Shown one piece after another: positions 1-64,000 of a stretch of 64,000 nt of DNA (position 1 is its first letter; each line of letters begins with the position of its first letter). Source of the DNA: Streptomyces cathayae. GTDB taxonomy: Bacteria > Actinomycetota > Actinomycetes > Streptomycetales > Streptomycetaceae. The DNA lies in the NCBI RefSeq assembly GCF_029760955.1, contig NZ_CP121682.1, positions 5,580,001 to 5,644,000 on the forward strand, read 5' to 3'. The notes below the pieces were generated by a model. It did no database searches. It was not told the DNA's origin and saw nothing but the letters and a program-made list of their open reading frames with translations. Made by a program: the position numbers and the translations under genes.

Positions 1-179
1 ACTTCTGGCCGCACGGCGAGGTCTCCCGCGCGTACGGCGTCTTCGACGAGGGCAAGGGCTGCGCCGTGCGGGGGACCTTCGTCATCGACCGGGAGGGCGT
101 CGTGCGCTGGACGGTCGTCAACGCGCTGCCCGACGCACGTGACCTGAACGAGTACGTCGGAGCGCTCGACGCGCTGTGA
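1..179 (+). CDS. Peroxiredoxin (AhpC/TSA family), C-terminal part
   Basis: This is the last 58 codons of a gene that begins before the window; the reading frame starts at base 3 and stops with TGA at 177. The visible part reads through a thioredoxin-fold C-terminus with a TFVIDREGVVRW strand-turn-strand, the usual AhpC/TSA signature just after the catalytic region, followed by the terminal helix. It resembles actinobacterial AhpE-type one-cysteine peroxiredoxins, which reduce organic peroxides and peroxynitrite in the cytoplasm. The peroxidatic cysteine lies outside the window, so the subclass is inferred from the tail only. Confidence 0.75.
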   Translation, partial: FWPHGEVSRAYGVFDEGKGCAVRGTFVIDREGVVRWTVVNALPDARDLNEYVGALDAL

Positions 180-311
180 GCACGTCCGACACCCGGTGAT
201 TCCCCGCCCCGCGGCCTGCGGCGGCCGGGAACCCATCACTAGGATCGACACGTTGATCGGACATCCAACGCACGACGGGGCTTCCCGCCCCCGGACATCA
301 AGGGAGGACTC

Positions 312-887
312 GTGGGAGTCAGCCTCAGCAAGGGCGGCAACGTATCGCTGACCAAGGAGGCGCCGGGCCTGACCGCGGTCATCGTCGGACTGGGGTGGGA
401 CGTCCGCACCACGACCGGCACCGACTTCGACCTGGACGCCAGCGCGCTGCTGGTGAACAACACCGGCAAGGTCACCAACGACGCCAACTTCGTCTTCTTC
501 AACAACCTCAAGAGCCCGGACGGCTCGGTCGAGCACACCGGTGACAACCTCACCGGTGAGGGCGAGGGCGACGACGAGCAGATCAAGGTCAACCTCGCCG
601 GTGTCCCGGCGGAGATCGAGAAGATCGTCTTCCCGGTCTCGATCTACGACGCCGAGAACCGCCAGCAGTCCTTCGGCCAGGTGCGCAACGCGTTCATCCG
701 CGTCATCAACCAGGCCGGCGGCGCCGAGATCGCCCGCTACGACCTGTCGGAGGACGCCTCCACGGAGACCGCCATGGTCTTCGGCGAGCTGTACCGCAAC
801 GGCGCCGAGTGGAAGTTCCGCGCCATCGGCCAGGGCTACGCCTCCGGCCTGCGCGGCATCGCGCAGGACTTCGGGGTGAACGTCTGA
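312..887 (+). CDS. terD: TerD family protein (tellurium resistance / stress)
   Basis: 191 residues with the full TerD beta-sandwich. The N-terminal [12 protein letters not shown] strand is followed by a GLGWDVR turn and an acidic FDLDASALL loop near residues 38-46, which in characterised TerD proteins binds calcium. The C-terminal half carries [15 protein letters not shown] and [12 protein letters not shown], also family hallmarks. The start is GTG at 312 behind a strong GGGAGGA site. No signal peptide or membrane segment is seen, so it should be cytoplasmic or membrane-peripheral. It is the first of two tandem same-length paralogues. Ter proteins are linked to tellurite resistance, phage and oxidative-stress tolerance, and differentiation in Streptomyces; the molecular function remains open. 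Confidence 0.93.
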
Positions 888-940
888 GACGGTCACGTCC
901 CGGGCGCCGCCCGGGCCCGGCCGCCTCGTACGGCCGTTCT

Positions 941-975
941 GTCCGGCGCCACACGGTTCACGTGTGGCGCCGGAC
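941..975. terminator. Hairpin terminator between the two TerD genes
   Basis: A perfect 15-bp stem (GTCCGGCGCCACACG and its complement) with a 5-nt GTTCA loop lies between the paralogues. There is no U-tract, as is usual for Streptomyces terminators. It suggests that the second TerD gene can be expressed from its own promoter. Confidence 0.7.
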
Positions 976-1018
976 GCGCAGGACCACCTGAGAACACGAC
1001 CCGGGGAGGATCAGCATC

Positions 1019-1594
1019 ATGGGTGTCACGCTTGCCAAGGGGGGCAACGTCTCCCTGTCCAAGGCCGCACCGAACCTCACGCAGGTGATGATCGGGCTCG
1101 GCTGGGACGCACGCTCCACCACCGGAGCACCCTTCGACCTCGACGCCAGCGCGCTGGTGTGCAGCGACGGCCGGGTCATGGGGGACGAGTGGTTCGTCTT
1201 CTACAACCAGCTCACGAGCCCGGACGGCTCGGTGCAGCACACCGGTGACAACCTCACCGGTGAGGGCGACGGCGACGACGAGTCCCTGCTGGTCGACCTC
1301 TCCCAGGTGCCGGCCCGGTGCGACAAGATCGTTTTTCCGGTCTCCATCCATCTGGCCGACGACCGCGGCCAGGCATTCGGCCAGGTCAGCAACGCCTTCA
1401 TCCGTGTCGTCAACCAGGCGGACGGCCAGGAACTGGCCCGGTACGACCTGTCGGAGGACGCTTCTACCGAAACCGCGATGATCTTCGGCGAGCTCTACCG
1501 CTATCAGGGCGAGTGGAAGTTCAGGGCGGTGGGGCAGGGGTACGCGTCTGGGCTGCGGGGCATCGCTCTAGACTTCGGAGTCAATGTTTCGTAA
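1019..1594 (+). CDS. terD: TerD family protein, second tandem copy
   Basis: 191 residues, the same length as the upstream paralogue and clearly related along its whole length: [55 protein letters not shown]. The acidic calcium-type loop is conserved. The ATG start at 1019 follows a GGGGAGGA ribosome-binding site at 1003-1010. The paralogue pair probably arose by duplication and both copies look intact. The gene is followed 77 nt later by the DUF475 membrane protein, as in other Ter loci where a soluble TerD protein is paired with a TerC-like membrane partner. Confidence 0.93.
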
Positions 1595-1670
1595 AGCCGC
1601 CTTCGGCAGCGGGGAGAGTCTCCTCCGGAAGATCGTCCGGTGGAGCCCCCAACACATGATGGGGTAGCCA

Positions 1671-2807
1671 GTGGTTCTGAAAACCTTCGGCTGGTCGTTC
1701 GCGGTCACCGCGCTCGGCCTGGTCGCAGCGATCCTTTTCGGGGGGTGGACCGCCTTTGGCATCGTGGCGATCCTGTCGATCCTCGAGATCTCGCTGTCCT
1801 TCGACAACGCGGTGGTCAACGCCGGGATCCTGAAGAAGATGAATGCCTTCTGGCAGAAGATCTTCCTCACGATCGGCATCCTGATCGCCGTCTTCGGTAT
1901 GCGGCTGGTCTTCCCCGTCGTGATCGTCGCCCTCAGTGCCCAGCTCGGTCCGATCGAAGCGGTCAAGCTCGCCTTCGACGACAAGGACCAGTACCAGCAA
2001 CTCGTCACCGACGCCCACCCGTCGATCGCCGCGTTCGGTGGCATGTTCCTGCTGATGATCTTCCTGGACTTCGTGTTCGAGGAGCGGGAGATCAAGTGGC
2101 TGACCTGGATCGAGCGCCCGCTCTCCAAGCTCGGCAAGGTCGACATGCTGTCGGTCTGCGTCGCGCTGATCGTCCTGCTGATCGCCTCCATGACCGTCGG
2201 GGCCAACGCCCACCAGCACGGCGGCCTCCACGTCGACAAGGCGGAGACCGTCCTCCTCGCCGGCATCGGGGGTCTGATCACCTACATGATCGTGGGCGGA
2301 CTCTCCGGCTACTTCGAGGACAAGCTCGAAGAGGACGAGGAACGCGAGCACGAGGAGGAGGAGAAGGCCGCGCGCGCCGGAAAGCCCCGCACGGCGGTCG
2401 CGATGGCCGGCAAGGCCGCGTTCTTCATGTTCCTCTACCTCGAGGTCCTGGACGCCTCCTTCTCCTTCGACGGTGTGATCGGCGCCTTTGCCATCACCAA
2501 CGACATCGTGCTGATGGCCCTGGGCCTGGGCATCGGCGCCATGTACGTCCGTTCGCTGACGGTCTACCTGGTCCGCCAGGGCACCCTCGACGAGTACGTC
2601 TACCTGGAGCACGGCGCGCACTACGCCATCGGCGCGCTCGCCGCCCTGCTGCTCATCACGATCCAGTACGAGATCAACGAGATCATCACCGGCCTGATCG
2701 GCGTCGTCCTGATCGGTGCCTCCTTCTGGTCCTCCGTGCGCCGCAACAAGGCGATCGCGGCGGCCGGGGGAACCCCGGAGAAGACCGAGGTCTCGTCCGG
2801 GGTGTGA
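1671..2807 (+). CDS. DUF475 (TerC-like) integral membrane protein
   Basis: 378 residues with about eight or nine hydrophobic segments. Two inverted-repeat-like motifs are visible, EISLSFDNAVVNAG near residue 44 and EVLDASFSFDGVIGAF near residue 260. Acidic residues within membrane helices of this kind are typical of the TerC/DUF475 group and are proposed to handle divalent metal ions. A highly charged cytoplasmic loop (EEDEEREHEEEEK, about residues 220-232) separates the halves. The start is GTG at 1671 shortly after a GGGG-rich site. Its place between TerD and TerA-like genes supports a role as the membrane component of the Ter stress complex. Transport activity is inferred from family membership only. 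Confidence 0.88.
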   Translation: MVLKTFGWSFAVTALGLVAAILFGGWTAFGIVAILSILEISLSFDNAVVNAGILKKMNAFWQKIFLTIGILIAVFGMRLVFPVVIVALSAQLGPIEAVKLAFDDKDQYQQLVTDAHPSIAAFGGMFLLMIFLDFVFEEREIKWLTWIERPLSKLGKVDMLSVCVALIVLLIASMTVGANAHQHGGLHVDKAETVLLAGIGGLITYMIVGGLSGYFEDKLEEDEEREHEEEEKAARAGKPRTAVAMAGKAAFFMFLYLEVLDASFSFDGVIGAFAITNDIVLMALGLGIGAMYVRSLTVYLVRQGTLDEYVYLEHGAHYAIGALAALLLITIQYEINEIITGLIGVVLIGASFWSSVRRNKAIAAAGGTPEKTEVSSGV

Positions 2808-2835
2808 CAGCCCTCCGCGTGAGGAACGCTCTGTT

Positions 2836-2875
2836 CGGGGCGGCCGTCGAGGAACCACTCCTCGGGGCCGCCCCG
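2836..2875. terminator. Hairpin terminator after the DUF475 gene
   Basis: An outer 10-bp stem (CGGGGCGGCC with GGCCGCCCCG) encloses an inner 6-bp stem (CGAGGA with TCCTCG). It lies 28 nt past the DUF475 stop codon. Confidence 0.7.
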
Positions 2876-2973
2876 TCGGCCGTTGCGGGGGCGGCGGAAC
2901 GGCGGGACAACGGGACGGCGGGACGGCACGGCAGCGGGGCCGGCGGGGTTCCACGAGCGGACTTGGGGCGGGA

Positions 2974-3711
2974 ATGGGCTTTCTGGACGGACTGTGGCGC
3001 GGGAAAGAGACGGCCTTCGACTCGGGCAACGCGGCCACCAACGCCATCGAGCTGACCAAACGGTACGCGCAGGTGTCCCTGACCAAACAGGGCGCGGCCA
3101 ACGGCCATCTGCGGATCAACCTGAGCTGGCGGATGCGGACCTCCGACCTGGGCGGCTTCCAGCGGGAGAGCCTGCTGCGGCACCCGCTCAAGGCGCTCAA
3201 GCCCCCGGAGGTCGTCGCCCACAGCCAGAGCATGGTCAACGTCGACCTGGACCTGGGCTGCCTGTACGAACTCCAGGACGGCACCAAGGGCGTGGTCCAG
3301 CCGCTCGGCGGCCTCCTCGGCGACGTCAACGCGCCGCCGTACGTCAAGCTCAGCGGCGACGACCGGTTCGGCTCGGCGTCCGGTGAGACGATCTACGTCA
3401 ACCTGGACCAGCGTGAGCACATCAAGCGCCTGCTGGTCTTCGCGTACATCTACGACCAGACGCCCGCCTTCGACCGCACGCACGCCATCGTCACCCTGTT
3501 CCCGAGCAATGGCCCGCGGATCGAGATAGGCCTGGACGAACGCCATCCGCAGGCCCGCTCCTGCGCGGTGGTGATGATCGAGAACGTCAAGGGCGAGATC
3601 GTGGTCCACCGCGAGGTGAAGTTCGTCTACGGCTTCCAGGCGGAGCTCGACCGGCTGTACGGGTGGGGCCTGCAGTGGGGCCGCGGCTTCAAGTCGAAGG
3701 TGGACCGTTAG
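2974..3711 (+). CDS. TerA-like tellurium resistance protein
   Basis: 245 residues. The N-terminus MGFLDGLWRGKETAFDSG is followed by a beta-rich TerD-superfamily domain (QVSLTKQG, VNVDLDLGCLYEL, RLLVFAYIYD) that lacks the canonical DxDxDAS calcium loop and fits the TerA branch. An open frame extends far upstream, but the coding character and the conserved start MGFLDGLWRG place the ATG at 2974, behind GGGGCGGGA. It has no membrane segment. TerA proteins are thought to work with TerD and TerC in a membrane-associated metal-sensing stress complex. A terminator follows directly before the convergent TerD-like gene. Confidence 0.85.
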   Translation: MGFLDGLWRGKETAFDSGNAATNAIELTKRYAQVSLTKQGAANGHLRINLSWRMRTSDLGGFQRESLLRHPLKALKPPEVVAHSQSMVNVDLDLGCLYELQDGTKGVVQPLGGLLGDVNAPPYVKLSGDDRFGSASGETIYVNLDQREHIKRLLVFAYIYDQTPAFDRTHAIVTLFPSNGPRIEIGLDERHPQARSCAVVMIENVKGEIVVHREVKFVYGFQAELDRLYGWGLQWGRGFKSKVDR

Positions 3712-3726
3712 GGACCCGGTTGCGCC

Positions 3727-3752
3727 AGGGCCCCGGTCGTGCCGGGGCCCCT
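3727..3752. terminator. Bidirectional hairpin terminator
   Basis: A GC-rich stem (GGGCCCCGG with CCGGGGCCC, TCGTG loop) lies between the convergent TerA-like and TerD-like genes. Confidence 0.65.
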
Positions 3753-3764
3753 CCGGACCGGGCT

Positions 3765-4691
3765 CTACCGCCCGATGAACTGAGGTCCCTGCGGGGGCAG
3801 GCGGAAGTCGGGGTCGGGGGCGCCGGGCGCGGGGGGCGGGTAGCCGTAGCCGGACGGCGCCCCCACCGCGGCCGCCGCGGGCGATGTCTGCGGGTAGCCG
3901 TAGGCGGGCCGCCCGGTCGTCTGCGGGTAGCCGTACGCCGGCTGCGCGGCCGGGGGCTGCTGCGGCGGATACCCGTACGCGGGCTGGGCCGGCACCCCCG
4001 CCGGCTGCTCGGGCGGCATGGGCCCGGACAGGTCCGCCGCGGACGGGGCCTGCGGCTGGGTCAGCTCCTCGGGAGGGACCGGGGCCCCGGTCGAGGCGGA
4101 CGTGTCCGGCCGGCCGGGGTCGGGGGCCGAGGGGTCCTGCGCCGCCTCCGACTCGTCCACCGAGATGCCGAAGTCCGTCGCCAGGCCCTTCAGTCCGTTC
4201 GAGTAGCCCTCGCCGAGCGCCCGGAACTTCCAGCCCTCCCCGCGCCGGTACAGCTCACCGCAGATCAGCGCCGTCTCCTGGCCCGTCTCCGGCTTGACGT
4301 CGAAGTACGCCAGCGGCTCCGCGTCGGGCGCCTGCGCGTCGAACAGCAGGATGCGCAGCGTGTGCACCCGGTCGAAGGTGACGCCGTCCGCCGACGCCAC
4401 CAGCAGGATCCGCCCCACGCCGTCCTCGACCCCGTCGAGGTCTGTCTGGATCGTGTCGGTCAGCTCCTCGGCGACCCGCTTCTTGCCGAGCCGCCACACC
4501 GTGCCGGACGGGTGCCGGGGCTGGTTGTAGAAGACGAAGTCCTCGTCCGAGCGCACCCGGTCGTCGAGCCCCAGGAGCAGCGCGGACGCGTCCACGTCCG
4601 GCACACCCTGCCCCGGGGACCAGCGCAGGACGGCGCGTACCGTGGTGGCTTGGAGCGGGACGTTCGACCCCTTCAGCATGGCGTGCGTCAT
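3765..4691 (-). CDS. TerD family protein with Pro/Tyr/Gly-rich C-terminal tail
   Basis: 308 residues. Residues 1-170 form a TerD domain (MLKGSNVPL, VPDVDASALLLG, DEDFVFYNQPRHPSG, ALICGELYRR, KFRALGEGYSNGLKGLATDFGI). The rest is a low-complexity acidic then proline-rich tail with repeated PAYGYP units, likely disordered and perhaps a protein-interaction or phase-separating region. The start is placed at ATG 4691 (MTHAMLKGSNV) because the family domain begins there; a second ATG at 4679 is also possible, and a longer frame to 4760 shows no family similarity. The gene is divergent from the aldolase-led operon, so the 180-nt gap between them should carry both promoters. Confidence 0.9.
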   Translation of the reverse strand: MTHAMLKGSNVPLQATTVRAVLRWSPGQGVPDVDASALLLGLDDRVRSDEDFVFYNQPRHPSGTVWRLGKKRVAEELTDTIQTDLDGVEDGVGRILLVASADGVTFDRVHTLRILLFDAQAPDAEPLAYFDVKPETGQETALICGELYRRGEGWKFRALGEGYSNGLKGLATDFGISVDESEAAQDPSAPDPGRPDTSASTGAPVPPEELTQPQAPSAADLSGPMPPEQPAGVPAQPAYGYPPQQPPAAQPAYGYPQTTGRPAYGYPQTSPAAAAVGAPSGYGYPPPAPGAPDPDFRLPPQGPQFIGR

Positions 4692-4875
4692 GCGGTCATC
4701 CTGCCCTCTCCGTCCTGACCACGACAATGCGGGGGTATCGAGACGGTAGGGGAACGACACCGTCGGGACCCCCGGAGTTCACACCGGGCGGGAACCGCCG
4801 ACATCGTTCCGTACGTACTATTACCGGCCACCTTCCGACATTCCACAGCATGCCCAACGGCCACGGGGGAGTTCA

Positions 4876-6042
4876 ATGCATCACTTCGGACAGATCGCCC
4901 CGGCGGTGCGGAAACGTCTCTTCCACCGGGAGCCGGGCGTGTTCACACAGGAGTCACCGGCCCGTCTGCTCTCCACGGCCCTCGGCGCCACGCTGTACAG
5001 CCCCGCCACCCGCCCCCGGCTCGCCGACGACGTGGTCAAGCAGGCAGGGCGCGGCGTGGTCTCGATGGTGCTGTGCCTGGAGGACTCCATCGGCGACGAG
5101 GACGTGATCGCCGGCGAGGCGAACCTCGTCCGCCAGTTCGCCGACCTGGCCGCCCGGCCGGAGGCCGATCTGCCGCTGCTGTTCGTCCGGGTCCGGACCC
5201 CCGACCAGATACCGGACCTCGTCCGGCGTCTCGGCCCCGCCCTCCCGTTGCTGTCCGGATTCGTCCTGCCGAAGTTCACCGAGGAACGCGGCGTGCCCTT
5301 CCTGGAGGCCCTCGCCCTCGCCGAGGCCGAGAGCGGTCACCGCCTCTTCGCCATGCCGGTACTGGAGTCGCCGGAGCTGCTCTACCGCGAGACACGCGTG
5401 GAGACCCTCGAAGGCATCCTCCGCGCGGTCGACAAGTACCGTGACCGGGTCCTCGCCCTGCGCCTCGGCGTGACCGACTTCTGCTCCCCGTACGGGCTGC
5501 GCCGCGGCCCCGACATGACCGCCTACGACATCCAGATCGTCGCCTCCGTGATCGCCGACGTGGTGAACATGCTGGCCCGTGCCGACGGCACCGGATTCAC
5601 CGTGACGGGACCGGTCTGGGAGTACTTCCGGGTCCAGGAACGCATGTTCAAGCCACAACTGCGGCAGAGCCCCTTCCTGGAGGTACAGGCCGTGGAACTG
5701 CGCGCGACACTGATCGAGCACGCCATGGACGGCCTGCTGAGGGAGATCTCCCTGGACCGGGCCAACGGACTGCAGGGCAAGACCTGCATCCACCCCTCGC
5801 ACGTGCTGCCCGTGCACGCGCTGTCCGTCGTCAGTCACGAGGAGTACAGCGACGCGCAGGACATCCTCCGGCCGGAACGCGACGGCGGGGGCGTCCTGAG
5901 GTCGGCGTACACGAACAAGATGAACGAGGTGAAGCCGCACCGCGCCTGGGCCGAGCGGACCCTGCTGCGCGCCGAGGTCTTCGGCGTCGCCAACGAGGAC
6001 ATCGGGTTCGTGGAACTGCTCGCGGCCGGCCTGGCGGAGTGA
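4876..6042 (+). CDS. HpcH/HpaI aldolase / citrate lyase beta-like protein of the Ter locus
   Basis: 388 residues of TIM-barrel type. Visible elements are VSMVLCLEDSIGDEDV near residue 60 (the acidic strand of the CitE fold), LLFVRVRTPDQI, FVLPKFT and KTCIHPSHV towards the C-terminus, all characteristic of C-C lyases of the malyl-CoA/citrate-lyase group. The start is ATG at 4876 after GGGGGAG. Its stop overlaps the start of the next gene, so the three genes 4876-9544 are translationally coupled. Comparative genomics has linked this aldolase with phosphoribosyltransferases, a TRSP domain and HAD phosphatases in Ter loci, and proposed synthesis of a nucleoside-like stress metabolite. The substrate is unknown. 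Confidence 0.87.
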   Translation: MHHFGQIAPAVRKRLFHREPGVFTQESPARLLSTALGATLYSPATRPRLADDVVKQAGRGVVSMVLCLEDSIGDEDVIAGEANLVRQFADLAARPEADLPLLFVRVRTPDQIPDLVRRLGPALPLLSGFVLPKFTEERGVPFLEALALAEAESGHRLFAMPVLESPELLYRETRVETLEGILRAVDKYRDRVLALRLGVTDFCSPYGLRRGPDMTAYDIQIVASVIADVVNMLARADGTGFTVTGPVWEYFRVQERMFKPQLRQSPFLEVQAVELRATLIEHAMDGLLREISLDRANGLQGKTCIHPSHVLPVHALSVVSHEEYSDAQDILRPERDGGGVLRSAYTNKMNEVKPHRAWAERTLLRAEVFGVANEDIGFVELLAAGLAE

Positions 6043-8732
6043 CGTACCGGAGCGACGGCAAGAGACCTCATGGAGAAGGCAGTGAGAAGTCAGTGAACGA
6101 GGCAGTGCGCCGTGAGGCGCGCGACGGGGCACCGACCGGCGAGGGCGCGACCGGTGGGAGCGTCTGGTCCGGGAGCTGGGTCGCGGAGCGGCTCGGCGTC
6201 GAACTGGCCGGCGACGACCGGCTGACCGGACTGCTGGGCCTGGCCCTGCGCCGCAACCCCAAACGGGCCCACCTGCTGGTGTCCAACGTCCTCGGCAAGC
6301 ACGTACCCAGCCCGCCGTCGGTCGTCTACGGTCACGGTGTCGCCCTCGGCCGCCGGGTCCGCGAACTGCTGGGCGAACAGGCCCACCGGGCCGTGGTCCT
6401 CGGGTACGCGGAGACCGCGACCGGCCTCGGCCACTCGGTCGCCGACGGCCTGGGCGGCGCCCCCTGCCTGCACTCCACGCGCCGCCCGGTCCCCGGGGTG
6501 GCCACGGCGGGCGGTTTCGAGGAGTCCCACTCCCACGCGACCTCGCACCTGCTGCTCCCCGAGGACCCCGGGCTGCTGGCCGGGGACGGGCCGCTGGTCC
6601 TGGTCGACGACGAGTTCTCCACGGGCAACACGGTGCTGAACACCGTGCGCGATCTGCAGGCGCGGTATCCGCGGACGCGGTACGTCGTGGTCGCCCTGGT
6701 CGACATGCGCTCGCCCGCCGACGCCGGGCGGCTGGACGAGTTCGCCCGCGAGATCGGGGCGCGCATCGACCTGGTGACGACCGTGGCGGGCACGGTGCGG
6801 CTGCCGGAGGGCGTCCTGGAGAAGGGACAGGAGCTGGTCGCGCGGTACGAGGGTGCCACGGGGGACGCCGGTGCCCTCGGCCGTGCGGCCGACGGCGGGA
6901 ACCACCCCCTGGGGGCGCGGGACGCAGCCGAATCTGCGGCCACCGCCGCGCGGGCGCGATCGACCCGAGACGGCCCGCACCCGGACGGCAAGCTCACACG
7001 GGTGGATCTGGGCTGGCCTTGTGGCCTTCCCGACGGCGGACGCCACGGCTTCACCCCCGCGCACCGCGCCCGCCTGGAGAGCGCACTGCCCGACATGGCG
7101 GCCCGCCTCGCAGCGGCACTCCCCGACGGCGCGCACCGCGTGCTCGTCCTCGGCTTCGAGGAGCTGATGTACGCCCCGCTCCGCCTCGCCCACGCGCTGG
7201 AGCAGAGGGGCGTCGAGGCGCGCTTCTCGACCACCACCCGCTCACCCGTCCTCGCCGTCGACGACCCCGGCTACGCGATACGCACCCGGCTGGTCTTCCC
7301 CGCCCACGACGACCCCGCCGACGGTCCCGGCGAGCGCTACGCCTACAACGTCGCGGGCGCCGGCTTCGACGCCGTGGTCGCGGTCGTCGACTCGGCCGCC
7401 GACACCCCCGCGCTGCACGCGCCCGGCGGTCTGCTGGCCGAGCTCGCCGCGCACACCCCGCAGGTCCTCCTCGCGGTCATACCGTCGTACGTCCCCGCGC
7501 CCTCCTACGGACCTGCCGGACCCGACGTACCCGCCGGACCCGCCGGACCCGACGCCCTCGAAAGGCCCGCCTCCATGCTGCCCGAGCCCCTCCGCGGCCC
7601 CGCCTTCTCCTCGTACGCGCCCGAGGAGGTCGGCTGGCTGCTCCAGGACCTCTCGGACGTCACCCTGGAGGCGCCGACCGAGGAGCGCGAGGAGGCCATC
7701 CAGAGCGGCGGCGCGCACTACGCCGAGTCGCTGCCCGTCGAGTACCAGCCGAGCGAGCAGTACCAGCAGCTCTTCCACGCGGCCCTCGAGACCTCGGCGG
7801 CCCGCCTCGCCCACGCGGTCGGCGTGGTCACCGAGACCGTCCTCGCGGAGAGGTCACCGCGCCCGGTCCTGGTCTCCCTGGCCCGCGCCGGCACCCCCGT
7901 CGGCATCCTGATGCGCCGCTGGGCCCGGCACCGGCACCAGCTCGACCTCCCGCACTACGCCGTCTCCATCGTCCGCGGCCGCGGCATCGACGCCAACGCG
8001 CTGCGCTGGCTGGCCGAGCATCACGACCCCCGGGACGTCGTCTTCGTCGACGGCTGGACCGGCAAGGGTGCCATCACCCGTGAACTCGCCCAGGCCGTCG
8101 AGGAGTTCGAGAAGTCCCACGGCGTCACCGGCTTCGACCCGGAGATCGCGGTGCTGGCCGATCCCGGCTCCTGCGTACGGACCTACGGCACCCGCGAGGA
8201 CTACCTGATCCCCTCCGCCTGCCTCAACTCGACCGTCTCCGGCCTCGTCTCACGCACCGTGCTGCGGGCCGACCTGGTCGGCCCGGACGACTTCCACGGT
8301 GCCAAGTTCTACCGCGAACTCGCCGACGCGGACGCCTCGGTGGCCTTCCTGGACGCCGTCGCCGCCCGCTTCCCCGAGGTCACGGACGCAGCCTGCGCCC
8401 AGGCCAAGGAACTGCTCGCCACCGACCGCACCCCCACCTGGGAGGGCTGGGCCGCCGTCGAACGCATCAGTGAGGAGTACGGCATCCACGACGTGAACCT
8501 CGTCAAGCCCGGCGTCGGCGAGACCACCCGGGTGCTGCTGCGCCGGGTGCCCTGGAAGATACTGGCGCGGGCCGGGGCGGGCAGCGACCTCGACCACGTC
8601 CGGCTGCTGGCCGAACAGCGGGGCGTCCCCGTCGAGGAGGTCGACGGACTCCCGTACACCTGCGTCGGGTTGATCCACCCCCGGTACACGCGCGGCGCGA
8701 CCGGCGCCGACGGCAGGGCGGTGACCCGCTGA
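6039..8732 (+). CDS. Fused phosphoribosyltransferase - TRSP - phosphoribosyltransferase/StiP protein
   Basis: 897 residues fusing domains that are separate proteins in many bacteria. An N-terminal type I phosphoribosyltransferase carries its PRPP loop LVLVDDEFSTGNT at residues 186-198. A middle TRSP domain contains the eponymous TTTRSP near residue 398. A low-complexity Pro/Gly/Asp linker (about 488-510) follows. The C-terminal region is of the PRTase/StiP type, with VLVSLARAGTPVG and VVFVDGWTGKGAI near residue 667. GTG at 6039 overlaps the previous stop (GTGA); an alternative GTG at 6093 with an upstream purine-rich site would remove 18 poorly conserved residues. It probably supplies the ribosyl-transfer steps of the proposed Ter metabolite pathway. 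Product and substrates are unknown. Confidence 0.87.
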   Translation: MTYRSDGKRPHGEGSEKSVNEAVRREARDGAPTGEGATGGSVWSGSWVAERLGVELAGDDRLTGLLGLALRRNPKRAHLLVSNVLGKHVPSPPSVVYGHGVALGRRVRELLGEQAHRAVVLGYAETATGLGHSVADGLGGAPCLHSTRRPVPGVATAGGFEESHSHATSHLLLPEDPGLLAGDGPLVLVDDEFSTGNTVLNTVRDLQARYPRTRYVVVALVDMRSPADAGRLDEFAREIGARIDLVTTVAGTVRLPEGVLEKGQELVARYEGATGDAGALGRAADGGNHPLGARDAAESAATAARARSTRDGPHPDGKLTRVDLGWPCGLPDGGRHGFTPAHRARLESALPDMAARLAAALPDGAHRVLVLGFEELMYAPLRLAHALEQRGVEARFSTTTRSPVLAVDDPGYAIRTRLVFPAHDDPADGPGERYAYNVAGAGFDAVVAVVDSAADTPALHAPGGLLAELAAHTPQVLLAVIPSYVPAPSYGPAGPDVPAGPAGPDALERPASMLPEPLRGPAFSSYAPEEVGWLLQDLSDVTLEAPTEEREEAIQSGGAHYAESLPVEYQPSEQYQQLFHAALETSAARLAHAVGVVTETVLAERSPRPVLVSLARAGTPVGILMRRWARHRHQLDLPHYAVSIVRGRGIDANALRWLAEHHDPRDVVFVDGWTGKGAITRELAQAVEEFEKSHGVTGFDPEIAVLADPGSCVRTYGTREDYLIPSACLNSTVSGLVSRTVLRADLVGPDDFHGAKFYRELADADASVAFLDAVAARFPEVTDAACAQAKELLATDRTPTWEGWAAVERISEEYGIHDVNLVKPGVGETTRVLLRRVPWKILARAGAGSDLDHVRLLAEQRGVPVEEVDGLPYTCVGLIHPRYTRGATGADGRAVTR

Positions 8733-9544
8733 TGACCGTCCTCGTCGCCAGTGACCTCGACCGCACGCTCATCTACTCCGCCGGCGCGCTCGCCCTGGCC
8801 GTGCCCGACGCCGAGGCGCCCCGCCTGCTGTGCGTGGAGGTCTACGAGAGCCGCCCGCTGTCCTTCATGACGGAGACGGCGGCCGGACTGCTCGCCGAAC
8901 TGGGTGACAGCGCGGTGTTCGTACCGACGACCACCCGCACCCGCGAGCAGTACGGGCGCATCAGCCTGCCCGGCCCCCCGCCGGCCTACGCCATCTGTGC
9001 CAACGGCGGCCATCTCCTGGTCGACGGCGTGTCCGACCCCGACTGGCAGGCCCGGGTGACCGCGCGCCTCGCCGCCGAGTGCGCCCCGCTCTCCGAGGTG
9101 CAGGACCATCTGCTGCGGACCGCCGAACCGGCCTGGACCCTCAAGCACCGGGTCGCCGAGGACCTCTTCGCCTACCTCGTCGTCGAGCGTCGGCTGCTGG
9201 ACGAGGAGTGGGTGAAGGAACTCGCCGTGTGGGCGGAGCACCGGGGCTGGACGGTCTCCCTGCAGGGCCGCAAGATCTACGCCGTACCGAAGCCGCTCAC
9301 CAAGAGCGCGGCCATGCGTGAGGTCGCCCGCCGCACCGGCGCCGACCTCACCCTCGCGGCCGGCGACTCCCTCCTCGACGCCGACCTGCTGCTCGCCGCC
9401 GACCGGGGCTGGCGCCCCGGCCACGGCGAACTGGCCGACGCCGGCTGGACGGCCCCCGGGACCACGGCACTGCCCGAGCGCGGGGTGCTGGCCGGCGAAC
9501 GCATCCTGCGGGAGTTCCTGCACACGGCCCGCACGTCACGCTGA
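8732..9544 (+). CDS. HAD-superfamily hydrolase of the Ter operon
   Basis: 270 residues. Motif I is ASDLDRTLIYS at residues 5-15, with both catalytic aspartates. A central cap region is followed by a C-terminal LAAGDSLLDADLLLAA holding the motif IV aspartates. This arrangement fits Cof-type or sucrose-phosphatase-like HADs. The ATG overlaps the preceding stop by one base (TGATG), so it is coupled to the fusion gene and is last in the operon, being followed by a perfect palindrome. It is probably the phosphatase that completes the pathway begun by the aldolase and phosphoribosyltransferases. The actual substrate cannot be read from the sequence. Confidence 0.87.
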   Translation: MTVLVASDLDRTLIYSAGALALAVPDAEAPRLLCVEVYESRPLSFMTETAAGLLAELGDSAVFVPTTTRTREQYGRISLPGPPPAYAICANGGHLLVDGVSDPDWQARVTARLAAECAPLSEVQDHLLRTAEPAWTLKHRVAEDLFAYLVVERRLLDEEWVKELAVWAEHRGWTVSLQGRKIYAVPKPLTKSAAMREVARRTGADLTLAAGDSLLDADLLLAADRGWRPGHGELADAGWTAPGTTALPERGVLAGERILREFLHTARTSR

Positions 9545-9547
9545 CGG

Positions 9548-9571
9548 CACCGGCAGGGGCCCCTGCCGGTG
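9548..9571. terminator. Perfect 24-bp palindrome, terminator of the Ter operon
   Basis: CACCGGCAGGGG is followed at once by its exact complement, 4 nt after the HAD stop codon. The convergent FmdB gene ends about 70 nt further on, so it may serve both strands. Confidence 0.65.
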
Positions 9572-9639
9572 ATCACCGGGATCCTTGCCGGTCGGTGACC
9601 GGTGACCGGTCACCGGGGAGTGCTGAGCGGCCGGGGCCG

Positions 9640-9864
9640 TCAGCCGCAGCAGCCCCCGCCGCAGCAGCCGCCCCCGCCACCCCCGCTCGCACGGGGTGCG
9701 GCGGCCGGGGCGGAGGCGGCACCGCCCACGGCGACCGTGGACAGGAGCTTCACCGTGTCGTCGTGTCCCGACGGACAGTCGGCCGGGGCGGCGGACTCCG
9801 CCATGGGACGGCTCAGTTCGAAGGTGTCGCCGCAGGTCCGGCAGCGGTACTCATAACGAGGCAT
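9640..9864 (-). CDS. FmdB family zinc ribbon protein
   Basis: 74 residues. MPRYEYRCRTCGDTFEL and DCPSGH supply the CxxC...CxxxH zinc-ribbon ligands of the FmdB/CxxC_CXXC_SSSS family. The C-terminus is an unusual Gly/Cys run (GGGGGGCCGGGCCG). The start is taken at ATG 9864, the family-conserved MPRYEY; an ATG two codons upstream (9870) is also in frame. It is a small cytoplasmic protein of unknown role, proposed elsewhere as a regulator. The terminal cysteine-rich tail might bind metal, which is inference. Confidence 0.88.
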   Translation of the reverse strand: MPRYEYRCRTCGDTFELSRPMAESAAPADCPSGHDDTVKLLSTVAVGGAASAPAAAPRASGGGGGGCCGGGCCG

Positions 9865-9932
9865 GCGCACAGGTTAACCGGCACTTCCCTGTTCGTGGCG
9901 GGGGAGAGCGGTGTGCGGGGGAGCCGTGCCGG

Positions 9933-11375
9933 TCAGCCGGCGGAGCCGCCGCGGTCCTCGCGGATCAGGGCCACCACCTGTGCCACCGACTCGCGGACCG
10001 CCTCCGTCTCCGTCAGGAAGTGCCAGTAGTCGGGGTGACGGCCCTCCAGGGCGTCGACGGCCCGGTCCAGGCGGGCCACGGCGGCGTCCAGCGGGTGGGC
10101 GTGGCGCGGGTCCGGGGTGTGGCGGCCGGCCATGGCCAGGCGCTGGGCGTCCCGGATGGCGAAGCGGGTGCGTTCGATCTCCTGCTCGGGGTCCTTCTGC
10201 ACGGCGTTCAGCCGGCGCAGCCGGTCACCGGCGGCGGACACCGCCTCGTCGGTCGTGTTCAACAGCGCCCGTACGGTCGACAGCAGGGCGGTCGCGTCCG
10301 CCCAGCGCTGTTCCTCGCGCGCGGTTCTCGCCTCGGCGAGCCTGCTCTCGGCCTGGCGCACGTTCTCCGCGGCCACCTCGGGGACGTGCTGCAGGTCCTG
10401 CCAGCAGGCGGCGGTGAAGCGGCGGCGCAGTTCGCTGAGGACCGGTTCCACCTGCGTGGACCGGGTGGTGAGGGCCTGGGCGCGGGTCCGCAGGGAGACC
10501 AGTCGGCGGTCGGTCTCGGCGGCCCGCTCCGGCAGCCGGTCGGCCTCCGCGCGGACGGCCTCGGCCTGACGGGTGACCTGCTCGGCCCGCTCCAGGGTCT
10601 GCGGCACACCGTGCTGCCCGGCGCCCTGGTTCAGCTTGGTCAGCTCCGGGGAGAGCATGGCGAGCCGGGCGGCGAGGTCGTCGGCCCGCAGCCCCGACCC
10701 GCGGGCGGTGTCCAACGCGTTCGACGCGGCGAGCAGGGCCTGCCGGGCACGCTCCACGGCGGGCGCGAGCCGGGCCAGCTGGGTCTCGGCCTTGCCGAGG
10801 AGGGGACCCAGGCCGTCGGTGAAGCGGTCCAGTTCCCGCTTGACCCGGTCGAGCTCGCCCTTGGCGGCGGTCAGCTCGGTGCGGGCCCGGGAGGCGACCG
10901 AGGCCTCCAGGTCGTCGCGGTCCAGGTCATGGGCGTCGATGGCCTCGATGTACTGGTGGCTGGCCTCGTCGATACGGCGGCCGAGCGCCTCGAAGTCGGC
11001 GACGACCCGGCGGGCGGCGGGGGAACTGTCGACGGCGGTGATCGTCTCGATGGAGATCCGCAGGTCCCGCTGGGCGGTGTCGAGCTCGTAGAACGCGGCG
11101 GCCGCCGCGTCCTTGGCGGTCTGCGCCTCGGCCCGCTGGTTCTCGGCCCGCCCGCCGAACCAGCGCCGGGTGCCGCCACCGGCGAACGCTGCGGCCAGCA
11201 CCGGCGCCGCCACCAGCGGCAGGGCCATCAGGGCGAGCGTGTCCCGGAGCGGACCGGCCGCCCGGCGCAGGCGCACCGTGCGACGGCGTGGCCACGAGGG
11301 AGGAGACAGAACACCACGCGTGCGGTGCACGCGTGGTCCCGACGGCGAGTACGGCTGCTCTGGTATCGCCGTCAC
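9933..11375 (-). CDS. Membrane-anchored coiled-coil protein, conserved in Streptomyces
   Basis: 480 residues. A short basic N-terminus is followed by one hydrophobic segment (about residues 48-66, LALMALPLVAAPVLAAAFAG) and a very long alpha-helical, charged region with heptad character to about residue 430. The start is GTG at 11375, supported by a GGGAGAGGG site 6 nt upstream, although an open frame continues to 11552. No catalytic motif is visible. The layout (N-in, one helix, extracytoplasmic or cytoplasmic coiled coil) resembles envelope-associated scaffold proteins that sit beside TPM-domain proteins in other actinomycetes. No specific function is assigned. Confidence 0.75.
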   Translation of the reverse strand: MTAIPEQPYSPSGPRVHRTRGVLSPPSWPRRRTVRLRRAAGPLRDTLALMALPLVAAPVLAAAFAGGGTRRWFGGRAENQRAEAQTAKDAAAAAFYELDTAQRDLRISIETITAVDSSPAARRVVADFEALGRRIDEASHQYIEAIDAHDLDRDDLEASVASRARTELTAAKGELDRVKRELDRFTDGLGPLLGKAETQLARLAPAVERARQALLAASNALDTARGSGLRADDLAARLAMLSPELTKLNQGAGQHGVPQTLERAEQVTRQAEAVRAEADRLPERAAETDRRLVSLRTRAQALTTRSTQVEPVLSELRRRFTAACWQDLQHVPEVAAENVRQAESRLAEARTAREEQRWADATALLSTVRALLNTTDEAVSAAGDRLRRLNAVQKDPEQEIERTRFAIRDAQRLAMAGRHTPDPRHAHPLDAAVARLDRAVDALEGRHPDYWHFLTETEAVRESVAQVVALIREDRGGSAG

Positions 11376-11448
11376 ATCCCTCTCCCGTACTGTCGTTCGC
11401 CCTGCCGGTGCCATTGTCCCACCGGTGGAAGACGAACACACGGGTCGG

Positions 11449-12297
11449 TCAGTTCGTCGTACGGACCGTGAGACTTCCGTCGCCGGTGCGGACGTCCACC
11501 CCATGGGGGCTGGTGTCGTCACGGGGCACCGACACGTGCTCGGCGCCGTCACCGGTGGTGGCCGTCACCCGGTAGGCGGCCCGGGGCAGTTCGACGGTGG
11601 TGGAACCGTCGCCGCTGCGGGACTCCACCAGGTCGGGGACGGCGCCCAGCGTCAGGTGCAGCGAGCCGTCACCGGTCCGGGCGCGCACGGTGCGCGAGTC
11701 GGCCTCGGCCCGCAGCGACCCGTCGCCGGTCCGCAGGTCCAGGGGTCCGGTGGTGTCGGTGACGTGCACGGACCCGTCCGTGGTACGGATGCTCAGCGCG
11801 TCGCGGAAACCCCGGGCCCGCACGCTGCCGTCGCCCTCCACGACCTTCACGGCGACCCCGCGGGGCACCTCGACGCGGTGCTTGGCGGAGCAGACGGCGA
11901 CGATGCCGGAACACTGCGTGCGCAGGGTCAGCTGGTCACCCTCCATCGACCAGGTGACCTTCGGGTCCGAGCCGAGGGCGACGGTGCCCTGGAACCACCG
12001 GGTGACCTGGATCCTGCCGGACGGATTCCCTTCCGCGGCCACGACCTCGAGCGCGGAGTCGCGGGAGTCGACGGTGAGGGTGCTGCCCGGCAGGTCGAAG
12101 GACCGGTGCTCGGGGTCCGTGTCCTCCGCGGCCGCCGCCCCGCAGGCGCTCAGCCCCGCGACGAGCACCACGGCGGCCCCGCCGAGAGCGACCGCGCGCC
12201 CGAGCCCGCCACGGGAGGGGCCGGCGCCGGCGGTACGGGCGGTGCCGCCCGTACCGTTGGTTCCGGTGCTGCGGGGCGTGCAGGTGGTGCGGGTCAT
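11449..12297 (-). CDS. Secreted lipoprotein with DUF4097-like beta-helix repeats
   Basis: 282 residues. The hydrophobic segment AVVLVAGLSAC near residues 39-49 ends in a lipobox with LSAC, so it should be a lipoprotein anchored outside the membrane. The mature part consists of repeated short strands with GDGS turns (EGDGSVR, TDGSVHV, TGDGSLR, TGDGSLHL, SGDGSTTV, TGDGSLTV), the signature of the DUF4097 right-handed beta-solenoid. The ATG at 12297 follows GGGGGAG at a good distance. The function of DUF4097 proteins is not established; some sit beside sensors and may act as adhesive or regulatory surface proteins. Confidence 0.85.
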   Translation of the reverse strand: MTRTTCTPRSTGTNGTGGTARTAGAGPSRGGLGRAVALGGAAVVLVAGLSACGAAAAEDTDPEHRSFDLPGSTLTVDSRDSALEVVAAEGNPSGRIQVTRWFQGTVALGSDPKVTWSMEGDQLTLRTQCSGIVAVCSAKHRVEVPRGVAVKVVEGDGSVRARGFRDALSIRTTDGSVHVTDTTGPLDLRTGDGSLRAEADSRTVRARTGDGSLHLTLGAVPDLVESRSGDGSTTVELPRAAYRVTATTGDGAEHVSVPRDDTSPHGVDVRTGDGSLTVRTTN

Positions 12298-12549
12298 GAC
12301 GGTCTCCCCCTGGGACGGACGGCGGCGCTCGATCTCCGGCGCATGTCGACCGTACGGACACGGGACCCGCCGGGGGATCCGGGCCACCACCGGATCCGCG
12401 GTGGGGTTTCCCCCACCCGGGAATCCAGGGATCACCCTGGGGAAACCCCGGTGGCAGGGTGCCGGACAGCCCTCGGGACAGGGGTGTGCCGGACCGCGCC
12501 CCGGGCCATGTAGGCTGTCGATTCGGCCTGGTCGGTGTGTCCGGGTCCC

Positions 12550-12621
<72 letters not shown>

Positions 12622-12634
12622 CCGTGTGACGATC

Positions 12635-12665
12635 AAGGGCCTCCGGAGACGTTCCGGAGGCCCTT
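12635..12665 (+). terminator. tRNA-Val terminator
   Basis: A perfect 13-bp stem (AAGGGCCTCCGGA with its complement, loop GACGT) lies 14 nt past the tRNA, followed by a short T-containing run. Confidence 0.8.
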
Positions 12666-12687
12666 CTCGCTGTGGACGGCGGCGCCC

Positions 12688-13083
12688 TCACGGGGACCGC
12701 TCCGTGCCCTTGGGCGGGTTCGCGTGGGCGTGCTTCAGCCGGGAGCGGGCGTGCACCCGGTCGGCGCCGGTGAGCTTCGCCCGGCAGCGATGAGCGCTGA
12801 CGAACACCACCAGCTCGTGCTCCCGGCGCCGCAGCTTCTCCACCTCGGCCTGTTCGTCCTCGGTCCAGCCGGGCGAGGCAGGGCGCTCGACCTGGCGCCG
12901 GCCGGCGTCGTCGCTGAACCCGTCGACGGGCTCCACCGACCAGGGAAGCCGCTTCAACAGGGCCGACAGCTCGGCCTGGACCTGACGCAACTCCTCCTGC
13001 CCGGCGAGGAGATCACTCGGAAGGTCATAGGTCGCGGCCACCCCCCGATCATACGCCTGTTCGATTTCGGGGGAGCAGGTCAC
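12688..13083 (-). CDS. Conserved hypothetical protein
   Basis: 131 residues if started at GTG 13083, which has GGGGAG 8 nt upstream; the frame is open to 13119 and a downstream GTG at 13041 is possible. The protein is hydrophilic with a helical, charged middle (LLAGQEELRQVQAELSALLK and TEDEQAEVEKLRRREHELVV), so a short coiled coil is likely. There is no signal peptide, membrane segment or recognisable catalytic motif. It faces the tRNA-Val gene convergently. Similar short proteins occur in other Streptomyces, but no function is known to me. Confidence 0.65.
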   Translation of the reverse strand: MTCSPEIEQAYDRGVAATYDLPSDLLAGQEELRQVQAELSALLKRLPWSVEPVDGFSDDAGRRQVERPASPGWTEDEQAEVEKLRRREHELVVFVSAHRCRAKLTGADRVHARSRLKHAHANPPKGTERSP

Positions 13084-13147
13084 CCGAGGGCTCCCCGGTG
13101 GTTCACCCTCGTGGCCCACAGGGGCCCGGCGGGGTCAGACTGGGGGC

Positions 13148-13381
13148 ATGTGCCGGAGTATCAAGACCCTGCGTCCGCCCGCCCTGCCCGAGGAGGCCAC
13201 CGAGGACGAGATCCGGGCCGCCGCCCTGCAGTACGTGCGGAAGGTGTCCGGCTTCCGGGCGCCGGCCGCCCACAACCGCGAGGTCTTCGACCGGGCCGTG
13301 GACGCGATCGCCGAGGCCACGGCCGAACTGCTGGACGGCCTGGAGGTGCGCGGCGCGGGCGCGGCGCGAGAGGCGGGGTGA
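13148..13381 (+). CDS. DUF2277 family protein
   Basis: 77 residues beginning MCRSIKTLRPP, matching the characteristic MCRNIRTL-type start of DUF2277, followed by EDEIRAAALQYVRKVSGF and a helical C-terminus (NREVFDRAVDAIAEATAEL). The family is small, soluble and of unknown function, common in actinobacteria. It starts 64 nt from the divergent hypothetical gene, so both promoters share a short gap. Confidence 0.9.
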   Translation: MCRSIKTLRPPALPEEATEDEIRAAALQYVRKVSGFRAPAAHNREVFDRAVDAIAEATAELLDGLEVRGAGAAREAG

Positions 13382-13424
13382 GCGGGCGGTCCCGGCCCAC
13401 CGCGACGCCCCGGCCGCGCCGTCG

Positions 13425-14027
13425 CTACGAGACCTCCACCGGTACCGGGTGCCGGCGCACCAGGTAGGTCGCTCCCGCGCCCGCCGCGAACAGCGCGCCG
13501 ACCGATACCGCGGTGGCGAGCCAGGACGCGCCCAGCCAGTGGGCGCCGAAGTAGCCGAGGGCCACGCTGTAGGCGGCCCAGGACAGGCCCGCCAGCGCCG
13601 ACCAGGGCAGGAAGTCGCGGGCCCGGCGGCGGGCGGCGCCCGCCCCGAGCGAGACCAGCGAGCGGCCCGCCGGGGCGAAGCGGGCGAGGACGACCAGGCC
13701 GCCACCGCCTCGGGCCAGCGCCGAGCCGAGACGTTCCTGCGCGCCGGTCAGCCGGCGCGACCGGGCGATCGCCCGGTCCAGACGGGCGCCGCCGCGCCAG
13801 GCGAGACGCCAGGCGACCAGGTCGCCCAGGACGGAGGCGGTGGCGGCGCAGAGGGTCAGCGCCAGGATGTCGGGCACGTCGGTCGCGGTGCCCGCGGCGG
13901 CGGCGGTGGCCGCCGCGATCACCAGGACCCCGCTCGGCAGCACCGGCAGGAACACGTCGAGCAGGACCGAGAGGGCCACCACCGCATAGACCCATGGACT
14001 GCCGACCAGCGCCCCGAAACTCTCCAC
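13425..14027 (-). CDS. DedA/VTT family membrane protein
   Basis: 200 residues with about five hydrophobic segments. It begins near LLDVFLPVLPSGVLVIAAA, the re-entrant region of the DedA/VTT fold, and has the conserved GDLVAWRLAWRGG and FAPAGRSLVSLGAG stretches; the latter contains the arginine typical of the FxxRxxP-G type motif. The start is GTG at 14027. DedA proteins take part in membrane lipid (undecaprenyl-phosphate, phospholipid) transfer or proton-dependent transport. Which of these applies here cannot be told. Confidence 0.87.
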   Translation of the reverse strand: MESFGALVGSPWVYAVVALSVLLDVFLPVLPSGVLVIAAATAAAAGTATDVPDILALTLCAATASVLGDLVAWRLAWRGGARLDRAIARSRRLTGAQERLGSALARGGGGLVVLARFAPAGRSLVSLGAGAARRRARDFLPWSALAGLSWAAYSVALGYFGAHWLGASWLATAVSVGALFAAGAGATYLVRRHPVPVEVS

Positions 14028-14195
14028 CCGAACTCCCCATGGCTCCCCCGCGGGCCAGACCGTGCCGCGTTGTCGCGGGGGGAGCGGCAGGGGTGGCCTT
14101 GACAGCCTACGAGCCTACGCCGGGGATGTGACGGAAAGGTCACGGGATGTTCGTGTGCCCGGTGCCCGGAGTTCGCGTCCCGGACTGCCGGTCCG

Positions 14196-14449
14196 TCAGG
14201 CGGCGACCGGGGTCGGCTCCGTCGGTTGTGGTTGCGGTTGCGGCTCCGGCTGCGCGGCGCGAGCACGGGTGCGCCGGGTGGACAGCCGGTCCAGGCCGAA
14301 GGCGCCGGACGAGATGAACGCGGCGACGCGGGCGCCGAGTTCGGCGGCGCCATGGCAGGCGAACAGCGGCCCGACCATGATCCGGAGCAGGCCGAGAACG
14401 TACGGCTGGGCGCTGTCGAGGCGTCCGGGCCTACCGAACGCAGGGGCAC
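14196..14449 (-). pseudogene. Degenerate DoxX-like membrane protein
   Basis: The frame ending at 14196 encodes SAQPYVLGLLRIMVGPLF then ACHGAAELGAR, a recognisable DoxX N-terminal helix, followed at once by a TRRTRARAAQPEPQPQPQP tail instead of the remaining three transmembrane helices. No start codon precedes the DoxX-like part in that frame. A GTG at 14449 begins MPLRSVGPDAS in a different frame, so a frameshift near 14420 plus an internal deletion would explain the pattern. It abuts the PhoD gene (7 nt gap). It could instead be a short expressed protein starting at the internal ATG. Confidence 0.4.
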
Positions 14450-14455
14450 CCCCCG

Positions 14456-16159
14456 CTAATTGCTCAGCAGGACCTCCGCCACCGTCCTCAGCCGCGCCCC
14501 CGTCCGCCGTCCGCTTCCGGTCTCCGGCCTTGTCTCCCGCGGCTTCTCCGCGCGTGCCTGGTCCAGTCGCAGCACCGCCGAACGCCCCCGCAGCGTCAGC
14601 GTCATGAGCTGGTTGCCGAACCACGGCCCGCCCGTCCTGCGCCACGCGACCGGCGGCTTCCCGGCTCCCCCGTGCCGGGCGAAGGCGCGGCCCAGGGTGC
14701 GGGCGGCGGTGCTCCAGCCGAAGCGGAAACCCCACCGGATCGACAGGGGAATGGAGTTGTGCACGGGGGAGCAGGTCAGCTGGGTCACCCGGGCGTCCGG
14801 CTCCCGTCCCGGCCAGCTCGGCTCGGCCGTGTACGCGTGGTGCACGTCGCCGGAGAGCACGGACACCGTCGCCGGGGCGTCCGGCCCCGTACCGGCCTCG
14901 GCGATCAGCTCCGCCAGCTCCCCGAAGGACTCCGGGAACGCCGCCCAGTGCTCCAGGTCCGCCGCGCGCCGCAGCCGCTCCCCGAACCGCGCCCACCGGG
15001 GGCCCTTGTCGCCCCGGCACAGCAGGGAACTCCACGCCTCGACGTCGTGCACCAGGTGCGGCAGCAGCCAGGGCAGGGAGGTGCCGATGAGGAGGTGGTC
15101 GTACGCACCGCGCCCGTCCCGCATCTGGTCGCGCAGCCACGCCGCCTCGCCCGGGTCGAGCATCGAACGCTCGCCCTCCGTCAGGACGCGGGCCGCCCTG
15201 CTGTCCACCATCAGCAGCCGCACCCGGCCGAAGTCGCGCCGGTAGCTCCAGCGGGTGGAGGCCGCGTCCGCCTCGGCCTCGGCGGCGAAGGCCCGCAGCG
15301 CCTCCGTACCGTCGGGGTTCTCCCGGACGGACGCGTACAGGGGGTCCGCCGCCAGCTCACGCGGGGAGAGGTTGCCCAGGTGCTGGTACACCCAGTACGA
15401 CATCAGGCCGCTGCGCACCCGCTCCCCCCACCAGGAGGTGGCGCGCATGTCGGCGACCCAGGAGGCGGAGGTGTTCCAGTCGTCGACGACGTCGTGGTCG
15501 TCGAAGATCATGCAGGTGGGGACGGTGGACAGCAGCCAGCGCACCGGGGGGTCGAGCCAGGACTCGTCGTAGAGGTGGGTGTACTCCTCGTAGTCCGCCA
15601 CCTCGGCGCCCGGGGGGTCCTCGAGACCGCGGCGGGCGGCGAGGTACGCGCGGGTCGCCGCGGAGGTCTCGTCGGCGTACACCTGGTCGCCCAGGAGGAG
15701 CAGTACGTCGGGCCGCTCCCCGTCCGGGTCGGCCGCGATGCGGGTGGCCAGGGCGTGCAGCGCGTCGGGGCCGACGGGGTCGTGCTCGCCGCTCGGCGGG
15801 GCCGCCCAGTGGCAGGAGCCGAAGGCGACGCGCAGGCCGGGGCCGGTGGCGGGGTCGGTGGCGGGAGCGGGGGTGGCGATGACGGAGGGCGGGAGGGACC
15901 GGAAGGGTTCCTCCTCGGGCAGCGGCCACACCCGTTTGCCGTCGAGGAACACCTTGTACGGCGTCGCCGCGCCCGGGGTCAGGCCGGTCACCTCGACCAG
16001 CGCGTAGTGGTGGCCCGCGACCTGGAAGGTGCGGGCCGTCCCGCCGGACCCGTCCGCGCAGCGCACCTCGGCGGTGCCCGGCCGGCTCGTCTCGACCCAG
16101 ACGGTCGCGGACGAACCGTCGACGTACCTCAGCAGCGGCCCGAGGCGCAGTGCGGTCAT
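14456..16159 (-). CDS. PhoD-like alkaline phosphatase family protein
   Basis: 567 residues. An N-terminal fibronectin-like domain (LRYVDGSSATVWVETS) is followed by a metallophosphatase domain with VLLLLGDQVYADE near residue 158, TCMIFDDHDVVDDWN near 218 and VLSGDVHHAY near 436, the metal-ligand motifs of the PhoD family. Unlike classical PhoD it has no twin-arginine or other signal peptide, so this subfamily member is probably cytoplasmic. The ATG at 16159 follows GGAGGAAGG. It probably hydrolyses phosphodiesters or monoesters with Ca2+/Fe3+. I see no PHO-box direct repeats upstream. Confidence 0.88.
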   Translation of the reverse strand: MTALRLGPLLRYVDGSSATVWVETSRPGTAEVRCADGSGGTARTFQVAGHHYALVEVTGLTPGAATPYKVFLDGKRVWPLPEEEPFRSLPPSVIATPAPATDPATGPGLRVAFGSCHWAAPPSGEHDPVGPDALHALATRIAADPDGERPDVLLLLGDQVYADETSAATRAYLAARRGLEDPPGAEVADYEEYTHLYDESWLDPPVRWLLSTVPTCMIFDDHDVVDDWNTSASWVADMRATSWWGERVRSGLMSYWVYQHLGNLSPRELAADPLYASVRENPDGTEALRAFAAEAEADAASTRWSYRRDFGRVRLLMVDSRAARVLTEGERSMLDPGEAAWLRDQMRDGRGAYDHLLIGTSLPWLLPHLVHDVEAWSSLLCRGDKGPRWARFGERLRRAADLEHWAAFPESFGELAELIAEAGTGPDAPATVSVLSGDVHHAYTAEPSWPGREPDARVTQLTCSPVHNSIPLSIRWGFRFGWSTAARTLGRAFARHGGAGKPPVAWRRTGGPWFGNQLMTLTLRGRSAVLRLDQARAEKPRETRPETGSGRRTGARLRTVAEVLLSN

Positions 16160-16226
16160 GGCGTCACCTTCCTCCGTCGCCCCGTACGGTACGCAGCGAC
16201 GGAGGCCGGCGGGGAGAACCCGGTAC

Positions 16227-16871
16227 TCAGCAGCTCGCGAGGTACCCCTGGAGGGCGGACTTCTCGGTCGAGTCGACCGACAGGTTGTAGTAGTACTTCA
16301 CCTGCACCCAGGCGCGCACGTAGGTGCAGCGGTAGGCGGTGCGGGACGGCATCCACTCCGCGGGGTCCTTGTCGCCCTTGGACTGGTTGACGTTGTCCGT
16401 GACCGCGAGCAGCTGCGGACGGGTCCGGTCGTTGGCGAAGGCCTGGCGCTGGGCGGTGGTCCAGTTCCGGGCGCCGGAGTCCCACGCCTCGGCGAGCGGG
16501 ACGACGTGGTCGATGTCGACGTCGGAGGCGGCGGTCCAGGTGGCGCCGTCGTACGGGGAGTACCAACTGCCGCTGGTGGACGCGCAGGAGGAGTCGGTGA
16601 CGACGTTCGTGCCGTCGCGCTTGAGGATCGTCTCGCGGGTGTTGCAGGTGCCACTGACGGTGATCCAGTGGGGGAAGAGGTCGCGGTTGTAGCCGGTGCG
16701 GACCTCGGTGGCGACGGGCAGCGAGGCGAGGTAGGTACGGGCGGTGGAGGCGCTGACCGGGGTGGGGAGTGCGGCGGAGGCGCTCGTCGCGTTGAGCATT
16801 CCGGCGGAGGCGATGAGCCCGGTGAGCGCCGCGGCTATGCTCAGCCGTCGACGCGCGTAGAACTTCGTCAT
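16227..16871 (-). CDS. Secreted HNH endonuclease (DUF1524/GmrSD C-terminal type)
   Basis: 214 residues. A Sec signal peptide (basic MTKFYARRR, hydrophobic IAAALTGLIASAGML, cleavage near ATSASA) is followed by a nuclease domain with DVDIDHVVPLAEAWDSGA, in which DHVVPL supplies the HNH histidine, and a downstream N...QSKGDKDPAEWMP metal/DNA site. Six cysteines suggest disulfides in an extracellular enzyme. The ATG at 16871 follows AAGGGAG. It resembles small secreted Streptomyces nucleases implicated in DNA scavenging and in genome degradation during mycelial death; that role is by homology. Confidence 0.88.
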   Translation of the reverse strand: MTKFYARRRLSIAAALTGLIASAGMLNATSASAALPTPVSASTARTYLASLPVATEVRTGYNRDLFPHWITVSGTCNTRETILKRDGTNVVTDSSCASTSGSWYSPYDGATWTAASDVDIDHVVPLAEAWDSGARNWTTAQRQAFANDRTRPQLLAVTDNVNQSKGDKDPAEWMPSRTAYRCTYVRAWVQVKYYYNLSVDSTEKSALQGYLASC

Positions 16872-17075
16872 GTGCGAACTCCCTTGTGGGGCGGGTCCGT
16901 TGAAGTGCGAGCAAGGGAATGCTCGGCTCGCTGTCTTACGCGGAGGGGTGGGTCGGGTGAGAAGTTAATGACGCGCCCATGACATGTCCAGGGTCGGGGC
17001 GGTGCGGATGTGGTGCGGGTGTGATGTGTCCGGGCGCACAGACGGGCCGCGGCGCCTCGCGTACCATGGACGGCG

Positions 17076-17181
17076 CAGAGGGGGAGTAGCCCTTCGCCGG
17101 ACCGTCGACATACTGCTCAGCCCGTCTGAGCCGGCGCCCGGAGGCAGGTCCCGCAGGGGCCGGCCGGCGAGACCTTCGGCA
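17076..17181 (+). promoter_or_regulatory. yybP-ykoY (Mn2+) riboswitch
   Basis: The leader of the TMEM165/GDT1 gene contains the diagnostic segments of this class in order: GGGGGAGTAGC at 17080, GTCGACATACTG around 17104 (the GACATAC element) and GGCGAGACCTTCGGC at 17166-17180 (GCAAGACC-type loop closing the aptamer). A TACCAT box at 17061-17066 is a candidate -10. The class senses Mn2+ and controls Mn2+ exporters, which fits the gene downstream. A hairpin (ACCCG...CGGGT near 17193-17215) between aptamer and start could be part of the switch. Confidence 0.85.
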
Positions 17182-17293
17182 AGCAGTGCACCACCCGTGC
17201 CCTTCGGTGCGGGTACCCCGTGTGCTGCCGCGCCGAGGTGTCCGCGAACGTACAGCACTCTCGGTGGGGCAGCCCCGACCGATCGAGGAACCG

Positions 17294-17875
17294 TTGATCA
17301 ACCTGACCGTGACGGCCGTCGTGTTCGGCGTCGTCTTCCTGGCCGAGCTGCCGGACAAGACCGCGCTCGCCGGCCTCGTCCTCGGCACCCGTTACCGGGC
17401 CTCCTACGTCTTCGCCGGTGTCGCCGCCGCCTTCGCGGTGCACGTCGCGCTCGCGGTGGCGGCGGGCAGCGTGCTCACCCTGCTGCCGCAGCAGCTCGTG
17501 AGCGCGATCACCGGTGTGCTCTTCCTGGGCGGTGCCGCGGTGCTGCTGTTCAGGAAGGACGACGGCGAGGAGGAGATCCGCAATCCGGAGAACCAGTCCT
17601 TCTGGAAGGTGTCCGGAGCGGGCTTCATGCTCATCCTGGTCGCCGAGTTCGGCGATCTCACCCAGATCATGACGGCCAACCTGGCCGCCCGGTACGACGA
17701 CCCGCTCTCCGTCGGCCTGGGCGCGGTGCTCGCGCTGTGGACGGTGGCCGGGCTGGGCATCGTCGGCGGGAAGGCCCTGATGAAGCGGGTGCCGCTGAAG
17801 CTGATCACGCGGATCGCGGCGCTGCTGATGCTGGGGCTCGGGGTGTGGAGCCTGTGGGAGGCGGTCGCCGGCTGA
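17294..17875 (+). CDS. TMEM165/GDT1 family manganese/cation exporter
   Basis: 193 residues with six hydrophobic segments in two homologous halves. Each half bears an ExxD-type motif: FLAELPDKTALAG near residue 17 and VAEFGDLTQIMTA near residue 121, the signature of UPF0016/GDT1 Ca2+/Mn2+ exporters such as MneA/MntX-like proteins. The start is assigned to TTG at 17294 after GAGGAA, where family homology begins; a frame open from 17186 would run through the riboswitch expression region. The riboswitch just upstream strongly suggests induction by excess Mn2+. It is followed by a terminator. Confidence 0.9.
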   Translation: MINLTVTAVVFGVVFLAELPDKTALAGLVLGTRYRASYVFAGVAAAFAVHVALAVAAGSVLTLLPQQLVSAITGVLFLGGAAVLLFRKDDGEEEIRNPENQSFWKVSGAGFMLILVAEFGDLTQIMTANLAARYDDPLSVGLGAVLALWTVAGLGIVGGKALMKRVPLKLITRIAALLMLGLGVWSLWEAVAG

Positions 17876-17888
17876 CCGGTCCGGGAGT

Positions 17889-17920
17889 GGCCCGGGTGCC
17901 GGGAGCCGGGCACCCGGGCC
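17889..17920 (+). terminator. Hairpin terminator after the TMEM165-like gene
   Basis: A 12-bp GC stem (GGCCCGGGTGCC with GGCACCCGGGCC) with an 8-nt loop, 14 nt past the stop codon. Confidence 0.75.
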
Positions 17921-18134
17921 CCGCGAAGGGGTGCGGGAGCGACGGCGGGGCCAACGAACGGTGAACGGTTGGCGGAGGGACTGGCGGAATGCCGGGCGGG
18001 TTTTGTACCGTGGGTGAACAAAGTGGCTCCCGCCCGTTCTCCCTGACCGGCGGGCGGGGCCGCCTTGTCTCTTCCGGGCCCCCTCCCGGCCCGCACCCGG
18101 GTTGGGCCCCACCCCCCGTGCTTTGGAGCTGCCG

Positions 18135-18800
18135 ATGACGGCCACCGCCGTACTCCCCGCCCGCGCCCTCCTGCTGGACATGGACGGCACCCTCGTCAAC
18201 TCGGACGCCTCGGTCGAGCGCGTCTGGCGGCGCTGGGCCGAGCGGCACGGGCTCGACGGGGACGAGGTCATGAAGGTCGTGCACGGGCGGCAGGGCTACG
18301 CCTCGATGGCGCTGCTGCTGCCGAACAGGCCGATGGCGCAGAACCACGCCGAGAACGCGCGCATGCTCGCCGAGGAGACCTCGGACACCGAGGGCGTCGT
18401 CGCGATACCGGGCGCCCGTGACTTCCTCGCCTCGCTCGACGGCCTGCCGCACGCGCTGGTGACCTCGGCCGACGTCGGCCTCTCCACGGCCCGGATGGCC
18501 GCCGCCGGGCTGGCACTGCCCGAGGTGCGGGTGACCGCCGAGTCCGTCGGAGCGAGCAAGCCCGACCCCGAGGGCTTCCTCAAGGGCGCGGCGGAACTGG
18601 GCGTCGACCCCGCCGACTGCGTGGTCTTCGAGGACTCCGGGGCGGGTGTCGCCGCGGGGCGCGCGGCCGGGATGCGGGTCGTCGGGATCGGCCCCCGCGC
18701 CGGATTCCACGACCCGGACGTGGCGGTACGGGACCTGACCCGGGTGCGGGTCGAGCGCGAGGCGGACGGGACGATGCTGCTGCACGTCACCGGGGCCTGA
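18135..18800 (+). CDS. HAD-IA family phosphatase
   Basis: 221 residues. LLLDMDGTLVNSD near residue 11 is HAD motif I, LVTSADV is motif II, GASKPDPEGF is motif III and CVVFEDSGAGVAAGRAAGM is motif IV, with a helical cap between motifs I and II. This is the beta-phosphoglucomutase/glycerol-phosphatase-like subclass, close to sugar-phosphatases such as YfbT. The ATG at 18135 follows GGAG by 8 nt. It stands alone between the riboswitch gene and a convergent gene. Sugar-phosphate dephosphorylation is the likely activity; the substrate is unknown. Confidence 0.88.
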   Translation: MTATAVLPARALLLDMDGTLVNSDASVERVWRRWAERHGLDGDEVMKVVHGRQGYASMALLLPNRPMAQNHAENARMLAEETSDTEGVVAIPGARDFLASLDGLPHALVTSADVGLSTARMAAAGLALPEVRVTAESVGASKPDPEGFLKGAAELGVDPADCVVFEDSGAGVAAGRAAGMRVVGIGPRAGFHDPDVAVRDLTRVRVEREADGTMLLHVTGA

Positions 18801-18865
18801 GGTGGAGGCGGGGGGAGGCGGAGCCGGAGGCGCGGGCGCGTGACGTTCGCGCCCGGCCCGCCGGT

Positions 18866-20092
18866 CTACGGCTCCCGGGTCTCCGACTCCAGCCGGCTCC
18901 GGGTCTCCGGTCCGTACACGCCCAGTTCGTCGCCCCTGATGCCCCGGGACCACTGATAGGTGCGCAGGGCGTCCTCCACCCGGCGGTTGAACCGGCCGTG
19001 CACCTCGCTGTTGTACAGGCGCAACTGGCGCAGGCGCTGCTGGAGTTCGACCACCTCCGGCCCGCGGTCGCCGCGGCGCAGCACGGCACCGGGGACTTCG
19101 GGCTCCGCCTCGTCCGTCGCCTCCTCGAGGGTGTCGGCCGGGGCGGTGGTCGGCGCGGCCGACGACGGCTCCGCCGTGTCCGACGGGGTCGCCGAAGCGC
19201 CGGCCTCCGACGCCGAGTCCGACGGCGACGCCGACGCCGACGAGCTCGCGCTCTCGGACGGCGAGGCCGAGGCCGAGGCCAGGAGTGACGGTGAGGCCGC
19301 CGGGTCCGTGCCCTCGGACGGTGCGGCCGAGGCCGAGGGCGAGGCCGACGGGGCGTCCGGCACGCTCACCCGCACGTCGTCCGGCAGCGCGCCGTCCCGG
19401 GACGGCGCCTCGTACGCGAACAGCCCGCTCGCCCACCCGGCGGCCCCCGCCACCGCCACGACGGCCCCGGCGGCGAGCAGTGCGGTACGGCGACGGCGGC
19501 CCCGGGGAGCGGGTCCCCCGGCGTCCGGGCCCGGGCCTGTGGCCGGTCCCGCGGCGGCGGGCACCCTCCGGATCGGGCGGGTGGCCTCGAACAGGTGGAG
19601 GTCGGTGGCGCTCGGCTCGGTCGTGGGCGGCGCGAGCGGCGCGGCGAGCGGTGTGGCACCGGGGGCGGGCGCGGGCGTGGCGGAGGGGGACGCGGAGGCC
19701 GCGTCCGGCGGGAGGGCGCGCAGTTGCATGGTCGCGTCGGCGGCCGGCGGCGCGACCGGTCGGTCCTCGGCCGGGGCGGGGCGCGCGGCCCCTTGCCCGG
19801 CTTCCGGCTCGGGGGTGTGCCCGGGTTCGGGGCGGTGCTCGGGTACGGCGTCGGGTTCGGGTGCGGCGTCGTGCCCCGGTGCGGCGTGCGGCGCGGTCGC
19901 CGGTGTTTCCTCGTCGAACTCCACGTATGGGCGTATGCGGAGCGGATGGAAGTCCTCCACCGCTGCCGCCTGAGCCGTACGGGCGTCCCGGAGGGCGTCG
20001 GACGCGCGCGGACCGCAGGCGCAGGACGGAGTGTTGTCCCTGTTCCTGGGCGCACCGCACTGCGGGCACGGGGTTCCCGTCGGATGATCCAC
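18866..20092 (-). CDS. Membrane protein with N-terminal zinc ribbon and C-terminal peptidoglycan-binding domain
   Basis: 408 residues. The N-terminus has CPQCGAPRNRDNTPSCACG, a zinc-ribbon-like pair of cysteine clusters. A long Pro/Ala-rich disordered stretch follows, then one transmembrane helix (about residues 218-235, LLAAGAVVAVAGAAGW), an extracellular Ser/Ala/Pro-rich spacer, and a C-terminal PG_binding_1 domain (LRRGDRGPEVVELQQRLRQL ... YGPETRSRLE). The GTG start at 20092 has AGGGGAGGG 8 nt upstream. The topology is cytoplasmic zinc ribbon outward to the cell wall, which could link envelope state to the inside; that is inference. Confidence 0.85.
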   Translation of the reverse strand: MDHPTGTPCPQCGAPRNRDNTPSCACGPRASDALRDARTAQAAAVEDFHPLRIRPYVEFDEETPATAPHAAPGHDAAPEPDAVPEHRPEPGHTPEPEAGQGAARPAPAEDRPVAPPAADATMQLRALPPDAASASPSATPAPAPGATPLAAPLAPPTTEPSATDLHLFEATRPIRRVPAAAGPATGPGPDAGGPAPRGRRRRTALLAAGAVVAVAGAAGWASGLFAYEAPSRDGALPDDVRVSVPDAPSASPSASAAPSEGTDPAASPSLLASASASPSESASSSASASPSDSASEAGASATPSDTAEPSSAAPTTAPADTLEEATDEAEPEVPGAVLRRGDRGPEVVELQQRLRQLRLYNSEVHGRFNRRVEDALRTYQWSRGIRGDELGVYGPETRSRLESETREP

Positions 20093-20274
20093 GCGTAGGC
20101 CCTCCCCTCGTGATCTCCAGAGATTATGCAGATCTCCTCCACACCCCGATGCACAAGCCCCCGGAATGCGGCCTTCCGGAGGTCTCGGCAGGCGGCTCGA
20201 CGGGCTGTTCGACAGGAGAAAAACGGTCATACCGATCACGATGGACCCGGAAACCAGAACCTGTGGAGGTCGCC

Positions 20275-22413
20275 ATGGCCGGGGACGCGCACGGCAGGAC
20301 GGAGCGGGCGGGCAGCACGAGGCCCTCACCCGGTGCCGGTTCCGGACCGCCGCCCGCCGCCGCAGGGCCGCCCGCCGCCGCGGGCCCCCCGGAGCAGGCG
20401 CCCAAGAACCTCGTCGTCTCGATCAGCGCCCTGCTGCTCGGTCTGCTCCTCGCCGCCCTCGACCAGACCATCGTGGCCACCGCGCTGCCCACCATCGTCA
20501 GCGAACTGGGCGGTCTGGAGCACCTGTCCTGGGTGGTCACCGCGTATCTGCTGGCCTCGACCGCGGCCACCCCGCTGTGGGGCAAGCTCGGCGACCAGTA
20601 CGGCCGCAAGCGGCTGTTCCAACTCGCCATCCTCATCTTCCTGCTGGGCTCCGCGCTGTGCGGCGCGGCGCAGGACATGTCCCAGCTGATCGCCTTCCGC
20701 GCGCTCCAGGGGCTGGGCGGCGGCGGACTGGTCGTGCTGTCCATGGCGATCGTCGGCGACCTCGTCCCGCCCCGTGAACGCGGCAAGTACCAGGGCATGT
20801 TCGGCGCGGTCTTCGGCACGACGAGCGTCCTCGGGCCGCTCCTCGGCGGACTGTTCACCGAACATCTCAGCTGGCGCTGGGTGTTCTACGTCAACCTGCC
20901 CCTCGGAGTCGTCGCGCTCGCCGTGATCGCGACGGTGCTGCACATCCCGCGCAGATCCACCCGGCACGTCATCGACTACCTCGGCACCTTCCTCATCGCC
21001 TCCGTCGCGACCTGCCTCGTCCTGGTCGCCTCCCTCGGCGGCACCACCTGGGGCTGGGACTCGCCGCAGACCGTCGGCCTCGCGGTGCTGGGCGTCGTCC
21101 TCGCCGTCGTCTTCGTCGCGGTGGAACGGCGGGCGGCCGAACCCGTACTGCCGCTGAAACTGTTCCGGATCCGCACCTTCGCGCTCTCCGTCGTGATCAG
21201 CTTCATCATCGGCTTCGCCATGTTTGGCGCGCTGACCTATCTGCCGGCGTTCCTCCAGATGGTCCACGGGGTGAGCCCGACCATGTCCGGCGTGTACATG
21301 CTGCCGATGGTGTTCGGCACGCTGTCGGCCTCGACCGTCTCCGGACAGATCGTCAGCCGCACCGGCCGCTGGAAGGTGTTCCCCATCGCGGGCACCGCCG
21401 TCACCACCGTCGGCCTGCTGCTGCTCCACCAGCTCGACGAGCACAGCTCCACCGCCGTGATGAGCACCTTCTTCCTCGTCTTCGGCCTCGGCCTCGGGCT
21501 GGTCATGCAGGTCCTGGTGCTGATCGTGCAGAACGCCGTCTCCTACCAGGACCTGGGCGTCGCCACCTCCGGCTCGACCTTCTTCCGCTCCATCGGCGCC
21601 TCCTTCGGCGTCGCCGTCTACGGCACGATCTTCGCGAGCGGCCTCGAGGACCGGCTCACCGACGCCTTCCGCGGCGAGCGGCTCCCGCCCGGCGTCTCCG
21701 TCGACGCGCTGCAGGCCGACCCGCGCGGCATGGCGGACCTGCCGACCGCCCTGCGCCCCGAGGCCGTCCACGCGTACGCCGCCGCCATCACGGACGTCTT
21801 CCTGTACGCCGTTCCCCTCGCCCTCCTCGGCTTCGCACTCGCCTGGCTGTTCAAGGAGGACAAGCTGCGTACCTCGGCCCCCGCGCCCGACGGCACCGGG
21901 GCGCCGGCCGGCCGGTCGGCGGAGCGGCCGGCCCCCGACGAGGCGGGCCGCGCGCTGTCCCTGCTCGGCACCCACGAGGGACGGCGCGAGATCTACCGGA
22001 CGACCACCGTCCGCGCGGGCTGCGACCTGCTGCCCGCGACGAGCTGGCTGCTGCTGGGGATCAAGGAGGGCGGCCCGGTGGAAGCCGCTCTGCTCGCCGA
22101 ACGCAGCACCCTCCCGCCCGCCGTCGTCCTGGAGGCCGCCCGCCAGGCCGAGGCGCGACACCTCGTCGCACGCGAGGGCCCCGACCTCGTCCTGACCGAC
22201 GACGGGTGCGCGGTCGTGGAGCGGCTGGCGCGGGCGCAGGAGGAGTTCCTGGCCGAACTGCTCGGCGACCGGTGGGGGCCGGACCGGCCGACCGACCTGG
22301 TGCGGCTGGCGCACGAGCTGACGGAGGAACTGGGCGGCTCGAGAGCCGGAAACCCGCACGACGACAGCCCGGAAGGCCCGCACGGCGAGCGGCCGGAGGC
22401 ACCCGTCGGTTGA
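20275..22413 (+). CDS. DHA2/EmrB-QacA family MFS drug exporter with C-terminal winged-helix domain
   Basis: 712 residues. After an Ala/Pro/Gly-rich N-terminus come 14 transmembrane segments. Motifs are LDQTIVATALPTI near residue 62 (DHA2 motif D1), GKLGDQYGRKR (motif A) and a GAVFGTTSVLGPLLGG-like motif C. From about residue 555 the protein is soluble and reads like a MarR-type winged helix (LLPATSWLLLGIKEGGPV ... ARHLVAREGPDLVLTDDG). The ATG at 20275 follows a consensus GGAGGT. It probably exports hydrophobic cations or antibiotics by proton antiport. The fused winged helix may act in sensing or regulation. Confidence 0.9.
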   Translation: MAGDAHGRTERAGSTRPSPGAGSGPPPAAAGPPAAAGPPEQAPKNLVVSISALLLGLLLAALDQTIVATALPTIVSELGGLEHLSWVVTAYLLASTAATPLWGKLGDQYGRKRLFQLAILIFLLGSALCGAAQDMSQLIAFRALQGLGGGGLVVLSMAIVGDLVPPRERGKYQGMFGAVFGTTSVLGPLLGGLFTEHLSWRWVFYVNLPLGVVALAVIATVLHIPRRSTRHVIDYLGTFLIASVATCLVLVASLGGTTWGWDSPQTVGLAVLGVVLAVVFVAVERRAAEPVLPLKLFRIRTFALSVVISFIIGFAMFGALTYLPAFLQMVHGVSPTMSGVYMLPMVFGTLSASTVSGQIVSRTGRWKVFPIAGTAVTTVGLLLLHQLDEHSSTAVMSTFFLVFGLGLGLVMQVLVLIVQNAVSYQDLGVATSGSTFFRSIGASFGVAVYGTIFASGLEDRLTDAFRGERLPPGVSVDALQADPRGMADLPTALRPEAVHAYAAAITDVFLYAVPLALLGFALAWLFKEDKLRTSAPAPDGTGAPAGRSAERPAPDEAGRALSLLGTHEGRREIYRTTTVRAGCDLLPATSWLLLGIKEGGPVEAALLAERSTLPPAVVLEAARQAEARHLVAREGPDLVLTDDGCAVVERLARAQEEFLAELLGDRWGPDRPTDLVRLAHELTEELGGSRAGNPHDDSPEGPHGERPEAPVG

Positions 22414-22431
22414 GCCGGGTGGTCCGGACGG

Positions 22432-22490
22432 GGGCAGACGGACGGTCTGGGCGGGTGCAGGCGAGGGCAGGCGGACGGTTCGGGCGGGTG
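22432..22490. repeat. Two 26-bp direct repeats between convergent genes
   Basis: Copies at 22432-22457 and 22465-22490 share 23 of 26 bases, starting GGGCAG.CGGACGGT and ending CGGGCGGGTG, with a 33-bp period. The second copy ends 2 nt before the stop codon of the GNAT gene. Confidence 0.6.
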
Positions 22491-22492
22491 GC

Positions 22493-22984
22493 TCAAGCGA
22501 GGTGCTTGGCGAACCAGCGCTCGGCGTACGGCCCCGCGTTGTGCGGCTCGGTCTCGGTGAAACCGAGCCGGGCGTACAGGGCCCGGGCCTCCACGAGGTC
22601 CGAGCGCGTGTCGAGGATCAGCCGGGTGGCTCCCGACGCGCGGGCCGCTTCCTCGGCGGCGCCCACCAGCAGCGCCGCACCGCCCCTGCCGCGCATCGCC
22701 TCGTGGACGAAGACCCGGGTGAGTTCGGCGGTCGCGGCGTCCAGCAGCCGGACCCCCGCGCTGCCCGCCGGCTCGCCCGCGTACCGCGCGACCAGCAGAC
22801 GCCCCCGCGGCGGCACGAGGTCGGCGCCCGACTGGGCGGCGACCTCGCGCTCCAGCTCCGCCGGGTCGGTCCGGCGCCCCTCGTGCAGCAGATACCAGCG
22901 GTCGCTGACCTCGGTGTAGTACGCCCGCCAGAGCGCGGCGGCGACGGGGGAGCCGGGGTGTTCGGGGCGGATGGTCCACGTCAT
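22493..22984 (-). CDS. GNAT family N-acetyltransferase
   Basis: 163 residues. The acetyl-CoA-binding motif A is visible as LTRVFVHEAMRGRGGAALLV near residues 88-107, followed by LILDTRSDLVEARALYARLGF, the typical motif B. An N-terminal DRWYLLHEGRRTDPAEL segment may shape the acceptor site. The ATG is at 22984. It is a soluble enzyme that transfers an acetyl group to an amine; the substrate cannot be inferred. It is convergent with the MFS exporter. Confidence 0.88.
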   Translation of the reverse strand: MTWTIRPEHPGSPVAAALWRAYYTEVSDRWYLLHEGRRTDPAELEREVAAQSGADLVPPRGRLLVARYAGEPAGSAGVRLLDAATAELTRVFVHEAMRGRGGAALLVGAAEEAARASGATRLILDTRSDLVEARALYARLGFTETEPHNAGPYAERWFAKHLA

Positions 22985-23109
22985 GACCGCATTGTGCGTC
23001 CCTCCGCGGCCGGACGCACAACTCCTGTTTACGGTCCGGTCTTTCGGCTACCCGTTCGGCGAACCGGCGCGCGAGGAGTGCCGGTTGGCCGACACACCGG
23101 AAGGCATCC

Positions 23110-23814
23110 ATGTCCACTGGCCTGATCATCGCTTTGATCGTGATCGTGGCGGTCGTTGTCGTCGCGGCGGCCGTACTGTACCTGCGCGCCCGCGGTCCGC
23201 ACCGCGGCGCGCACCTGAAGCGGCGCTTCGGACCCGAGTACGACCGGGCCGTCGCCCGGCACGACGGTGACGCCGAGGCCGCCGAACGTGAACTGGCCCA
23301 GCGCGTACAGCTCCACGGCGACCTGCGGACACGACCGCTGGAGCACGCCGAACGGGAGAGGTACGAGGCGGGCTGGACGGCCGCGCAGGAGCGGTTCGTC
23401 GACTCGCCGAGGGAGGCGGTCGCCGAGGCGGACCGGCTGCTCGCCGAGCTCGCCGCCGCCCGGGGCTTCCCCGGCGGCGGGCAGTACGAGGAGCAGCTCG
23501 CCGCGCTGTCCGTGCACCACGCCCGGCACGTCGACGGCTACCGGCGGGTGCACCGGGTGGCGCGGATCCGTGTCGACGGCACACACGGCCCGAACGGCAC
23601 CCACGGCACGCACGGAGGCGGCGCGGGCACCGAGGAGATGCGCGAGGCGATGGTCGAGGCGCGCGCCCTCTTCGACGAGCTGGTGCGCCCGTCCCGCCAC
23701 GACGGCGGAGACCATCGCACCGGCCCGCACGGCACCCGTGAGGAGACGGCCGCACACGGCCGCTCCCCCCACATGCCGTCGTTGCTCCACCGGCGACAGA
23801 CGAAGGAGAGCTGA
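23110..23814 (+). CDS. Membrane-anchored hypothetical protein, first of a paralogous pair
   Basis: 234 residues. An N-terminal transmembrane helix (residues 4-26, strongly hydrophobic Ile/Val/Ala) leads into a charged cytoplasmic or external helical domain: RRFGPEYDRAVARHDGDAEAAEREL, then RFVDSPREAVAEADRLLAEL. A His/Gly/Thr-rich linker (THGPNGTHGTHGGG) precedes EEMREAMVEARALFDELV. The ATG at 23110 follows GGAAGG. Two short helical modules recur in the next gene, which begins 6 nt after this stop. No catalytic motif is seen and the function is unknown. Confidence 0.78.
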   Translation: MSTGLIIALIVIVAVVVVAAAVLYLRARGPHRGAHLKRRFGPEYDRAVARHDGDAEAAERELAQRVQLHGDLRTRPLEHAERERYEAGWTAAQERFVDSPREAVAEADRLLAELAAARGFPGGGQYEEQLAALSVHHARHVDGYRRVHRVARIRVDGTHGPNGTHGTHGGGAGTEEMREAMVEARALFDELVRPSRHDGGDHRTGPHGTREETAAHGRSPHMPSLLHRRQTKES

Positions 23815-23819
23815 GCGAG

Positions 23820-24353
23820 TTGACCGACACGACCCGGCGCCCCGGCGACACACCGACGGGCGAGGCGCCCCCCACCACGACCATCCACCCGACCAGCCGA
23901 ACGACCGCTCCCGGGACCCACGACGGCCTCCCCGGGGACGTGCACGGTGACCCCCGCCGTGACGTCGACGAGGAGGGCGCCCGCCACGGCGGTGACCCCG
24001 GCCCCGAGAAGGCGGACGGCGTCCGTCTGCTCCCGGACGACCACCGGCACACGCTCTCCGAGCAGTTGCAGCACGCCGTGGCCGGGTTCGTGGACGCCCC
24101 GCGGGACTCCGTGGAGCAGGCCGATCATGTACTGGAGGAACTCGCCGCCCGCCTCACCGACGCGGTGACCGACCGGCGCCGCACCCTGCGCCGGTCCTGG
24201 CGGACCGCGGACGGGGGCGAGGGCCCGGACACCGCGGTGACCGGCCCCGGGACCGACACCACGACCGGTACCGGCACCGCGGCCGACACCGAGCAGTTGC
24301 GTCTGGCCCTGCGGGACTACCGCGGGCTGGCGGAACGGCTGCTGCGCACCTGA
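23820..24353 (+). CDS. Soluble hypothetical protein, second of a paralogous pair
   Basis: 177 residues. The TTG start at 23820 has GAAGGAGAG 9-10 nt upstream. The first 75 residues are low-complexity and acidic (likely disordered). Then GFVDAPRDSVEQADHVLEEL closely parallels the RFVDSPREAVAEADRLLAEL module of the upstream protein, and TEQLRLALRDYRGLAERLL near the end parallels its EEMREAMVEARALFDELV. This copy lacks the transmembrane helix. The 6-nt gap and shared modules argue that the two form an operon and may interact. Confidence 0.75.
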   Translation: MTDTTRRPGDTPTGEAPPTTTIHPTSRTTAPGTHDGLPGDVHGDPRRDVDEEGARHGGDPGPEKADGVRLLPDDHRHTLSEQLQHAVAGFVDAPRDSVEQADHVLEELAARLTDAVTDRRRTLRRSWRTADGGEGPDTAVTGPGTDTTTGTGTAADTEQLRLALRDYRGLAERLLRT

Positions 24354-24378
24354 CCGGATCCGGGCAACCGGCGGGCTG

Positions 24379-24816
24379 TCAGGCGGGCGGGCCCTGCTGC
24401 CCGTCCCCCGCCGCCCCCGCCCGGCGCTCCCGCCACTGCCGTACGACGTCCTCGACGTCGTACGGCTTCTTGCCCAGCGGGGGGCCGGGCGGGGGCTTGA
24501 ACATCATGTCGCGGATCTTGGCGTTGACGTCCGTGATGATCTTCCGGACGATCCGTTCGGAAGGGGCCGCGTAGGCCGCCGCCAGGGCGTCCTCGGCCTC
24601 CTTGCGCAGGGCCAGCGTCGGCGGCAGCACGGAGTGGCCCTCGCGGGCCAGCTTCCGCCTGACCCACCACAACTCGTCGTACGGGGACTCCATGTCGGCG
24701 GGCAGCGGCTTGCCCGCCCCCGGCAGCCGTTCGAACTCGCCGCGCGCCTCGGCGTCACGGATCTGCTTGTCCACCCAGGACTCGAAGTCGACGCCCGGCG
24801 GCTTTCGCTCGGTCAT
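24379..24816 (-). CDS. DUF1992 (DnaJ-C28-like) family protein
   Basis: 145 residues. VDKQIRDAEARGEFERLPGAGKPLP is the diagnostic DUF1992 core, also found in mitochondrial DNAJC28, followed by a basic helical stretch (WVRRKLAREG, LALRKEAEDALAAAYAA, RIVRKIITDVNAKIRD). The ATG at 24816 is where homology begins. It is a soluble small protein of unknown function, convergent with the preceding operon. Confidence 0.9.
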   Translation of the reverse strand: MTERKPPGVDFESWVDKQIRDAEARGEFERLPGAGKPLPADMESPYDELWWVRRKLAREGHSVLPPTLALRKEAEDALAAAYAAPSERIVRKIITDVNAKIRDMMFKPPPGPPLGKKPYDVEDVVRQWRERRAGAAGDGQQGPPA

Positions 24817-24968
24817 ACGGCCATTGTGCCCACCGGGCAGACGCGGTGGAACCGGGCGTTTTATCATTCGGCGGCAGCGGGCGAGTCGTACCGGTCGCCG
24901 CGCCAGGCCGTCGTGGCCACCGCAGGGGCGGTCCCCCGGCCCGCCAGAACGTCTCAGGAGGAGCGCAC

Positions 24969-25361
24969 GTGCTCGAACTCACCATGGCCGCCGTGTCCGC
25001 GGAGGAATCGGGGGCCACGGCCGGCATGCTCATGGCCGAAGCGCCGAGCGAGCCGGGCGCCGTGCTGCGGGTGGGGCGGGACAGGTCGGTGTGCCGGCTC
25101 TCCACGCCGGACGACTGGCTGTTCGTGTCCAGGGTCCATCTGGAGTTCCAGTGCGCCCAGGACGGCACCTGGTATCTGAGCTGGCTGCGCGGCTCGCTGC
25201 CCGAGCCGTCCTCCGAGGTCCGGCTGACCGTCGGCGAACAGGTCCACCCGGTCGCCTACGGCGGCAGCGTCGCGCTGCCCCGGGGCGGCAACGGCGAGGT
25301 CGTCATCCTGGACCGCGCCGCCCCGCGCAGCGTCAACGTGGGCTTCTACCACGAGGTATGA
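24969..25361 (+). CDS. FHA domain protein
   Basis: 130 residues. A single forkhead-associated domain fills most of the protein: LRVGRDRSVCRL with the conserved G-R pair, then LFVSRVHLEFQCAQDG with the S-R-x-H phosphothreonine-binding motif, and the later beta strands to NVGFYHEV. The GTG start at 24969 follows CAGGAGGAG; the open frame further upstream overlaps the divergent DUF1992 promoter. FHA proteins bind phosphothreonine peptides, so this is probably a reader for a Ser/Thr kinase encoded elsewhere. No other domain is present. Confidence 0.85.
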   Translation: MLELTMAAVSAEESGATAGMLMAEAPSEPGAVLRVGRDRSVCRLSTPDDWLFVSRVHLEFQCAQDGTWYLSWLRGSLPEPSSEVRLTVGEQVHPVAYGGSVALPRGGNGEVVILDRAAPRSVNVGFYHEV

Positions 25362-25391
25362 GGCCGGCGGGCACCGCGAGGATCACCCGGC

Positions 25392-26063
25392 TCACTCCAG
25401 CACCCGCGCCAGCGCGAAGCCGTCGTAGCCCTTGCCGCCGACCGTCTGGACCGCCGTACCGGTCAGCCGCGGGTGGTCGGCGATCAGGTCGAGGGCGGCG
25501 CGGGTGCCCAGCACGTCCGGCGCGGTGCTGTCCGCGTCGATCACCCGGCCGCCCCGGACGACGTTGTCGAGGACGATCAGGCTGCCCGTGCGGGTGAGCC
25601 TCAGGGCCCACTCCAGGTAGTGCGGGTTGTTGACCTTGTCGGCGTCGATGAAGACCAGGTCGAACGGGGGAGGGTTCTCGTCGGCCAGCCGGGGCAGCGA
25701 CTCCAGCGCCGGGCCCACCCGCACCTCGACGAGCCGGTCCAGGCCCGCGCGGCCGATGTTGCGGGTGGCGACCTCGGCGTGGCGCGGCTCGTACTCCAGC
25801 GTGATCAGCCGCCCGTCGGCCGGGAGGGCGCGGGCCAGCCAGATGGTGCTGTAGCCGCCGAGGGTGCCGATCTCCAGGATGTACCGGGCACCCTGCGTCC
25901 GGGCGAGGAGCTGGAGCAGCTTGCCCTGGTTGGGGGCGACGGCGATGGGCGGGAGCCCTGCGGCCTCGCTGTCCCGCAGGGCGGCCGCCAGAGCCTCGTC
26001 GTCGGGTGCGAGACGGGCGGCGAAGTAGTCGTCCACCGCGTGCCAGAGCTGCGATTCGCCCAT
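25392..26063 (-). CDS. Class I SAM-dependent O-methyltransferase (caffeoyl-CoA OMT type)
   Basis: 223 residues. ILEIGTLGGYSTIWLARALP near residue 63 is the SAM-binding motif I of the OMT_3 family, LITLEYEPRHAEVA is motif II, and DLVFIDADKVNNPHYLEWAL contains the metal-binding aspartates of cation-dependent catechol OMTs; LIVLDNVVRGG follows. The ATG at 26063 is preceded by AGGAGAGG about 10 nt away. An in-frame extension upstream would add a Lys/Pro/Asp/Glu repeat tract. It is expected to methylate a catechol-like hydroxyl with Mg2+; the substrate is unknown. Confidence 0.9.
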   Translation of the reverse strand: MGESQLWHAVDDYFAARLAPDDEALAAALRDSEAAGLPPIAVAPNQGKLLQLLARTQGARYILEIGTLGGYSTIWLARALPADGRLITLEYEPRHAEVATRNIGRAGLDRLVEVRVGPALESLPRLADENPPPFDLVFIDADKVNNPHYLEWALRLTRTGSLIVLDNVVRGGRVIDADSTAPDVLGTRAALDLIADHPRLTGTAVQTVGGKGYDGFALARVLE

Positions 26064-26380
26064 TCCCCTGTACCTCTCCTCTTTCTCTGGTTTCTCCGGC
26101 TTATCTGGCTTATCTGGTTTCTCCGTCCGGCCGGTGAGGCCGACGCCACCGACCCTCCCATGTGACCCCTCTCGCGTCCCTGCGGGCAACCCGGCCCCCG
26201 GCCGTCCATCGCCTTCCGGACCGAAGCCTGACCGAAGGCGGGACCAAAGCAGGACGGACATCAGGTGAAGCGGGGGTTGCCTGCGTCTCCTTCCGGGGGC
26301 GGCGCGAGCCTCATAAGGTTTGCGGAGGTACCCCCACGCGCGGGACGTGCGGGACCAATGGGGCGGGAGGCCGACGAGGC
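26064..26380. other. Divergent intergenic region with a short tandem-repeat tract
   Basis: There is no convincing gene in these 317 bases. Bases 26086-26125 repeat the unit TTATCTGG/TTTCTCCGG several times. On the minus strand, in frame with the O-methyltransferase, this would read as KPDKPDKPEKPEK. Promoters for both divergent genes should lie here, but I cannot place them with confidence. Confidence 0.6.
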
Positions 26381-28459
26381 GTGGCGAACGCGGAACACAG
26401 GGGGCGACCGGCGGAGACGTTCGGAGCCACGACCGTCGACGGTGCCCGGACACGTCTGCACACGGTGCGCCTCGGACTGTGGCTGCTCGCCGCCGTCCTG
26501 GCCGTACGACAGGTCACCGCCGTCCTGACCACCCCGCGCGGGGAGCGGCTCATGGACCTCGAGACCTGGTTCGGGCACGACGGGGTGCTGCGGGTCAGCG
26601 GCTCGCTCTACGAGTCGACCCGCTTCACCGGCACCCCCTTCGGCGGGCTCGTCCTCAAACCGCTCAGCAGATCCGCCGAGCAGGCCCTGGGCTGGGGCTG
26701 GACCTTCGGCACACTGCTGCTGGTCGTCGCCCTCGGTCTGGTCGCCGTCCGTGCCCTGCCCCACCCGGTCGGCCGGCGCACGGCCCTGCTGGCCGCACCG
26801 GTCGCGGTCAGCCTGCTCATGCTGTCGCTGCCCGTGCGCAACACGCTGTGGCTCGGCCAGACCAGCGTCATCCCCGTCCTGCTCGTCCTGCTCGGCTGCT
26901 TCGTCGCCCACGGACAGCGGACCGGCGGGGCGCTGATCGGTGTCGCCGCCGCCCTCCAGCCCACCCTGCTGCTCTTCGCCCCGCTGCTGTGGTTCACCGG
27001 CCGCCGCCGGGCCGCCGCGGCCTCCGGCGTCGCCTTCGCCGCGGGCACCGCGCTCGCCTGGGCCGCGATGCCGCAGGACGCGTACACCTACTGGGTGCAC
27101 CACATGGCGGGGGTGGGCCTCGGCGGCCGGGCCGACGACCTCGCCAACCAGTCCCTGCACGGCGCCCTGCTCCGCCTCGGCCTCGAAGGCCCCCTCGAGA
27201 TCGGGCTCTTCCTGCTGCTCGGCGCGGCCGTCGCGGCGCTCGGCCTGCGCCGCGCCGTCCGCTACGCCCACGACGGCCAGTTGCTGCTCGCGGTCGCGAT
27301 CACCGGCTGCGCCGCCATCGTCGTCTCCCCGACCGCGTGGCAGCACCAGCTGCTGTGGGTGCTGCTCGCCCTCGTCGGCACCGTCGGCAGACGCGCCGGC
27401 GACCGGCTGCTGTGGCCGGTGGCCGTCGTCCTGGTGATGACGCTGCCCGCCCAGATGATCCTGCCGAACCTGGCGGTCCTCCACCCCGTCCGCGACAACG
27501 CGGTGCTGCTCACCGCGCTCGCCGCCGCCACGGTGATCCCGTTCCTGTCGCGCACCTCGCCGTACTACGACTCACCCGTCCCGACCCGGTACGCCCCGCC
27601 CGTGCCGGCCCGCTGCCGCTACGTCCCGCTGCTGCCGTTCCTGCGCCGGGTCCTGAGCCGCCCCAACCTGCTGCTGGAACTGCTGCTGATCCGGGTCACC
27701 TACGCCGCCTACTCCAAGGTGCGGCTCGCGGCGACCGGCGGCAGGGAGCGCGCGGAGGAGCACGCCCAGCAGATCCTCGACCTGGAGCGCGTGCTCCACC
27801 TGGACATCGAGCACGCGGTCAACCACGCCGTCGTGGAGATCGGCTGGCTGCGGCACTTCTTCGACTTCTACTACACGTCGTTCCACTTCCTCGTCCCGCT
27901 CACGGTCCTCGGCCTGCTGTACTGGCGCCGCCCGGTCGACTACCGCTGGGCCCGCGCGAGCCTGGGCTTCGCCACCCTGCTGGCCCTGCTCGGTTTCTGG
28001 CTCTACCCGCTGGCCCCGCCGCGCCTGATGCCGAACCTCGGGATCATCGACACCGTGCACGGCGTCCAGGACTTCTCCCAGCCGGACTACGGCACCCTCA
28101 CCGCCCTCACCAACCAGTACGCGGCGATGCCGTCCCTGCACTTCGGCTGGTCCCTGTGGTGCGGCGTGGTCATCGCGCTCATCGCCCCGAAGCCGTGGAT
28201 GAAGGCACTCGGCCTGCTGCACCCCCTGTTCACGGCCGCCGCGATCGTCGCCACCGGTAACCACTGGATCCTGGACGCGGCCGGCGGCGCGCTCGTCGTC
28301 GCCGCCGGCTTCGGCCTGACCCACCTCTTCCAGGGCCCCCGCGCCCGCACGACCACGCCCCCGGCACCCGGGCCCGAGGACGCCCCGGCGGTACCGCACC
28401 AGGCGGCGAGCCCGGAGCGGTCGGAAAGCCCGGAGCGACCGGAGAAGGAACGCGCCTGA
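26381..28459 (+). CDS. GT87 (DUF2029) mannosyltransferase-like / PAP2 phosphatase fusion membrane protein
   Basis: 692 residues. The N-terminal two-thirds (to about residue 395) is a polytopic GT-C domain of the GT87 type: an early MDLETWFGHDGVL acidic loop, then repeated helices with LWLGQTSVIPVLLVLLG and SPTAWQHQLLW. The C-terminal third is a PAP2 domain with the catalytic sequence KVRLAATGGRE, PSLHFGWSLWCG and GNHWILDAAGG (the three conserved phosphatase motifs). The GTG start at 26381 was chosen where coding homology begins; an open frame continues to 26162. It probably acts on polyprenyl- or inositol-linked lipids in the membrane. Confidence 0.88.
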   Translation: MANAEHRGRPAETFGATTVDGARTRLHTVRLGLWLLAAVLAVRQVTAVLTTPRGERLMDLETWFGHDGVLRVSGSLYESTRFTGTPFGGLVLKPLSRSAEQALGWGWTFGTLLLVVALGLVAVRALPHPVGRRTALLAAPVAVSLLMLSLPVRNTLWLGQTSVIPVLLVLLGCFVAHGQRTGGALIGVAAALQPTLLLFAPLLWFTGRRRAAAASGVAFAAGTALAWAAMPQDAYTYWVHHMAGVGLGGRADDLANQSLHGALLRLGLEGPLEIGLFLLLGAAVAALGLRRAVRYAHDGQLLLAVAITGCAAIVVSPTAWQHQLLWVLLALVGTVGRRAGDRLLWPVAVVLVMTLPAQMILPNLAVLHPVRDNAVLLTALAAATVIPFLSRTSPYYDSPVPTRYAPPVPARCRYVPLLPFLRRVLSRPNLLLELLLIRVTYAAYSKVRLAATGGRERAEEHAQQILDLERVLHLDIEHAVNHAVVEIGWLRHFFDFYYTSFHFLVPLTVLGLLYWRRPVDYRWARASLGFATLLALLGFWLYPLAPPRLMPNLGIIDTVHGVQDFSQPDYGTLTALTNQYAAMPSLHFGWSLWCGVVIALIAPKPWMKALGLLHPLFTAAAIVATGNHWILDAAGGALVVAAGFGLTHLFQGPRARTTTPPAPGPEDAPAVPHQAASPERSESPERPEKERA

Positions 28460-28545
28460 CCGGGCCGACGGCCGGGCCGCCCTCCACCATCTCGTCCTCG
28501 GCACGCCGACTCTCCCGGCGCTGTCAGGTATCGGCGTGAACACGG

Positions 28546-28586
28546 CGAAGGCGGCGGCCCCGGGGATCGGGGGGCCGCCGCCTTCG
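28546..28586. terminator. Strong bidirectional terminator
   Basis: A perfect 16-bp stem, CGAAGGCGGCGGCCCC with its exact complement, and a 9-nt loop between convergent genes. Confidence 0.85.
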
Positions 28587-28635
28587 GTATGCGGGGGTGG
28601 TGCGGGTGGTGCAGGGGGGGCTGGTGCCGGGTGGG

Positions 28636-29052
28636 TCAGTACCAGTTGTTGGACTGCCAGAAGTCCCAGGCGGCGCAGGGGCTGCCGTAGCGCTCGTTCA
28701 TGTAGCTGAGGCCCCACTGGATCTGGGTGGCGGGGTTGGTCTTCCAGTCGGAGCCGGCCGAGGCCATCTTGGTGGCGGGCAGGGCCTGGACCAGGCCGTA
28801 GGCGCCGCTGGAGGCGTTGGTGGCGGTGTGGTTCCAGCCGCTCTCGCGCTGGACGATGTTCGAGAAGCACTGGTACTGCGCGGGGTCGCCGACGATCTGC
28901 TGCGCGGTCGCCTGGGCCGAGCCCGTGGCCGTGGGGGCCGCCTGCGCGGGGGTGGCGGCGATCAGCGTGCCGCAGGCCGCGGCGGCGAGAGCGGCACCGG
29001 CGAGGGCCTTCTTCGGAGTGGCGACGGCGCGGAGGATGGAAGCGGCGGACAC
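28636..29052 (-). CDS. Secreted transglycosylase-like (SLT fold) protein
   Basis: 138 residues. A Sec signal peptide (KKALAGAALAAAACGTLIAATPAQA, cut after AQA about residue 39) precedes a compact lysozyme-like domain: FSNIVQRESGWNHTATNASSGAYGLVQALP contains the catalytic glutamate in ESGW and the SGAYGLVQ motif, and ends with the aromatic CAAWDFWQSNNWY. The GTG at 29052 follows GAAAGG. It probably cleaves peptidoglycan during growth or spore germination. No LysM domain is present and no c-di-AMP riboswitch is evident in the leader. Confidence 0.9.
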   Translation of the reverse strand: MSAASILRAVATPKKALAGAALAAAACGTLIAATPAQAAPTATGSAQATAQQIVGDPAQYQCFSNIVQRESGWNHTATNASSGAYGLVQALPATKMASAGSDWKTNPATQIQWGLSYMNERYGSPCAAWDFWQSNNWY

Positions 29053-29411
29053 GTGGGGCCTTTCTTCGGGTGCAGGGCGGTCGCCGTGGGCCCGGTCCCG
29101 GACCACAGGGGGTGCGGGGTGAGGCATGCGTCGGCGCCGCGGCCCGTGGGGGCACGTCGGCGCCTGGCGACTGCTCCACAGAAACAGCTCGAGGGTTCGT
29201 CACGCAATGCCCGTGTTTACTAGCCGTGGTCGCATTTCGTGTGCATTGCCGGAATGTGGTCCGCAGGTGTGCGCGCAGGTCGGGGCGGGTGGGGGAGGGG
29301 GGGCGGGGGCGGGCCGAGGGCTACGAGGCCGCTTCGTATGTGATCCGGGCCATGTGGGGTGGTTCACCGTGGCGGGCCGTCGTCGTCACCGTGGGCGTGC
29401 GGGGCGATTAC
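29053..29411. other. Intergenic region, no gene seen
   Basis: These 359 bases separate the transglycosylase start from the convergent end of the ECF operon on the same strand. Open frames here lack family features. The sequence near 29180-29260 is AT-richer than its surroundings and probably contains the transglycosylase promoter. I searched by eye for a ydaO/c-di-AMP riboswitch, often found before such genes, and did not find its conserved blocks. Confidence 0.6.
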
Positions 29412-30269
29412 TCAGGGATGCCCCGTGAAAGTGACCGGCGTCTCGAAAGCGGCCCGGCGGGTGGCGCGGCGCAGGGCGCGGAGGACCGGGGCGCCCAGGG
29501 TCAGGGCCAGGACGACGGTGAGCAGGGCCCGGCCCAGGTCCCAGCCGAGGGACGTGGCCAGGCAGTACGCCACGAAGCGGGCCAGGTTGGCGGGGACCGA
29601 CGCGTCCGGGTCGAAGGAGATGTTCGAGGCGAGGGCGGCCATGAAGGGCCAGCCCGCCATGTTCATCACCGTGCCGTAGGCGAAGGCCGCCAGAAAGCCG
29701 TAGGCGGCGAGCATCCACAGCTCCGCGCGGCCCCGGAGGCGGTCCGGGCCCGGGAGCAGGCCCGCGCCCATCGTGAACCAGCCCATCGCCAGCATCTGGA
29801 ACGGGAGCCACGGGCCGACCCCGCCCGTGAGCAGCGCGGACGCGAACATCGTCACCGAGCCGAGCACGAAGCCGAAGCCGGGGCCGAGGACCCGGCCGCT
29901 CAGCACCATCAGGAAGAACATGGGTTCCAGACCGGCCGTCCCCGCGCCGATGGGGCGCAGGGCCGCGCCCGTCGCCGCCAGGACGCCCAGCATCGCGACC
30001 GCCTTCGGGCCGAGGCCCGACTCCGAGATCGTCGCCGCCACCACCGCGACCAGCAGCACCAGCAGCCCCGCGAAGAGCCACGGCGCGTCCTGCGCGTGGG
30101 CGTTGAGGGTGGAGGCGGGCGGGGCCAGGAAGGGCCAGCCGAAGGCGGCCACGCCCACCGCGCTCACCAGGGCCAGCGCCAGCAGCGACCGCGGTCCCAA
30201 GCGGACGGCCCGCACCTGGCGCTGCGCGCCGGTGACGGTGCCGGTGGTCGGGGTGCGTGCGGGGGTCAT
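29412..30269 (-). CDS. ECF transporter S component, probably cobalamin-specific
   Basis: 285 residues with about seven hydrophobic segments. LGVLAATGAALRPIGAG near residue 108 and the later GFGFVLGSVTMFASALLTGGVGPWLPFQMLAMGWFTMGAG pattern are typical of ECF substrate-binding (S) subunits. The ATG at 30269 overlaps the stop of the ATPase gene (ATGA), so it is last in a five-gene coupled operon. The S subunit determines substrate. The cobalamin riboswitch at the head of the operon points to vitamin B12 or a corrinoid. Sequence alone does not prove the ligand. Confidence 0.88.
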   Translation of the reverse strand: MTPARTPTTGTVTGAQRQVRAVRLGPRSLLALALVSAVGVAAFGWPFLAPPASTLNAHAQDAPWLFAGLLVLLVAVVAATISESGLGPKAVAMLGVLAATGAALRPIGAGTAGLEPMFFLMVLSGRVLGPGFGFVLGSVTMFASALLTGGVGPWLPFQMLAMGWFTMGAGLLPGPDRLRGRAELWMLAAYGFLAAFAYGTVMNMAGWPFMAALASNISFDPDASVPANLARFVAYCLATSLGWDLGRALLTVVLALTLGAPVLRALRRATRRAAFETPVTFTGHP

Positions 30270-31930
30270 GACAGGGCCGCCCGTACCTGGGAGACCGTGA
30301 GCCACTGCTGCGGGGCCAGGATCTTCGCCACCTGGGGGGCGAAGGACGGGGACGCGACGACCACCTCGGCCGCCGGCCCGTCGGCGATGACCTCGCCCTC
30401 GGCGAGCAGGACCACCCGGTGGGCGAGTTCCGCCGCCAGTTCCACGTCGTGCGTGGCCAGGACGATGGCGTGGCCCTCGGCGGCCAGCCCCCGCAGCACG
30501 GCGACCAGGCGGGCCTTCGCCGCGTAGTCCAGGCCGCGGGTCGGCTCGTCGAGCAGGAGCAGGGGCGGGCGGGCGGTGAGGACGACGGCCAGGGCGAGGG
30601 TGAGGCGCTGGCCCTCGGACAGGTCACGGGGGTGCGTGTCGTCCGCGACCCCGGGGAGCAGCTCCGACAGCAGGGCGCGGCAGGTGCCCGCCTCCGCCTC
30701 CGCGTCCCGGTCCGCGGCGGCGCACTCCGCGCCGACCGTGTCCGCGTACAGCAGGTCGCGCGGCTCCTGCGGGACGAGCCCCACCCGGCGGACCAGGTCG
30801 CGGGGGCGGAGGCGGTGGGGCACGGCGTCACCGGTGCGGACCGAGCCGGCGGAGGGTTCGACCAGACCGACCAGCGCGCCGAGCAGCGTCGACTTCCCGG
30901 CGCCGTTGCGGCCCATCAGGGCGACCGTCTCGCCGGGGGCGACCGTCAGGTCGATGTGGCGCAGGGCCTGGACACGGCCGCGGCGGACGGCGAGGGAGCG
31001 GGCTTCCGCCACGGGGGCGGGCGCCGAGGCGTCGGCCCTGGTGCGTGTGAACAGGCGCCGGCCGGAGGGCACGGGAGCCGGAGCCTTCCGTGCGGGCTCC
31101 TGCTGCGCCGCGGCCCCGGCCAGCCGCTCCCGCAGCCCGGCCGCCCGACGGCGCGCGTCCCGCACGGTCAGCGGCAGCGGGGACCACTCCGCGAGCCGGC
31201 CCAGCGCCACCACCGGCGGGAACACCGGGGAGACGGCCATCACCTCCGCCGGTGTGCCGAGCAGTGGGGGCTCGCCCCGCCCCGGCAGCAGCGCCACCCG
31301 GTCGGCGTACTGGATGACGCGTTCCAGCCGGTGCTCGGCCATGAGGACGGTGGTGCCGAGGTCGTGGACCAGGCGCTGGAGGACCGCGAGGACCTCCTCG
31401 GCCGCCGCGGGGTCCAGCGCGGACGTCGGTTCGTCCAGGACCAGCACCCGCGGGTGCGGGGTGAGCACCGAGCCGATGGCGACCCGCTGCTGCTGGCCGC
31501 CGGAGAGCGTCGAGAGGGGACGCCCGCGCAGGCCGGCCAGGCCCAGCAGGTCCAGGGTCTCCTCGACGCGGCGCCGCATCACCTCCGGAGGCAGACCCAA
31601 CGACTCCATGCCGTAGGCGAGTTCGTCCTCGACGACGTCCGTCACGAAATGGGACAGCGGGTCCTGGCCCACCGTGCCCACGACGTCGGCGAGTTCGCGC
31701 GGCTTGTGGGTGCGGGTGTCGCGGCCGGCCACCGTGACCCTGCCGTGCAGAGTGCCGCCGGTGAAGTGCGGTACGAGGCCGCTGACCGCGCCCAGCACGG
31801 TGGACTTGCCGACCCCCGACGGGCCGGCGAGCAGGACGAGTTCACCCTCCGGCACCTCGAAGTCGACGCCCCGCACGGAGGGTTCGGGCAGGCCGTCGTA
31901 CGTCACGGAGACGTTCTCGAAGCGGATCAC
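30266..31930 (-). CDS. ECF transporter ATPase, fused A1-A2 subunits
   Basis: 554 residues with two complete ABC ATPase domains in one chain. The first has GPSGVGKST (about 37-45), LSGGQQQR (about 142) and LVLDEPTSALD. The second has GRNGAGKST (about 338), LSEGQRLTLA (about 433, a slightly divergent signature) and LLLDEPTRGLD. An Ala/Pro-rich linker of about 60 residues joins them. The GTG at 31930 overlaps the permease stop (GTGA). It powers the ECF importer together with the T component just upstream and the S component just downstream. Fused EcfA pairs are common in actinobacteria. Confidence 0.93.
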   Translation of the reverse strand: MIRFENVSVTYDGLPEPSVRGVDFEVPEGELVLLAGPSGVGKSTVLGAVSGLVPHFTGGTLHGRVTVAGRDTRTHKPRELADVVGTVGQDPLSHFVTDVVEDELAYGMESLGLPPEVMRRRVEETLDLLGLAGLRGRPLSTLSGGQQQRVAIGSVLTPHPRVLVLDEPTSALDPAAAEEVLAVLQRLVHDLGTTVLMAEHRLERVIQYADRVALLPGRGEPPLLGTPAEVMAVSPVFPPVVALGRLAEWSPLPLTVRDARRRAAGLRERLAGAAAQQEPARKAPAPVPSGRRLFTRTRADASAPAPVAEARSLAVRRGRVQALRHIDLTVAPGETVALMGRNGAGKSTLLGALVGLVEPSAGSVRTGDAVPHRLRPRDLVRRVGLVPQEPRDLLYADTVGAECAAADRDAEAEAGTCRALLSELLPGVADDTHPRDLSEGQRLTLALAVVLTARPPLLLLDEPTRGLDYAAKARLVAVLRGLAAEGHAIVLATHDVELAAELAHRVVLLAEGEVIADGPAAEVVVASPSFAPQVAKILAPQQWLTVSQVRAALS

Positions 31931-33093
31931 GACGGCTCCTTGCCGGTGTCCTCGGGGGCGGGTGTGACGAAGGCGGGGAGCAGGCCGATCAGTACGGCCG
32001 CCGCCGGCCACAGGGGGAGCGTGGGCGCGACCAGCGGCACCACACCGGGGTGCAGGGCCGCCGGATCACGCGCGGCGGCGAGCGCCAGCAGCGCCGCGAC
32101 CGCCGCGCCGGAGCCGGTGACCAGCCAGGCGCGGGCGTCCCAGCGGTCCGGGCGGTAACGGGTGCGCAGGGAACGCCGGCCGCCCAGCCACAGGCCCGCG
32201 AGCGCGGCGGCGAGACCGGCCAGGAGCACGGGCAGGCCGTGGACGGCGCCCTCGGCGGTGAGCAGTCCGTACGTTCCGGCGCAGACGCCGAGCAGCCCGC
32301 CGAGGGTGAGGGCGGCGGTGGTGCGGCGGATCCCGGCCGGGACCTGCGCGCTGCGGCCGTAACCGCGGGCGTCCATCGCGGCGGCGAGCGCGACCGAACG
32401 CTCCAACGCGCCCTCCAGGACCGGCAGTCCGACCTGCAGCAGCCCCCGGACACCCCGGTCGGGACGGCCCCGCAGCCGGCGGGCGGCGCGCAGCCGCTGG
32501 ACGTCCGCGATCAGGTTCGGCGCGAACGTCAGCGCCACGACGACGGCCACCCCCATCTCGTACAGGGCGCCGGGCAGGGACTTCAGCAGACGGGAGGGGT
32601 TGGCGAGGGCGTTCGCGGCACCGACGCAGATGAGCAGCGTGGCCAGTTTCAGGCCGTCGTACAGGGCGAACGTGAGGGCCTCGGCCGTGACCTCGCCGCC
32701 CAGGCGGATGCCCTGCGCCCAGTCGGGGAGCGGGACCTCGGGCAGATCGACCAGCACACGCGTGCCGGGTACGGGGGAGCCGAGGACGATCGCGAAGAGC
32801 AGGCGGACGGCGAGCACGAGGAGCGCCAGCTTGACGAACGCGCCGTAGGAGCGGGCCCAGGGCGCGTTCGGGCGGCGGGTGGCCACGACGTACGCGGAGA
32901 CGGTCACGAGGAGGGCGAGCAGCAGCGGGTTGGTGGTACGGGTGGCGGCGACACCGAGGGCCAGGGCCCACAGCCACCAGGCACCGGGATGCAGGGCACT
33001 GCCCTGCCGGCGGCGCGAGGCGGGGGCGCCCGGCGGCACCGGACGTCCGGTGCCGGTGCCGGTGCGCCCCCGTGGTCGGGCGCCGCTAGCCAC
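31927..33093 (-). CDS. ECF transporter T component (CbiQ-like permease)
   Basis: 388 residues. Several N-terminal helices precede the CbiQ/EcfT core. Cytoplasmic coupling helices are visible as RLRAARRLRGRPDRG and DARGYGRSAQVP; the latter contains the characteristic A-R-G motif that contacts the ATPases. Further helices follow near the C-terminus (LLTAEGAVHGLPVLLAGLAAALAG). The start is GTG at 33093, overlapping the preceding gene by 8 nt. It forms the ECF module with the fused ATPase. The position between surface proteins and ATPase is the usual operon order for this system in Streptomyces. Confidence 0.9.
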   Translation of the reverse strand: MASGARPRGRTGTGTGRPVPPGAPASRRRQGSALHPGAWWLWALALGVAATRTTNPLLLALLVTVSAYVVATRRPNAPWARSYGAFVKLALLVLAVRLLFAIVLGSPVPGTRVLVDLPEVPLPDWAQGIRLGGEVTAEALTFALYDGLKLATLLICVGAANALANPSRLLKSLPGALYEMGVAVVVALTFAPNLIADVQRLRAARRLRGRPDRGVRGLLQVGLPVLEGALERSVALAAAMDARGYGRSAQVPAGIRRTTAALTLGGLLGVCAGTYGLLTAEGAVHGLPVLLAGLAAALAGLWLGGRRSLRTRYRPDRWDARAWLVTGSGAAVAALLALAAARDPAALHPGVVPLVAPTLPLWPAAAVLIGLLPAFVTPAPEDTGKEPS

Positions 33094-33775
33094 GACGGCG
33101 TACCTGCCAGACCGCCGCCGCCCCCAGCAACGCCACCACGGCGATCCCGGCGACCAGACCGAGCGAGGGGCCGCCGTCGCCCTCCGAGGAGGACGAAGAC
33201 GCCGTCGGCGCCGAGGACTTCGCGCCGTCCTCCCCCTCCGACTTCTCGGGCTTCCCGGGCGCCGGTGCGCTGCCGCCCGACACCTGCTCCCCGCAGCCCT
33301 TCTCCGGATAGCCCGCGATCGCGCACAGCAGGGCGTTGCTGTCGTAGCGCAGGGGCTTGGCGACGGAGGCCAGGGCCTCGGCCGTCGTGGCGTCCGAGGG
33401 GACCCGGGCGCAGGCGGTGCGGCCGTCCGGCGGGGTCTCGCCGGACGGGGCGTCGGCGGCGATACCGAAGTCGATGACCAGGGCCACCCGCTTCTCACCG
33501 TCCTTCGCCGGGGTCTTCGCGCAGATCGCGGCGAAGTCGGCGGCGCCCCGGGGCCGCGTCGCGTCGGCGGAGTCCTCGCTGACGGCGAACCGGAAACCCT
33601 GGACGTCGCCGTCGGCGGGACGGGCCGTCGAGGGCCCCTGGGTGGCGTACGTCCACGCGTCGCCGTCCAGGTCCCAGAACGACCAGTACCGGTAGCCGGC
33701 GGCCTGCGCCTGGCCCACGCCCGCCAGCAGCGGCAGGAGCGCGGCCAGGAACAGCACGGTGGCCCGGCGGATCAC
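33086..33775 (-). CDS. Secreted, C-terminally anchored protein of the B12/ECF operon
   Basis: 229 residues. A signal peptide (RRATVLFLAALLPLLAGVGQAQA) is followed by a roughly 150-residue exported domain starting YRYWSFWDLDGDAWTYATQG, with four cysteines (two pairs likely disulfide-bonded). A Ser/Glu/Lys-rich spacer and a C-terminal transmembrane helix (LGLVAGIAVVALLGAAAVW) with a basic end follow. The GTG at 33775 overlaps the stop of the barrel protein (GTGA). Membrane anchoring beside an ECF transporter suggests a substrate-capture or docking role. By analogy it may correspond to the small beta domain of transcobalamin-type carriers, which is a hypothesis. Confidence 0.8.
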   Translation of the reverse strand: MIRRATVLFLAALLPLLAGVGQAQAAGYRYWSFWDLDGDAWTYATQGPSTARPADGDVQGFRFAVSEDSADATRPRGAADFAAICAKTPAKDGEKRVALVIDFGIAADAPSGETPPDGRTACARVPSDATTAEALASVAKPLRYDSNALLCAIAGYPEKGCGEQVSGGSAPAPGKPEKSEGEDGAKSSAPTASSSSSEGDGGPSLGLVAGIAVVALLGAAAVWQVRRRG

Positions 33776-35028
33776 GACTGCTGCTTCCGGCTCCGGCCGC
33801 GCAGCAGGAAGACGGCGCCGACAGCGGCGACGAGGCAGACACCGACGATCGAGAGGGTCCACCGGAGGCCGGACCCGGAGTCCGACGCGGCCTTCGCGGC
33901 CTTCTCGTCCTGTCCGGCCTTGTCGTCGTTCGCCGTCCGCGAGGACTCCCCGGCGGCCGGCCCGGTCGCCGAGAGCTGCTTCACCAGGTCGGTGCCGCCG
34001 AAGGCGCGCGGGTCGGTGCCGGTCGCGTGGGCGGCGAAGATCAGCTGGGCGTAGGCGGCGGGGCCGCTCTGGGCGGCCCAGTCGGCGGCGTTCTCCGCCA
34101 GCCAGGCCGCGGACTTCGCGGCCTGCCCGGTGGCGCCCTGCGCGGCGAGCGCGACCACCGCGTCGGCGGTGTTGCCGTAGTCGGGCTGGTCCTCGGAGCC
34201 GGGGAGGGCGGAGACGAGGTGGTCGTCCCCGGCGAGTACGCCGGCGAGGTGGGCGGCGCCGTTGGCGGCGGCCTGCTCGGGCGTGTCCGCCTTCTCGCAA
34301 CCGGCGTCCGCCGACTCGCCCTTGCCGGGTTCGACCACCAGGCCCGCGCCGAGGGAGCCGGCCACGCCCGCCGCCGTGGCGTCGGTATTGGCGACCAGTT
34401 CGCCCTTCTTGCCCGGCTGGAAGGCGAACGCGCCCGCGCCGTCACCCTCGTCGTCGCACGGCAGCGCCAGCTTCAGCAGGGCGTCGTAGGGGGACTTGCC
34501 GTCCTTGACCGCCTCGGCCGGCTTCTCGCCCGTCGCGGCGAGCGCGCCGATGACCACGGAGGTGGAGTTGGCGTCGCTGTCCCCGCCCGCCATGTAGCCC
34601 CAGCCGCCGTCCTCGTTCTGCACGGACTTCAGCCAGTCGACGGCCTTGCCGACGACGGCGTCGTGCCCGCCGAGGGCGGCGAGGGCCTGGACGGCGGCGG
34701 CGGTCTGGTTGGTGTCGACCATGGTCGTGGCGTCGCACGCCGTGCCGGTGTCCGCACGGTACGGGGCGAACGAGCCGTCGGCGCACTGCTGCCCCGCCAG
34801 CCAGTCGACGGACGACTTCGGCGGCTCGACGCCCACCGTGTGCTGGGCGAGCAGGGCGAGCGACTGCCGCCACACGCCGTCGTACTGCGGATCGCCGTCG
34901 CCGTACAGGGCGGCGGGCAGGGGCTGTTGGGACGGTGAGGGGGACGGGGACGAGTCGGCGGCGGCCGGTACGGCGGCACCGATCACGGCGACGGCGGCCA
35001 GAACCGCTGCGCTGCTACGGACGTTCAT
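33772..35028 (-). CDS. Secreted alpha/alpha-barrel (prenyltransferase/terpene-cyclase-fold) protein of the B12/ECF operon
   Basis: 418 residues. A signal peptide (VLAAVAVIGAAVPAAA) is followed by about 300 residues of paired helices with repeats of the squalene-cyclase/prenyltransferase type: VDWLAGQQCADGSF, VDWLKSVQNEDGGWGY, SAAWLAENAADW. A charged spacer and a C-terminal transmembrane helix (WTLSIVGVCLVAAVGAVFLL) plus basic tail come last. It is exported, so an enzymatic terpene role is unlikely. The same barrel fold forms the corrinoid-binding domain of intrinsic factor and transcobalamin. The ATG at 35028 is the first gene after the cobalamin riboswitch. Confidence 0.85.
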   Translation of the reverse strand: MNVRSSAAVLAAVAVIGAAVPAAADSSPSPSPSQQPLPAALYGDGDPQYDGVWRQSLALLAQHTVGVEPPKSSVDWLAGQQCADGSFAPYRADTGTACDATTMVDTNQTAAAVQALAALGGHDAVVGKAVDWLKSVQNEDGGWGYMAGGDSDANSTSVVIGALAATGEKPAEAVKDGKSPYDALLKLALPCDDEGDGAGAFAFQPGKKGELVANTDATAAGVAGSLGAGLVVEPGKGESADAGCEKADTPEQAAANGAAHLAGVLAGDDHLVSALPGSEDQPDYGNTADAVVALAAQGATGQAAKSAAWLAENAADWAAQSGPAAYAQLIFAAHATGTDPRAFGGTDLVKQLSATGPAAGESSRTANDDKAGQDEKAAKAASDSGSGLRWTLSIVGVCLVAAVGAVFLLRGRSRKQQS

Positions 35029-35111
35029 GATCGGCGGATGCCTCTTTCCCACTGGGGAGCCAGGCAGCACGGGACATCCCGGCGGCTCGGCTCCGTAAAC
35101 CTCGACGGTGC

Positions 35112-35137
35112 CGCGCCCCGGCGGGCCGCCGGGCGCG
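35112..35137 (-). terminator. Hairpin in the cobalamin riboswitch expression platform
   Basis: On the minus strand CGCGCCCGGCGG pairs with CCGCCGGGGCGCG (one bulge). It lies just after the aptamer and about 85 nt before the first start codon. It could act as an intrinsic terminator or as part of a ribosome-site switch. Confidence 0.5.
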
Positions 35138-35144
35138 TGAGCCG

Positions 35145-35275
35145 GTCACGAACCGTCCGGGGCGTTCCGGCTCGCCGTCCCGGGGGACGGCTCACGGTTG
35201 CGGGTCAGCGCCGGAATTGCACCGGCTTTCCCCCGTACGGGTGATGACGACGCCGTCACTCTACCCGTACGTAAG
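35145..35275 (-). promoter_or_regulatory. Cobalamin (B12) riboswitch
   Basis: Read on the minus strand, the leader contains GGGGGAAAGCCGGTGCAA, then TTCCGGCGCTGACCCGCAAC and CGTGAGCCG. This closely matches the adenosylcobalamin aptamer core (GGGAA-CGGTG-AA-TCCGG-GC-G-CCCGCAACYGT), with the later GAGCCGGAACGCC matching the AGUCxGRxxxCC segment. It precedes the five-gene surface-protein/ECF operon, which should be shut off when intracellular cobalamin is high. Boundaries are approximate. Confidence 0.88.
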
Positions 35276-35321
35276 AAAGTGGTCGGAAGTGGCGTGAACC
35301 GAGGCGGCCGAGGTCACGTCG

Positions 35322-35374
35322 CCATGGACCGGCCCGCCCCGTCGGTCAACCGTTCACGCGCAATCGGTCCATGG
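35322..35374. repeat. 10-bp inverted repeat between riboswitch and TetR gene
   Basis: CCATGGACCG at 35322-35331 and CGGTCCATGG at 35365-35374, separated by 33 nt. It lies downstream of the TetR stop and upstream of the riboswitch, so it may be a weak terminator for the regulator gene or part of the ECF operon promoter. Confidence 0.45.
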
Positions 35375-35450
35375 ACGGCCGAAGGGTGACCGGTCAGGGG
35401 AGTGAGAGCGGCACGCGGCGGCTGACGGAAGGGCGTCGAACGTTTCGACT

Positions 35451-36197
35451 TCACGGCGCTCCATCCTTCGGTGCCGTCCGGTCGATCAGTCGGCACGCCG
35501 TCTCGATGTCGATCCTGACCTGGGCGATCGAGGCGCGCCCCGACAGCCAGGTGATCAGGGCCGAGTGCCAGGTGTGCTCGATGACGCGGACCGCGGCGAG
35601 CTGGTCCGGTGTGGGCTCCCCGAGGTCCATGGCGTCCAGGATGATCATCGTCGTCCGGCGGGAGACCTGGTCGACCTCCGGGCTCACGCTGCGGTCCGCG
35701 AAGGTCAGCGCGCGCACCATCGCGTCGGCCAGCTGCGGCTCGCGCTGGAGCGCGCGGAAGGCCAGCATCAGGGTCCCGGTGACCCGTTCCGCGGCCGTGT
35801 CGCCCGCCGGGGGCTTCTTCCGCAGGGTGCGGTGCATGCGCTCCAGCTGGTCCTGCATCGTGGCCACCAGCAGGTGGATCTTGGACGGGAAGTAGCGGTA
35901 CAGCGTGCCCAGCGCCACCTGTGAGGACTCCGCGACCTCCCGCATCTGCACCGCGTCGAAGCCGCCCCGGCCGGCCAGCCGGGCGCTCGCGTCCAGGATG
36001 CGGCGCCTGCGCGCCTCCTGCCGCTCGGTCAGGGGTGAGGTGGGGGAGGCTCCGGTGGCACCGGCGTCCATGAGCGCCGCCTTGTCCGCCTCGCCGGACT
36101 TGTCGGTCCTGGAGGTCCTGGCGGTCCTGCCGGCCTTGTTCGGCTTGGGCGGCGTCGCCGCCTCGGCCGCCTTCTCGGTGTGGGCTTCCGTGGGCAT
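35451..36197 (-). CDS. TetR family regulator, KstR-like
   Basis: 248 residues. The first ~55 residues are low-complexity Lys/Ala/Arg-rich. The DNA-binding domain follows (RILDASARLAGRGGFDAVQMREVAESSQVALGTLYRYFPSK), and the C-terminal ligand-binding domain contains LMLAFRALQREPQLADAMVRA and ALITWLSGRASIAQVRIDIE, resembling KstR, the acyl-CoA/steroid-CoA responsive repressor of mycobacteria. The start at 36197 lacks a strong ribosome site, and an internal ATG (residue 43) would still keep the whole HTH. A palindrome of KstR type lies in the divergent promoter region, so it probably represses the operon starting at 36405 and itself. Confidence 0.88.
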   Translation of the reverse strand: MPTEAHTEKAAEAATPPKPNKAGRTARTSRTDKSGEADKAALMDAGATGASPTSPLTERQEARRRRILDASARLAGRGGFDAVQMREVAESSQVALGTLYRYFPSKIHLLVATMQDQLERMHRTLRKKPPAGDTAAERVTGTLMLAFRALQREPQLADAMVRALTFADRSVSPEVDQVSRRTTMIILDAMDLGEPTPDQLAAVRVIEHTWHSALITWLSGRASIAQVRIDIETACRLIDRTAPKDGAP

Positions 36198-36336
36198 GGG
36201 CCCCGTTCCGTGACCGTCGGTGAGGGGTGGTGATCGGACAGCATGGCACGCGTCCCGTCGTGGCGTGAATCACCTGATCCACTGCTTCCGGCGTCCCTAC
36301 CTGCCGGTAGATTCGGAGCCGCGGAACGATCAACTC

Positions 36337-36350
36337 TGAAACTTGTTCCA
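36337..36350. promoter_or_regulatory. Predicted KstR-type operator
   Basis: TGAAACTTGTTCCA fits the published KstR consensus TnnAACnnGTTnnA on both strands. It lies between the TetR gene and the divergent glycosyltransferase operon. A TTGTTC hexamer at 36343 inside it and TAGAGT at 36367 (18-bp spacer) form a plausible promoter for the operon, so binding would block the -35. Confidence 0.65.
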
Positions 36351-36404
36351 GGTTAACGTCCCGACGTAGAGTCGCGGGACCGTGCAGGGAGAAGGGGGCC
36401 CAGG

Positions 36405-37832
36405 GTGACCGCTGAGGCCAGTCAGGCCGGGCCCTCGCGGGGTCCCTCCGCCGCCGCCGACGGCATGCGACCGCTCCGCATCGCACTCCTCACCTACAAG
36501 GGGAACCCGTTCTGCGGCGGACAGGGCGTCTACGTACGCCACCTCTCCCGCGAACTCGTCCGCCTCGGGCACCAGGTCGAGGTCATCGGCGCCCAGCCCT
36601 ACCCCGTCCTCGACGAGGGCCACGACGGACTGAGCCTCACCGAGCTGCCCAGCCTCGACCTCTACCGCCAGCCCGACCCCTTCCGCACCCCGGGCCGCGG
36701 CGAGTACCGCGACTGGATCGACGCGCTCGAGGTCGGCACGATGTGGACCGGCGGCTTCCCCGAACCGCTGACCTTCTCCCTGCGGGCCCGCCGCCATCTG
36801 CGGGACCGGCGCGGCGACTTCGACGTCGTGCACGACAACCAGACGCTCGGCTACGGCCTGCTCGGCGACCTCGGCGCACCCCTGGTGACCACGATCCACC
36901 ACCCCATCACCGTCGACCGGCAGCTGGAGCTGGACGCCGCCGGGAGCAGACGGCGCCGCGCCTCGGTGCGCCGCTGGTACGCCTTCACCAGGATGCAGAA
37001 GCGGGTGGCCCGCCGGCTGCCCTCCGTGCTCACCGTCTCCGGCACCTCCCGCGACGAGATCGTCGACCACCTGGGCGTACGGCAGGACCGGATCCACGTC
37101 GTCCACATCGGCGCCGACACCGACCTGTTCTCGCCGGACGCCTCGGTGCCCGTCGTGCCGGGCCGGATCGTGACCACGTCCAGTGCGGACGTGCCGCTCA
37201 AGGGCCTGGTCTTCCTCGTCGAGGCACTGGCGAAGGTCCGCGTCGAGCAGCCCGAGGCCCACCTCGTCGTGGTCGGCAAGCGCCCCGCCAAGGGGCCCGT
37301 CGCCGACGCGGTGGAGCGCTACGGGCTCGAGGGCGCCGTCGAGTTCGTCAAGGGCATCTCGGACGCGGAACTGGTCGACCTCGTGCGCTCCGCCCAGGTC
37401 GCCTGCGTGCCGTCGCTGTACGAGGGCTTCTCGCTCCCGGCCGCCGAGGCCATGGCCACGGGCACGCCGCTGCTCGCCACGACCGGCGGCGCGATCCCGG
37501 AGGTGGCCGGCCGCGACGGTGAGACCTGCCTGGCCGTCCCGCCCGGCGACGCGGGCGCGCTGGCCGCCGGACTGAACCGACTGCTCGGCGACCCCGAACT
37601 GCGCGCGCGGCTCGGCGCGGCCGGCCGGGAGCGGGTGCTGCGGCACTTCACCTGGGCCCGCGCGGCCGAGGGCACGGTGGCCCGTTACCGCGAGGCGATG
37701 GCCGGCGCGGGGACCGCAGAGGCCGCGGCGACCGCGGGCGCCGGTCCTGTCGTCGCCGGTCCCGTGGCGGCCCCGGCGCTCGTCGTAGAAGAACCCGTCA
37801 CCTCCCACCGCGAAAGCAGGGCCACGTGCTGA
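36405..37832 (+). CDS. Glycosyltransferase family 4
   Basis: 475 residues. It has a GT-B fold: an N-terminal GNPFCGGQGVYVRHLSREL nucleotide-sugar acceptor loop, then TVSGTSRDEIVDHLG, a second Rossmann half starting TTSSADVPLKGL, and the family signature PSLYEGFSLPAAEAMATGTPLLATTGGAIPEV (about residues 340-371), with the E-x7-E pair of GT4 retaining enzymes. The last ~40 residues are a variable Ala/Gly tail. The GTG at 36405 follows GGAGAAGGGGG. It is first of three overlapping genes under the predicted KstR-like operator. The acceptor is unknown. Confidence 0.92.
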   Translation: MTAEASQAGPSRGPSAAADGMRPLRIALLTYKGNPFCGGQGVYVRHLSRELVRLGHQVEVIGAQPYPVLDEGHDGLSLTELPSLDLYRQPDPFRTPGRGEYRDWIDALEVGTMWTGGFPEPLTFSLRARRHLRDRRGDFDVVHDNQTLGYGLLGDLGAPLVTTIHHPITVDRQLELDAAGSRRRRASVRRWYAFTRMQKRVARRLPSVLTVSGTSRDEIVDHLGVRQDRIHVVHIGADTDLFSPDASVPVVPGRIVTTSSADVPLKGLVFLVEALAKVRVEQPEAHLVVVGKRPAKGPVADAVERYGLEGAVEFVKGISDAELVDLVRSAQVACVPSLYEGFSLPAAEAMATGTPLLATTGGAIPEVAGRDGETCLAVPPGDAGALAAGLNRLLGDPELRARLGAAGRERVLRHFTWARAAEGTVARYREAMAGAGTAEAAATAGAGPVVAGPVAAPALVVEEPVTSHRESRATC

Positions 37833-38614
37833 CCGTCGACTTCTCCCGGTTCCCGCTCGCCCCGGGCGACCGTGTCCTGGACCTCGGGTGCGGAGCCGGC
37901 CGGCACGCGTTCGAGTGCTACCGGCGCGGGGCGCGGGTCGTGGCACTGGACCAGAACGGCGAGGAGATCCGCGAGGTCGCCAAGTGGTTCGCGGCGATGA
38001 AGGAGGCCGGGGAGGTGCCCGCCGGGGCCACCGCCACGGCGATGGAGGGCGACGCCCTCGCGCTGCCCTTCCCCGACGCGTCCTTCGACGTCGTGATCAT
38101 CTCCGAGGTGATGGAGCACATCCCCGACGACAAGGGCGTCCTCGCCGAGATGGTCCGCGTGCTCAGGCCCGGCGGCCGCATCGCGGTCACCGTCCCGCGC
38201 TACGGGCCCGAGAAGGTGTGCTGGACCCTGTCCGACGCCTACCACGAGGTCGAGGGCGGCCACATCCGCATCTACAAGGCCGACGAACTGCTGGCCAGGA
38301 TGCGCGAGGCCGGCCTGCGCCCCTACGGCACCCACCACGCGCACGCGCTGCACTCGCCGTACTGGTGGCTGAAGTGCGCCTTCGGCGTGGACAACGACAA
38401 GGCGCTGCCGGTGCGGGCGTACCACAAGCTGCTGGTCTGGGACATCATGAAGAAGCCGCTGGCGACCCGCATCGCGGAGCGGACCCTGAACCCGGTGATG
38501 GGCAAGAGCTTCGTGGCGTACGCGACCAAACCGCATCTGCCGCGCACCGAGGCCGGGTCAGGCGCCGATGCCGACACGGGGGCGGGCACCGAGACCGTGG
38601 CGGCGGCCAAGTGA
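37826..38614 (+). CDS. Class I SAM-dependent methyltransferase
   Basis: 262 residues. VLDLGCGAGRHAFECYRRGA near residue 14 is motif I, VVALDQNGEEI gives the acidic ribose ligand, DVVIISEVMEHIPDD is motif II/III of the Methyltransf_11 family, and VLRPGGRIAVTVPRYGPEK follows. The C-terminal third (YWWLKCAFGVDNDKALPVRAYHKLLVWDIMKKP) is specific to this operon type. The GTG at 37826 overlaps the glycosyltransferase stop by 7 nt. It presumably methylates the glycosylated or lipid product of its neighbours. Confidence 0.9.
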   Translation: MLTVDFSRFPLAPGDRVLDLGCGAGRHAFECYRRGARVVALDQNGEEIREVAKWFAAMKEAGEVPAGATATAMEGDALALPFPDASFDVVIISEVMEHIPDDKGVLAEMVRVLRPGGRIAVTVPRYGPEKVCWTLSDAYHEVEGGHIRIYKADELLARMREAGLRPYGTHHAHALHSPYWWLKCAFGVDNDKALPVRAYHKLLVWDIMKKPLATRIAERTLNPVMGKSFVAYATKPHLPRTEAGSGADADTGAGTETVAAAK

Positions 38615-39687
38615 CCACTTCCCGGACAGAACACCTCGTCCTGCCCGGGGTCCTCACCGCCGGGCAGGCCGCCGCGACCGTCGCGGGCATCCTCGCCGTG
38701 CAGCGTGAGGACGGGGCGATCCCGTGGTTCCGCGGACACCACCTCGACCCGTGGGACCACGTCGAGGCCGCCATGGCGCTGGACGCCGCGGGCGCCCACG
38801 AGGCCGCCGAGCGGGCCTACCTGTGGCTGGCCAGGCACCAGTTGGCGGACGGCTCCTGGTACGCGGCGTACGCCGACGGCGACCCGCTCGACGTCACCGA
38901 CCGGGGCCGGGAGACCAACTTCGTCGCCTACATCGCCGTCGGCGTCTGGCACCACTACCTCTCCACCGGCGACGACACCTTCCTGGACCGCCTGTGGCCC
39001 ACCGTGTACGCGGCGGTGGAGTACGTGCTGAAACTGCAGCAGCCCGGCGGGCAGATCGGCTGGCGGCGCGACGACGACGGCACGCCCACCACCGACGCGC
39101 TGCTCACCGGCTGCTCCTCCGTCCACCACGCGCTGCGCTGTGCGCTGGCCATCGCCGAGCAGCGGGAAGAGCCGCAGCCGGACTGGGAGTTGGCGGCGGG
39201 CGCGCTCCGGCACGCGATCCGGCACCACCCGGAGCGGTTCCTCGACAAGAACCGCTACTCGATGGACTGGTACTACCCCGTACTGGGCGGCGCCCTCACC
39301 GACACGGAGGCCAAGGCCCGGATCGCGGAGGGCTGGGACCGTTTCGTCGTCCCCGGACTCGGGGTGCGCTGCGTGATCCCCAACCCGTGGGTGACCGGCG
39401 GGGAGTCGGCCGAACTCGCCCTGGCCCTGTGGGCGACGGGCGAGTCCGACTGGGCGCTGGAGATCCTCCAGTCCATCCAGCACCTGCGCGATCCGGAGAG
39501 CGGCCTGTACTGGACGGGGTACGTCTTCGACGACGAGGCGGTCTGGCCGGTCGAGCTGACCACCTGGACGGCCGGCTCGCTGTTGCTGGCCGTCGCCGCG
39601 CTCGGCGGCCACGAGGCCACCTGCGCGGTGTTCGGCGGCGACCGCCTCCCCCGAGGCCTCGACCCGGACTGCTGCGCTCTGGTCTGA
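38611..39687 (+). CDS. Cytoplasmic alpha/alpha-barrel protein (prenyltransferase / six-hairpin type)
   Basis: 358 residues. Repeated helix-hairpins with the signatures ILAVQREDGAIPWF, WLARHQLADGSWYAAY and LKLQQPGGQIGWRRDDDG place it in the terpenoid-cyclase/prenyltransferase or six-hairpin-glycosidase superfamilies. HHLDPWDHVEAAMALDAAG and a late DDEAVWPVELTTWTAGSLLLA are conserved-looking. It has no signal peptide. The C-terminus DCCALV is cysteine-rich. The GTG at 38611 overlaps the methyltransferase stop (GTGA), completing a three-gene coupled operon. The annotation as prenyltransferase is by fold; a role in a glycolipid pathway is equally possible. Confidence 0.83.
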   Translation: MTTSRTEHLVLPGVLTAGQAAATVAGILAVQREDGAIPWFRGHHLDPWDHVEAAMALDAAGAHEAAERAYLWLARHQLADGSWYAAYADGDPLDVTDRGRETNFVAYIAVGVWHHYLSTGDDTFLDRLWPTVYAAVEYVLKLQQPGGQIGWRRDDDGTPTTDALLTGCSSVHHALRCALAIAEQREEPQPDWELAAGALRHAIRHHPERFLDKNRYSMDWYYPVLGGALTDTEAKARIAEGWDRFVVPGLGVRCVIPNPWVTGGESAELALALWATGESDWALEILQSIQHLRDPESGLYWTGYVFDDEAVWPVELTTWTAGSLLLAVAALGGHEATCAVFGGDRLPRGLDPDCCALV

Positions 39688-39724
39688 GAGGCTCAAGCGC
39701 GGAGAAGGGGCCGGGGAGGTCCGG

Positions 39725-39830
39725 TCAGCGCCGGTGGAGGCGGTCGGCGATGGCGTGGCCGATGAACAGGTGGACGACCGCGGCCGGTCCGTATCCGGCG
39801 CCCACCCGCGCCCACTCCGCGTCGAACGTG
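39725..39830. repeat. 106-bp partial duplication of the 3' end of the next gene
   Basis: Bases 39725-39830 match 39928-40033 at 103 of 106 positions. The original copy is the last 35 codons of the small membrane-protein gene at 39928-40221; the extra copy reads the same way and keeps the stop codon but has no upstream gene. It is a tandem duplication remnant with a 203-bp period. Confidence 0.9.
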
Positions 39831-39927
39831 CTGTGTTCTCCGGGGGACACCCCCAGACCCCCCGGTCACGCGACCGGCCGCTCGGGCGGTGGCCGGGTCG
39901 TGGGTCGGAGGGGCGTGGGGGTGTGGA

Positions 39928-40221
39928 TCAGCGCCGGTGGAGGCGGTCGGCGATGGCGTGGCCGATGAACAGGTAGACGACCGCGGCCAGTCCGTATCCG
40001 GCGACCACCCGCGCCCACTCCGCGTCGAACGTGAACAGGTCACGCGACCAGCCGGCCAGCCAGGAGGCCGCGTCATGGACGAACTGCACCAGGTCGTTGG
40101 CCCGGTTGGCGTCCAACAGGTACATCAGAATCCACAGTCCGAGAATGACGGCCATGATGTCCGCGATCACCGCGACGACCGTCCCCGCGGAAGTGGAACC
40201 CGTGCGATTTCGAGGGGACAT
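39928..40221 (-). CDS. Small membrane protein, two transmembrane helices
   Basis: 97 residues. Helix one (TVVAVIADIMAVILGLWILM, about 14-33) and helix two (VVAGYGLAAVVYLFIGHAIA, about 72-91) are separated by a soluble loop with DANRANDLVQFVHDAASW. The ATG is at 40221. It is common as a hypothetical protein in Streptomyces; no function is known. The terminal 35 codons are duplicated just downstream. A terminator hairpin separates it from the upstream DUF5336 gene on the same strand. Confidence 0.82.
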   Translation of the reverse strand: MSPRNRTGSTSAGTVVAVIADIMAVILGLWILMYLLDANRANDLVQFVHDAASWLAGWSRDLFTFDAEWARVVAGYGLAAVVYLFIGHAIADRLHRR

Positions 40222-40305
40222 GATGTCCGTCTGGCCCCGGAATCCCGATGCAAACCCGGACGACGGTCAACACCGGGAATTCCGCGGGAATTCAGCTGCA
40301 CGACA

Positions 40306-40337
40306 ACGGCCCCCCGCCCGGCAGGGCGAGGGGCCGT
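40306..40337 (-). terminator. Hairpin terminator after the DUF5336-like gene
   Basis: ACGGCCCC with GGGGCCGT, extended by CGCCC/GGGCG inside, 17-48 nt beyond the stop codon of the upstream gene on the minus strand. Confidence 0.7.
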
Positions 40338-40353
40338 ACGGCATGGAGCGGGG

Positions 40354-41166
40354 TCAGCCGCGCTGGATGCCGGAGGTGTCCTGGAGCACGCCGCGGCGGC
40401 CGTCCTGCGTCTGGGCGACGAGGGCCGCTCCGCGCTGTTCGACGGCCAGGTACCAGGTACCGGGGGCCAGTTCGGCGATCGGCGTCTGCGAACCGTCCTC
40501 CGGGAACAGCGGCCGGGGCACCGGGACGGCGAACCAGAACGGCGAGAAGTCGGCGACGGGCGGCGCGGCCGGCTGGCCGGGCTGCTGACCGCCGAACGAC
40601 TGACCGGGCTGGCCGGACTGCGGCGGGCCGCCGAAACCGGCCTGCTGCGCACCCGGGTAGCCGTAACCGGCGGGCGGCTGGGCGCCATAGGGCTGCGGGG
40701 CGGCGGGACGGGGCGCCGGAATGAGGGCACCCTTGAGGGCGGGGACCAGGGGGGTGGCGACGGCGGCCGCGGCCAGGAGCAGAGCGGCGATCAGGCCGAG
40801 GATCAGGCCTGCGCCGGCTTCGGGCTCCCTGCCGCCGAGACCGGAGAGGACATCATCGAACGCCCCAAACGGGTCGATGATCGTCCAGAAAGACGTCCAC
40901 GCGGCGAAGATCGTCAGAGCCACGCCGAACTGACCCAGGTCAAGACCGGCGACCTTCGGCGGCTGGGGTAGCACACGGGCCATGACGATGAGAGCGGCAC
41001 CGGCGATGCCGGCGATGTACAGGCTCATCACCAGACCCAGGTTGTCCCAGGCATTGGGGATGTCGCCTTCGTCGCCGCCGAACGTGTCGAGGAACGACGC
41101 GATGAACAGCAATACCGCTGCTCCGATCACCACGCCGTCGCCTCGAGTGAGGGAGCGGATATTCAC
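40354..41166 (-). CDS. DUF5336-like membrane protein with Gln/Gly/Pro-rich cytoplasmic tail
   Basis: 270 residues. Four hydrophobic segments occupy the first ~140 residues (VVIGAAVLLFIASFLDTF, LYIAGIAGAALIVMARVL, FGVALTIFAAWTSFW, LILGLIAALLLAAAA). A disordered region follows with repeated GYGYPG/FGGQQPGQP units, and then a small C-terminal domain (PVPRPLFPEDG ... GTWYLAVEQRGAALVAQTQDG). The GTG start is at 41166. The architecture fits the actinobacterial DUF5336 family. Function is unknown, possibly envelope organisation. Confidence 0.8.
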   Translation of the reverse strand: MNIRSLTRGDGVVIGAAVLLFIASFLDTFGGDEGDIPNAWDNLGLVMSLYIAGIAGAALIVMARVLPQPPKVAGLDLGQFGVALTIFAAWTSFWTIIDPFGAFDDVLSGLGGREPEAGAGLILGLIAALLLAAAAVATPLVPALKGALIPAPRPAAPQPYGAQPPAGYGYPGAQQAGFGGPPQSGQPGQSFGGQQPGQPAAPPVADFSPFWFAVPVPRPLFPEDGSQTPIAELAPGTWYLAVEQRGAALVAQTQDGRRGVLQDTSGIQRG

Positions 41167-41323
41167 TTCAGGTCCTTCTGGGTCGTCTCGTCGTCGGTAG
41201 AGGCGTCGCTGTCACCACCTCGCCCTCGGGGCCCGGTGTGAAGCGCGGGGGTGACCCCTCATCGTGGGAACGACACTATCGTCCGCACGATCGGGCTGTC
41301 CGCCTGGATCAGCGCGCCGATCC

Positions 41324-42337
41324 CTACCCGCGCAGGAAACTCACGATTCCCTCAGAGATTCCCTGCGCCGCTTTCTGCCGCCAGGCACCGCTGGTCAGAA
41401 GTGCCGCGTCCTTGCTATCGCGCATGTTGCCGCACTCGACGAACACCTTGGGAACCGTTGACAGATTGAGACCGCCCAAGTCCTTACGCGTGACGAGACC
41501 GGTGCCGTCGCCCACGTAATTGGAGGGCGCGTTGCCGGTGACGCGTACGAAGTTGCCCGCGATGCGTTCACCGAGTTCACGGGAGGGGCCGACGATCGCC
41601 CGGGTGTCCGCAGCGCCGGAGTGCACGGAGCCGGGGAGGATCACATGGAAGCCGCGGTTCCCGACGCCCGAACCGTCCGCGTGGATCGACACGACGGCAT
41701 CGGCCTTCGCCTTGTTGCCGATCTCGGCCCGCTCGTCGATGCACGGCCCGAACGGCCGGTCGGCGTCCTGGGTCAGCTTCACCGCGGCGCCCTGCTCCTC
41801 GAGGAGTGCACGCATCCGGTGGGCGACGTCCAGGGTGAACTTCGCCTCGGCGTAACCGGCGTTCGTGGACGTGCCGGTGGTGTCGCACTCCTTGGAGTTC
41901 GTCCCGATGTCCACCTGGCGGTTGATCTCGGCGGTGTGCCGGAAGTTGCCCGGATTGTGCCCGGGGTCGATGACGACGACCTTCCCCTTGAGCGGCCCGG
42001 ACCCGGCGGGCGCGGACGAGGAGGCGCGATCGGAGGGGGAGCCGGAAGTGGCGGAGCCGCCCGGCTTCCCGCCGTCCGGGTCGCCGGACTCGCCCGACGC
42101 CGAGCCGCCGGCGGAGGACGGCGCACGCGACGAAGCCGACGCCGAGGACCCCGCGGACCCCGACGCCCCCGCGGCAGCGCTCCCGCCGCCCTTGTCGTCC
42201 CCCGAACCGCCCACGATCGCGTAGACGGCCCACCCGAGCAACGCCCCCGGCACGAGCGCGGCCAGCGCCACGGTCAGGAGCCTGCTCCGGGAGCGGCGGG
42301 CGGGGGGCGGTTCGAAGCCGGGTCCGGTGTACGACAC
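41324..42337 (-). CDS. N-acetylmuramoyl-L-alanine amidase (Amidase_3)
   Basis: 337 residues. A cytoplasmic start is followed by one signal-anchor helix (LLTVALAALVPGALLGWAVYAIV), then a Gly/Ser/Ala-rich spacer of about 90 residues. The Amidase_3 domain begins VVVIDPGHNPGN (zinc histidine) and has a glutamate in NAGYAEAKF, the second histidine in VSIHADGSG, and the catalytic VFVECGNMRD near the C-terminus. The GTG at 42337 is the start. It is expected to cleave the MurNAc-L-alanine bond outside the membrane during cell division or spore development. Confidence 0.92.
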   Translation of the reverse strand: MSYTGPGFEPPPARRSRSRLLTVALAALVPGALLGWAVYAIVGGSGDDKGGGSAAAGASGSAGSSASASSRAPSSAGGSASGESGDPDGGKPGGSATSGSPSDRASSSAPAGSGPLKGKVVVIDPGHNPGNFRHTAEINRQVDIGTNSKECDTTGTSTNAGYAEAKFTLDVAHRMRALLEEQGAAVKLTQDADRPFGPCIDERAEIGNKAKADAVVSIHADGSGVGNRGFHVILPGSVHSGAADTRAIVGPSRELGERIAGNFVRVTGNAPSNYVGDGTGLVTRKDLGGLNLSTVPKVFVECGNMRDSKDAALLTSGAWRQKAAQGISEGIVSFLRG

Positions 42338-42404
42338 CCGGCCACCCTAGCGGCCGCCGCGCACCGCCATCGTTCCCCTGGGGCGGCCTTTGAGCCTCCG
42401 CGCC

Positions 42405-43067
42405 TCAGATCCCGTGCCCGGTACGGCGCAGGACGCGCAGCGAGCCCGTGGCCGAGACCTCCGTGAAGGCGCCGGATGCCAGGGCGCGGAGGTGGACGCG
42501 GTGGGGGGCCTGACCGGTGAACTCGTCGACCGGGTCGGGAAAGACGTCGTGGATGACGAGCAGGCCGCCCTCGGCGACGTGCGGGGCCCAGCCCTCGTAG
42601 TCGGCCGTGGCGTGTTCGTCGGTGTGGCCGCCGTCGACGAAGACCAGGGCGAGGGGGGAGTTCCACAGGGCCGCGATCACCGGGGAGCGGCCGACCAGGG
42701 CGACCACGTGGTCCTCCAGGCCCGCCCGGTGGAGCGTGCGGCGGAAGGTGGGGAGGGTGTCCATCACCCCCAGCTCGGGATCGACCGTCTCCGGGTCGTG
42801 GTACTCCCAGCCCGGCTGCTGCTCCTCGCTGCCCCGGTGGTGGTCCACGGTGAGCGCGGTGACCCCGGCCGCGCGGGCGGCATCGGCGAGCAGGATCGTG
42901 GAGCGGCCGCAGTAGGCGCCGACCTCCAGCAGGGGCAGACCCAGCCGTCCCGCCTCGGCCGCCGCCGCGTACAGGGCCAGGCCCTCGTCCGCGGGCATGA
43001 AGCCCTTCGCCGCCTCGAACGCGGCCAGGATCTCGGGCTGGGGTGCCGGGGGGTTCGGCGTCGGCAT
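42405..43067 (-). CDS. Class I SAM-dependent methyltransferase
   Basis: 220 residues. LLEVGAYCGRSTILLADAARAAG near residue 44 is the SAM motif; LTVDHHRGSEEQQPGWEY, ALVFVDGGHTDEHATADY and LLVIHDVFPDP follow, as in the Methyltransf_24 group. The start is placed at ATG 43067 (MPTPNPPAPQPEILAAF) where family-like sequence begins. An upstream ATG at 43154 would add a repeat-derived hydrophilic extension. It is divergent from an MFS gene. Substrate unknown. Confidence 0.85.
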   Translation of the reverse strand: MPTPNPPAPQPEILAAFEAAKGFMPADEGLALYAAAAEAGRLGLPLLEVGAYCGRSTILLADAARAAGVTALTVDHHRGSEEQQPGWEYHDPETVDPELGVMDTLPTFRRTLHRAGLEDHVVALVGRSPVIAALWNSPLALVFVDGGHTDEHATADYEGWAPHVAEGGLLVIHDVFPDPVDEFTGQAPHRVHLRALASGAFTEVSATGSLRVLRRTGHGI

Positions 43068-43281
43068 CGGTTCCGGCGTCCTCTCGGTGGTACGCGTCCG
43101 GTCGTACGCGTCTGATGGTGCGCGTCCGGGGTCGTACGTGTCTGGGGTGCCCATGCTGCCGTACCCGTCGGGGACGGCCCGACGGGGGCCCCTGCCGCCG
43201 TCCCCGGGACGGCTTAGGTCGGAAGGACCAGGACCCGCCCCGGCGAATTCCCGATGCAAGGGGTGCTCGCCGGTTGAGACC

Positions 43282-44718
43282 ATGACGTCCATGCTCGAAG
43301 TCCCGGACACCACCGTCACCCGCACACCCCGTCGCAGCACGCCTCCTCCATGGCTGGCGGTGGCGCTCGCGTGTGCCGGGCAGTTCCTCGTCGTGCTCGA
43401 CATCTCTGTGGTCAACGTCGCGCTGCCGTCGATGCGGGCCGGCCTCGGGCTCAGCGGGCAGGGCCTGCAGTGGGTGGTGAACGCGTACGCCATCGCCTTC
43501 GCCGGTTTCATGCTGCTCGGCGGACGCGCCGGTGACCTCTACGGACGCAAGCGGATGTTCCTCCTCGGCCTCGGCCTGTTCACGCTGGCCTCACTGGTCG
43601 GCGGGCTGGCCCAGGACGGCTGGCAGCTGCTGCTGGCGCGGGCGGTGCAGGGGCTCGGGGCGGCCGTCCTGGCGCCCTCCACCCTGACCATCGTCACCTC
43701 GGCGGTCTCCGAGGGCGCCGCCCGCGCCCGCGCCATCGCGACCTGGACCGCCGTCGGGGCGGGCGGTGGCGCGGCCGGCGGCTTCGTCGGCGGGGCGCTC
43801 ACGGACACGCTGTCCTGGCGGTGGGTCCTGCTGATCAACGTGCCGATCGGGGTGGTGCTGCTGGCCGGAGCCGCCTGGTGGCTGGCGGAGGGCCGGGCCG
43901 GGGACGGACGGCGGCTCGACCTGCCCGGCGCGCTGCTCGTGACGGCCGGCCTCGGCACCCTCGCCTACGGCATCTCCCAGACCGAGGCCGAGGGCTGGAC
44001 GGCGACGCCCACCCTGGTACCGCTGCTCGCCGGACTCGCCCTCATCGCGCTGTTCCTCCTCGTCGAGGCGCGGGCCAAGGCCCCGCTGATGCCGCTGGGG
44101 CTGTTCCGGGTGCGCTCGGTGTCGTCGGCGAACGCGGCGATGTTCCTGAGCGGCGCCGCGATGTTCTCCATGTGGTTCTTCATGACCCTCTACGCGCAGA
44201 ACGTCCTCGGCTACACCCCGCTCGCGGCCGGGTTCGCCCTGGTGCCGAGCTCGCTCGCCGTGGTCGTCGGTTCCAAGGTCGCGCCCCGGCTGATGCGGCT
44301 GGCCGGGGCGCGCGCCGTGGCCGTGCTCGGCACCTTCGTCGCGATGACCGGCTTCGCCTGGCAGTCGACCATGACGGCCGACGGGACGTATCTGACGGCG
44401 ATCATGTTCCCCGGCATCCTGATGATGCTGGGCGGGGGGCTCGCCGGGACCCCGCTCGCCGCGCTCGCGACCTCCGGCGCGGCCCCCGAGGAGGCCGGCC
44501 TGGTCTCCGGACTGATCAACACCTCGCGCACGATGGGCGGCTCGCTCGGTCTGGCGGTCCTGTCGACGATCGCGGCGACCCGTATGGGAGGCAGCACCAC
44601 CCCGGAGGCCCTGACCGAGGGGTACGCCCTGTCGTTCCGCACGGGGGCGGTGGTGCTGGCCGCCGGCATGGTGCTGATGTGGCTCTGGCTGCCCCGGAGA
44701 GCCACGGCGGCGCGCTGA
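43282..44718 (+). CDS. MFS transporter, DHA2/EmrB-QacA family
   Basis: 478 residues with 14 predicted membrane helices. VVLDISVVNVALPSMRAGL near residue 36 is motif D1, LLGGRAGDLYGRKRMF is motif A, and WTAVGAGGGAAGGFVGGAL plays the role of motif C. The ATG at 43282 has a weak GAG site; a second ATG at 43291 is possible. There is no C-terminal extension, unlike the larger exporter at 20275. It probably exports small hydrophobic compounds or antibiotics by proton antiport. The promoter region contains four short imperfect repeats. Confidence 0.9.
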   Translation: MTSMLEVPDTTVTRTPRRSTPPPWLAVALACAGQFLVVLDISVVNVALPSMRAGLGLSGQGLQWVVNAYAIAFAGFMLLGGRAGDLYGRKRMFLLGLGLFTLASLVGGLAQDGWQLLLARAVQGLGAAVLAPSTLTIVTSAVSEGAARARAIATWTAVGAGGGAAGGFVGGALTDTLSWRWVLLINVPIGVVLLAGAAWWLAEGRAGDGRRLDLPGALLVTAGLGTLAYGISQTEAEGWTATPTLVPLLAGLALIALFLLVEARAKAPLMPLGLFRVRSVSSANAAMFLSGAAMFSMWFFMTLYAQNVLGYTPLAAGFALVPSSLAVVVGSKVAPRLMRLAGARAVAVLGTFVAMTGFAWQSTMTADGTYLTAIMFPGILMMLGGGLAGTPLAALATSGAAPEEAGLVSGLINTSRTMGGSLGLAVLSTIAATRMGGSTTPEALTEGYALSFRTGAVVLAAGMVLMWLWLPRRATAAR

Positions 44719-44952
44719 GGGAGCGGCGGGGGAGAGAAAGTGGGCGTCGGGCCGGTCGGAGAGGCGCCGTGACGGCCCGCGGCGGGGGCCGGCACGGGTG
44801 TTCCTCCCTGCCCCGAACGGCCCCCTCGGCGCCGGTCGCACCGGCCCCTCCCAGGGGCCGCCGGAGCCTTCGCCGAAGCCCCAACAAGCCCTGCTGACCT
44901 GGGACTTCACGCTTCCTGGGGATACGGTCGCCGTATATGGAAGGGGGCCCGG

Positions 44953-45696
44953 ATGGACCGGAGCACACGCACCGTGGACGACGTACTCGACCTGCTGGAC
45001 GGCCTGTTCGCACCGGAGGCCGACCGGTGGACTCGGCAGGGCGCCGACTGGTGGGACGGCTTCTACGCCGACCGCTCCCGGCCGGTGCCGTTCTTCGTGG
45101 CGAAGCCGGACGAGAACCTGGTGTCGTACGTCGAGCGGGGCCTGCTCACCGGGGGCCGGGCGCTGGACGTGGGCTGCGGCCCCGGCCGCAACGCGCTGTA
45201 TCTGGCCGCGCACGGCTTCGAGGTCGACGCGGTCGACCTCTCCCCGGCCGCCGTCGGCTGGGCACGGGAACGGGCCCGCGAGACGGGTGCGCGCGGCGTC
45301 CGGTTCCACCGCGGCGACGCCTTCGCCCTCACCCGTGACGGCGGGGAACTCGCCGGGCCGTATGACCTGGTGTACGACTCCGGCTGCTTCCACCACCTGC
45401 CCCCGCACCGCCGGATCAGCTACCTCGCGCTGCTCGACCGGGTCCTCGCCCCGGGCGGCCGGTTCGCGCTCTCCTGCTTCGCGGCGGGCGCGATGGGCTC
45501 GGAGCTGTCCGACGCGGAGTTCTACCGGGGGCAGGGCGGCCTCCGGGGCGGGCTCGCCTACACGGACGAGTCGCTGCGCCGGATCTTCGCGGACCTGACC
45601 GGGATCGAACTGCGCCGCATGCGGAAGGAGCCGGAGGACTCACCGCTCTTCGGGGAGGACTTCCTCTGGACGGCACTGTTCCAGCGGAACGCATGA
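44953..45696 (+). CDS. Class I SAM-dependent methyltransferase
   Basis: 247 residues. ALDVGCGPGRNALYLAAHGFEVDAVDLSPAAV near residue 73 holds motif I and the acidic residue that contacts SAM. DLVYDSGCFHHLPPHRR is typical of the Methyltransf_25/TehB-like group, including tellurite/thiopurine-type methyltransferases. The ATG at 44953 follows GGAAGGGGG. The N-terminal ~50 residues contain WDGFYADRSRPVPFF, which positions the acceptor. Its 3' end overlaps the convergent receiver-domain gene by 57 nt. Confidence 0.88.
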   Translation: MDRSTRTVDDVLDLLDGLFAPEADRWTRQGADWWDGFYADRSRPVPFFVAKPDENLVSYVERGLLTGGRALDVGCGPGRNALYLAAHGFEVDAVDLSPAAVGWARERARETGARGVRFHRGDAFALTRDGGELAGPYDLVYDSGCFHHLPPHRRISYLALLDRVLAPGGRFALSCFAAGAMGSELSDAEFYRGQGGLRGGLAYTDESLRRIFADLTGIELRRMRKEPEDSPLFGEDFLWTALFQRNA

Positions 45697-46227
45697 CGGC
45701 AGCACCGGGGCGGAGCCGTGGGCCGTGAGCGGTGGCGGCGAAACGCTGTCAGGGGAGTCGGTGGAGTCGACGGTGGCGGTGGTGGCGGCCGCCGCCACGG
45801 CGGCGAGGGCGGGATCGATCACCGTCTCCCCGGCCAGCACCCGGTGGATCGCGGAGGCCAGCTCCCGCACCGACCCGTCCTTGACGAGGAAACCGGCGGC
45901 CCCCGCCGCCATGGCCCGCCGCAGCCGGTCGGGCCCGCCTGCCGTGGCGAGGATCAGCACCCGGCAGTCGGGCACCTGGTCGCGCAGTGCGGCGGCGATG
46001 TCCAGACCACCCGGGCCGTTCGGACCGGGCGACCCGAGGTCGAGGAGGGCGACGTCGGGGCGGTGGGTGAGCGCCGTGTCCACGACCGAGCCCCCCGCCG
46101 CCACCTGGGCCACGACCTGGATGCCCTGCTCCATCCGGAGCAGTAAGGCGAGCGCCCCGTGCCTCGTACCGGGATCCTCCGCGAGCAGGACCCGGACGGA
46201 GGTGGCGGGCCGGTGGTCCCGGGGCAT
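45640..46227 (-). CDS. Response-regulator receiver protein lacking its DNA-binding domain
   Basis: 195 residues. The receiver part reads VRVLLAEDPGTRHGALALLLR, then DVALLDLGSPGPNGPGG with the phospho-acceptor aspartate in LLDLG, LILATAGGPDRLRRAMAAGA and GFLVKDGSVRELASAIHRVLAG, as in NarL/LuxR-type regulators. After DPALAAVA, where relatives continue with a LuxR helix-turn-helix, this protein has only a Ser/Pro/Thr-rich tail. ED in AEDPG keeps only one of the usual two acidic residues. The start is ATG 46227 (or GTG 46236). It could be a decayed regulator or a stand-alone receiver. Confidence 0.65.
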   Translation of the reverse strand: MPRDHRPATSVRVLLAEDPGTRHGALALLLRMEQGIQVVAQVAAGGSVVDTALTHRPDVALLDLGSPGPNGPGGLDIAAALRDQVPDCRVLILATAGGPDRLRRAMAAGAAGFLVKDGSVRELASAIHRVLAGETVIDPALAAVAAAATTATVDSTDSPDSVSPPPLTAHGSAPVLPSCVPLEQCRPEEVLPEER

Positions 46228-46406
46228 CTCGTTCACGGACGAAGCGTAGGACGAACGGGCGGAATGCGCCGCTTCACGCCCCCACGTCTTCGGCCGAACG
46301 CGTTCCAGAACCGGGAGATCCCATCTGGGGGGCATCCCCGCCACCGACATCACTGTCGAACACCTCTGAACCGGCCCACGGCCGAGGGGACCTGCCGGAC
46401 GTGGAA

Positions 46407-46438
46407 CGGCCCCGCCCGTCGTGCGACGGGCGGGGCCG
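46407..46438 (-). terminator. Perfect hairpin terminator after a small gene
   Basis: CGGCCCCGCCCGTCG pairs exactly with CGACGGGCGGGGCCG across 2 nt; in practice a 4-nt loop will form. It lies 32 nt past the stop of the 55-residue gene on the minus strand. Confidence 0.8.
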
Positions 46439-46469
46439 GTTGCCGATCCATCTGGAACCTGACATGCCG

Positions 46470-46637
46470 TCAGGCAGCCTGTCCCGACTGCTCGTTCTCC
46501 CCTGCGGGCCTGCGGTGACGGCCCCGGGGGGCCACCGTGGAGTCCTGCTGGGAAACCGGTCCGCGGTGCCTGCCCCGTCCGGCAGTGGTCTGCCCGCCGT
46601 CGGCGGTCTGCGGCTGGTTCGTGCTGGCATCGTTCAT
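46470..46637 (-). CDS. Small basic hypothetical protein (55 aa)
   Basis: 55 residues starting MNDASTNQPQ. Two similar basic elements occur, GRGRHRGPVSQQDSTVAP and RGRHRRPAGEN, and the rest is polar and probably disordered. The ATG at 46637 has GGGGTGAG about 8 nt upstream. A perfect terminator follows the stop, supporting a real short gene. Similar short RHRG/RHRRP-containing proteins are seen in other Streptomyces as hypothetical proteins. The function is unknown; it might bind nucleic acid or be a processed peptide. Confidence 0.5.
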   Translation of the reverse strand: MNDASTNQPQTADGGQTTAGRGRHRGPVSQQDSTVAPRGRHRRPAGENEQSGQAA

Positions 46638-46734
46638 TGGAAGGAACTCACCCCGTAAAACTGATCTTTCCTGCAACCGGGTGAGTCTAACCGGCGGGCC
46701 ACGGTGCGTATCCAGGCGACCACGCCGACCGCCG

Positions 46735-48036
46735 CTACTTCGTTACAAGCGATGCCAGAGGCGCCTGTTGCAGGGGGACGGGGCGGGGCGCGGGGACGGT
46801 CGTCCGCATCGCGGGGCCGACCGCGGGCGCGGGCGCCGGGGGCTCCGTCTCCGACGGGGCGTGCGGGTCGTTCTCCCCACGCCGCGGCTCCGGGACCGGC
46901 GGGTACAGCAGGGCCACCGCGCACGGCACCGCCGGTGTGGCGCAGGGCAGCCGCAGCACCCCGTCCGCCGTCCACAGCCCGGTTCCGGCCAACCACCCCT
47001 CGGGCGCCGGAAGGTGGCGCATCTGCCGCAGGCCCGGCCGCCACACCCCGACCCAGCTGCCGAGCGCGCCGTCCACGCCGTCCGTGCTGTCCGCGCTGTT
47101 GATGCGCAGCGCCACCGCACAGCTCTCCGGCGCCAGCACCTGGCCGGGCTGGATCGCGAACGGCGTGACCGTGCAGTCCGGCAGCCGCAGGCACTCCGGG
47201 AAGCGCACCGGCAGCGTGCTGCCCAGCACCCCCCAGCCCAACCGGGCCCGGCCGGGTGAGGGCGCGTCCGAGCGGATCAGCAGCAGCCCGCTGTCCGGGT
47301 CGGCGAGCAGGACCCGGTCGTCGCTCTCCGGGGCGAGCTGCAACAGGGGCGACACCTCGCCCCCGCGGCCCAGGTCCACCACGACCGACTTGGTGCGCCC
47401 GCCGGTCTCCCGGTCCAGGGCCAGCATCCGGCCGGTGCGGTCCAGCCACACCCCGCCCGAGCAGCGGCCCGGGATCTCGGCCACGCGTTCGGGCCCGGAG
47501 GCGCCGCCCGCCACCAGCCACAGGGCCGTCGACCGCGGGCCCACCGCCACGGCGTACGCCCGCCGCCCGCACGGGGCGGGCGGCAGCAGCCGCAACCGGG
47601 TCCCCTCGTCCGGGCACGCGATCGCGCCGAGCGACAGCTCGCCGGTCCCGGGGCCGGCCGGGTACAGGAGGGAGAAGGCGTGCTTCTCGTAGCGCCTCCC
47701 GCCGTGCGGCCCGTCCGCAGGCCGGTGGACGAGGACCCGCCCGTCGCCCAGGGGCTGCACCTCGGCCCCGGGCTCCTCGGGCCGGCCGCCGGGCAGCGGT
47801 ACCGCGTAGGGCTCGGGGCCGTCCAGGGTCCAGCGCTCCGGGACCAGGGAGCCGTCGACGGGGGCGAGGCGCGCGGCGTAGGAACCGTCGGCGGTGAGGA
47901 CGCAGCCCGGCGCGGGTCTCCCGTCCCCGTGTTCCGTACCGCCCTCGCCCTCTCCCTCCGTACGGGACCCGTGCTCCGTGTCCGCGTGCCCGGTGTCCGA
48001 GTGGCCCGTCGAAGGCTCGATCGCACACATCGTCAT
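46735..48036 (-). CDS. Conserved Streptomyces hypothetical protein, beta-propeller-like
   Basis: 433 residues. After an acidic His/Gly/Thr-rich N-terminus (about 40 residues) the protein is a regular series of short strands with repeats such as PERWTLDGPEPYAVPLPGG, VWLDRTGRMLALDRETGG and VLLADPDSGLLLIRSD, suggesting a beta-propeller. It has no signal peptide or membrane helix. The start at ATG 48036 has GGAGGT 10 nt upstream. The C-terminus is Pro-rich. It is widely conserved in Streptomyces without an assigned role. Confidence 0.75.
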   Translation of the reverse strand: MTMCAIEPSTGHSDTGHADTEHGSRTEGEGEGGTEHGDGRPAPGCVLTADGSYAARLAPVDGSLVPERWTLDGPEPYAVPLPGGRPEEPGAEVQPLGDGRVLVHRPADGPHGGRRYEKHAFSLLYPAGPGTGELSLGAIACPDEGTRLRLLPPAPCGRRAYAVAVGPRSTALWLVAGGASGPERVAEIPGRCSGGVWLDRTGRMLALDRETGGRTKSVVVDLGRGGEVSPLLQLAPESDDRVLLADPDSGLLLIRSDAPSPGRARLGWGVLGSTLPVRFPECLRLPDCTVTPFAIQPGQVLAPESCAVALRINSADSTDGVDGALGSWVGVWRPGLRQMRHLPAPEGWLAGTGLWTADGVLRLPCATPAVPCAVALLYPPVPEPRRGENDPHAPSETEPPAPAPAVGPAMRTTVPAPRPVPLQQAPLASLVTK

Positions 48037-48233
48037 CGTTCGGTCACCTCCGGCGACGAACGTAGTTTTCGTACGCGCGGGCGGAGGACCCGTCGGCCCC
48101 CGCTTCACACATAAGGGTGTTCCAGGAACGATTCACCTGAGGAAACGACGGCTTATGTGCTCGCCGGTATCGGGTCCGTTCCAGGTGCCCGCACCGGTAC
48201 TACGGCGCCAAAGGGGCAGGTAGCCTTGCGCTT

Positions 48234-49151
48234 GTGCCCCGTCTGTCTGAAGTCATCACCGCGCTGGAGACCCTGTGGCCCGCCGAGCGGGCCGAGTCCT
48301 GGGACGCGGTCGGCACCGTCGCGGGGGACCCCGACCAGGAGGTCACCCGGGTCCTGTTCGCTGTCGACCCCGTCCTGGAGATCGTCGACGAGGCGGTGAA
48401 GCTGAACGCCGACCTGCTGGTCACCCACCACCCGCTCTATCTGCGCGGGACGACCACCGTCGCGGCCTCCACCGCCAAGGGCCGCGTGGTGCACCGGCTC
48501 ATCAAGAACGACATCGCGCTGCACGTCGCCCACACCAACGCCGACACGGCCGACCCCGGGGTGAGCGACGCCCTGGCCGGCGCGCTCGACCTGCGCGTCG
48601 TACGGCCGCTCGTGCCGGACACCACCGACCCCGAGGGCCGCCGCGGGCTCGGCCGGGTCTGCGAACTGGACCACCCGCTGACCGTCCGCGAATTCGCCGC
48701 TCGCGCCGCCGCACGCCTCCCCGCCACCGCGCAGGGCATCCGCGTCGCCGGCGACCCCGAGGCGCTCGTCCGCCGGGTCGCCGTCAGCGGCGGCTCCGGC
48801 GACAGCCTCTTCGCCTACGTCCGGGCGGCCGGCGTGGACGCGTACCTCACCGCGGACCTGCGCCACCACCCGGCGTCGGAGTTCGCGGCGGACCATGCCG
48901 CCCACCGTCCCCTCGCGCTGCTCGACGCGGCGCACTGGGCCACCGAGTGGCCCTGGTGCGAGCTGGCCGCAGCCCAGCTCGACGAGATCTCCGACCGTCA
49001 CGGATGGGGTCTTCGGGTCCATGTCTCCGCCACGGTCACCGACCCCTGGACCGCCCACGCGGCGTCCTTCGTCGACCCGTCGCCCACCACCCCTTCGGGG
49101 AGCGCTTCGCGCGCTCCTTCCTCCTCCGATCCCTCTGGAGCCCCCAACTGA
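48234..49151 (+). CDS. Nif3-like dinuclear metal centre protein (NIF3/YqfO family)
   Basis: 305 residues. AESWDAVGTVAGDP near the N-terminus, LLVTHHPLYLRGTTTV (metal-binding histidines), IALHVAHTNADTADPG (H, D) and, in the second half, YLTADLRHHPASEFAAD make up the conserved dinuclear site. The start is GTG at 48234. It forms hexameric rings in structural homologues; the enzymatic role is uncertain, with GTP cyclohydrolase 1 type 2-like activity often proposed. Its stop overlaps the CTG start of the next gene. The order Nif3 - zinc ribbon - RNase H/phosphatase is conserved in mycobacteria (Rv2230c-Rv2229c-Rv2228c). Confidence 0.93.
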   Translation: MPRLSEVITALETLWPAERAESWDAVGTVAGDPDQEVTRVLFAVDPVLEIVDEAVKLNADLLVTHHPLYLRGTTTVAASTAKGRVVHRLIKNDIALHVAHTNADTADPGVSDALAGALDLRVVRPLVPDTTDPEGRRGLGRVCELDHPLTVREFAARAAARLPATAQGIRVAGDPEALVRRVAVSGGSGDSLFAYVRAAGVDAYLTADLRHHPASEFAADHAAHRPLALLDAAHWATEWPWCELAAAQLDEISDRHGWGLRVHVSATVTDPWTAHAASFVDPSPTTPSGSASRAPSSSDPSGAPN

Positions 49152-49891
49152 ACGCCGCGTCCGCCGACCAGATCCGACTCCTCGACGTCCAGGGCCTCGA
49201 CGTCCGGCTCCAGCAACTCGCGTACAAGCGCAAGTCGCTCCCCGAGCACGCCGAGGTCGAGTCGCTGACCCGGGACCTCGCCCAGCTGCGCGACCTGCAC
49301 GTGGCCGCGCAGACCGAGGAGAGCGACTGCGCCCGCGAGCAGACCAAGGCCGAGCAGGACGTGGACCAGGTGCGCCAGCGCGCCGCCCGCGACCAGCAGC
49401 GCCTCGACTCCGGTGCCGTCTCCTCGCCCAAGGACCTGGAGAACCTCCAGCGCGAGATCGCCTCCCTCGCCAAGCGCCAGGGGGACCTCGAGGACGTCGT
49501 CCTGGAGGTCATGGAGCGCCGCGAGTCCGCGCAGGAGCGGGCCGCCGAGCTGGCCGAGCGGGTCACCTCCGTCCAGTCGCGGATCGACGACGCGACCGGC
49601 CGCCGGGACGCGGCCTGCGCGGAGATCGACGGCGAGGCCGCCACGGTCACCAAGGAGCGCGCGGTCGTCGCCGGAGCCGTCCCCGCGGACCTGCTCAAGC
49701 TGTACGAGAAGCTGCGCGAGCAGCACGGCGGCATCGGCGCGGCGAAGCTGTACGCGCGCAGCTGCCAGGGCTGCCGCCAGGAGCTCGCCATCACCGAGCT
49801 GAACGAGATCCGCCAGGCCGCGCCCGACACGGTGGTGCGCTGCGAGAACTGCCGCCGCATCCTGGTCCGCACCGCCGAGTCGGGGCTGTAG
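49148..49891 (+). CDS. Coiled-coil protein with C4-type zinc ribbon (Rv2229c-like)
   Basis: 247 residues. Residues 10-190 are a long antiparallel coiled coil (VESLTRDLAQLRDLHV, LENLQREIASLAKRQGDLE). The C-terminus has CQGCRQEL ... CENCRRIL, two CxxC knuckles of the zf-RING_7/C4 zinc-ribbon family. The best start is CTG at 49148: GGAG lies 7 nt upstream, the frame aligns with the family N-terminus (LNAASADQIRLLDVQ), and it overlaps the Nif3 stop as CTGA. No ATG, GTG or TTG occurs before the coiled coil. The role is unknown. Confidence 0.85.
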   Translation: MNAASADQIRLLDVQGLDVRLQQLAYKRKSLPEHAEVESLTRDLAQLRDLHVAAQTEESDCAREQTKAEQDVDQVRQRAARDQQRLDSGAVSSPKDLENLQREIASLAKRQGDLEDVVLEVMERRESAQERAAELAERVTSVQSRIDDATGRRDAACAEIDGEAATVTKERAVVAGAVPADLLKLYEKLREQHGGIGAAKLYARSCQGCRQELAITELNEIRQAAPDTVVRCENCRRILVRTAESGL

Positions 49892-49903
49892 GGGTTGCTT
49901 CCG

Positions 49904-51310
49904 GTGCGGGAGTTCATCGTCGAGGCCGACGGCGGGTCACGGGGCAACCCCGGACCCGCCGGCTACGGGGCCGTGGTGAGCGACGCGGCGACGGGGGAGA
50001 CGCTGCGGGAGGCGGCCGAGTACCTCGGCGTCGTCACGAACAACGTCGCCGAGTACTCGGGCCTGCTGGCCGGTCTGCGGGCCGCCCGTGAGCTGGACCC
50101 GGAGGCCACGGTCCACGTCCGGATGGACTCCAAGCTCGTCGTCGAGCAGATGTCGGGCCGCTGGAAGATCAAGCACCCCGGCATCAAGCCGCTGGCGGCC
50201 GAAGCGGCGCGGATCCTCCCGCCCGGCCGGGTCACCTATGAGTGGATCCCGCGTGAGCAGAACAAGCACGCGGACCGCCTGGCCAACGAGGCGATGGACG
50301 CGGGGGTGCGGGGTGAGGTTGGGGTCTCCCCTGCTCGAACGGAGTCGAGAGCTTGGGGAAGGAGCGCTTCGGACTCGCGCGCCGCGCTGGACACACCGGA
50401 GGCACGGCCCGTGATGCCCGAGCCGTCCGGGCTGCCCGAGCCGTCCGGTCCGCCCGGGGACGCGGCCGCCGGTGCGGCACGGGCGCGTGCGGCTGCGGCC
50501 GTCGCCGGGGTCGCCGGTGCCGACGCCGGTGCGGGAGACGCCCCTGCCGGACACGCCCCTGCCGGGAAGGCGGCAGCCGACCTCCGGGCCGCGCAGGCCG
50601 TGGCCGCCCCCGGCACCGAGACGGCCGCCGCCCGCACTCCGGCGCCGTCCGCCACCCCCTCGTCGGGCTGGGCGCCCGCCGACATGGGCCCGCCGGCCAC
50701 CTTCGTACTGCTCCGGCACGGCGAGACCCCGCTGACCCCCCAGAAACGGTTCTCCGGCAGCGGCGGCAGCGACCCCTCCCTCTCCGACATCGGCAGGGAG
50801 CAGGCCGAGCGGACCGCCGCCCACCTCGCCCGGCGCGGCACCGTCCAGGCGATCGTCGCCTCGCCGCTGGCCCGCACCCGCGAGACCGCCGGCATCGTCG
50901 CCGCCCGCCTGGGCCTCGACGTCGCCGTCGACGACGGGCTGCGGGAGACCGACTTCGGCGCGTGGGAGGGTCTCACCTTCGCCGAGGTGCGCGAACGCCA
51001 CCCCGGCGACCTGAACGCCTGGCTGTCCTCCCCGGACGCCGAACCCACCGGCGGCGGGGAGAGCTTCGCGGCCACCGCGAGCCGGATCGCGGCCGCCCGG
51101 GACCGGCTGACCGCCGCGTACGCGGGCCGTACGGTCCTGCTCGTCACCCACGTGACCCCGATCAAGACCTTCGTACGCCTCGCCCTGGGCGCCCCGCCCG
51201 AGGCCCTGTTCCGGATGGAACTGTCGGCGGCCTCGCTGTCGGCGGTGGCGTACTACGCCGACGGCAACGCCAGCGTCCGGCTGTTCAACGAGACGTCCCA
51301 CCTGCGCTGA
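49904..51310 (+). CDS. Bifunctional RNase H / acid phosphatase (CobC-like), Rv2228c type
   Basis: 468 residues. Residues 1-130 are a type I RNase H (FIVEADGGSRGNPGPAGYG, NNVAEYSGL, VRMDSKLVVEQM, KHADRLANEAMD), holding the D-E-D-D active site. An Ala/Gly/Pro linker of about 130 residues carries an inserted palindrome at 50327-50359. From residue 268 a histidine phosphatase begins (FVLLRHGETPLTPQKRFSG, SPLARTRETAG, VLLVTHVTPIKTF), matching alpha-ribazole phosphatase CobC. The GTG at 49904 follows AGGGG; a TTG three codons upstream is also open. It degrades RNA in RNA:DNA hybrids and may act in cobalamin assembly. Confidence 0.92.
   Translation: MREFIVEADGGSRGNPGPAGYGAVVSDAATGETLREAAEYLGVVTNNVAEYSGLLAGLRAARELDPEATVHVRMDSKLVVEQMSGRWKIKHPGIKPLAAEAARILPPGRVTYEWIPREQNKHADRLANEAMDAGVRGEVGVSPARTESRAWGRSASDSRAALDTPEARPVMPEPSGLPEPSGPPGDAAAGAARARAAAAVAGVAGADAGAGDAPAGHAPAGKAAADLRAAQAVAAPGTETAAARTPAPSATPSSGWAPADMGPPATFVLLRHGETPLTPQKRFSGSGGSDPSLSDIGREQAERTAAHLARRGTVQAIVASPLARTRETAGIVAARLGLDVAVDDGLRETDFGAWEGLTFAEVRERHPGDLNAWLSSPDAEPTGGGESFAATASRIAAARDRLTAAYAGRTVLLVTHVTPIKTFVRLALGAPPEALFRMELSAASLSAVAYYADGNASVRLFNETSHLR
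50327..50359. repeat. Palindromic repeat inserted in frame in the RNase H/phosphatase linker
   Basis: TCCCC-TG-CTCGA-ACGGAG-TCGAG-AGCTT-GGGGA forms an imperfect two-part hairpin. It resembles the short palindromes with CTCGA/TCGAG arms that are scattered in Streptomyces intergenic regions. Here it encodes SPARTESRAWG in the interdomain linker. Confidence 0.6.
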
Positions 51311-51986
51311 GACCGTCTGCGCCGAGGCCGTCTGCGCCGAGGTCCGCCGCCGCGCGGGCCAGCCGTTCGATCCGGGCCCAGTCCCGAGCCGCCACCGCAT
51401 CCGCCGGGAGCATCCAACTGCCGCCCACGCAGGCGACGTTGGGCAGCGCCAGATAGTCCGGTGCGGAGTCCGGGCCGATCCCGCCGGTCGGGCAGAAGCG
51501 GGCCTGGGGGAGCGGACCGGCGATCGCCTTCAGATACGCCGTGCCGCCCGCGGCCCGCGCCGGGAAGAACTTCATCTCCCGCACCCCGCGCTCCAGCAGC
51601 GCCACGACCTCCGAGACCGTCGACACCCCCGGCAGGAACGGCACCCCGGACGCCCGCATCGACTCCAGCAGTACGTCCGTCCAGCCCGGACTGACCAGGA
51701 ACCGCGCCCCGGCCGCGACGACCTCGCCCACCTGCCCCGGTGTGATCACCGTGCCGGCCCCGACCAGCGCGTCCGGCACCTCGGCGGCGATCGCGCGGAC
51801 GGCGTCCAGGGCGGCGGGCGTCCGCAGGGTCACCTCGATCGCGGGCAGCCCCCCGGCGACCAGCGCCCGCGCCAGCGGTACGGCGTCGGCGGCGTCCTCC
51901 ACCACGACGACGGGCACGACGGGCGCGAGATCCAGCACGGAAGCGGAGGGGGCCGAGGAGGGCAGGGATGAACTCATGGACGCCAT
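51285..51986 (-). CDS. eda: 2-dehydro-3-deoxy-phosphogluconate (KDPG/KHG) aldolase
   Basis: 233 residues. This is a (beta/alpha)8 class I aldolase: VVVVEDAADAVPLARALVAGGLPAIEVTLRTPAAL near the N-terminus holds the catalytic glutamate (IEVTLRT), LVGAGTVITPGQV follows, and FFPARAAGGTAYLKAI contains the Schiff-base region (FPA...GG..YLKA). FCPTGGIGPD is the phosphate loop. The ATG at 51986 follows GAAGG. Its 3' end overlaps the convergent RNase H/phosphatase by 26 nt. It would cleave KDPG to pyruvate and glyceraldehyde 3-phosphate in an Entner-Doudoroff or hexuronate route. Confidence 0.92.
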   Translation of the reverse strand: MASMSSSLPSSAPSASVLDLAPVVPVVVVEDAADAVPLARALVAGGLPAIEVTLRTPAALDAVRAIAAEVPDALVGAGTVITPGQVGEVVAAGARFLVSPGWTDVLLESMRASGVPFLPGVSTVSEVVALLERGVREMKFFPARAAGGTAYLKAIAGPLPQARFCPTGGIGPDSAPDYLALPNVACVGGSWMLPADAVAARDWARIERLARAAADLGADGLGADGLSAGGTSR

Positions 51987-52001
51987 CCTGCCTTCACCGA
52001 A

Positions 52002-52033
52002 GCACCCTGCGCAAAGGCCGTTGCGCAGGGTGC
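52002..52033. terminator. 13-bp perfect inverted repeat between yaaA and eda
   Basis: GCACCCTGCGCAA and TTGCGCAGGGTGC flank AGGCCG. It lies 17 nt past the yaaA stop and 16 nt before the eda start codon. It may be a terminator of yaaA or an operator for eda. Confidence 0.6.
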
Positions 52034-52049
52034 AATGAAACGACGTGGG

Positions 52050-52832
52050 TCAGTGCACCTCGTCCACCAGCACATCCAGCGCCCAGGGCGTCCCCGCCCG
52101 CTCCGGCGCCTGCGCCTCCACCACGTACCCGAGGTCCCGCAGCGCCTCCACCAGGGAGGCGGGATCCTCCGGCGCGGTCCCGGCCGTCAGCAGGCTGCGG
52201 ACGATCCGCCCCTTGGTCGCCTTGTTGAAGTGGCTGACCACCTTCCGGGTCGGTGCGTGCAGGACCCGTACCGTCGCCGTACGCGCGGCCACCTCGCCCT
52301 TCGGCTTCCACGCCGCCGCGTACGCGGCCGACCGCAGGTCCAGCACCAGACCCCCGCCGGCCGCCTCCGGCAGCACCGAGGCCATCGGCGTACGCCAGTA
52401 CGCCCCCAGCGCCCCGAGCCCCGGCAGCCGTACGCCCATCGAGCAGCGGTAGGACGGAATCCGGTCGGTGACCCGGACCGCACCCCACAGCCCCGAGAAC
52501 ACCAGCAGCGAGCGGGCGGCCCGGCGCTTGGCCGCCGGATCGAGCGAGGCCGGATCCAGGGCGTCGTAGAGCACCCCGGTGTAGATCTCCCCGGCGGGCC
52601 GGGTGCCGGCGGTGCGCAGCTCCACGTTCTTCGCGACCTCGCCCCGCAGCCCCTGGCTCAGCCCCAGCACCTCGCGCGCCTTGTCCTCGTCACCGGCGCA
52701 CAGCTCCACCAGCTCGGTGAGAACGGCCTCCCGGGCCTCGGCCAGCCCCGGCAGCGACAGGGCCTGAGGCTTCAGCGGGGCGCCGCGGCCGGAAGCGGCC
52801 TTGCCCTCGGACGGCGGCAGCAGGACAAGCAC
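52050..52832 (-). CDS. yaaA: Peroxide stress protein YaaA
   Basis: 260 residues. The N-terminal LVLLPPSEGKA, the middle LWGAVRVTDRIPSYRCSMG and the C-terminal VVSHFNKATKGRIVRSLL are hallmarks of the YaaA/DUF328 family. The start is GTG at 52832. In E. coli YaaA lowers intracellular iron and protects DNA and proteins from hydrogen peroxide; its fold has a DNA-binding helix-hairpin-helix. It is monocistronic here, ending in a strong inverted repeat. Confidence 0.92.
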   Translation of the reverse strand: MLVLLPPSEGKAASGRGAPLKPQALSLPGLAEAREAVLTELVELCAGDEDKAREVLGLSQGLRGEVAKNVELRTAGTRPAGEIYTGVLYDALDPASLDPAAKRRAARSLLVFSGLWGAVRVTDRIPSYRCSMGVRLPGLGALGAYWRTPMASVLPEAAGGGLVLDLRSAAYAAAWKPKGEVAARTATVRVLHAPTRKVVSHFNKATKGRIVRSLLTAGTAPEDPASLVEALRDLGYVVEAQAPERAGTPWALDVLVDEVH

Positions 52833-52896
52833 GCGTTGCTCCTCACGGTAGAACCCAGCCGACAGCGTACGGTGCCGGGCGCTACGCCTGAGTGGC

Positions 52897-53511
52897 CTAC
52901 GTCTGAGGGGCCCACCGCCCCGCCGCCAGCGCCCGGACCAGGGCGTCGGGCTCGTCGGCGTGCAACCGTACGATCCGCACCTCCCGGGGCCGCCCGAAGA
53001 ACGTGACGTGGGTGACCGGCTCCGTGAGTTCCAGCGTGACCGTGGTCTGCGAGCCGACCTCGACGTTCAGCTCACCGTCGGCCCGCTCATGGCTCATCCG
53101 CAGCTCGCGCCGGACGGAGGCGATCCGCTCCAGCGGTATCCGCAGGTCGACGTGGACGGCGCGGCGGATCCGCAGCGTCCCGGAGTCCGGGTCCAGTACG
53201 TGAGGACGTACGACGTCGGCGGCATGCAGCCCCACGACGATGACGACGGTGTACACATCCAGGAACAGCACCACCGCGTGGACCGTCGGCCAGTCGAGCA
53301 GCAGCAAGGACAGCACCACCGTCTCGACCACGCACACGAACGCGAACCCGAACATCACCGCGCCGTGCCCCCGCGCGTACCCGAAGGCCGTCCCGCCCCC
53401 GGCGCCATGAGTCCGCCGCGCCAGCCACAGCAGCAGGCTCACCATCAGCCGCAGCTCGTGCCGGACGAGGGCCCGGACAACGCCCCGGCCGACCCGCACG
53501 CCGTCCGTCAT
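52897..53511 (-). CDS. Membrane protein coupled to a MerR regulator
   Basis: 204 residues with two or three hydrophobic segments (MFGFAFVCVVETVVLSLLLL, AVVLFLDVYTVVIVVGL) after a basic N-terminus. A soluble C-terminal domain with beta strands follows (IRRAVHVDLRIPLERIASVRREL ... VTHVTFFGRP). The ATG at 53511 overlaps the stop of the MerR gene (ATGA), so it is expressed with the regulator. No known family is recognised. The pairing suggests that the regulator's signal affects the membrane. Confidence 0.8.
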   Translation of the reverse strand: MTDGVRVGRGVVRALVRHELRLMVSLLLWLARRTHGAGGGTAFGYARGHGAVMFGFAFVCVVETVVLSLLLLDWPTVHAVVLFLDVYTVVIVVGLHAADVVRPHVLDPDSGTLRIRRAVHVDLRIPLERIASVRRELRMSHERADGELNVEVGSQTTVTLELTEPVTHVTFFGRPREVRIVRLHADEPDALVRALAAGRWAPQT

Positions 53512-54266
53512 GTCGTCCGCTCCTTCATGATGATCCGCAGGGTCCGGCGGATCGCCTCCGCCTGGGCCGGGGGGAAGTCCGCGTACATGGCGCGCAGGAA
53601 GCTGTCGTCCTGGTCGAAGGAGGCACCCTCCGGGAGCAGACCCGGGGGCAGGGACTCGGCGAGGACGCGGGCGGCCTCGTCCACGCGGGGGTCGTCCGGT
53701 GCGGCGTCGACGAGTTCGTCGAGCAGCGCGTAGGCGGCGAGCGCACGCTCCACCCCGCCCGGCACCTTCATGAACCCGGTCAGCAGACCCATCAGCTGCT
53801 CCCGCTGCTCCGGGGGCGCCGCGGTCTCGATGAGGGCGAGCACCTCCCGGTCCCTGGCCGCCATGGGCGAGTCGGACAGATCCGCCACCTCCCGGAACAG
53901 GGCGGCCAGTTCGGGGGAGACCGGCCCCTCGGTGGTCAGCCCGCCCTCCGTCTCCAGCAGGGCCCGCAGCCGCGCCCGACGGTCCCGGATCGCGGCCTCC
54001 TGCCGGGCCAGGTCCTCGTCCAGCTCGGTCAGCACCTCGGCGAGGTCCTTCCCGGCGTCGTCCGCGAGCACGTCCCGCACCTCGGCCAGCCCGAGCCCCA
54101 GCTCGGTCAGCCGCCTGATCCGCGCCAGCACGACGGCGTGCCGCAGCGTGTAGTCCCGGTACCCGTTGGCCCGCCGCTCCGGCTCCGGGAGCAGCCCCAG
54201 ATGGTGGTAATGCCGCACGGTCCGCGTGGTGACACCGACGGCCGTGGCGAGTTCTCCGATCCGCAT
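53508..54266 (-). CDS. MerR family transcriptional regulator
   Basis: 252 residues. The N-terminal winged HTH is clear: MRIGELATAVGVTTRTVRHYHHLGLLPEPERRANGYRDY, then LARIRRLTELGLGLAEVRDVL and a long coiled-coil dimerisation helix (DLARQEAAIRDRRARLRALLE). The C-terminal ~130 residues form a helical effector-like domain (LTGFMKVPGGVERALAAYALLDELVD). No metal-binding cysteines are present, so it is probably a small-molecule or multidrug type like BmrR/TipA. The ATG at 54266 is preceded by a MerR-type promoter at 54274-54304. It is coupled to the membrane protein downstream. Confidence 0.9.
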   Translation of the reverse strand: MRIGELATAVGVTTRTVRHYHHLGLLPEPERRANGYRDYTLRHAVVLARIRRLTELGLGLAEVRDVLADDAGKDLAEVLTELDEDLARQEAAIRDRRARLRALLETEGGLTTEGPVSPELAALFREVADLSDSPMAARDREVLALIETAAPPEQREQLMGLLTGFMKVPGGVERALAAYALLDELVDAAPDDPRVDEAARVLAESLPPGLLPEGASFDQDDSFLRAMYADFPPAQAEAIRRTLRIIMKERTT

Positions 54267-54273
54267 GCCCCCC

Positions 54274-54304
54274 AGTAGAAACGTTGACGCCGCGACAGGG
54301 TCAA
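54274..54304 (-). promoter_or_regulatory. MerR-type autoregulated promoter with dyad
   Basis: On the minus strand a -35 TTGACC (plus 54299-54304) and -10 TCTACT (plus 54274-54279) are separated by 19 bp, the long spacer typical of MerR-activated promoters. A dyad TTGAC...GTCAA (plus 54284-54304) lies in the spacer. It sits 7 nt before the regulator's start codon. Confidence 0.6.
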
Positions 54305-54410
54305 GCGAGCACGGTCGAGCGCGCGCAGGACGACAAGCGGGGGCACCTGGGAGAGCCGTGCTGTCGGTCCGGTGCCGATATCCCCGGTTGTGCCCACCCG
54401 TGGACACGGG

Positions 54411-54445
54411 TCAGGGGCCCGCAGCGAGAGCTGCTGGGCCCCTGA
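54411..54445 (-). terminator. Terminator of the flavin monooxygenase gene
   Basis: TCAGGGGCCCGCAGC pairs with GCTGC-T-GGGCCCCTGA around a GAGA tetraloop, 35 nt beyond the stop codon on the minus strand. Confidence 0.8.
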
Positions 54446-54479
54446 GAACCGTAGTGGGGTCCGCCCCCGACCCCGGGAG

Positions 54480-55871
54480 TTACGCCGCTAGGCTGCGCTC
54501 AATGGTCTGCGGGGTCTTGGTGGGCTTTCTGGCGAGGTAGCGCTCGATCGAGTCGTCGAGTTCTTCGAGCCACGGTGTGTGGTGCTCGGCGGCCAGGGTG
54601 CCCGTCATGACCGAGCGGTAGGCACGGTCGCGGTAGCCCATGATGTCGGCCTTCTTGTCGCGCTTCCACGCGAGGAAGATCTCGACGACCCGGTCGAGGT
54701 CGAACTCGGGGTAGTCCGTCTGCCGCAGCAGATCACGCACGTAGTCGGCCTGGAAGCGGACCTCTTCGGCGTCCGAGGAAAGCTTCTCGAAACGTTCCCG
54801 CCACTCGGCGATGGACGCGGCGCGTTCGGTCTCCGACGGCAGCTCGGCGCGGCCCAGGATGAGGTCGCGTACGTACCAGGCCTGCGCGTCGAACATGTTG
54901 AAGGTGAACCACTGGTCCTGCGCGCCGAGGTAGGCCAGACGCGGGTTGTCCTGCCACACGACACCGCGGTAAAGGCCGTCCGGGTACACGTTGTTCGGGG
55001 AGGCCAGCGCGAGCTCGTCGGACAGGAACGGGTACTTGTGCAGGTAGCCGGTGCACAGGACGACGGCGTCGACGTGCTTCGAGGTGCCGTCGGCGAAGTG
55101 GACCGTGTTGCCCTCGATGCGCTGGATGACGGGGCGTTCCTCGAAGCCCTCGGGCCAGTCGTAGCCCATCGGCGCGGAACGATAGCTCGCCGTCACCGAG
55201 CGTGCGCCCATCTTGAACGCCTGGCTGCCGATGTCCTCGGCCGAGTAGCTGGAGCCGACGACGAGGACGTCCTGCCCCTTGAAGGCTTCCGCGCCGCGGA
55301 AGTCGTGCGCGTGGGCGATGTACCCGGGGAAGGTCTCGATGCCAGGGAAATGCGGCACGTTGGGGAAAGCGAAGTGGCCGCTGGAGACGACCACGTGGTC
55401 GAACTCCTCGGTCGTCGTTTCTCCGGTGGGGAGATTCTCGACCGTGAGCGTGAAGACCTCACGCTCGGCGTCGTATTCCGTCCAGCGCACGACGGTCTGG
55501 AAACGGATGAAATCGCGCACGTTCGTCTTCTTCAGCCGGGCGGCGATGTAGTCCCACAGAACCGGGCGCGGCGGGTATGAGGAGACGGGGCGACCGAAGT
55601 GCTCGTCGAAGGTGTAATCAGCGAACTCCAGCGCCTCCTTCGGCGCATTCGACCACAGATTGCGGTACATGCTCGAGTGTACGGGCTCGCCGTACTCGTC
55701 GAGTCCGGTGCGCCAGGTGAAGTTCCACTGGCCACCCCAGTCAGCCTGTTTCTCGAAACAGACGATCTCGGGGATGTCCGCCCCCGCGCGCGCTGCGGTC
55801 TCAAAGGCCCGCAGCTGAGCCATGCCCGAGGGGCCGGCACCGATAATCGCTACTCTTTTTCTGTTCGTCAC
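54480..55871 (-). CDS. Flavin-containing monooxygenase, trimethylamine-monooxygenase-like
   Basis: 463 residues. [14 protein letters not shown] at residues 7-20 binds [23 protein letters not shown] and [12 protein letters not shown] follow, [23 protein letters not shown] holds the FMO-type motif, and [14 protein letters not shown] near residue 205 is the NADPH site. The length and these blocks match bacterial trimethylamine monooxygenase (Tmm) along the whole protein. The GTG at 55871 follows AAAGGAC. It would oxidise small tertiary amines or sulfides. The gene uses an AT-richer leader than its neighbours and stands alone, consistent with acquisition. Confidence 0.9.
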
Positions 55872-56500
55872 GTATGTCCTTTTATTCTCGCCATGTGGCC
55901 CCGCGTCCGCCCTCACGTTCACGGGCAGGGGGGAGCCGTCCGGTCGCCAGAATCCGCACGTATCGACCGGTCCAGAGAGGCAGCTTTCCTTCGACCGTAG
56001 CAGAATTGGCTCAATTGCGCTAATTTGCTGTCGCAATCAACGACGCCAACCCGTCGGAGGTGCGTGCTGCGGCAGCCGGTCCGGCCGTGCGGCTACAGGT
56101 CGACCTCAAGCCTCACTTCCGGTGGATGAACTGCAGCTTTGTCGCCTTGTCGGGTGCGACGAGGTCACCTGCCGGGCTGGCCGTGAAGGCCGTCGCCCTG
56201 CATGCCTTCACCCTTTGGACTTCACATCGGCAACGCGGTGGAAAGGGTGGAGGGCGCCCTGGCGGAAATGTGCCCGACCGTAGATCCTTCCCGGTCTGCG
56301 CGATCTCATTCCTCCGAGATGTAGAAGGAAGTGGATCCGCAATCTGGTTCTCCGCCTTGTCCGAGTGAAGGTGCGTCAGGGGCGCCTCAGTCTGAAGCCC
56401 GGCGACGAGGAGATCTTCGTCGGTACCGTCAGGGTCGGGGTCGGGTTGTCCGCGTCCGGGCGCACTCGCGCTGTCGTCATACGCGTATTACGGTGCTTCC
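55872..56500. other. Gene-poor region upstream of the flavoprotein gene
   Basis: These 629 bases are less GC-rich and codon structure is weak in all frames. A plus-strand frame at 56060-56368 is open but shows no family features. Around 56000-56045 the sequence is AT-rich and could carry promoters or an old insertion boundary. I see no direct repeats or tRNA remnants to define an edge. Confidence 0.6.
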
Positions 56501-56830
56501 GTGGCGAAGACACGGATCAGTATCAGCCTGGAGCAGGGTCAGGCCGACCGCATCAGGCAGCACGCGGAACGGGCGGGCCTGGACGTCTCGGCCTACCTGG
56601 TGCATGCCGCGACGCGGCAGATGGCCGAGAGCGATGCCATAGAGGAGCAGTTCGCGGAGGTGGACGCGCTCATCGCCCGGGCGGAGCAGGCGGCAAGTGG
56701 GCTGCCCGCCGAACCCGCCCCGGGACCGGCCGCGGAACTGACGGAACAGGAACGCCGCGAGGTCGAGGAGGCCCTGGATCTCGCCCACGGCCGGGACCGG
56801 CACGACCGCCGTCCGGGACACGCCGCGTGA
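56501..56830 (+). CDS. Ribbon-helix-helix antitoxin-like protein
   Basis: 109 residues. The N-terminus KTRISISLEQGQADRIRQHA is a beta strand plus helix of RHH type, followed by ERAGLDVSAYLVHAATRQM, the second helix of a MetJ/CopG-like fold. The remainder is acidic and helical, suited to wrapping a toxin. The GTG at 56501 is the start, and its stop overlaps the next gene's start (GTGA). It is probably the antitoxin and autorepressor of the pair. Confidence 0.82.
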   Translation: MAKTRISISLEQGQADRIRQHAERAGLDVSAYLVHAATRQMAESDAIEEQFAEVDALIARAEQAASGLPAEPAPGPAAELTEQERREVEEALDLAHGRDRHDRRPGHAA

Positions 56831-57312
56831 ACGCACGGGTGCCGGTCTACGACACCGGCATGCTCATCGCGCTCGCCGACCGCAAGGCGAAGGCGGTGGC
56901 TCTCCACGAAGGGCTGCGCACGGTCCCGCACCGGGCGCTGGTGCTCGGCCCGGTCCTCGCCCAGGTGTGGCGCCCTCAGCCGGCTCTGGTGCACGCCCTG
57001 TCCGGGGTGCTGAAGGACTGCACCGTCCCGCGGGCCCGTACGTCCGAGCCGCCCCTGCGCGAGACGAGAGCGGGCCGTTCGGAGTGTCTGGCCTGTGCGA
57101 CGGGCCCGGACCTCGCGGACTGGCGGCGCATCGGCACCGCTCTGGGACGAGCGGCCCTGCCGGCGAAGGAACGGCCGGACGCGGTGGACGCCTGGGTGGC
57201 CCTGGCGGCGGCCCGGCACGGCAGCGCGGTCGTCTTCACCGCCGACCCGGGGGACATCGAGGCCTACTTGACGGTCCTCGCGCCGACGGACGTGCACGTG
57301 GTCGCCGTCTGA
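56827..57312 (+). CDS. PIN-domain-like toxin (VapC-type)
   Basis: 161 residues. It begins VPVYDTGMLIALADRK, with the first catalytic aspartate. After a variable middle it has DAVDAWVALAAARHGSAVVFTADPGDIEAYL, which supplies the later acidic residues of the PIN fold (DAVDAW and TADPGD). GTG at 56827 overlaps the antitoxin stop, so the two form a coupled toxin-antitoxin module. PIN toxins are Mg2+-dependent RNases that cut tRNA or rRNA. The target is unknown. Confidence 0.82.
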   Translation: MNARVPVYDTGMLIALADRKAKAVALHEGLRTVPHRALVLGPVLAQVWRPQPALVHALSGVLKDCTVPRARTSEPPLRETRAGRSECLACATGPDLADWRRIGTALGRAALPAKERPDAVDAWVALAAARHGSAVVFTADPGDIEAYLTVLAPTDVHVVAV

Positions 57313-57384
57313 CGGCCGGGAGCCGCGCTCCGCCCCGGCCAGGTGGCCGCACAGTGCCCGCAGTCGAGGGCTTTGGGCGTGGCC

Positions 57385-57855
57385 TCAGGTTCGCCCGCTG
57401 TGCGTGTCCGGACCGGAGCCCTCGTAGACACATTCGGCCCAGACCGTCTTGCCCCCAGGTGGATACGGCTCGACGCCCCAGCGGTCGGCGAGGGCGGTGA
57501 CCAGGAGGAGGCCGCGGCCGGATTCGGCGTCCGGGGGTGTTCCGCAGTCCGCGGGCGGTGACGGGAGGCGCTCGCCCCGGGCATCGGTGACGGCGATGCG
57601 GAGCAGACCGGCCGTGGTGTCGAGGGTGAGGGTGAGCCGGAAGTCGCGGCTGTCGACACGGCCGTGCAGGGCGGCGTTGGCGGCGAGTTCGCCCACGATC
57701 TGCTCGGCGCGTTCGGTGACGCCGGGTGACATCGGCCAAGCGCGGAGCTGCTCGGCGGCGAGGGGGCGGGCGAGCAGGGCTCCTCGGCGGGTGGACGACA
57801 GGAGCTGGGTGAACATTTGTACGGTGGAGCCAAGTTGGGGTTTGGTTGCGCTCAT
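57385..57855 (-). CDS. ATP-binding (HATPase_c_2) regulator, anti-sigma-factor-like
   Basis: 156 residues. The helix-rich N-terminus (LLARPLAAEQLRAWPMSPG) is followed by a GHKL ATPase fold: EQIVGELAANAALHG is the N-box, LLRIAVTDARGE the G1 box and SGRGLLLVTALADRWG the G2 box. This is the Streptomyces RsbW/SpoIIAB-like group, usually without a linked sigma factor. The start is ATG 57855; an in-frame ATG at 57930 lies further up. It may bind a sigma factor or an anti-anti-sigma partner elsewhere in the genome. Confidence 0.88.
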   Translation of the reverse strand: MSATKPQLGSTVQMFTQLLSSTRRGALLARPLAAEQLRAWPMSPGVTERAEQIVGELAANAALHGRVDSRDFRLTLTLDTTAGLLRIAVTDARGERLPSPPADCGTPPDAESGRGLLLVTALADRWGVEPYPPGGKTVWAECVYEGSGPDTHSGRT

Positions 57856-57913
57856 GGGGCCACGGTGACGGGTGCGCGTGGGTGCATTCCAGAGGTGCAG
57901 TCCGTACGGTGCG

Positions 57914-58969
57914 TCAGCGTACGAGCACATTCCGTGGACGGTGCGACGGTTCGTGCGTCACGCTGGTGGTGGACGCGGGCTCCAGAGGCCTGACTGCTTC
58001 GGGTTCAGCCGTCCGGGCGGTTACGACGGCTGTCGTCTCGTGCGCCGTCCCCGGTTGTACGGCGGCCAGAAGGTGCAGAAAGGTGTGCTCGTCGATGACC
58101 GGCACGCCTTCGGCGTGTGCACGTCGGGCCTTTGCCGAGCCGGACGTTGCCTCGTTGGTGACCAGCACGCTGGTGTGGCGGCTGACAGAGGTCATCATGT
58201 TCAGTCCGGCGGCAACCGCCCGCCCGACCAACTCCGCCCGGGCATGGGCGGTCTCACCGGTGATCGCGACCTTCATTCCCTGCCGGAGCGGCCCGCCGGG
58301 GGTCAGCCGTCCCGGATTGCGGTAGGCGCAGGGAGACTTGGGCGGCTTCGGCGTGAACTGGGACTCTGCCCGGGGCGGGCAGGTCACCAGTGGCAAGGGA
58401 AGATCGAGCCGCGCTGCTTCGCGCAGTGACGCTCGCAGGATCCCGGCCAGTACACGGGTGTCGTCCAGCGCATCGTGAGCACGTTGCTGGGGGACGCGGT
58501 AATGGGCAGCGAGGGTGCCGAGTTTCATGTCGTCCGTCGGCGGATCCACCTGGCGGTTCAGGGCCAGGGTGCAAAGCCGCTGCGACACCGGCAGCCACAT
58601 CCGCGCACGGGCGAACTCATGGGCCAGGAAGTCGTAATCGAACTGGGCGTTGTGAGCGACCAGGACCCGGTCCTGGAGCATCGCGCCGATCTGCCCGGCG
58701 ACCAGGTCGAAGGTCGGTGCGCCATGCAGCCGCTCGGTGGTCAGCCCGTGCACATTCACCGGCCCGGGATCGCACCCCGGGTTGAGCAGTGTCGAGAACT
58801 CTCCGGTCTGCTCACCGTCCGGACCGATCGTGATCACCGCGATGGACAGCACTCGGTCACGCCTGGCTGTGAGTCCTGAGGTCTCCACATCGACCAGTGC
58901 CCAGTCGTGGGCGTAGCCGTCCGTGGCAGGCGCGTCGAAGGAGGTGGAGACGAGACTCATGGTGCTCAT
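57914..58969 (-). CDS. DEDDh exonuclease (DnaQ-like) with C-terminal BRCT domain
   Basis: 351 residues. WALVDVETSGLTARRDRVLS near residue 23 is Exo I (D, E), VAHNAQFDYDFLAHEF is Exo II, and QRAHDALDDTRVLAG is Exo III with the catalytic histidine. After a Pro/Lys linker, residues 229-300 (GMKVAITGETAHARAELVGRAVAAGL ... TSVLVTNEATSGSAKARRA) form a BRCT domain. The start is ATG 58969 or 58960. It should degrade single-stranded or damaged DNA 3'-5', with the BRCT tying it to a repair complex. Confidence 0.9.
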   Translation of the reverse strand: MSTMSLVSTSFDAPATDGYAHDWALVDVETSGLTARRDRVLSIAVITIGPDGEQTGEFSTLLNPGCDPGPVNVHGLTTERLHGAPTFDLVAGQIGAMLQDRVLVAHNAQFDYDFLAHEFARARMWLPVSQRLCTLALNRQVDPPTDDMKLGTLAAHYRVPQQRAHDALDDTRVLAGILRASLREAARLDLPLPLVTCPPRAESQFTPKPPKSPCAYRNPGRLTPGGPLRQGMKVAITGETAHARAELVGRAVAAGLNMMTSVSRHTSVLVTNEATSGSAKARRAHAEGVPVIDEHTFLHLLAAVQPGTAHETTAVVTARTAEPEAVRPLEPASTTSVTHEPSHRPRNVLVR

Positions 58970-59016
58970 GATGATGCGATATGGGACCTTCCTTCAACCT
59001 GCATGCCGTTTTACCC

Positions 59017-59285
59017 TCATCTGGAAACCCGTTGGGATCGGCTCCCACGCGGTGGTCGGGAATGCGGCTTGTCGGTCGAAGCGGATTCTTTGTCTGTCTC
59101 GTCCTCGGCCAGGAGGCGGGCCGAGCCGGTGTCCGGGCCCATGTCGTGCTGGATCTGTACGTCCTTGCTCTTCCACCCCGTCCACCACGGTCGGCGAGAA
59201 TCTGCTCGGCGGAGCTGCGGGAGTTGAGAGCCTGTACACAGGCATCGACGGCCTCGCGGGCCTTGTCGGAGGATGCCGATACTGA
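59017..59285 (-). pseudogene. Possible decayed small gene with a frameshift
   Basis: On the minus strand one frame reads SSDKAREAVDACVQALNSR then SSAEQILADRG (about 59190-59280). Near 59185 a different frame takes over with WKSKDVQIQHDMGPDTGSAR and LLAEDE, ending at a TGA at 59017. Neither half has a start codon or known domain, but together they look like one short protein broken by a frameshift. The alternative is chance coding character in GC-rich DNA. Confidence 0.3.
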
Positions 59286-59300
59286 GGACGAGGGTGCGGA

Positions 59301-60134
59301 GTGGCGAAGGTACGGGAGCAGGCCAGCTGGACCAGGGCGCGGCTCGGGGTCTGCGGGCCCTCCGTCGACCTGCTCACCGCCCGTTTCGACCGGCACGAGT
59401 ACGCCCCGCACGCCCACGACGAGTTCACGGTCGGGGTCACCGTCGGCGGACTGGAGGCCATCGCGTACCGCGGCGGACGCATCGTCTCCGGACCCGGCAC
59501 CCTCGTCGTCCTCGAACCCGGCGAGATGCACACCGGCGGCCCCGCCGCCTCCGACGGCTACGCCTACCGCGCCCTGTACGCCGCCCCCGCCCTGCTCACC
59601 GACGGAACCCACGGCACCGGTCTCCCGCACTTCCGCGAGCCGGTCCTCCACGACCCCGAACTGGCCGGCGCCCTGCGCCGCGCGCACACCGAGGTCAGCG
59701 CCTGCCCCGACCCCCTGGAGGCGGAGTCGAGGCTGCCCTGGCTGCTCATCGCCCTCGCACACCGCCACTCCACCGCCCGTGCGGACGCCGGTGCGGTCCC
59801 CGGTGCCGGGCGCATCGCCCTGGCCGTCCGCGAGCGTCTTGCCGAGGAACTGCTCGCCCCGCCCTCCCTCGCGGCCCTCGCCACCGACCTCGGCCTGTCC
59901 CGCTACCAGCTGCTGCGCGCCTTCCGTACGACGATGGGGATACCGCCCTACGCCTGGCTCGCCCAGTACCGGGTCACCAGGGCCCGCGGCCTGCTGGAGG
60001 CCGGGCTGCGCCCCGCCGAAGTAGCCGGACTCGTGGGCTTCGCGGACCAGGCCCACCTGACCCGGTGGTTCCGCCGCGTCCTCGGGGTGACCCCGGCGGC
60101 GTACCGCAACAGCGTTCAAGACCCGGGACACTGA
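59301..60134 (+). CDS. AraC family transcriptional regulator
   Basis: 277 residues. An N-terminal cupin (PHAHDEFTVGVTVGG, GTLVVLEPGEMHTGGP) binds effector, and the C-terminal pair of helix-turn-helix motifs is clear (SLAALATDLGLSRYQLLRAFR and VAGLVGFADQAHLTRWFRRVLGVTPAAYR). The GTG start at 59301 follows GAGGG. The EamA exporter gene begins 20 nt after its stop, so the regulator may control that exporter; this family commonly pairs with a LysE or EamA transporter. Confidence 0.9.
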   Translation: MAKVREQASWTRARLGVCGPSVDLLTARFDRHEYAPHAHDEFTVGVTVGGLEAIAYRGGRIVSGPGTLVVLEPGEMHTGGPAASDGYAYRALYAAPALLTDGTHGTGLPHFREPVLHDPELAGALRRAHTEVSACPDPLEAESRLPWLLIALAHRHSTARADAGAVPGAGRIALAVRERLAEELLAPPSLAALATDLGLSRYQLLRAFRTTMGIPPYAWLAQYRVTRARGLLEAGLRPAEVAGLVGFADQAHLTRWFRRVLGVTPAAYRNSVQDPGH

Positions 60135-60153
60135 CCCGGCCGAGACTCGCCGC

Positions 60154-61131
60154 ATGACTGCACGCGGCTGGTTCCTGTTCTCCCTGATGGGAGTGGTCTG
60201 GGGCATCCCCTATCTGATGATCAAGGTGGCGGTGGAGGAGGTGTCCCCGTCCGGGGTCGTCTTCACCCGCTGTGCCCTCGGCGCACTGCTCCTGCTGCCC
60301 TTCGCACTGCGGCAAGGAGGCCTCACCGGGACCGTTCGCGCCCACTGGCGCCCCCTGCTCGCCTTCGCGGTCATCGAGATCATCGGCCCCTGGTACACCT
60401 TGACCGACGCGGAACGCCACCTCTCCAGCTCCACCGCCGGCCTGTTGATCGCGGGCGTCCCCATCGTGGGCGTGACGCTCGCCAGGTTCTTCGGCGACAC
60501 GGAGCGCCTGGGCGCACGCCGCCTCACCGGCCTGGGGCTCGGCCTGGTGGGCGTCGGCGTCCTCACCGTCCCGCACCTGACCGGCGGCGACGTCCGTTCG
60601 CTCGCCGAGGTGCTGGTGACGGTACTGGGCTACGCCATCGCCCCGCTCATCGCCGCCCGCCATCTGAAGCAGGTCCCGTCCCTCCAGCTCACCGCGGTCT
60701 GCCTGACCCTGGCGGCAGTCGTCTACGCCCCGGCCGCCGTGCTCACACGGCCGGCCGAGCTGCCCTCCGCCGGGGCACTGACCGCCCTCGCCGGCCTGGG
60801 CGCCGTCTGCACGGCGATCGCCTTCGTCGCCTTCCTGGAGCTGATCAAGGAGGCGGGACCGACCCGGGCGACCGTCATCACGTACGTCAACCCGGCGGTC
60901 GCGGTGACGGCCGGGGTGCTCCTCCTGGGCGAGTCCCTGACCGCGACGGTCCTGGCCGCCTTCGCCCTGATCCTCACCGGCTCGGTCCTGGCGACGGCCG
61001 CGGCACCGAGGCCCCGTTCACGCCCGGTACCATGGCCGGTACGGCAGACGAGCCGGGCGGGCGGCCGCGTGGAGTCCTTTGCGGGGCTTCCCGAGGAACG
61101 TCCGGGCTCCACAGGGCAGGGTGGTGGCTAA
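60154..61131 (+). CDS. EamA/DMT family exporter
   Basis: 325 residues with ten membrane helices in two EamA repeats (FLFSLMGVVWGIPYLMIKVAVEEVSPSG at the start, and ALAGLGAVCTAIAFVAFLELIKEAGPTRATVITYVNPAVAV in the second). Homologous sequence ends near LATAAAP, about residue 288. The last ~37 residues (SRPVPWPVRQTSRAGG ...) read into the RNase P RNA gene, whose 5' end is at 61043. It probably exports an amino acid or metabolite under AraC control. The true C-terminus depends on the stop at 61129-61131. Confidence 0.87.
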   Translation: MTARGWFLFSLMGVVWGIPYLMIKVAVEEVSPSGVVFTRCALGALLLLPFALRQGGLTGTVRAHWRPLLAFAVIEIIGPWYTLTDAERHLSSSTAGLLIAGVPIVGVTLARFFGDTERLGARRLTGLGLGLVGVGVLTVPHLTGGDVRSLAEVLVTVLGYAIAPLIAARHLKQVPSLQLTAVCLTLAAVVYAPAAVLTRPAELPSAGALTALAGLGAVCTAIAFVAFLELIKEAGPTRATVITYVNPAVAVTAGVLLLGESLTATVLAAFALILTGSVLATAAAPRPRSRPVPWPVRQTSRAGGRVESFAGLPEERPGSTGQGGG

Positions 61132-61454
61132 CGGCCACCCGGGGTGACCCGCGGGACAGTGCCACAGAAAGCAGACCGCCCGGCGCTTCGGTGCCGGGTA
61201 AGGGTGAAACGGTGGTGTAAGAGACCACCAGCGCCTGAGGTGACTCAGGCGGCTAGGTAAACCCCACCCGGAGCAAGGTCAAAAGGAGCGCCGTGAAAAG
61301 CGCTCTGCGCGGACGTTCGAGGGCTGCCCGCCCGAGTCCGCGGGTAGACCGCACGAGGCCGGCGGCAACGCCGGCCCTAGATGGATGGCCGTCACCGGAG
61401 GGCCCGCGAGGACCCACCGGAACAGAACCCGGCGTACAGCCCGACTCGTCTGCC
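61043..61454 (+). ncRNA. rnpB: RNase P RNA (type A)
   Basis: A long-range stem joins GGCAGACGAG at the 5' end to CTCGTCTGCC at the 3' end (helix P1). Internal conserved elements are GAGGAACGTCCGGGCTCCAC (CR-I), CAGGGTGGTGGCTAACGGCC, ACAGTGCCACAGAAAGCAGA, GTGAAACGGTGGTGTAAGAG, CTAGGTAAACCCCACCCGGA, and GACAGAACCCGGCGTA-like AACAGAACCCGGCGTACAGC near the 3' end. It cleaves the 5' leader of pre-tRNAs. Its 5' end overlaps the EamA coding region by 89 nt on the same strand. Confidence 0.95.
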
Positions 61455-61672
61455 GCCCCAGGTCGCTGACCTGCAAGAGCACCCTCGATCCCGGCGATGA
61501 AGTGCACATGCGTCATGGTCGGCTGTGCGTACCGCCGAGTGCTTCGAACGTGCCTGGAAGACGGTTGCGCACCGTGCGGCCCTGGACCGGTCGGGCGGCT
61601 CTGGTCCCGCCCTTCGGCCGCTTCACCCCGTGGGCGGTGTCGACGGCTCGCGGGGTGCTTCCCGCTCGGCCG

Positions 61673-62524
61673 TCAGGAGGCGTCGGGGCGGGACTCGTAG
61701 TGCAGGGCGTGGAAACGGCCGGCTTCCTCGCGTCCTGCGGGGTCGCCGCCCAGTGCCCGTACCGCCGCGATCGCGTACCGCTGTTCCTGCTCGTCGGTGA
61801 AGAGGCGCTGCGGATAGGTGCGGGAGGTGTCGAGGGTGGTGTTCAGACCGTGGGCGGCCAGGGCCTGGACGATCGGCCGGTACGACACCGTCCGCAGCAC
61901 GAACGCGCTGACCCACACCGGCCTTCGGACGCCGTCCAGCAGCGCCGTGAACGTCCGGGCGGTGACATAACTGCCGCCGCCGGTCAGCGTGATGAGGCCG
62001 ACCTCGGCGAGCGCGCGGTTCAGCTCGGGGCCGGGCGGGCCCTGTTCGAGGTCGTCGGCGAAGGCGGCGTCCAGGAGCCCCGCCTCCAGCGCGTAGTGCA
62101 CGGCGGGCGCCGAGACGTCCAGGCCGAAGACCGGCACCGCGTCCGGTCGGCGCCGCTCGGCGTAGAACCCCCTGTCCCGCGCCGCCAGTTCCGCCGTCGA
62201 CAGCGTCCGGCAGGCGGGGGAGGTGTAGCGCTCGTACATCTCCGCCAGCGTCACCTCGTGGTTGAGCAGCGCGGCGTTGATCCCGTACGAGCAGCACACG
62301 TCCAGCACCGCCGGCCCGTGCGGCCGGCCGTCGTCGAGCGCGGTCCGTTCGGCGGCGACCTGGCGGAAGACCGGCTGGGCGTGGTGCGGGATCTCGTACT
62401 CCAGCGGGGCCAGCCGCCCGAAGTACGTGCGCGGATCCGGCCGGTCGTAGATGTCGTCGAACCGCGACTTGCCGCCCCCGGAGCCCCCCGAGCCCTCGGT
62501 GCCGCCAGAGCCTGACCCGGCCAT
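61673..62524 (-). CDS. Class I SAM-dependent methyltransferase
   Basis: 283 residues. After a Gly/Ser-rich start comes RTYFGRLAPLEYEIPHHAQPVF, then VLDVCCSYGINAALLNHEV near residue 76, which is motif I with cysteines in place of the usual glycines (CCSYG for GCGxG). VFGLDVSAPAVHYALEAGLLD supplies the acidic ligand. Later, VWVSAFVLRTVSYRPIVQALAAHG is helical. The ATG at 62524 follows GGAGGAG. The altered SAM loop is unusual but seen in this Streptomyces family. Substrate unknown. Confidence 0.82.
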   Translation of the reverse strand: MAGSGSGGTEGSGGSGGGKSRFDDIYDRPDPRTYFGRLAPLEYEIPHHAQPVFRQVAAERTALDDGRPHGPAVLDVCCSYGINAALLNHEVTLAEMYERYTSPACRTLSTAELAARDRGFYAERRRPDAVPVFGLDVSAPAVHYALEAGLLDAAFADDLEQGPPGPELNRALAEVGLITLTGGGSYVTARTFTALLDGVRRPVWVSAFVLRTVSYRPIVQALAAHGLNTTLDTSRTYPQRLFTDEQEQRYAIAAVRALGGDPAGREEAGRFHALHYESRPDAS

Positions 62525-62650
62525 GCCGTACTCCTCCTCACGGAACACGTCTGTACTTCCATCATGTCCCGCTTACGGCGGCTCAGGACGTCTGCCGCGC
62601 ACGAGGCTCGCGAGGGCACCCGATCGCTCCGACACGGCAGCCGAACGTTC

Positions 62651-63799
62651 TCACGGCGGCCCGGGGGACGGCGGGGGCGCCGACGGAAGCCGTGAGTGTC
62701 GGCGGAACCGGTCGATGTCGTGCGCGGTGATGATTCCGCTCAGCCGGCCGTCGTCCATCACGAGGATCGGAAGGAGGGCCCCGGCGGTGCCGAGTCGCTC
62801 CAGGACGGAGTTCAGCAGCTCGTCCGGTGCGGCGAGCGTGCATCGGGACAGCGGGGTCGCGACGTTGCGTACCCGCAGCGACGCCCGCTTCTCGGACGGC
62901 AGGTCGACCAGTCGGCGCAGTTGTACCACGCCGCTGGGGTGGCCCTCGAAGTCGAGCAGCGGCAGCGCTGAGTGCCCCACCTGCGAGGTCACCTCGGAAA
63001 GGAAGCGGTCCACGGCCAGCCAGTCGGGGCCGGTGACCACCGGAGTGGTCATCGCCTGCCTGACCCGTACGCCCCGCAGGGCTGTGACCAGCTCGGCCCA
63101 CCGGCGTTCGGCCGCCGCGGCGCCCGCCACGAACAGGCCGACGACGATCAGCCACAACCCCGCCGGCAGCCCCCGCGCGAACGCCAGCCAGCCCAGGACG
63201 ACAAGTGCCATGCCGACGACCTGGCCACCGCGCCCTGCCGCTCGCTGAGCCCGCTCGCGATCGCCCGTGCGCCACCACAGCAGGGCCTGCGTCAGCCGGC
63301 CTCCGTCCAGGGGCGCGGCGGGCAGCAGGTTGAAGAGGCCCAGCAACAGGTTCGTGCCACCGAGCCAGCCCAGTACGGCGACCGGGATCCGCCAGCCCAG
63401 CGTGGTCGCGACCGCGGCGGCCGCGCCGATACCGACGGCGCCGAGCAGCAGGCTGGCGAGCGGCCCGCTGACGGCGACCAGGAAGGCCGTCCGTGGTGTC
63501 GTCGGCTGGTCCATCCGAGTGACCCCGCCCAGCGCCCACAGGGTCATGTCCTGCACGGAGATCCCCGCCCTGCGAGCCGTCAGCGCGTGCGCGGCCTCGT
63601 GCACCACCAGACTCGCCAGCAGCAGCACGGCTCCGGCCACTCCGGCGACCGCGTACACCACCGGCGCCAGCCCCGGCGCGTATCCGGGCAGTGTCCGGGC
63701 CGCCAGGCCGTACGCGAGGAGCAGCATGAGCAACGGCACGCTCCAGTGCGCCCGCAACGCCAGGCCCCGAACACTCCCGAGCCGGATCGAACCCTTCAT
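62651..63799 (-). CDS. Site-2 protease (M50) family with CBS domains
   Basis: 382 residues. Membrane helices at the N-terminus hold the zinc motif LVVHEAAHALTAR (about residues 65-77) and the third ligand region LLPAAPLDGGRL (about 158-169), which is the M50B S2P signature. Two C-terminal CBS motifs follow (RVRQAMTTPVVTGPDW; NVATPLSRCTLAAPDE and ILVMDDGRLSGIITAHDID). The start is ATG 63799, with a GTG at 63808 as alternative. It probably cleaves transmembrane substrates such as anti-sigma factors, with CBS sensing adenine nucleotides. Confidence 0.9.
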   Translation of the reverse strand: MKGSIRLGSVRGLALRAHWSVPLLMLLLAYGLAARTLPGYAPGLAPVVYAVAGVAGAVLLLASLVVHEAAHALTARRAGISVQDMTLWALGGVTRMDQPTTPRTAFLVAVSGPLASLLLGAVGIGAAAAVATTLGWRIPVAVLGWLGGTNLLLGLFNLLPAAPLDGGRLTQALLWWRTGDRERAQRAAGRGGQVVGMALVVLGWLAFARGLPAGLWLIVVGLFVAGAAAAERRWAELVTALRGVRVRQAMTTPVVTGPDWLAVDRFLSEVTSQVGHSALPLLDFEGHPSGVVQLRRLVDLPSEKRASLRVRNVATPLSRCTLAAPDELLNSVLERLGTAGALLPILVMDDGRLSGIITAHDIDRFRRHSRLPSAPPPSPGPP

Positions 63800-64000
63800 C
63801 GCCCTCACCGCCGACGACTTCCGCCCCCGACTGCACCACTTTTTCCATCTTCCATGGTCGGTCGTCGGCCCCCGTAACAGGAAATGGTCCGTGCAACCAG
63901 GTCTGCGAGCCGGGATCAGTGGCGGCGGCGTCCCAGGCAGGCGGAGACCGTGCCGCGGGCCTACGGTGGTCGAAGGGCTCGGCGAGCCGGCAGGGGTTGC

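Follow-up and report, generated by a model that had tools for sequence, protein, structure and literature searches.

A riboswitch-led ECF-type operon of Streptomyces with two circularly permuted surface proteins: a candidate system for corrinoid capture and import

Operon layout and importer genes

We analyzed a 64,000-nucleotide stretch of the Streptomyces cathayae genome (hereafter the window), in which five minus-strand genes follow a cobalamin riboswitch. The leader (35152 to 35248, minus strand) was assigned to the AdoCbl-II aptamer family RF01689 with 38.9 bits (gathering cut-off, 36.5; E = 1e-5 in the window) and is the sole RF01689 match in the 7.6-Mb source genome. Against RF00174 it scores 30.2 bits, below the threshold of 31.5 that four other sites in the genome exceed. 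Downstream come, in order, g1 (33772 to 35028; ATG start, 418 amino acids), g2 (33086 to 33775; GTG, 229 amino acids), EcfT (31927 to 33093; GTG, 388 amino acids), a fused EcfA ATPase (30266 to 31930; GTG, 554 amino acids), and the S component (29412 to 30269; ATG, 285 amino acids), all on the minus strand. Consecutive genes overlap by 4, 8, 4, and 4 nucleotides (nt), with the start codons of all five genes chosen from alignment and reading. The riboswitch and overlapping genes reported in a preliminary description of this DNA, made from the letters alone, were thus confirmed.

The EcfT and EcfA genes named in that description were also borne out. EcfT, the transmembrane subunit, belongs to the CbiQ family (PF02361, 34.4 bits; cut-off, 25), and EcfA contains two ABC_tran stretches (E = 1.3e-53). 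The S component, the substrate-binding membrane subunit, fell just under the cut-off for PF12822 ECF_trnsprt (30.0 versus 30.7 bits). Its family is conserved next to T and A genes, and homologs adjoin SLBB/DUF4430 genes; we predict that it is specific for corrinoids. A profile of the S family, compared by sequence only, found no relevant match among PDB sequences. At the level of protein families, EcfT together with two ABC ATPase domains are features of an ECF transporter.

Using the S component alone as the query, we confirmed 557 relatives and examined the loci of the best 80 of them, all from Streptomyces or Kitasatospora. A total of 68 of these 80 carry g1, g2, and a riboswitch-like leader together. 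At each of the remaining 12, the contig ends within 1.9 kb upstream of the S gene, which places the upstream genes off the contig. The gene set of the operon is not a chance association.

Two surface proteins, each circularly permuted

The first surface protein, g1, is a member of NCBIfam NF053823, SCO2321_fam (573 bits; cut-off, 300), and an alpha/alpha toroid by its Pfam matches to SQHop_cyclase_C (27.7 bits; cut-off, 26.1) and Prenyltrans (28.1 bits; cut-off, 26.5). The second, g2, is a member of NF040672, SCO2322_fam (239.7 bits; cut-off, 85). Read by eye, each has an N-terminal signal peptide and, at its other end, a hydrophobic stretch with basic residues after it, and the C-terminal end of g2 matches the GPS-CTERM anchor NF040681 (31.1 bits; cut-off, 28). 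The earlier view of g1 as an exported, C-terminally anchored alpha/alpha protein and of g2 as a second exported, anchored protein therefore holds. It had also been claimed that the usual labels hide the function of these proteins. The NCBI names, judged with the family scores, give no function, fold, or link to B12. One paper mentions SCO2321 in its accessible text, where the signal sequence of this hypothetical protein served as the model for a delivery peptide (PMC9237094).

Searches of Pfam and PDB with the g2 sequence returned no transcobalamin domain and no other match, and the AlphaFold model of g2 was poor. A precomputed Pfam label, PF28005.1, is attached to g2 relatives and to four Euzebya-type fusions (P0121 to P0124); the Pfam copy that we searched did not return it for g2 itself. 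At least 3,469 scored matches to g2 exist, and among the 120 matches listed the nearest named homologs are from Streptomyces.

The element order of the SLBB domain is strand 1, strand 2, helix, hairpin, and strands 3 to 5. In g2 the second half comes first, and the order is matched only after rotation; for this reason, we describe g2 as a permuted relative rather than as a standard member of the SLBB clade. Alignment by hhalign of 126 SCO2322-type domains with 33 standard-order domains scored 122.8 over 102 columns when rotated, compared with 75.6 over 39 columns unrotated (maxima of 60 column shuffles, 17.6 and 19.1, respectively); four of 130 SCO2322-type sequences (P0112 and three from loci) had been dropped because they did not fit the cutting pattern. 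With insert columns included, the scores were 120.8 (E = 8.4e-22) and 75.5. A scan of the rotation point in 6-column steps gave a plateau at columns 42 to 66 of 141, corresponding to the linker between the halves.

The toroid is rotated as well. Window-type g1 proteins begin at a point midway through the standard toroid and carry its first part at their C-terminal end. The alignment of eight window-type rows with 28 others scored 258 over 255 columns when rotated and 182 over 179 columns unrotated (shuffle maxima, 22.9 and 21.1), and the scan peaked at 267 for rotations of 186 to 198 of 309 columns. This alignment omits one of the nine window-type rows (L053) and an unrelated-looking row (L060_9553). 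By profile comparison, both g1 and g2 are circular permutants of their relatives in other Actinobacteria. Circular permutation had not been part of the preliminary description. A precedent for a circularly permuted beta-grasp is the UFD domain of E1 enzymes, in which, according to the accessible text, strand 1 has moved to the C terminus (PMC1949818); g2 differs in that two halves of an SLBB-like domain are swapped.

The permuted SLBB domain was found in the window, in eight same-genus loci (L053 to L060), and in one further genome (G062). In the S-component tree the nine same-genus rows group together with support (99/99), and G062 is unplaced. In four other genomes (G134, G284, G102, and G166), where the halves are exchanged relative to g2, the C-terminal half of the SCO2322 profile matches before the N-terminal half, with the first half weak in G166. 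One genome, G171, holds both systems, the permuted (L053) and the standard (L052).

Relatives across Actinobacteria and the link to transcobalamin

Among 296 actinobacterial genomes, 44, the window's own included, had a match to the SCO2322 model, 10 of them above the cut-off. From 39 of the 43 other matching genomes we assembled 40 loci (G036, G108, G194, and G225 lie outside this set). An S gene is present in the stretch at 37 of the 40, T and A genes at 38, and a toroid homolog at 34; L044, L064, and L065 are cut short by contig ends. In L052 the toroid comes after S, and in L070 the toroid and SLBB genes are on the strand opposite S-A-T.

The preliminary description had proposed a survey of riboswitch co-occurrence across actinobacteria and had named operons consistently lacking a B12 riboswitch as evidence against its reading. 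At gathering thresholds, Rfam models recognized a B12 riboswitch at the leader position in 17 of the 40 loci. The window riboswitch, used as a nucleotide profile, gave 41 matches up to an E of 10 across these loci. At 37 of the 40 (35 at E ≤ 0.12 and 29 at E ≤ 0.01), a match falls on the strand of the operon, no further than 60 nt inside or 700 nt upstream of a toroid or SLBB domain. The weakest profile leaders, L035 (E = 7) and L043 (E = 1.1), carry Rfam matches of 85.9 and 96.3 bits at that position. Since L044 adds a leader above the Rfam cut-off, a leader is present at 38 of 40 loci, weak matches counted; neither profile nor Rfam found one in L034, where the toroid is at the contig end, or in L061. 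Outside the leader position, Rfam B12 riboswitches occur in L047 (three), L052, and L066.

For the six loci with no toroid in the stretch, we searched the genomes, and also the window's own, for one elsewhere. Four of the six (G134, G284, G102, and G166) hold a clear unlinked toroid, G058 has a weaker partial match, and none was found in G062. A cobalamin riboswitch match immediately precedes each of these four toroid genes, on the strand of the gene. Two of these leaders exceed the cut-off (RF00174, 32.5 versus 31.5 bits; RF01482, 52.6 versus 50 bits), and two are below that of RF01482 (43.1 bits, E = 6.4e-5; 39.9 bits, E = 3.5e-4). Riboswitch matches before four of four unlinked toroids form an independent line of evidence that links the toroid to B12 biology. 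The toroid profile also weakly matched positions 38767 to 39171 of the window (E = 7.1e-4), in an open reading frame that by eye adjoins glycosyltransferase- and methyltransferase-like genes; we did not take it as related.

The preliminary description had suggested comparing g2 with DUF4430, the family of the transcobalamin beta domain. Standard-order relatives of g2 matched a set of 30 DUF4430 domains from other Actinobacteria (six of 36 stretches, shorter than 80 residues, were left out) with a probability of 92.5, a pairwise E of 4.7e-7 over 72 columns, and a score of 43.9, while 60 column shuffles reached at most 22.3. The HMM of these relatives also matches one DUF4430 protein (E = 7.9e-5). 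The direct comparison of the rotated g2 family with DUF4430 was weak (23.5; shuffles up to 19.8), and the suggested link therefore runs through the standard-order relatives. At two glycines of the aligned DUF4430 row, g2 has D and N; these columns follow our own reading of the signature glycines in the accessible text of PMC1796856. Pfam returned no DUF4430 match for ten relatives (one of them permuted, L051), PDB sequences gave nothing relevant to the standard-order profile, and PF14478 was not found in the window's genome. Among 10 proteins scanned with PF01122 (the eukaryotic cobalamin-binding family), one Euzebya fusion gave a single weak match (16.1 bits; cut-off, 25).

DUF4430 matches occur in 26 of 149 genomes. 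In 15 of the 26, a distant member of the S family (E ≤ 1e-15) lies 2.5 to 3.5 kb from the DUF4430 domain. A and S genes are present at all 15 loci, a toroid at nine, and T, by profile search, at five. A B12 riboswitch at the Rfam gathering threshold lies on the operon strand in 10 of the 14 loci scanned, immediately ahead of the DUF4430 gene region in four (L217, L221, L224, and L229) and before a large open reading frame (~790 to 970 codons) preceding DUF4430 in six (L218, L222, L223, L226, L228, and L230). The fifteenth locus, L231, has a sub-threshold RF01689 match (29.8 bits). The Streptomyces operon and transcobalamin-type operons of the kind predicted in 2007 (PMC1796856) thus have in common the importer and both surface parts.

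Transcobalamin and intrinsic factor combine a toroid alpha domain with a beta-grasp beta domain. In Euzebya the toroid and SLBB domains are fused in one chain, and outside the wall-anchor repeats the best Foldseek matches of the fusion model were transcobalamin (E = 7.6e-9) and intrinsic factor (E = 7.2e-8), with terpene cyclases following from 1.1e-4. The model lacks the domain packing of transcobalamin. The structural match to transcobalamin asked for in the preliminary description was obtained for this fused relative, though not for the docking of its domains; the g2 model was too poor to contribute. The window proteins further differ from the animal carriers in being two chains, permuted, and membrane anchored.

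Proposed corrinoid capture and alternative explanations

Starting from the operon, its riboswitch, the homologies, the permutations, and the co-occurrence, all established by comparison of sequences, we interpret the locus as an ECF-type importer of corrinoids that is repressed through its riboswitch and has a capture device of two chains tethered to the surface, both surface domains being permuted, and give this reading a probability of roughly 0.8. Low cellular adenosylcobalamin would lead to expression of the operon, a direction of response predicted from the riboswitch family. The toroid of g1 and the beta-grasp (SLBB) domain of g2, each tethered to the membrane on the outside, would then close around a corrinoid in the manner of the alpha and beta domains of transcobalamin. 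The S component would receive the corrinoid from them, and EcfT with the fused EcfA ATPase would drive it inward. The two-chain, transcobalamin-like corrinoid capture proposed in the preliminary description stands as a candidate on comparative grounds: the toroid, the rotated DUF4430-like domain, the riboswitches, and the Euzebya fusion. With somewhat less assurance, we favor describing the Streptomyces system as a split transcobalamin, in which separately anchored toroid and SLBB chains, each with its own permutation relative to other Actinobacteria, feed an ECF S component; it would then be an ECF importer that has an extracellular binding complex of its own.

Of the other explanations, the one that fares best keeps the corrinoid importer and drops the joint clamp: g2 or S alone would bind the corrinoid, and the toroid would be an accessory, for example, a cell wall scaffold or a part serving other cobamide forms. 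The G062 genome fits this explanation, having a riboswitch-like leader, a permuted SLBB domain, and T-A-S genes yet no toroid found, as do the four genomes with unlinked toroids and the packing of the Euzebya model, which is not that of transcobalamin. The toroid nevertheless shares the stretch with SLBB at most of the surveyed loci and its chain in Euzebya, and the riboswitch matches before the unlinked toroids tie it to B12 even where it is separate, so we consider this explanation unlikely. Less probable still is a B12-regulated importer for another cargo, such as cobalt or a cobalamin precursor or base. Cobalt importers are also riboswitch controlled, EcfT resembles CbiQ, and EcfA scores above the TIGR01166 cbiO threshold (241.7 versus 211.8). 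Against this, ECF_trnsprt is the sole Pfam match of the S component, and we set the cobalt importer aside because the Pfam search found no CbiM family on S; toroid and SLBB partners would, moreover, be hard to explain if the cargo were just a metal ion. That g1 is an extracellular enzyme of the terpene-cyclase/prenyltransferase type, whose product its operon mates import, is very improbable: its best Pfam and PDB sequence matches are squalene-hopene cyclases, and VIA-align 2 ranks terpene cyclases first for a related toroid taken alone, but g1 is exported and anchored, B12 riboswitches stand at most related loci, and DXDD, the catalytic motif of class II terpene cyclases, is replaced by DTNQ in g1 and absent at that column from all 32 toroids of set A3, which argues against an enzyme.

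Extracellular SLBB and toroid proteins encoded with CbiO/CbiQ operons were predicted to scavenge B12 in 2007 (Burroughs et al., PMC1796856), and the general idea has thus been known since then. As in those systems, described in the accessible text as exported, sometimes anchored SLBB and toroid proteins with a CbiO-like ATPase and a CbiQ-like protein, often with a second extracellular SLBB protein, the window operon has the context of the transcobalamin-like SLBB clade: an exported protein (signal peptides read by eye), a toroid partner, and a CbiO/CbiQ operon. The 2007 clade was placed in low-GC Gram-positives, planctomycetes, and, less often, euryarchaea; in the accessible main text of PMC1796856, the single mention of actinobacteria concerns ComEA, and the string "permut" is absent. 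Unlike the systems described there, the window operon is actinobacterial, with two chains, both permuted, and a B12 riboswitch. ECF-CbrT of Lactobacillus delbrueckii is likewise an ECF importer with an S component, whose cargo is cobalamin; in the accessible text, CbrT differs in sharing one ECF module with other S components (PMC5997447). In a literature search that took in few subscription papers, we found no paper on the SCO2321-2325 importer, its riboswitch, or a permuted SLBB domain, and the Streptomyces system and its double permutation were not encountered elsewhere in the literature searched. A 2009 study of ECF vitamin transporters by Rodionov et al. may list the Streptomyces transporter.

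The capture and import of corrinoid by this operon would give the SCO2321 and SCO2322 families a testable function, in a genus of industrial importance, and connect them with the bacterial counterparts of the animal B12 carriers. It also suggests how a large antibiotic-making group of bacteria may catch B12. Since the relatives show one two-domain binder in fused, adjacent, unlinked, and permuted forms, they may be a good system in which to ask how a clamp can be split and circularly permuted and still survive, and whether extracellular binding proteins can serve ECF importers. Another cobalamin riboswitch of the source genome is followed, ~3 kb downstream on its strand, by a CobN gene, the presence of which suggests that scavenging may save B12 synthesis rather than replace it.

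Composition and anchoring of related loci

A single riboswitch-led gene row in locus L065 (G040:C203) holds a DUF4430 protein, a toroid, and an SLBB protein with its domain halves in standard order. This row is intermediate between the DUF4430 type and the SLBB type. Among the DUF4430-type loci, the importer in L217, L220, and L231 was adjoined by very long ORFs (1538 to 1839 amino acids) with several DUF4430 domains; a toroid was searched for at these three loci, and none was found. Five others (L218, L223, L226, L228, and L230) carried a B12 riboswitch followed by a large ORF (~850 to 970 codons) and then a DUF4430 gene.

Anchors also varied on the same parts, with S-layer homology domains on a toroid and CWB2 repeats on Euzebya-type fusions, in which toroid and SLBB share one chain. 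Proteins with these differing anchors (S-layer homology or CWB2) were located at L062 7341-9149, L036 3397-6279, and L068 4120-6573.

Doubled systems and SLBB without a toroid

In L047 (G204:C1:670000-684000), at positions 2173-13899, one importer was surrounded by two toroid and two SLBB copies and four cobalamin riboswitch matches. A member of the window's genus, G171, had a standard-order system and a permuted system at two separate sites (L052 and L053). Locus L051 (G062:C1:1920000-1934000) had a permuted SLBB gene and the EcfT, EcfA, and S genes behind a riboswitch-like leader, and a genome-wide toroid search of G062 was negative. With no toroid detected, L051 offers a test case of whether SLBB can act alone.

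Other RNA elements

The genome of the window (G000) contained four further RF00174 riboswitches above the cutoff, at G000:C1:6190835-6190973 and three other sites; a CobN gene lay ~3 kb downstream of one of the four. RNase P RNA was located at window positions 61049-61452, and ~26 kb separates it from the operon's riboswitch end. In three relatives (L034, L045, and L063), RNase P RNA was observed near the S gene. Two toroid genes unlinked to an importer (L234 and L236) had glycine riboswitches nearby.
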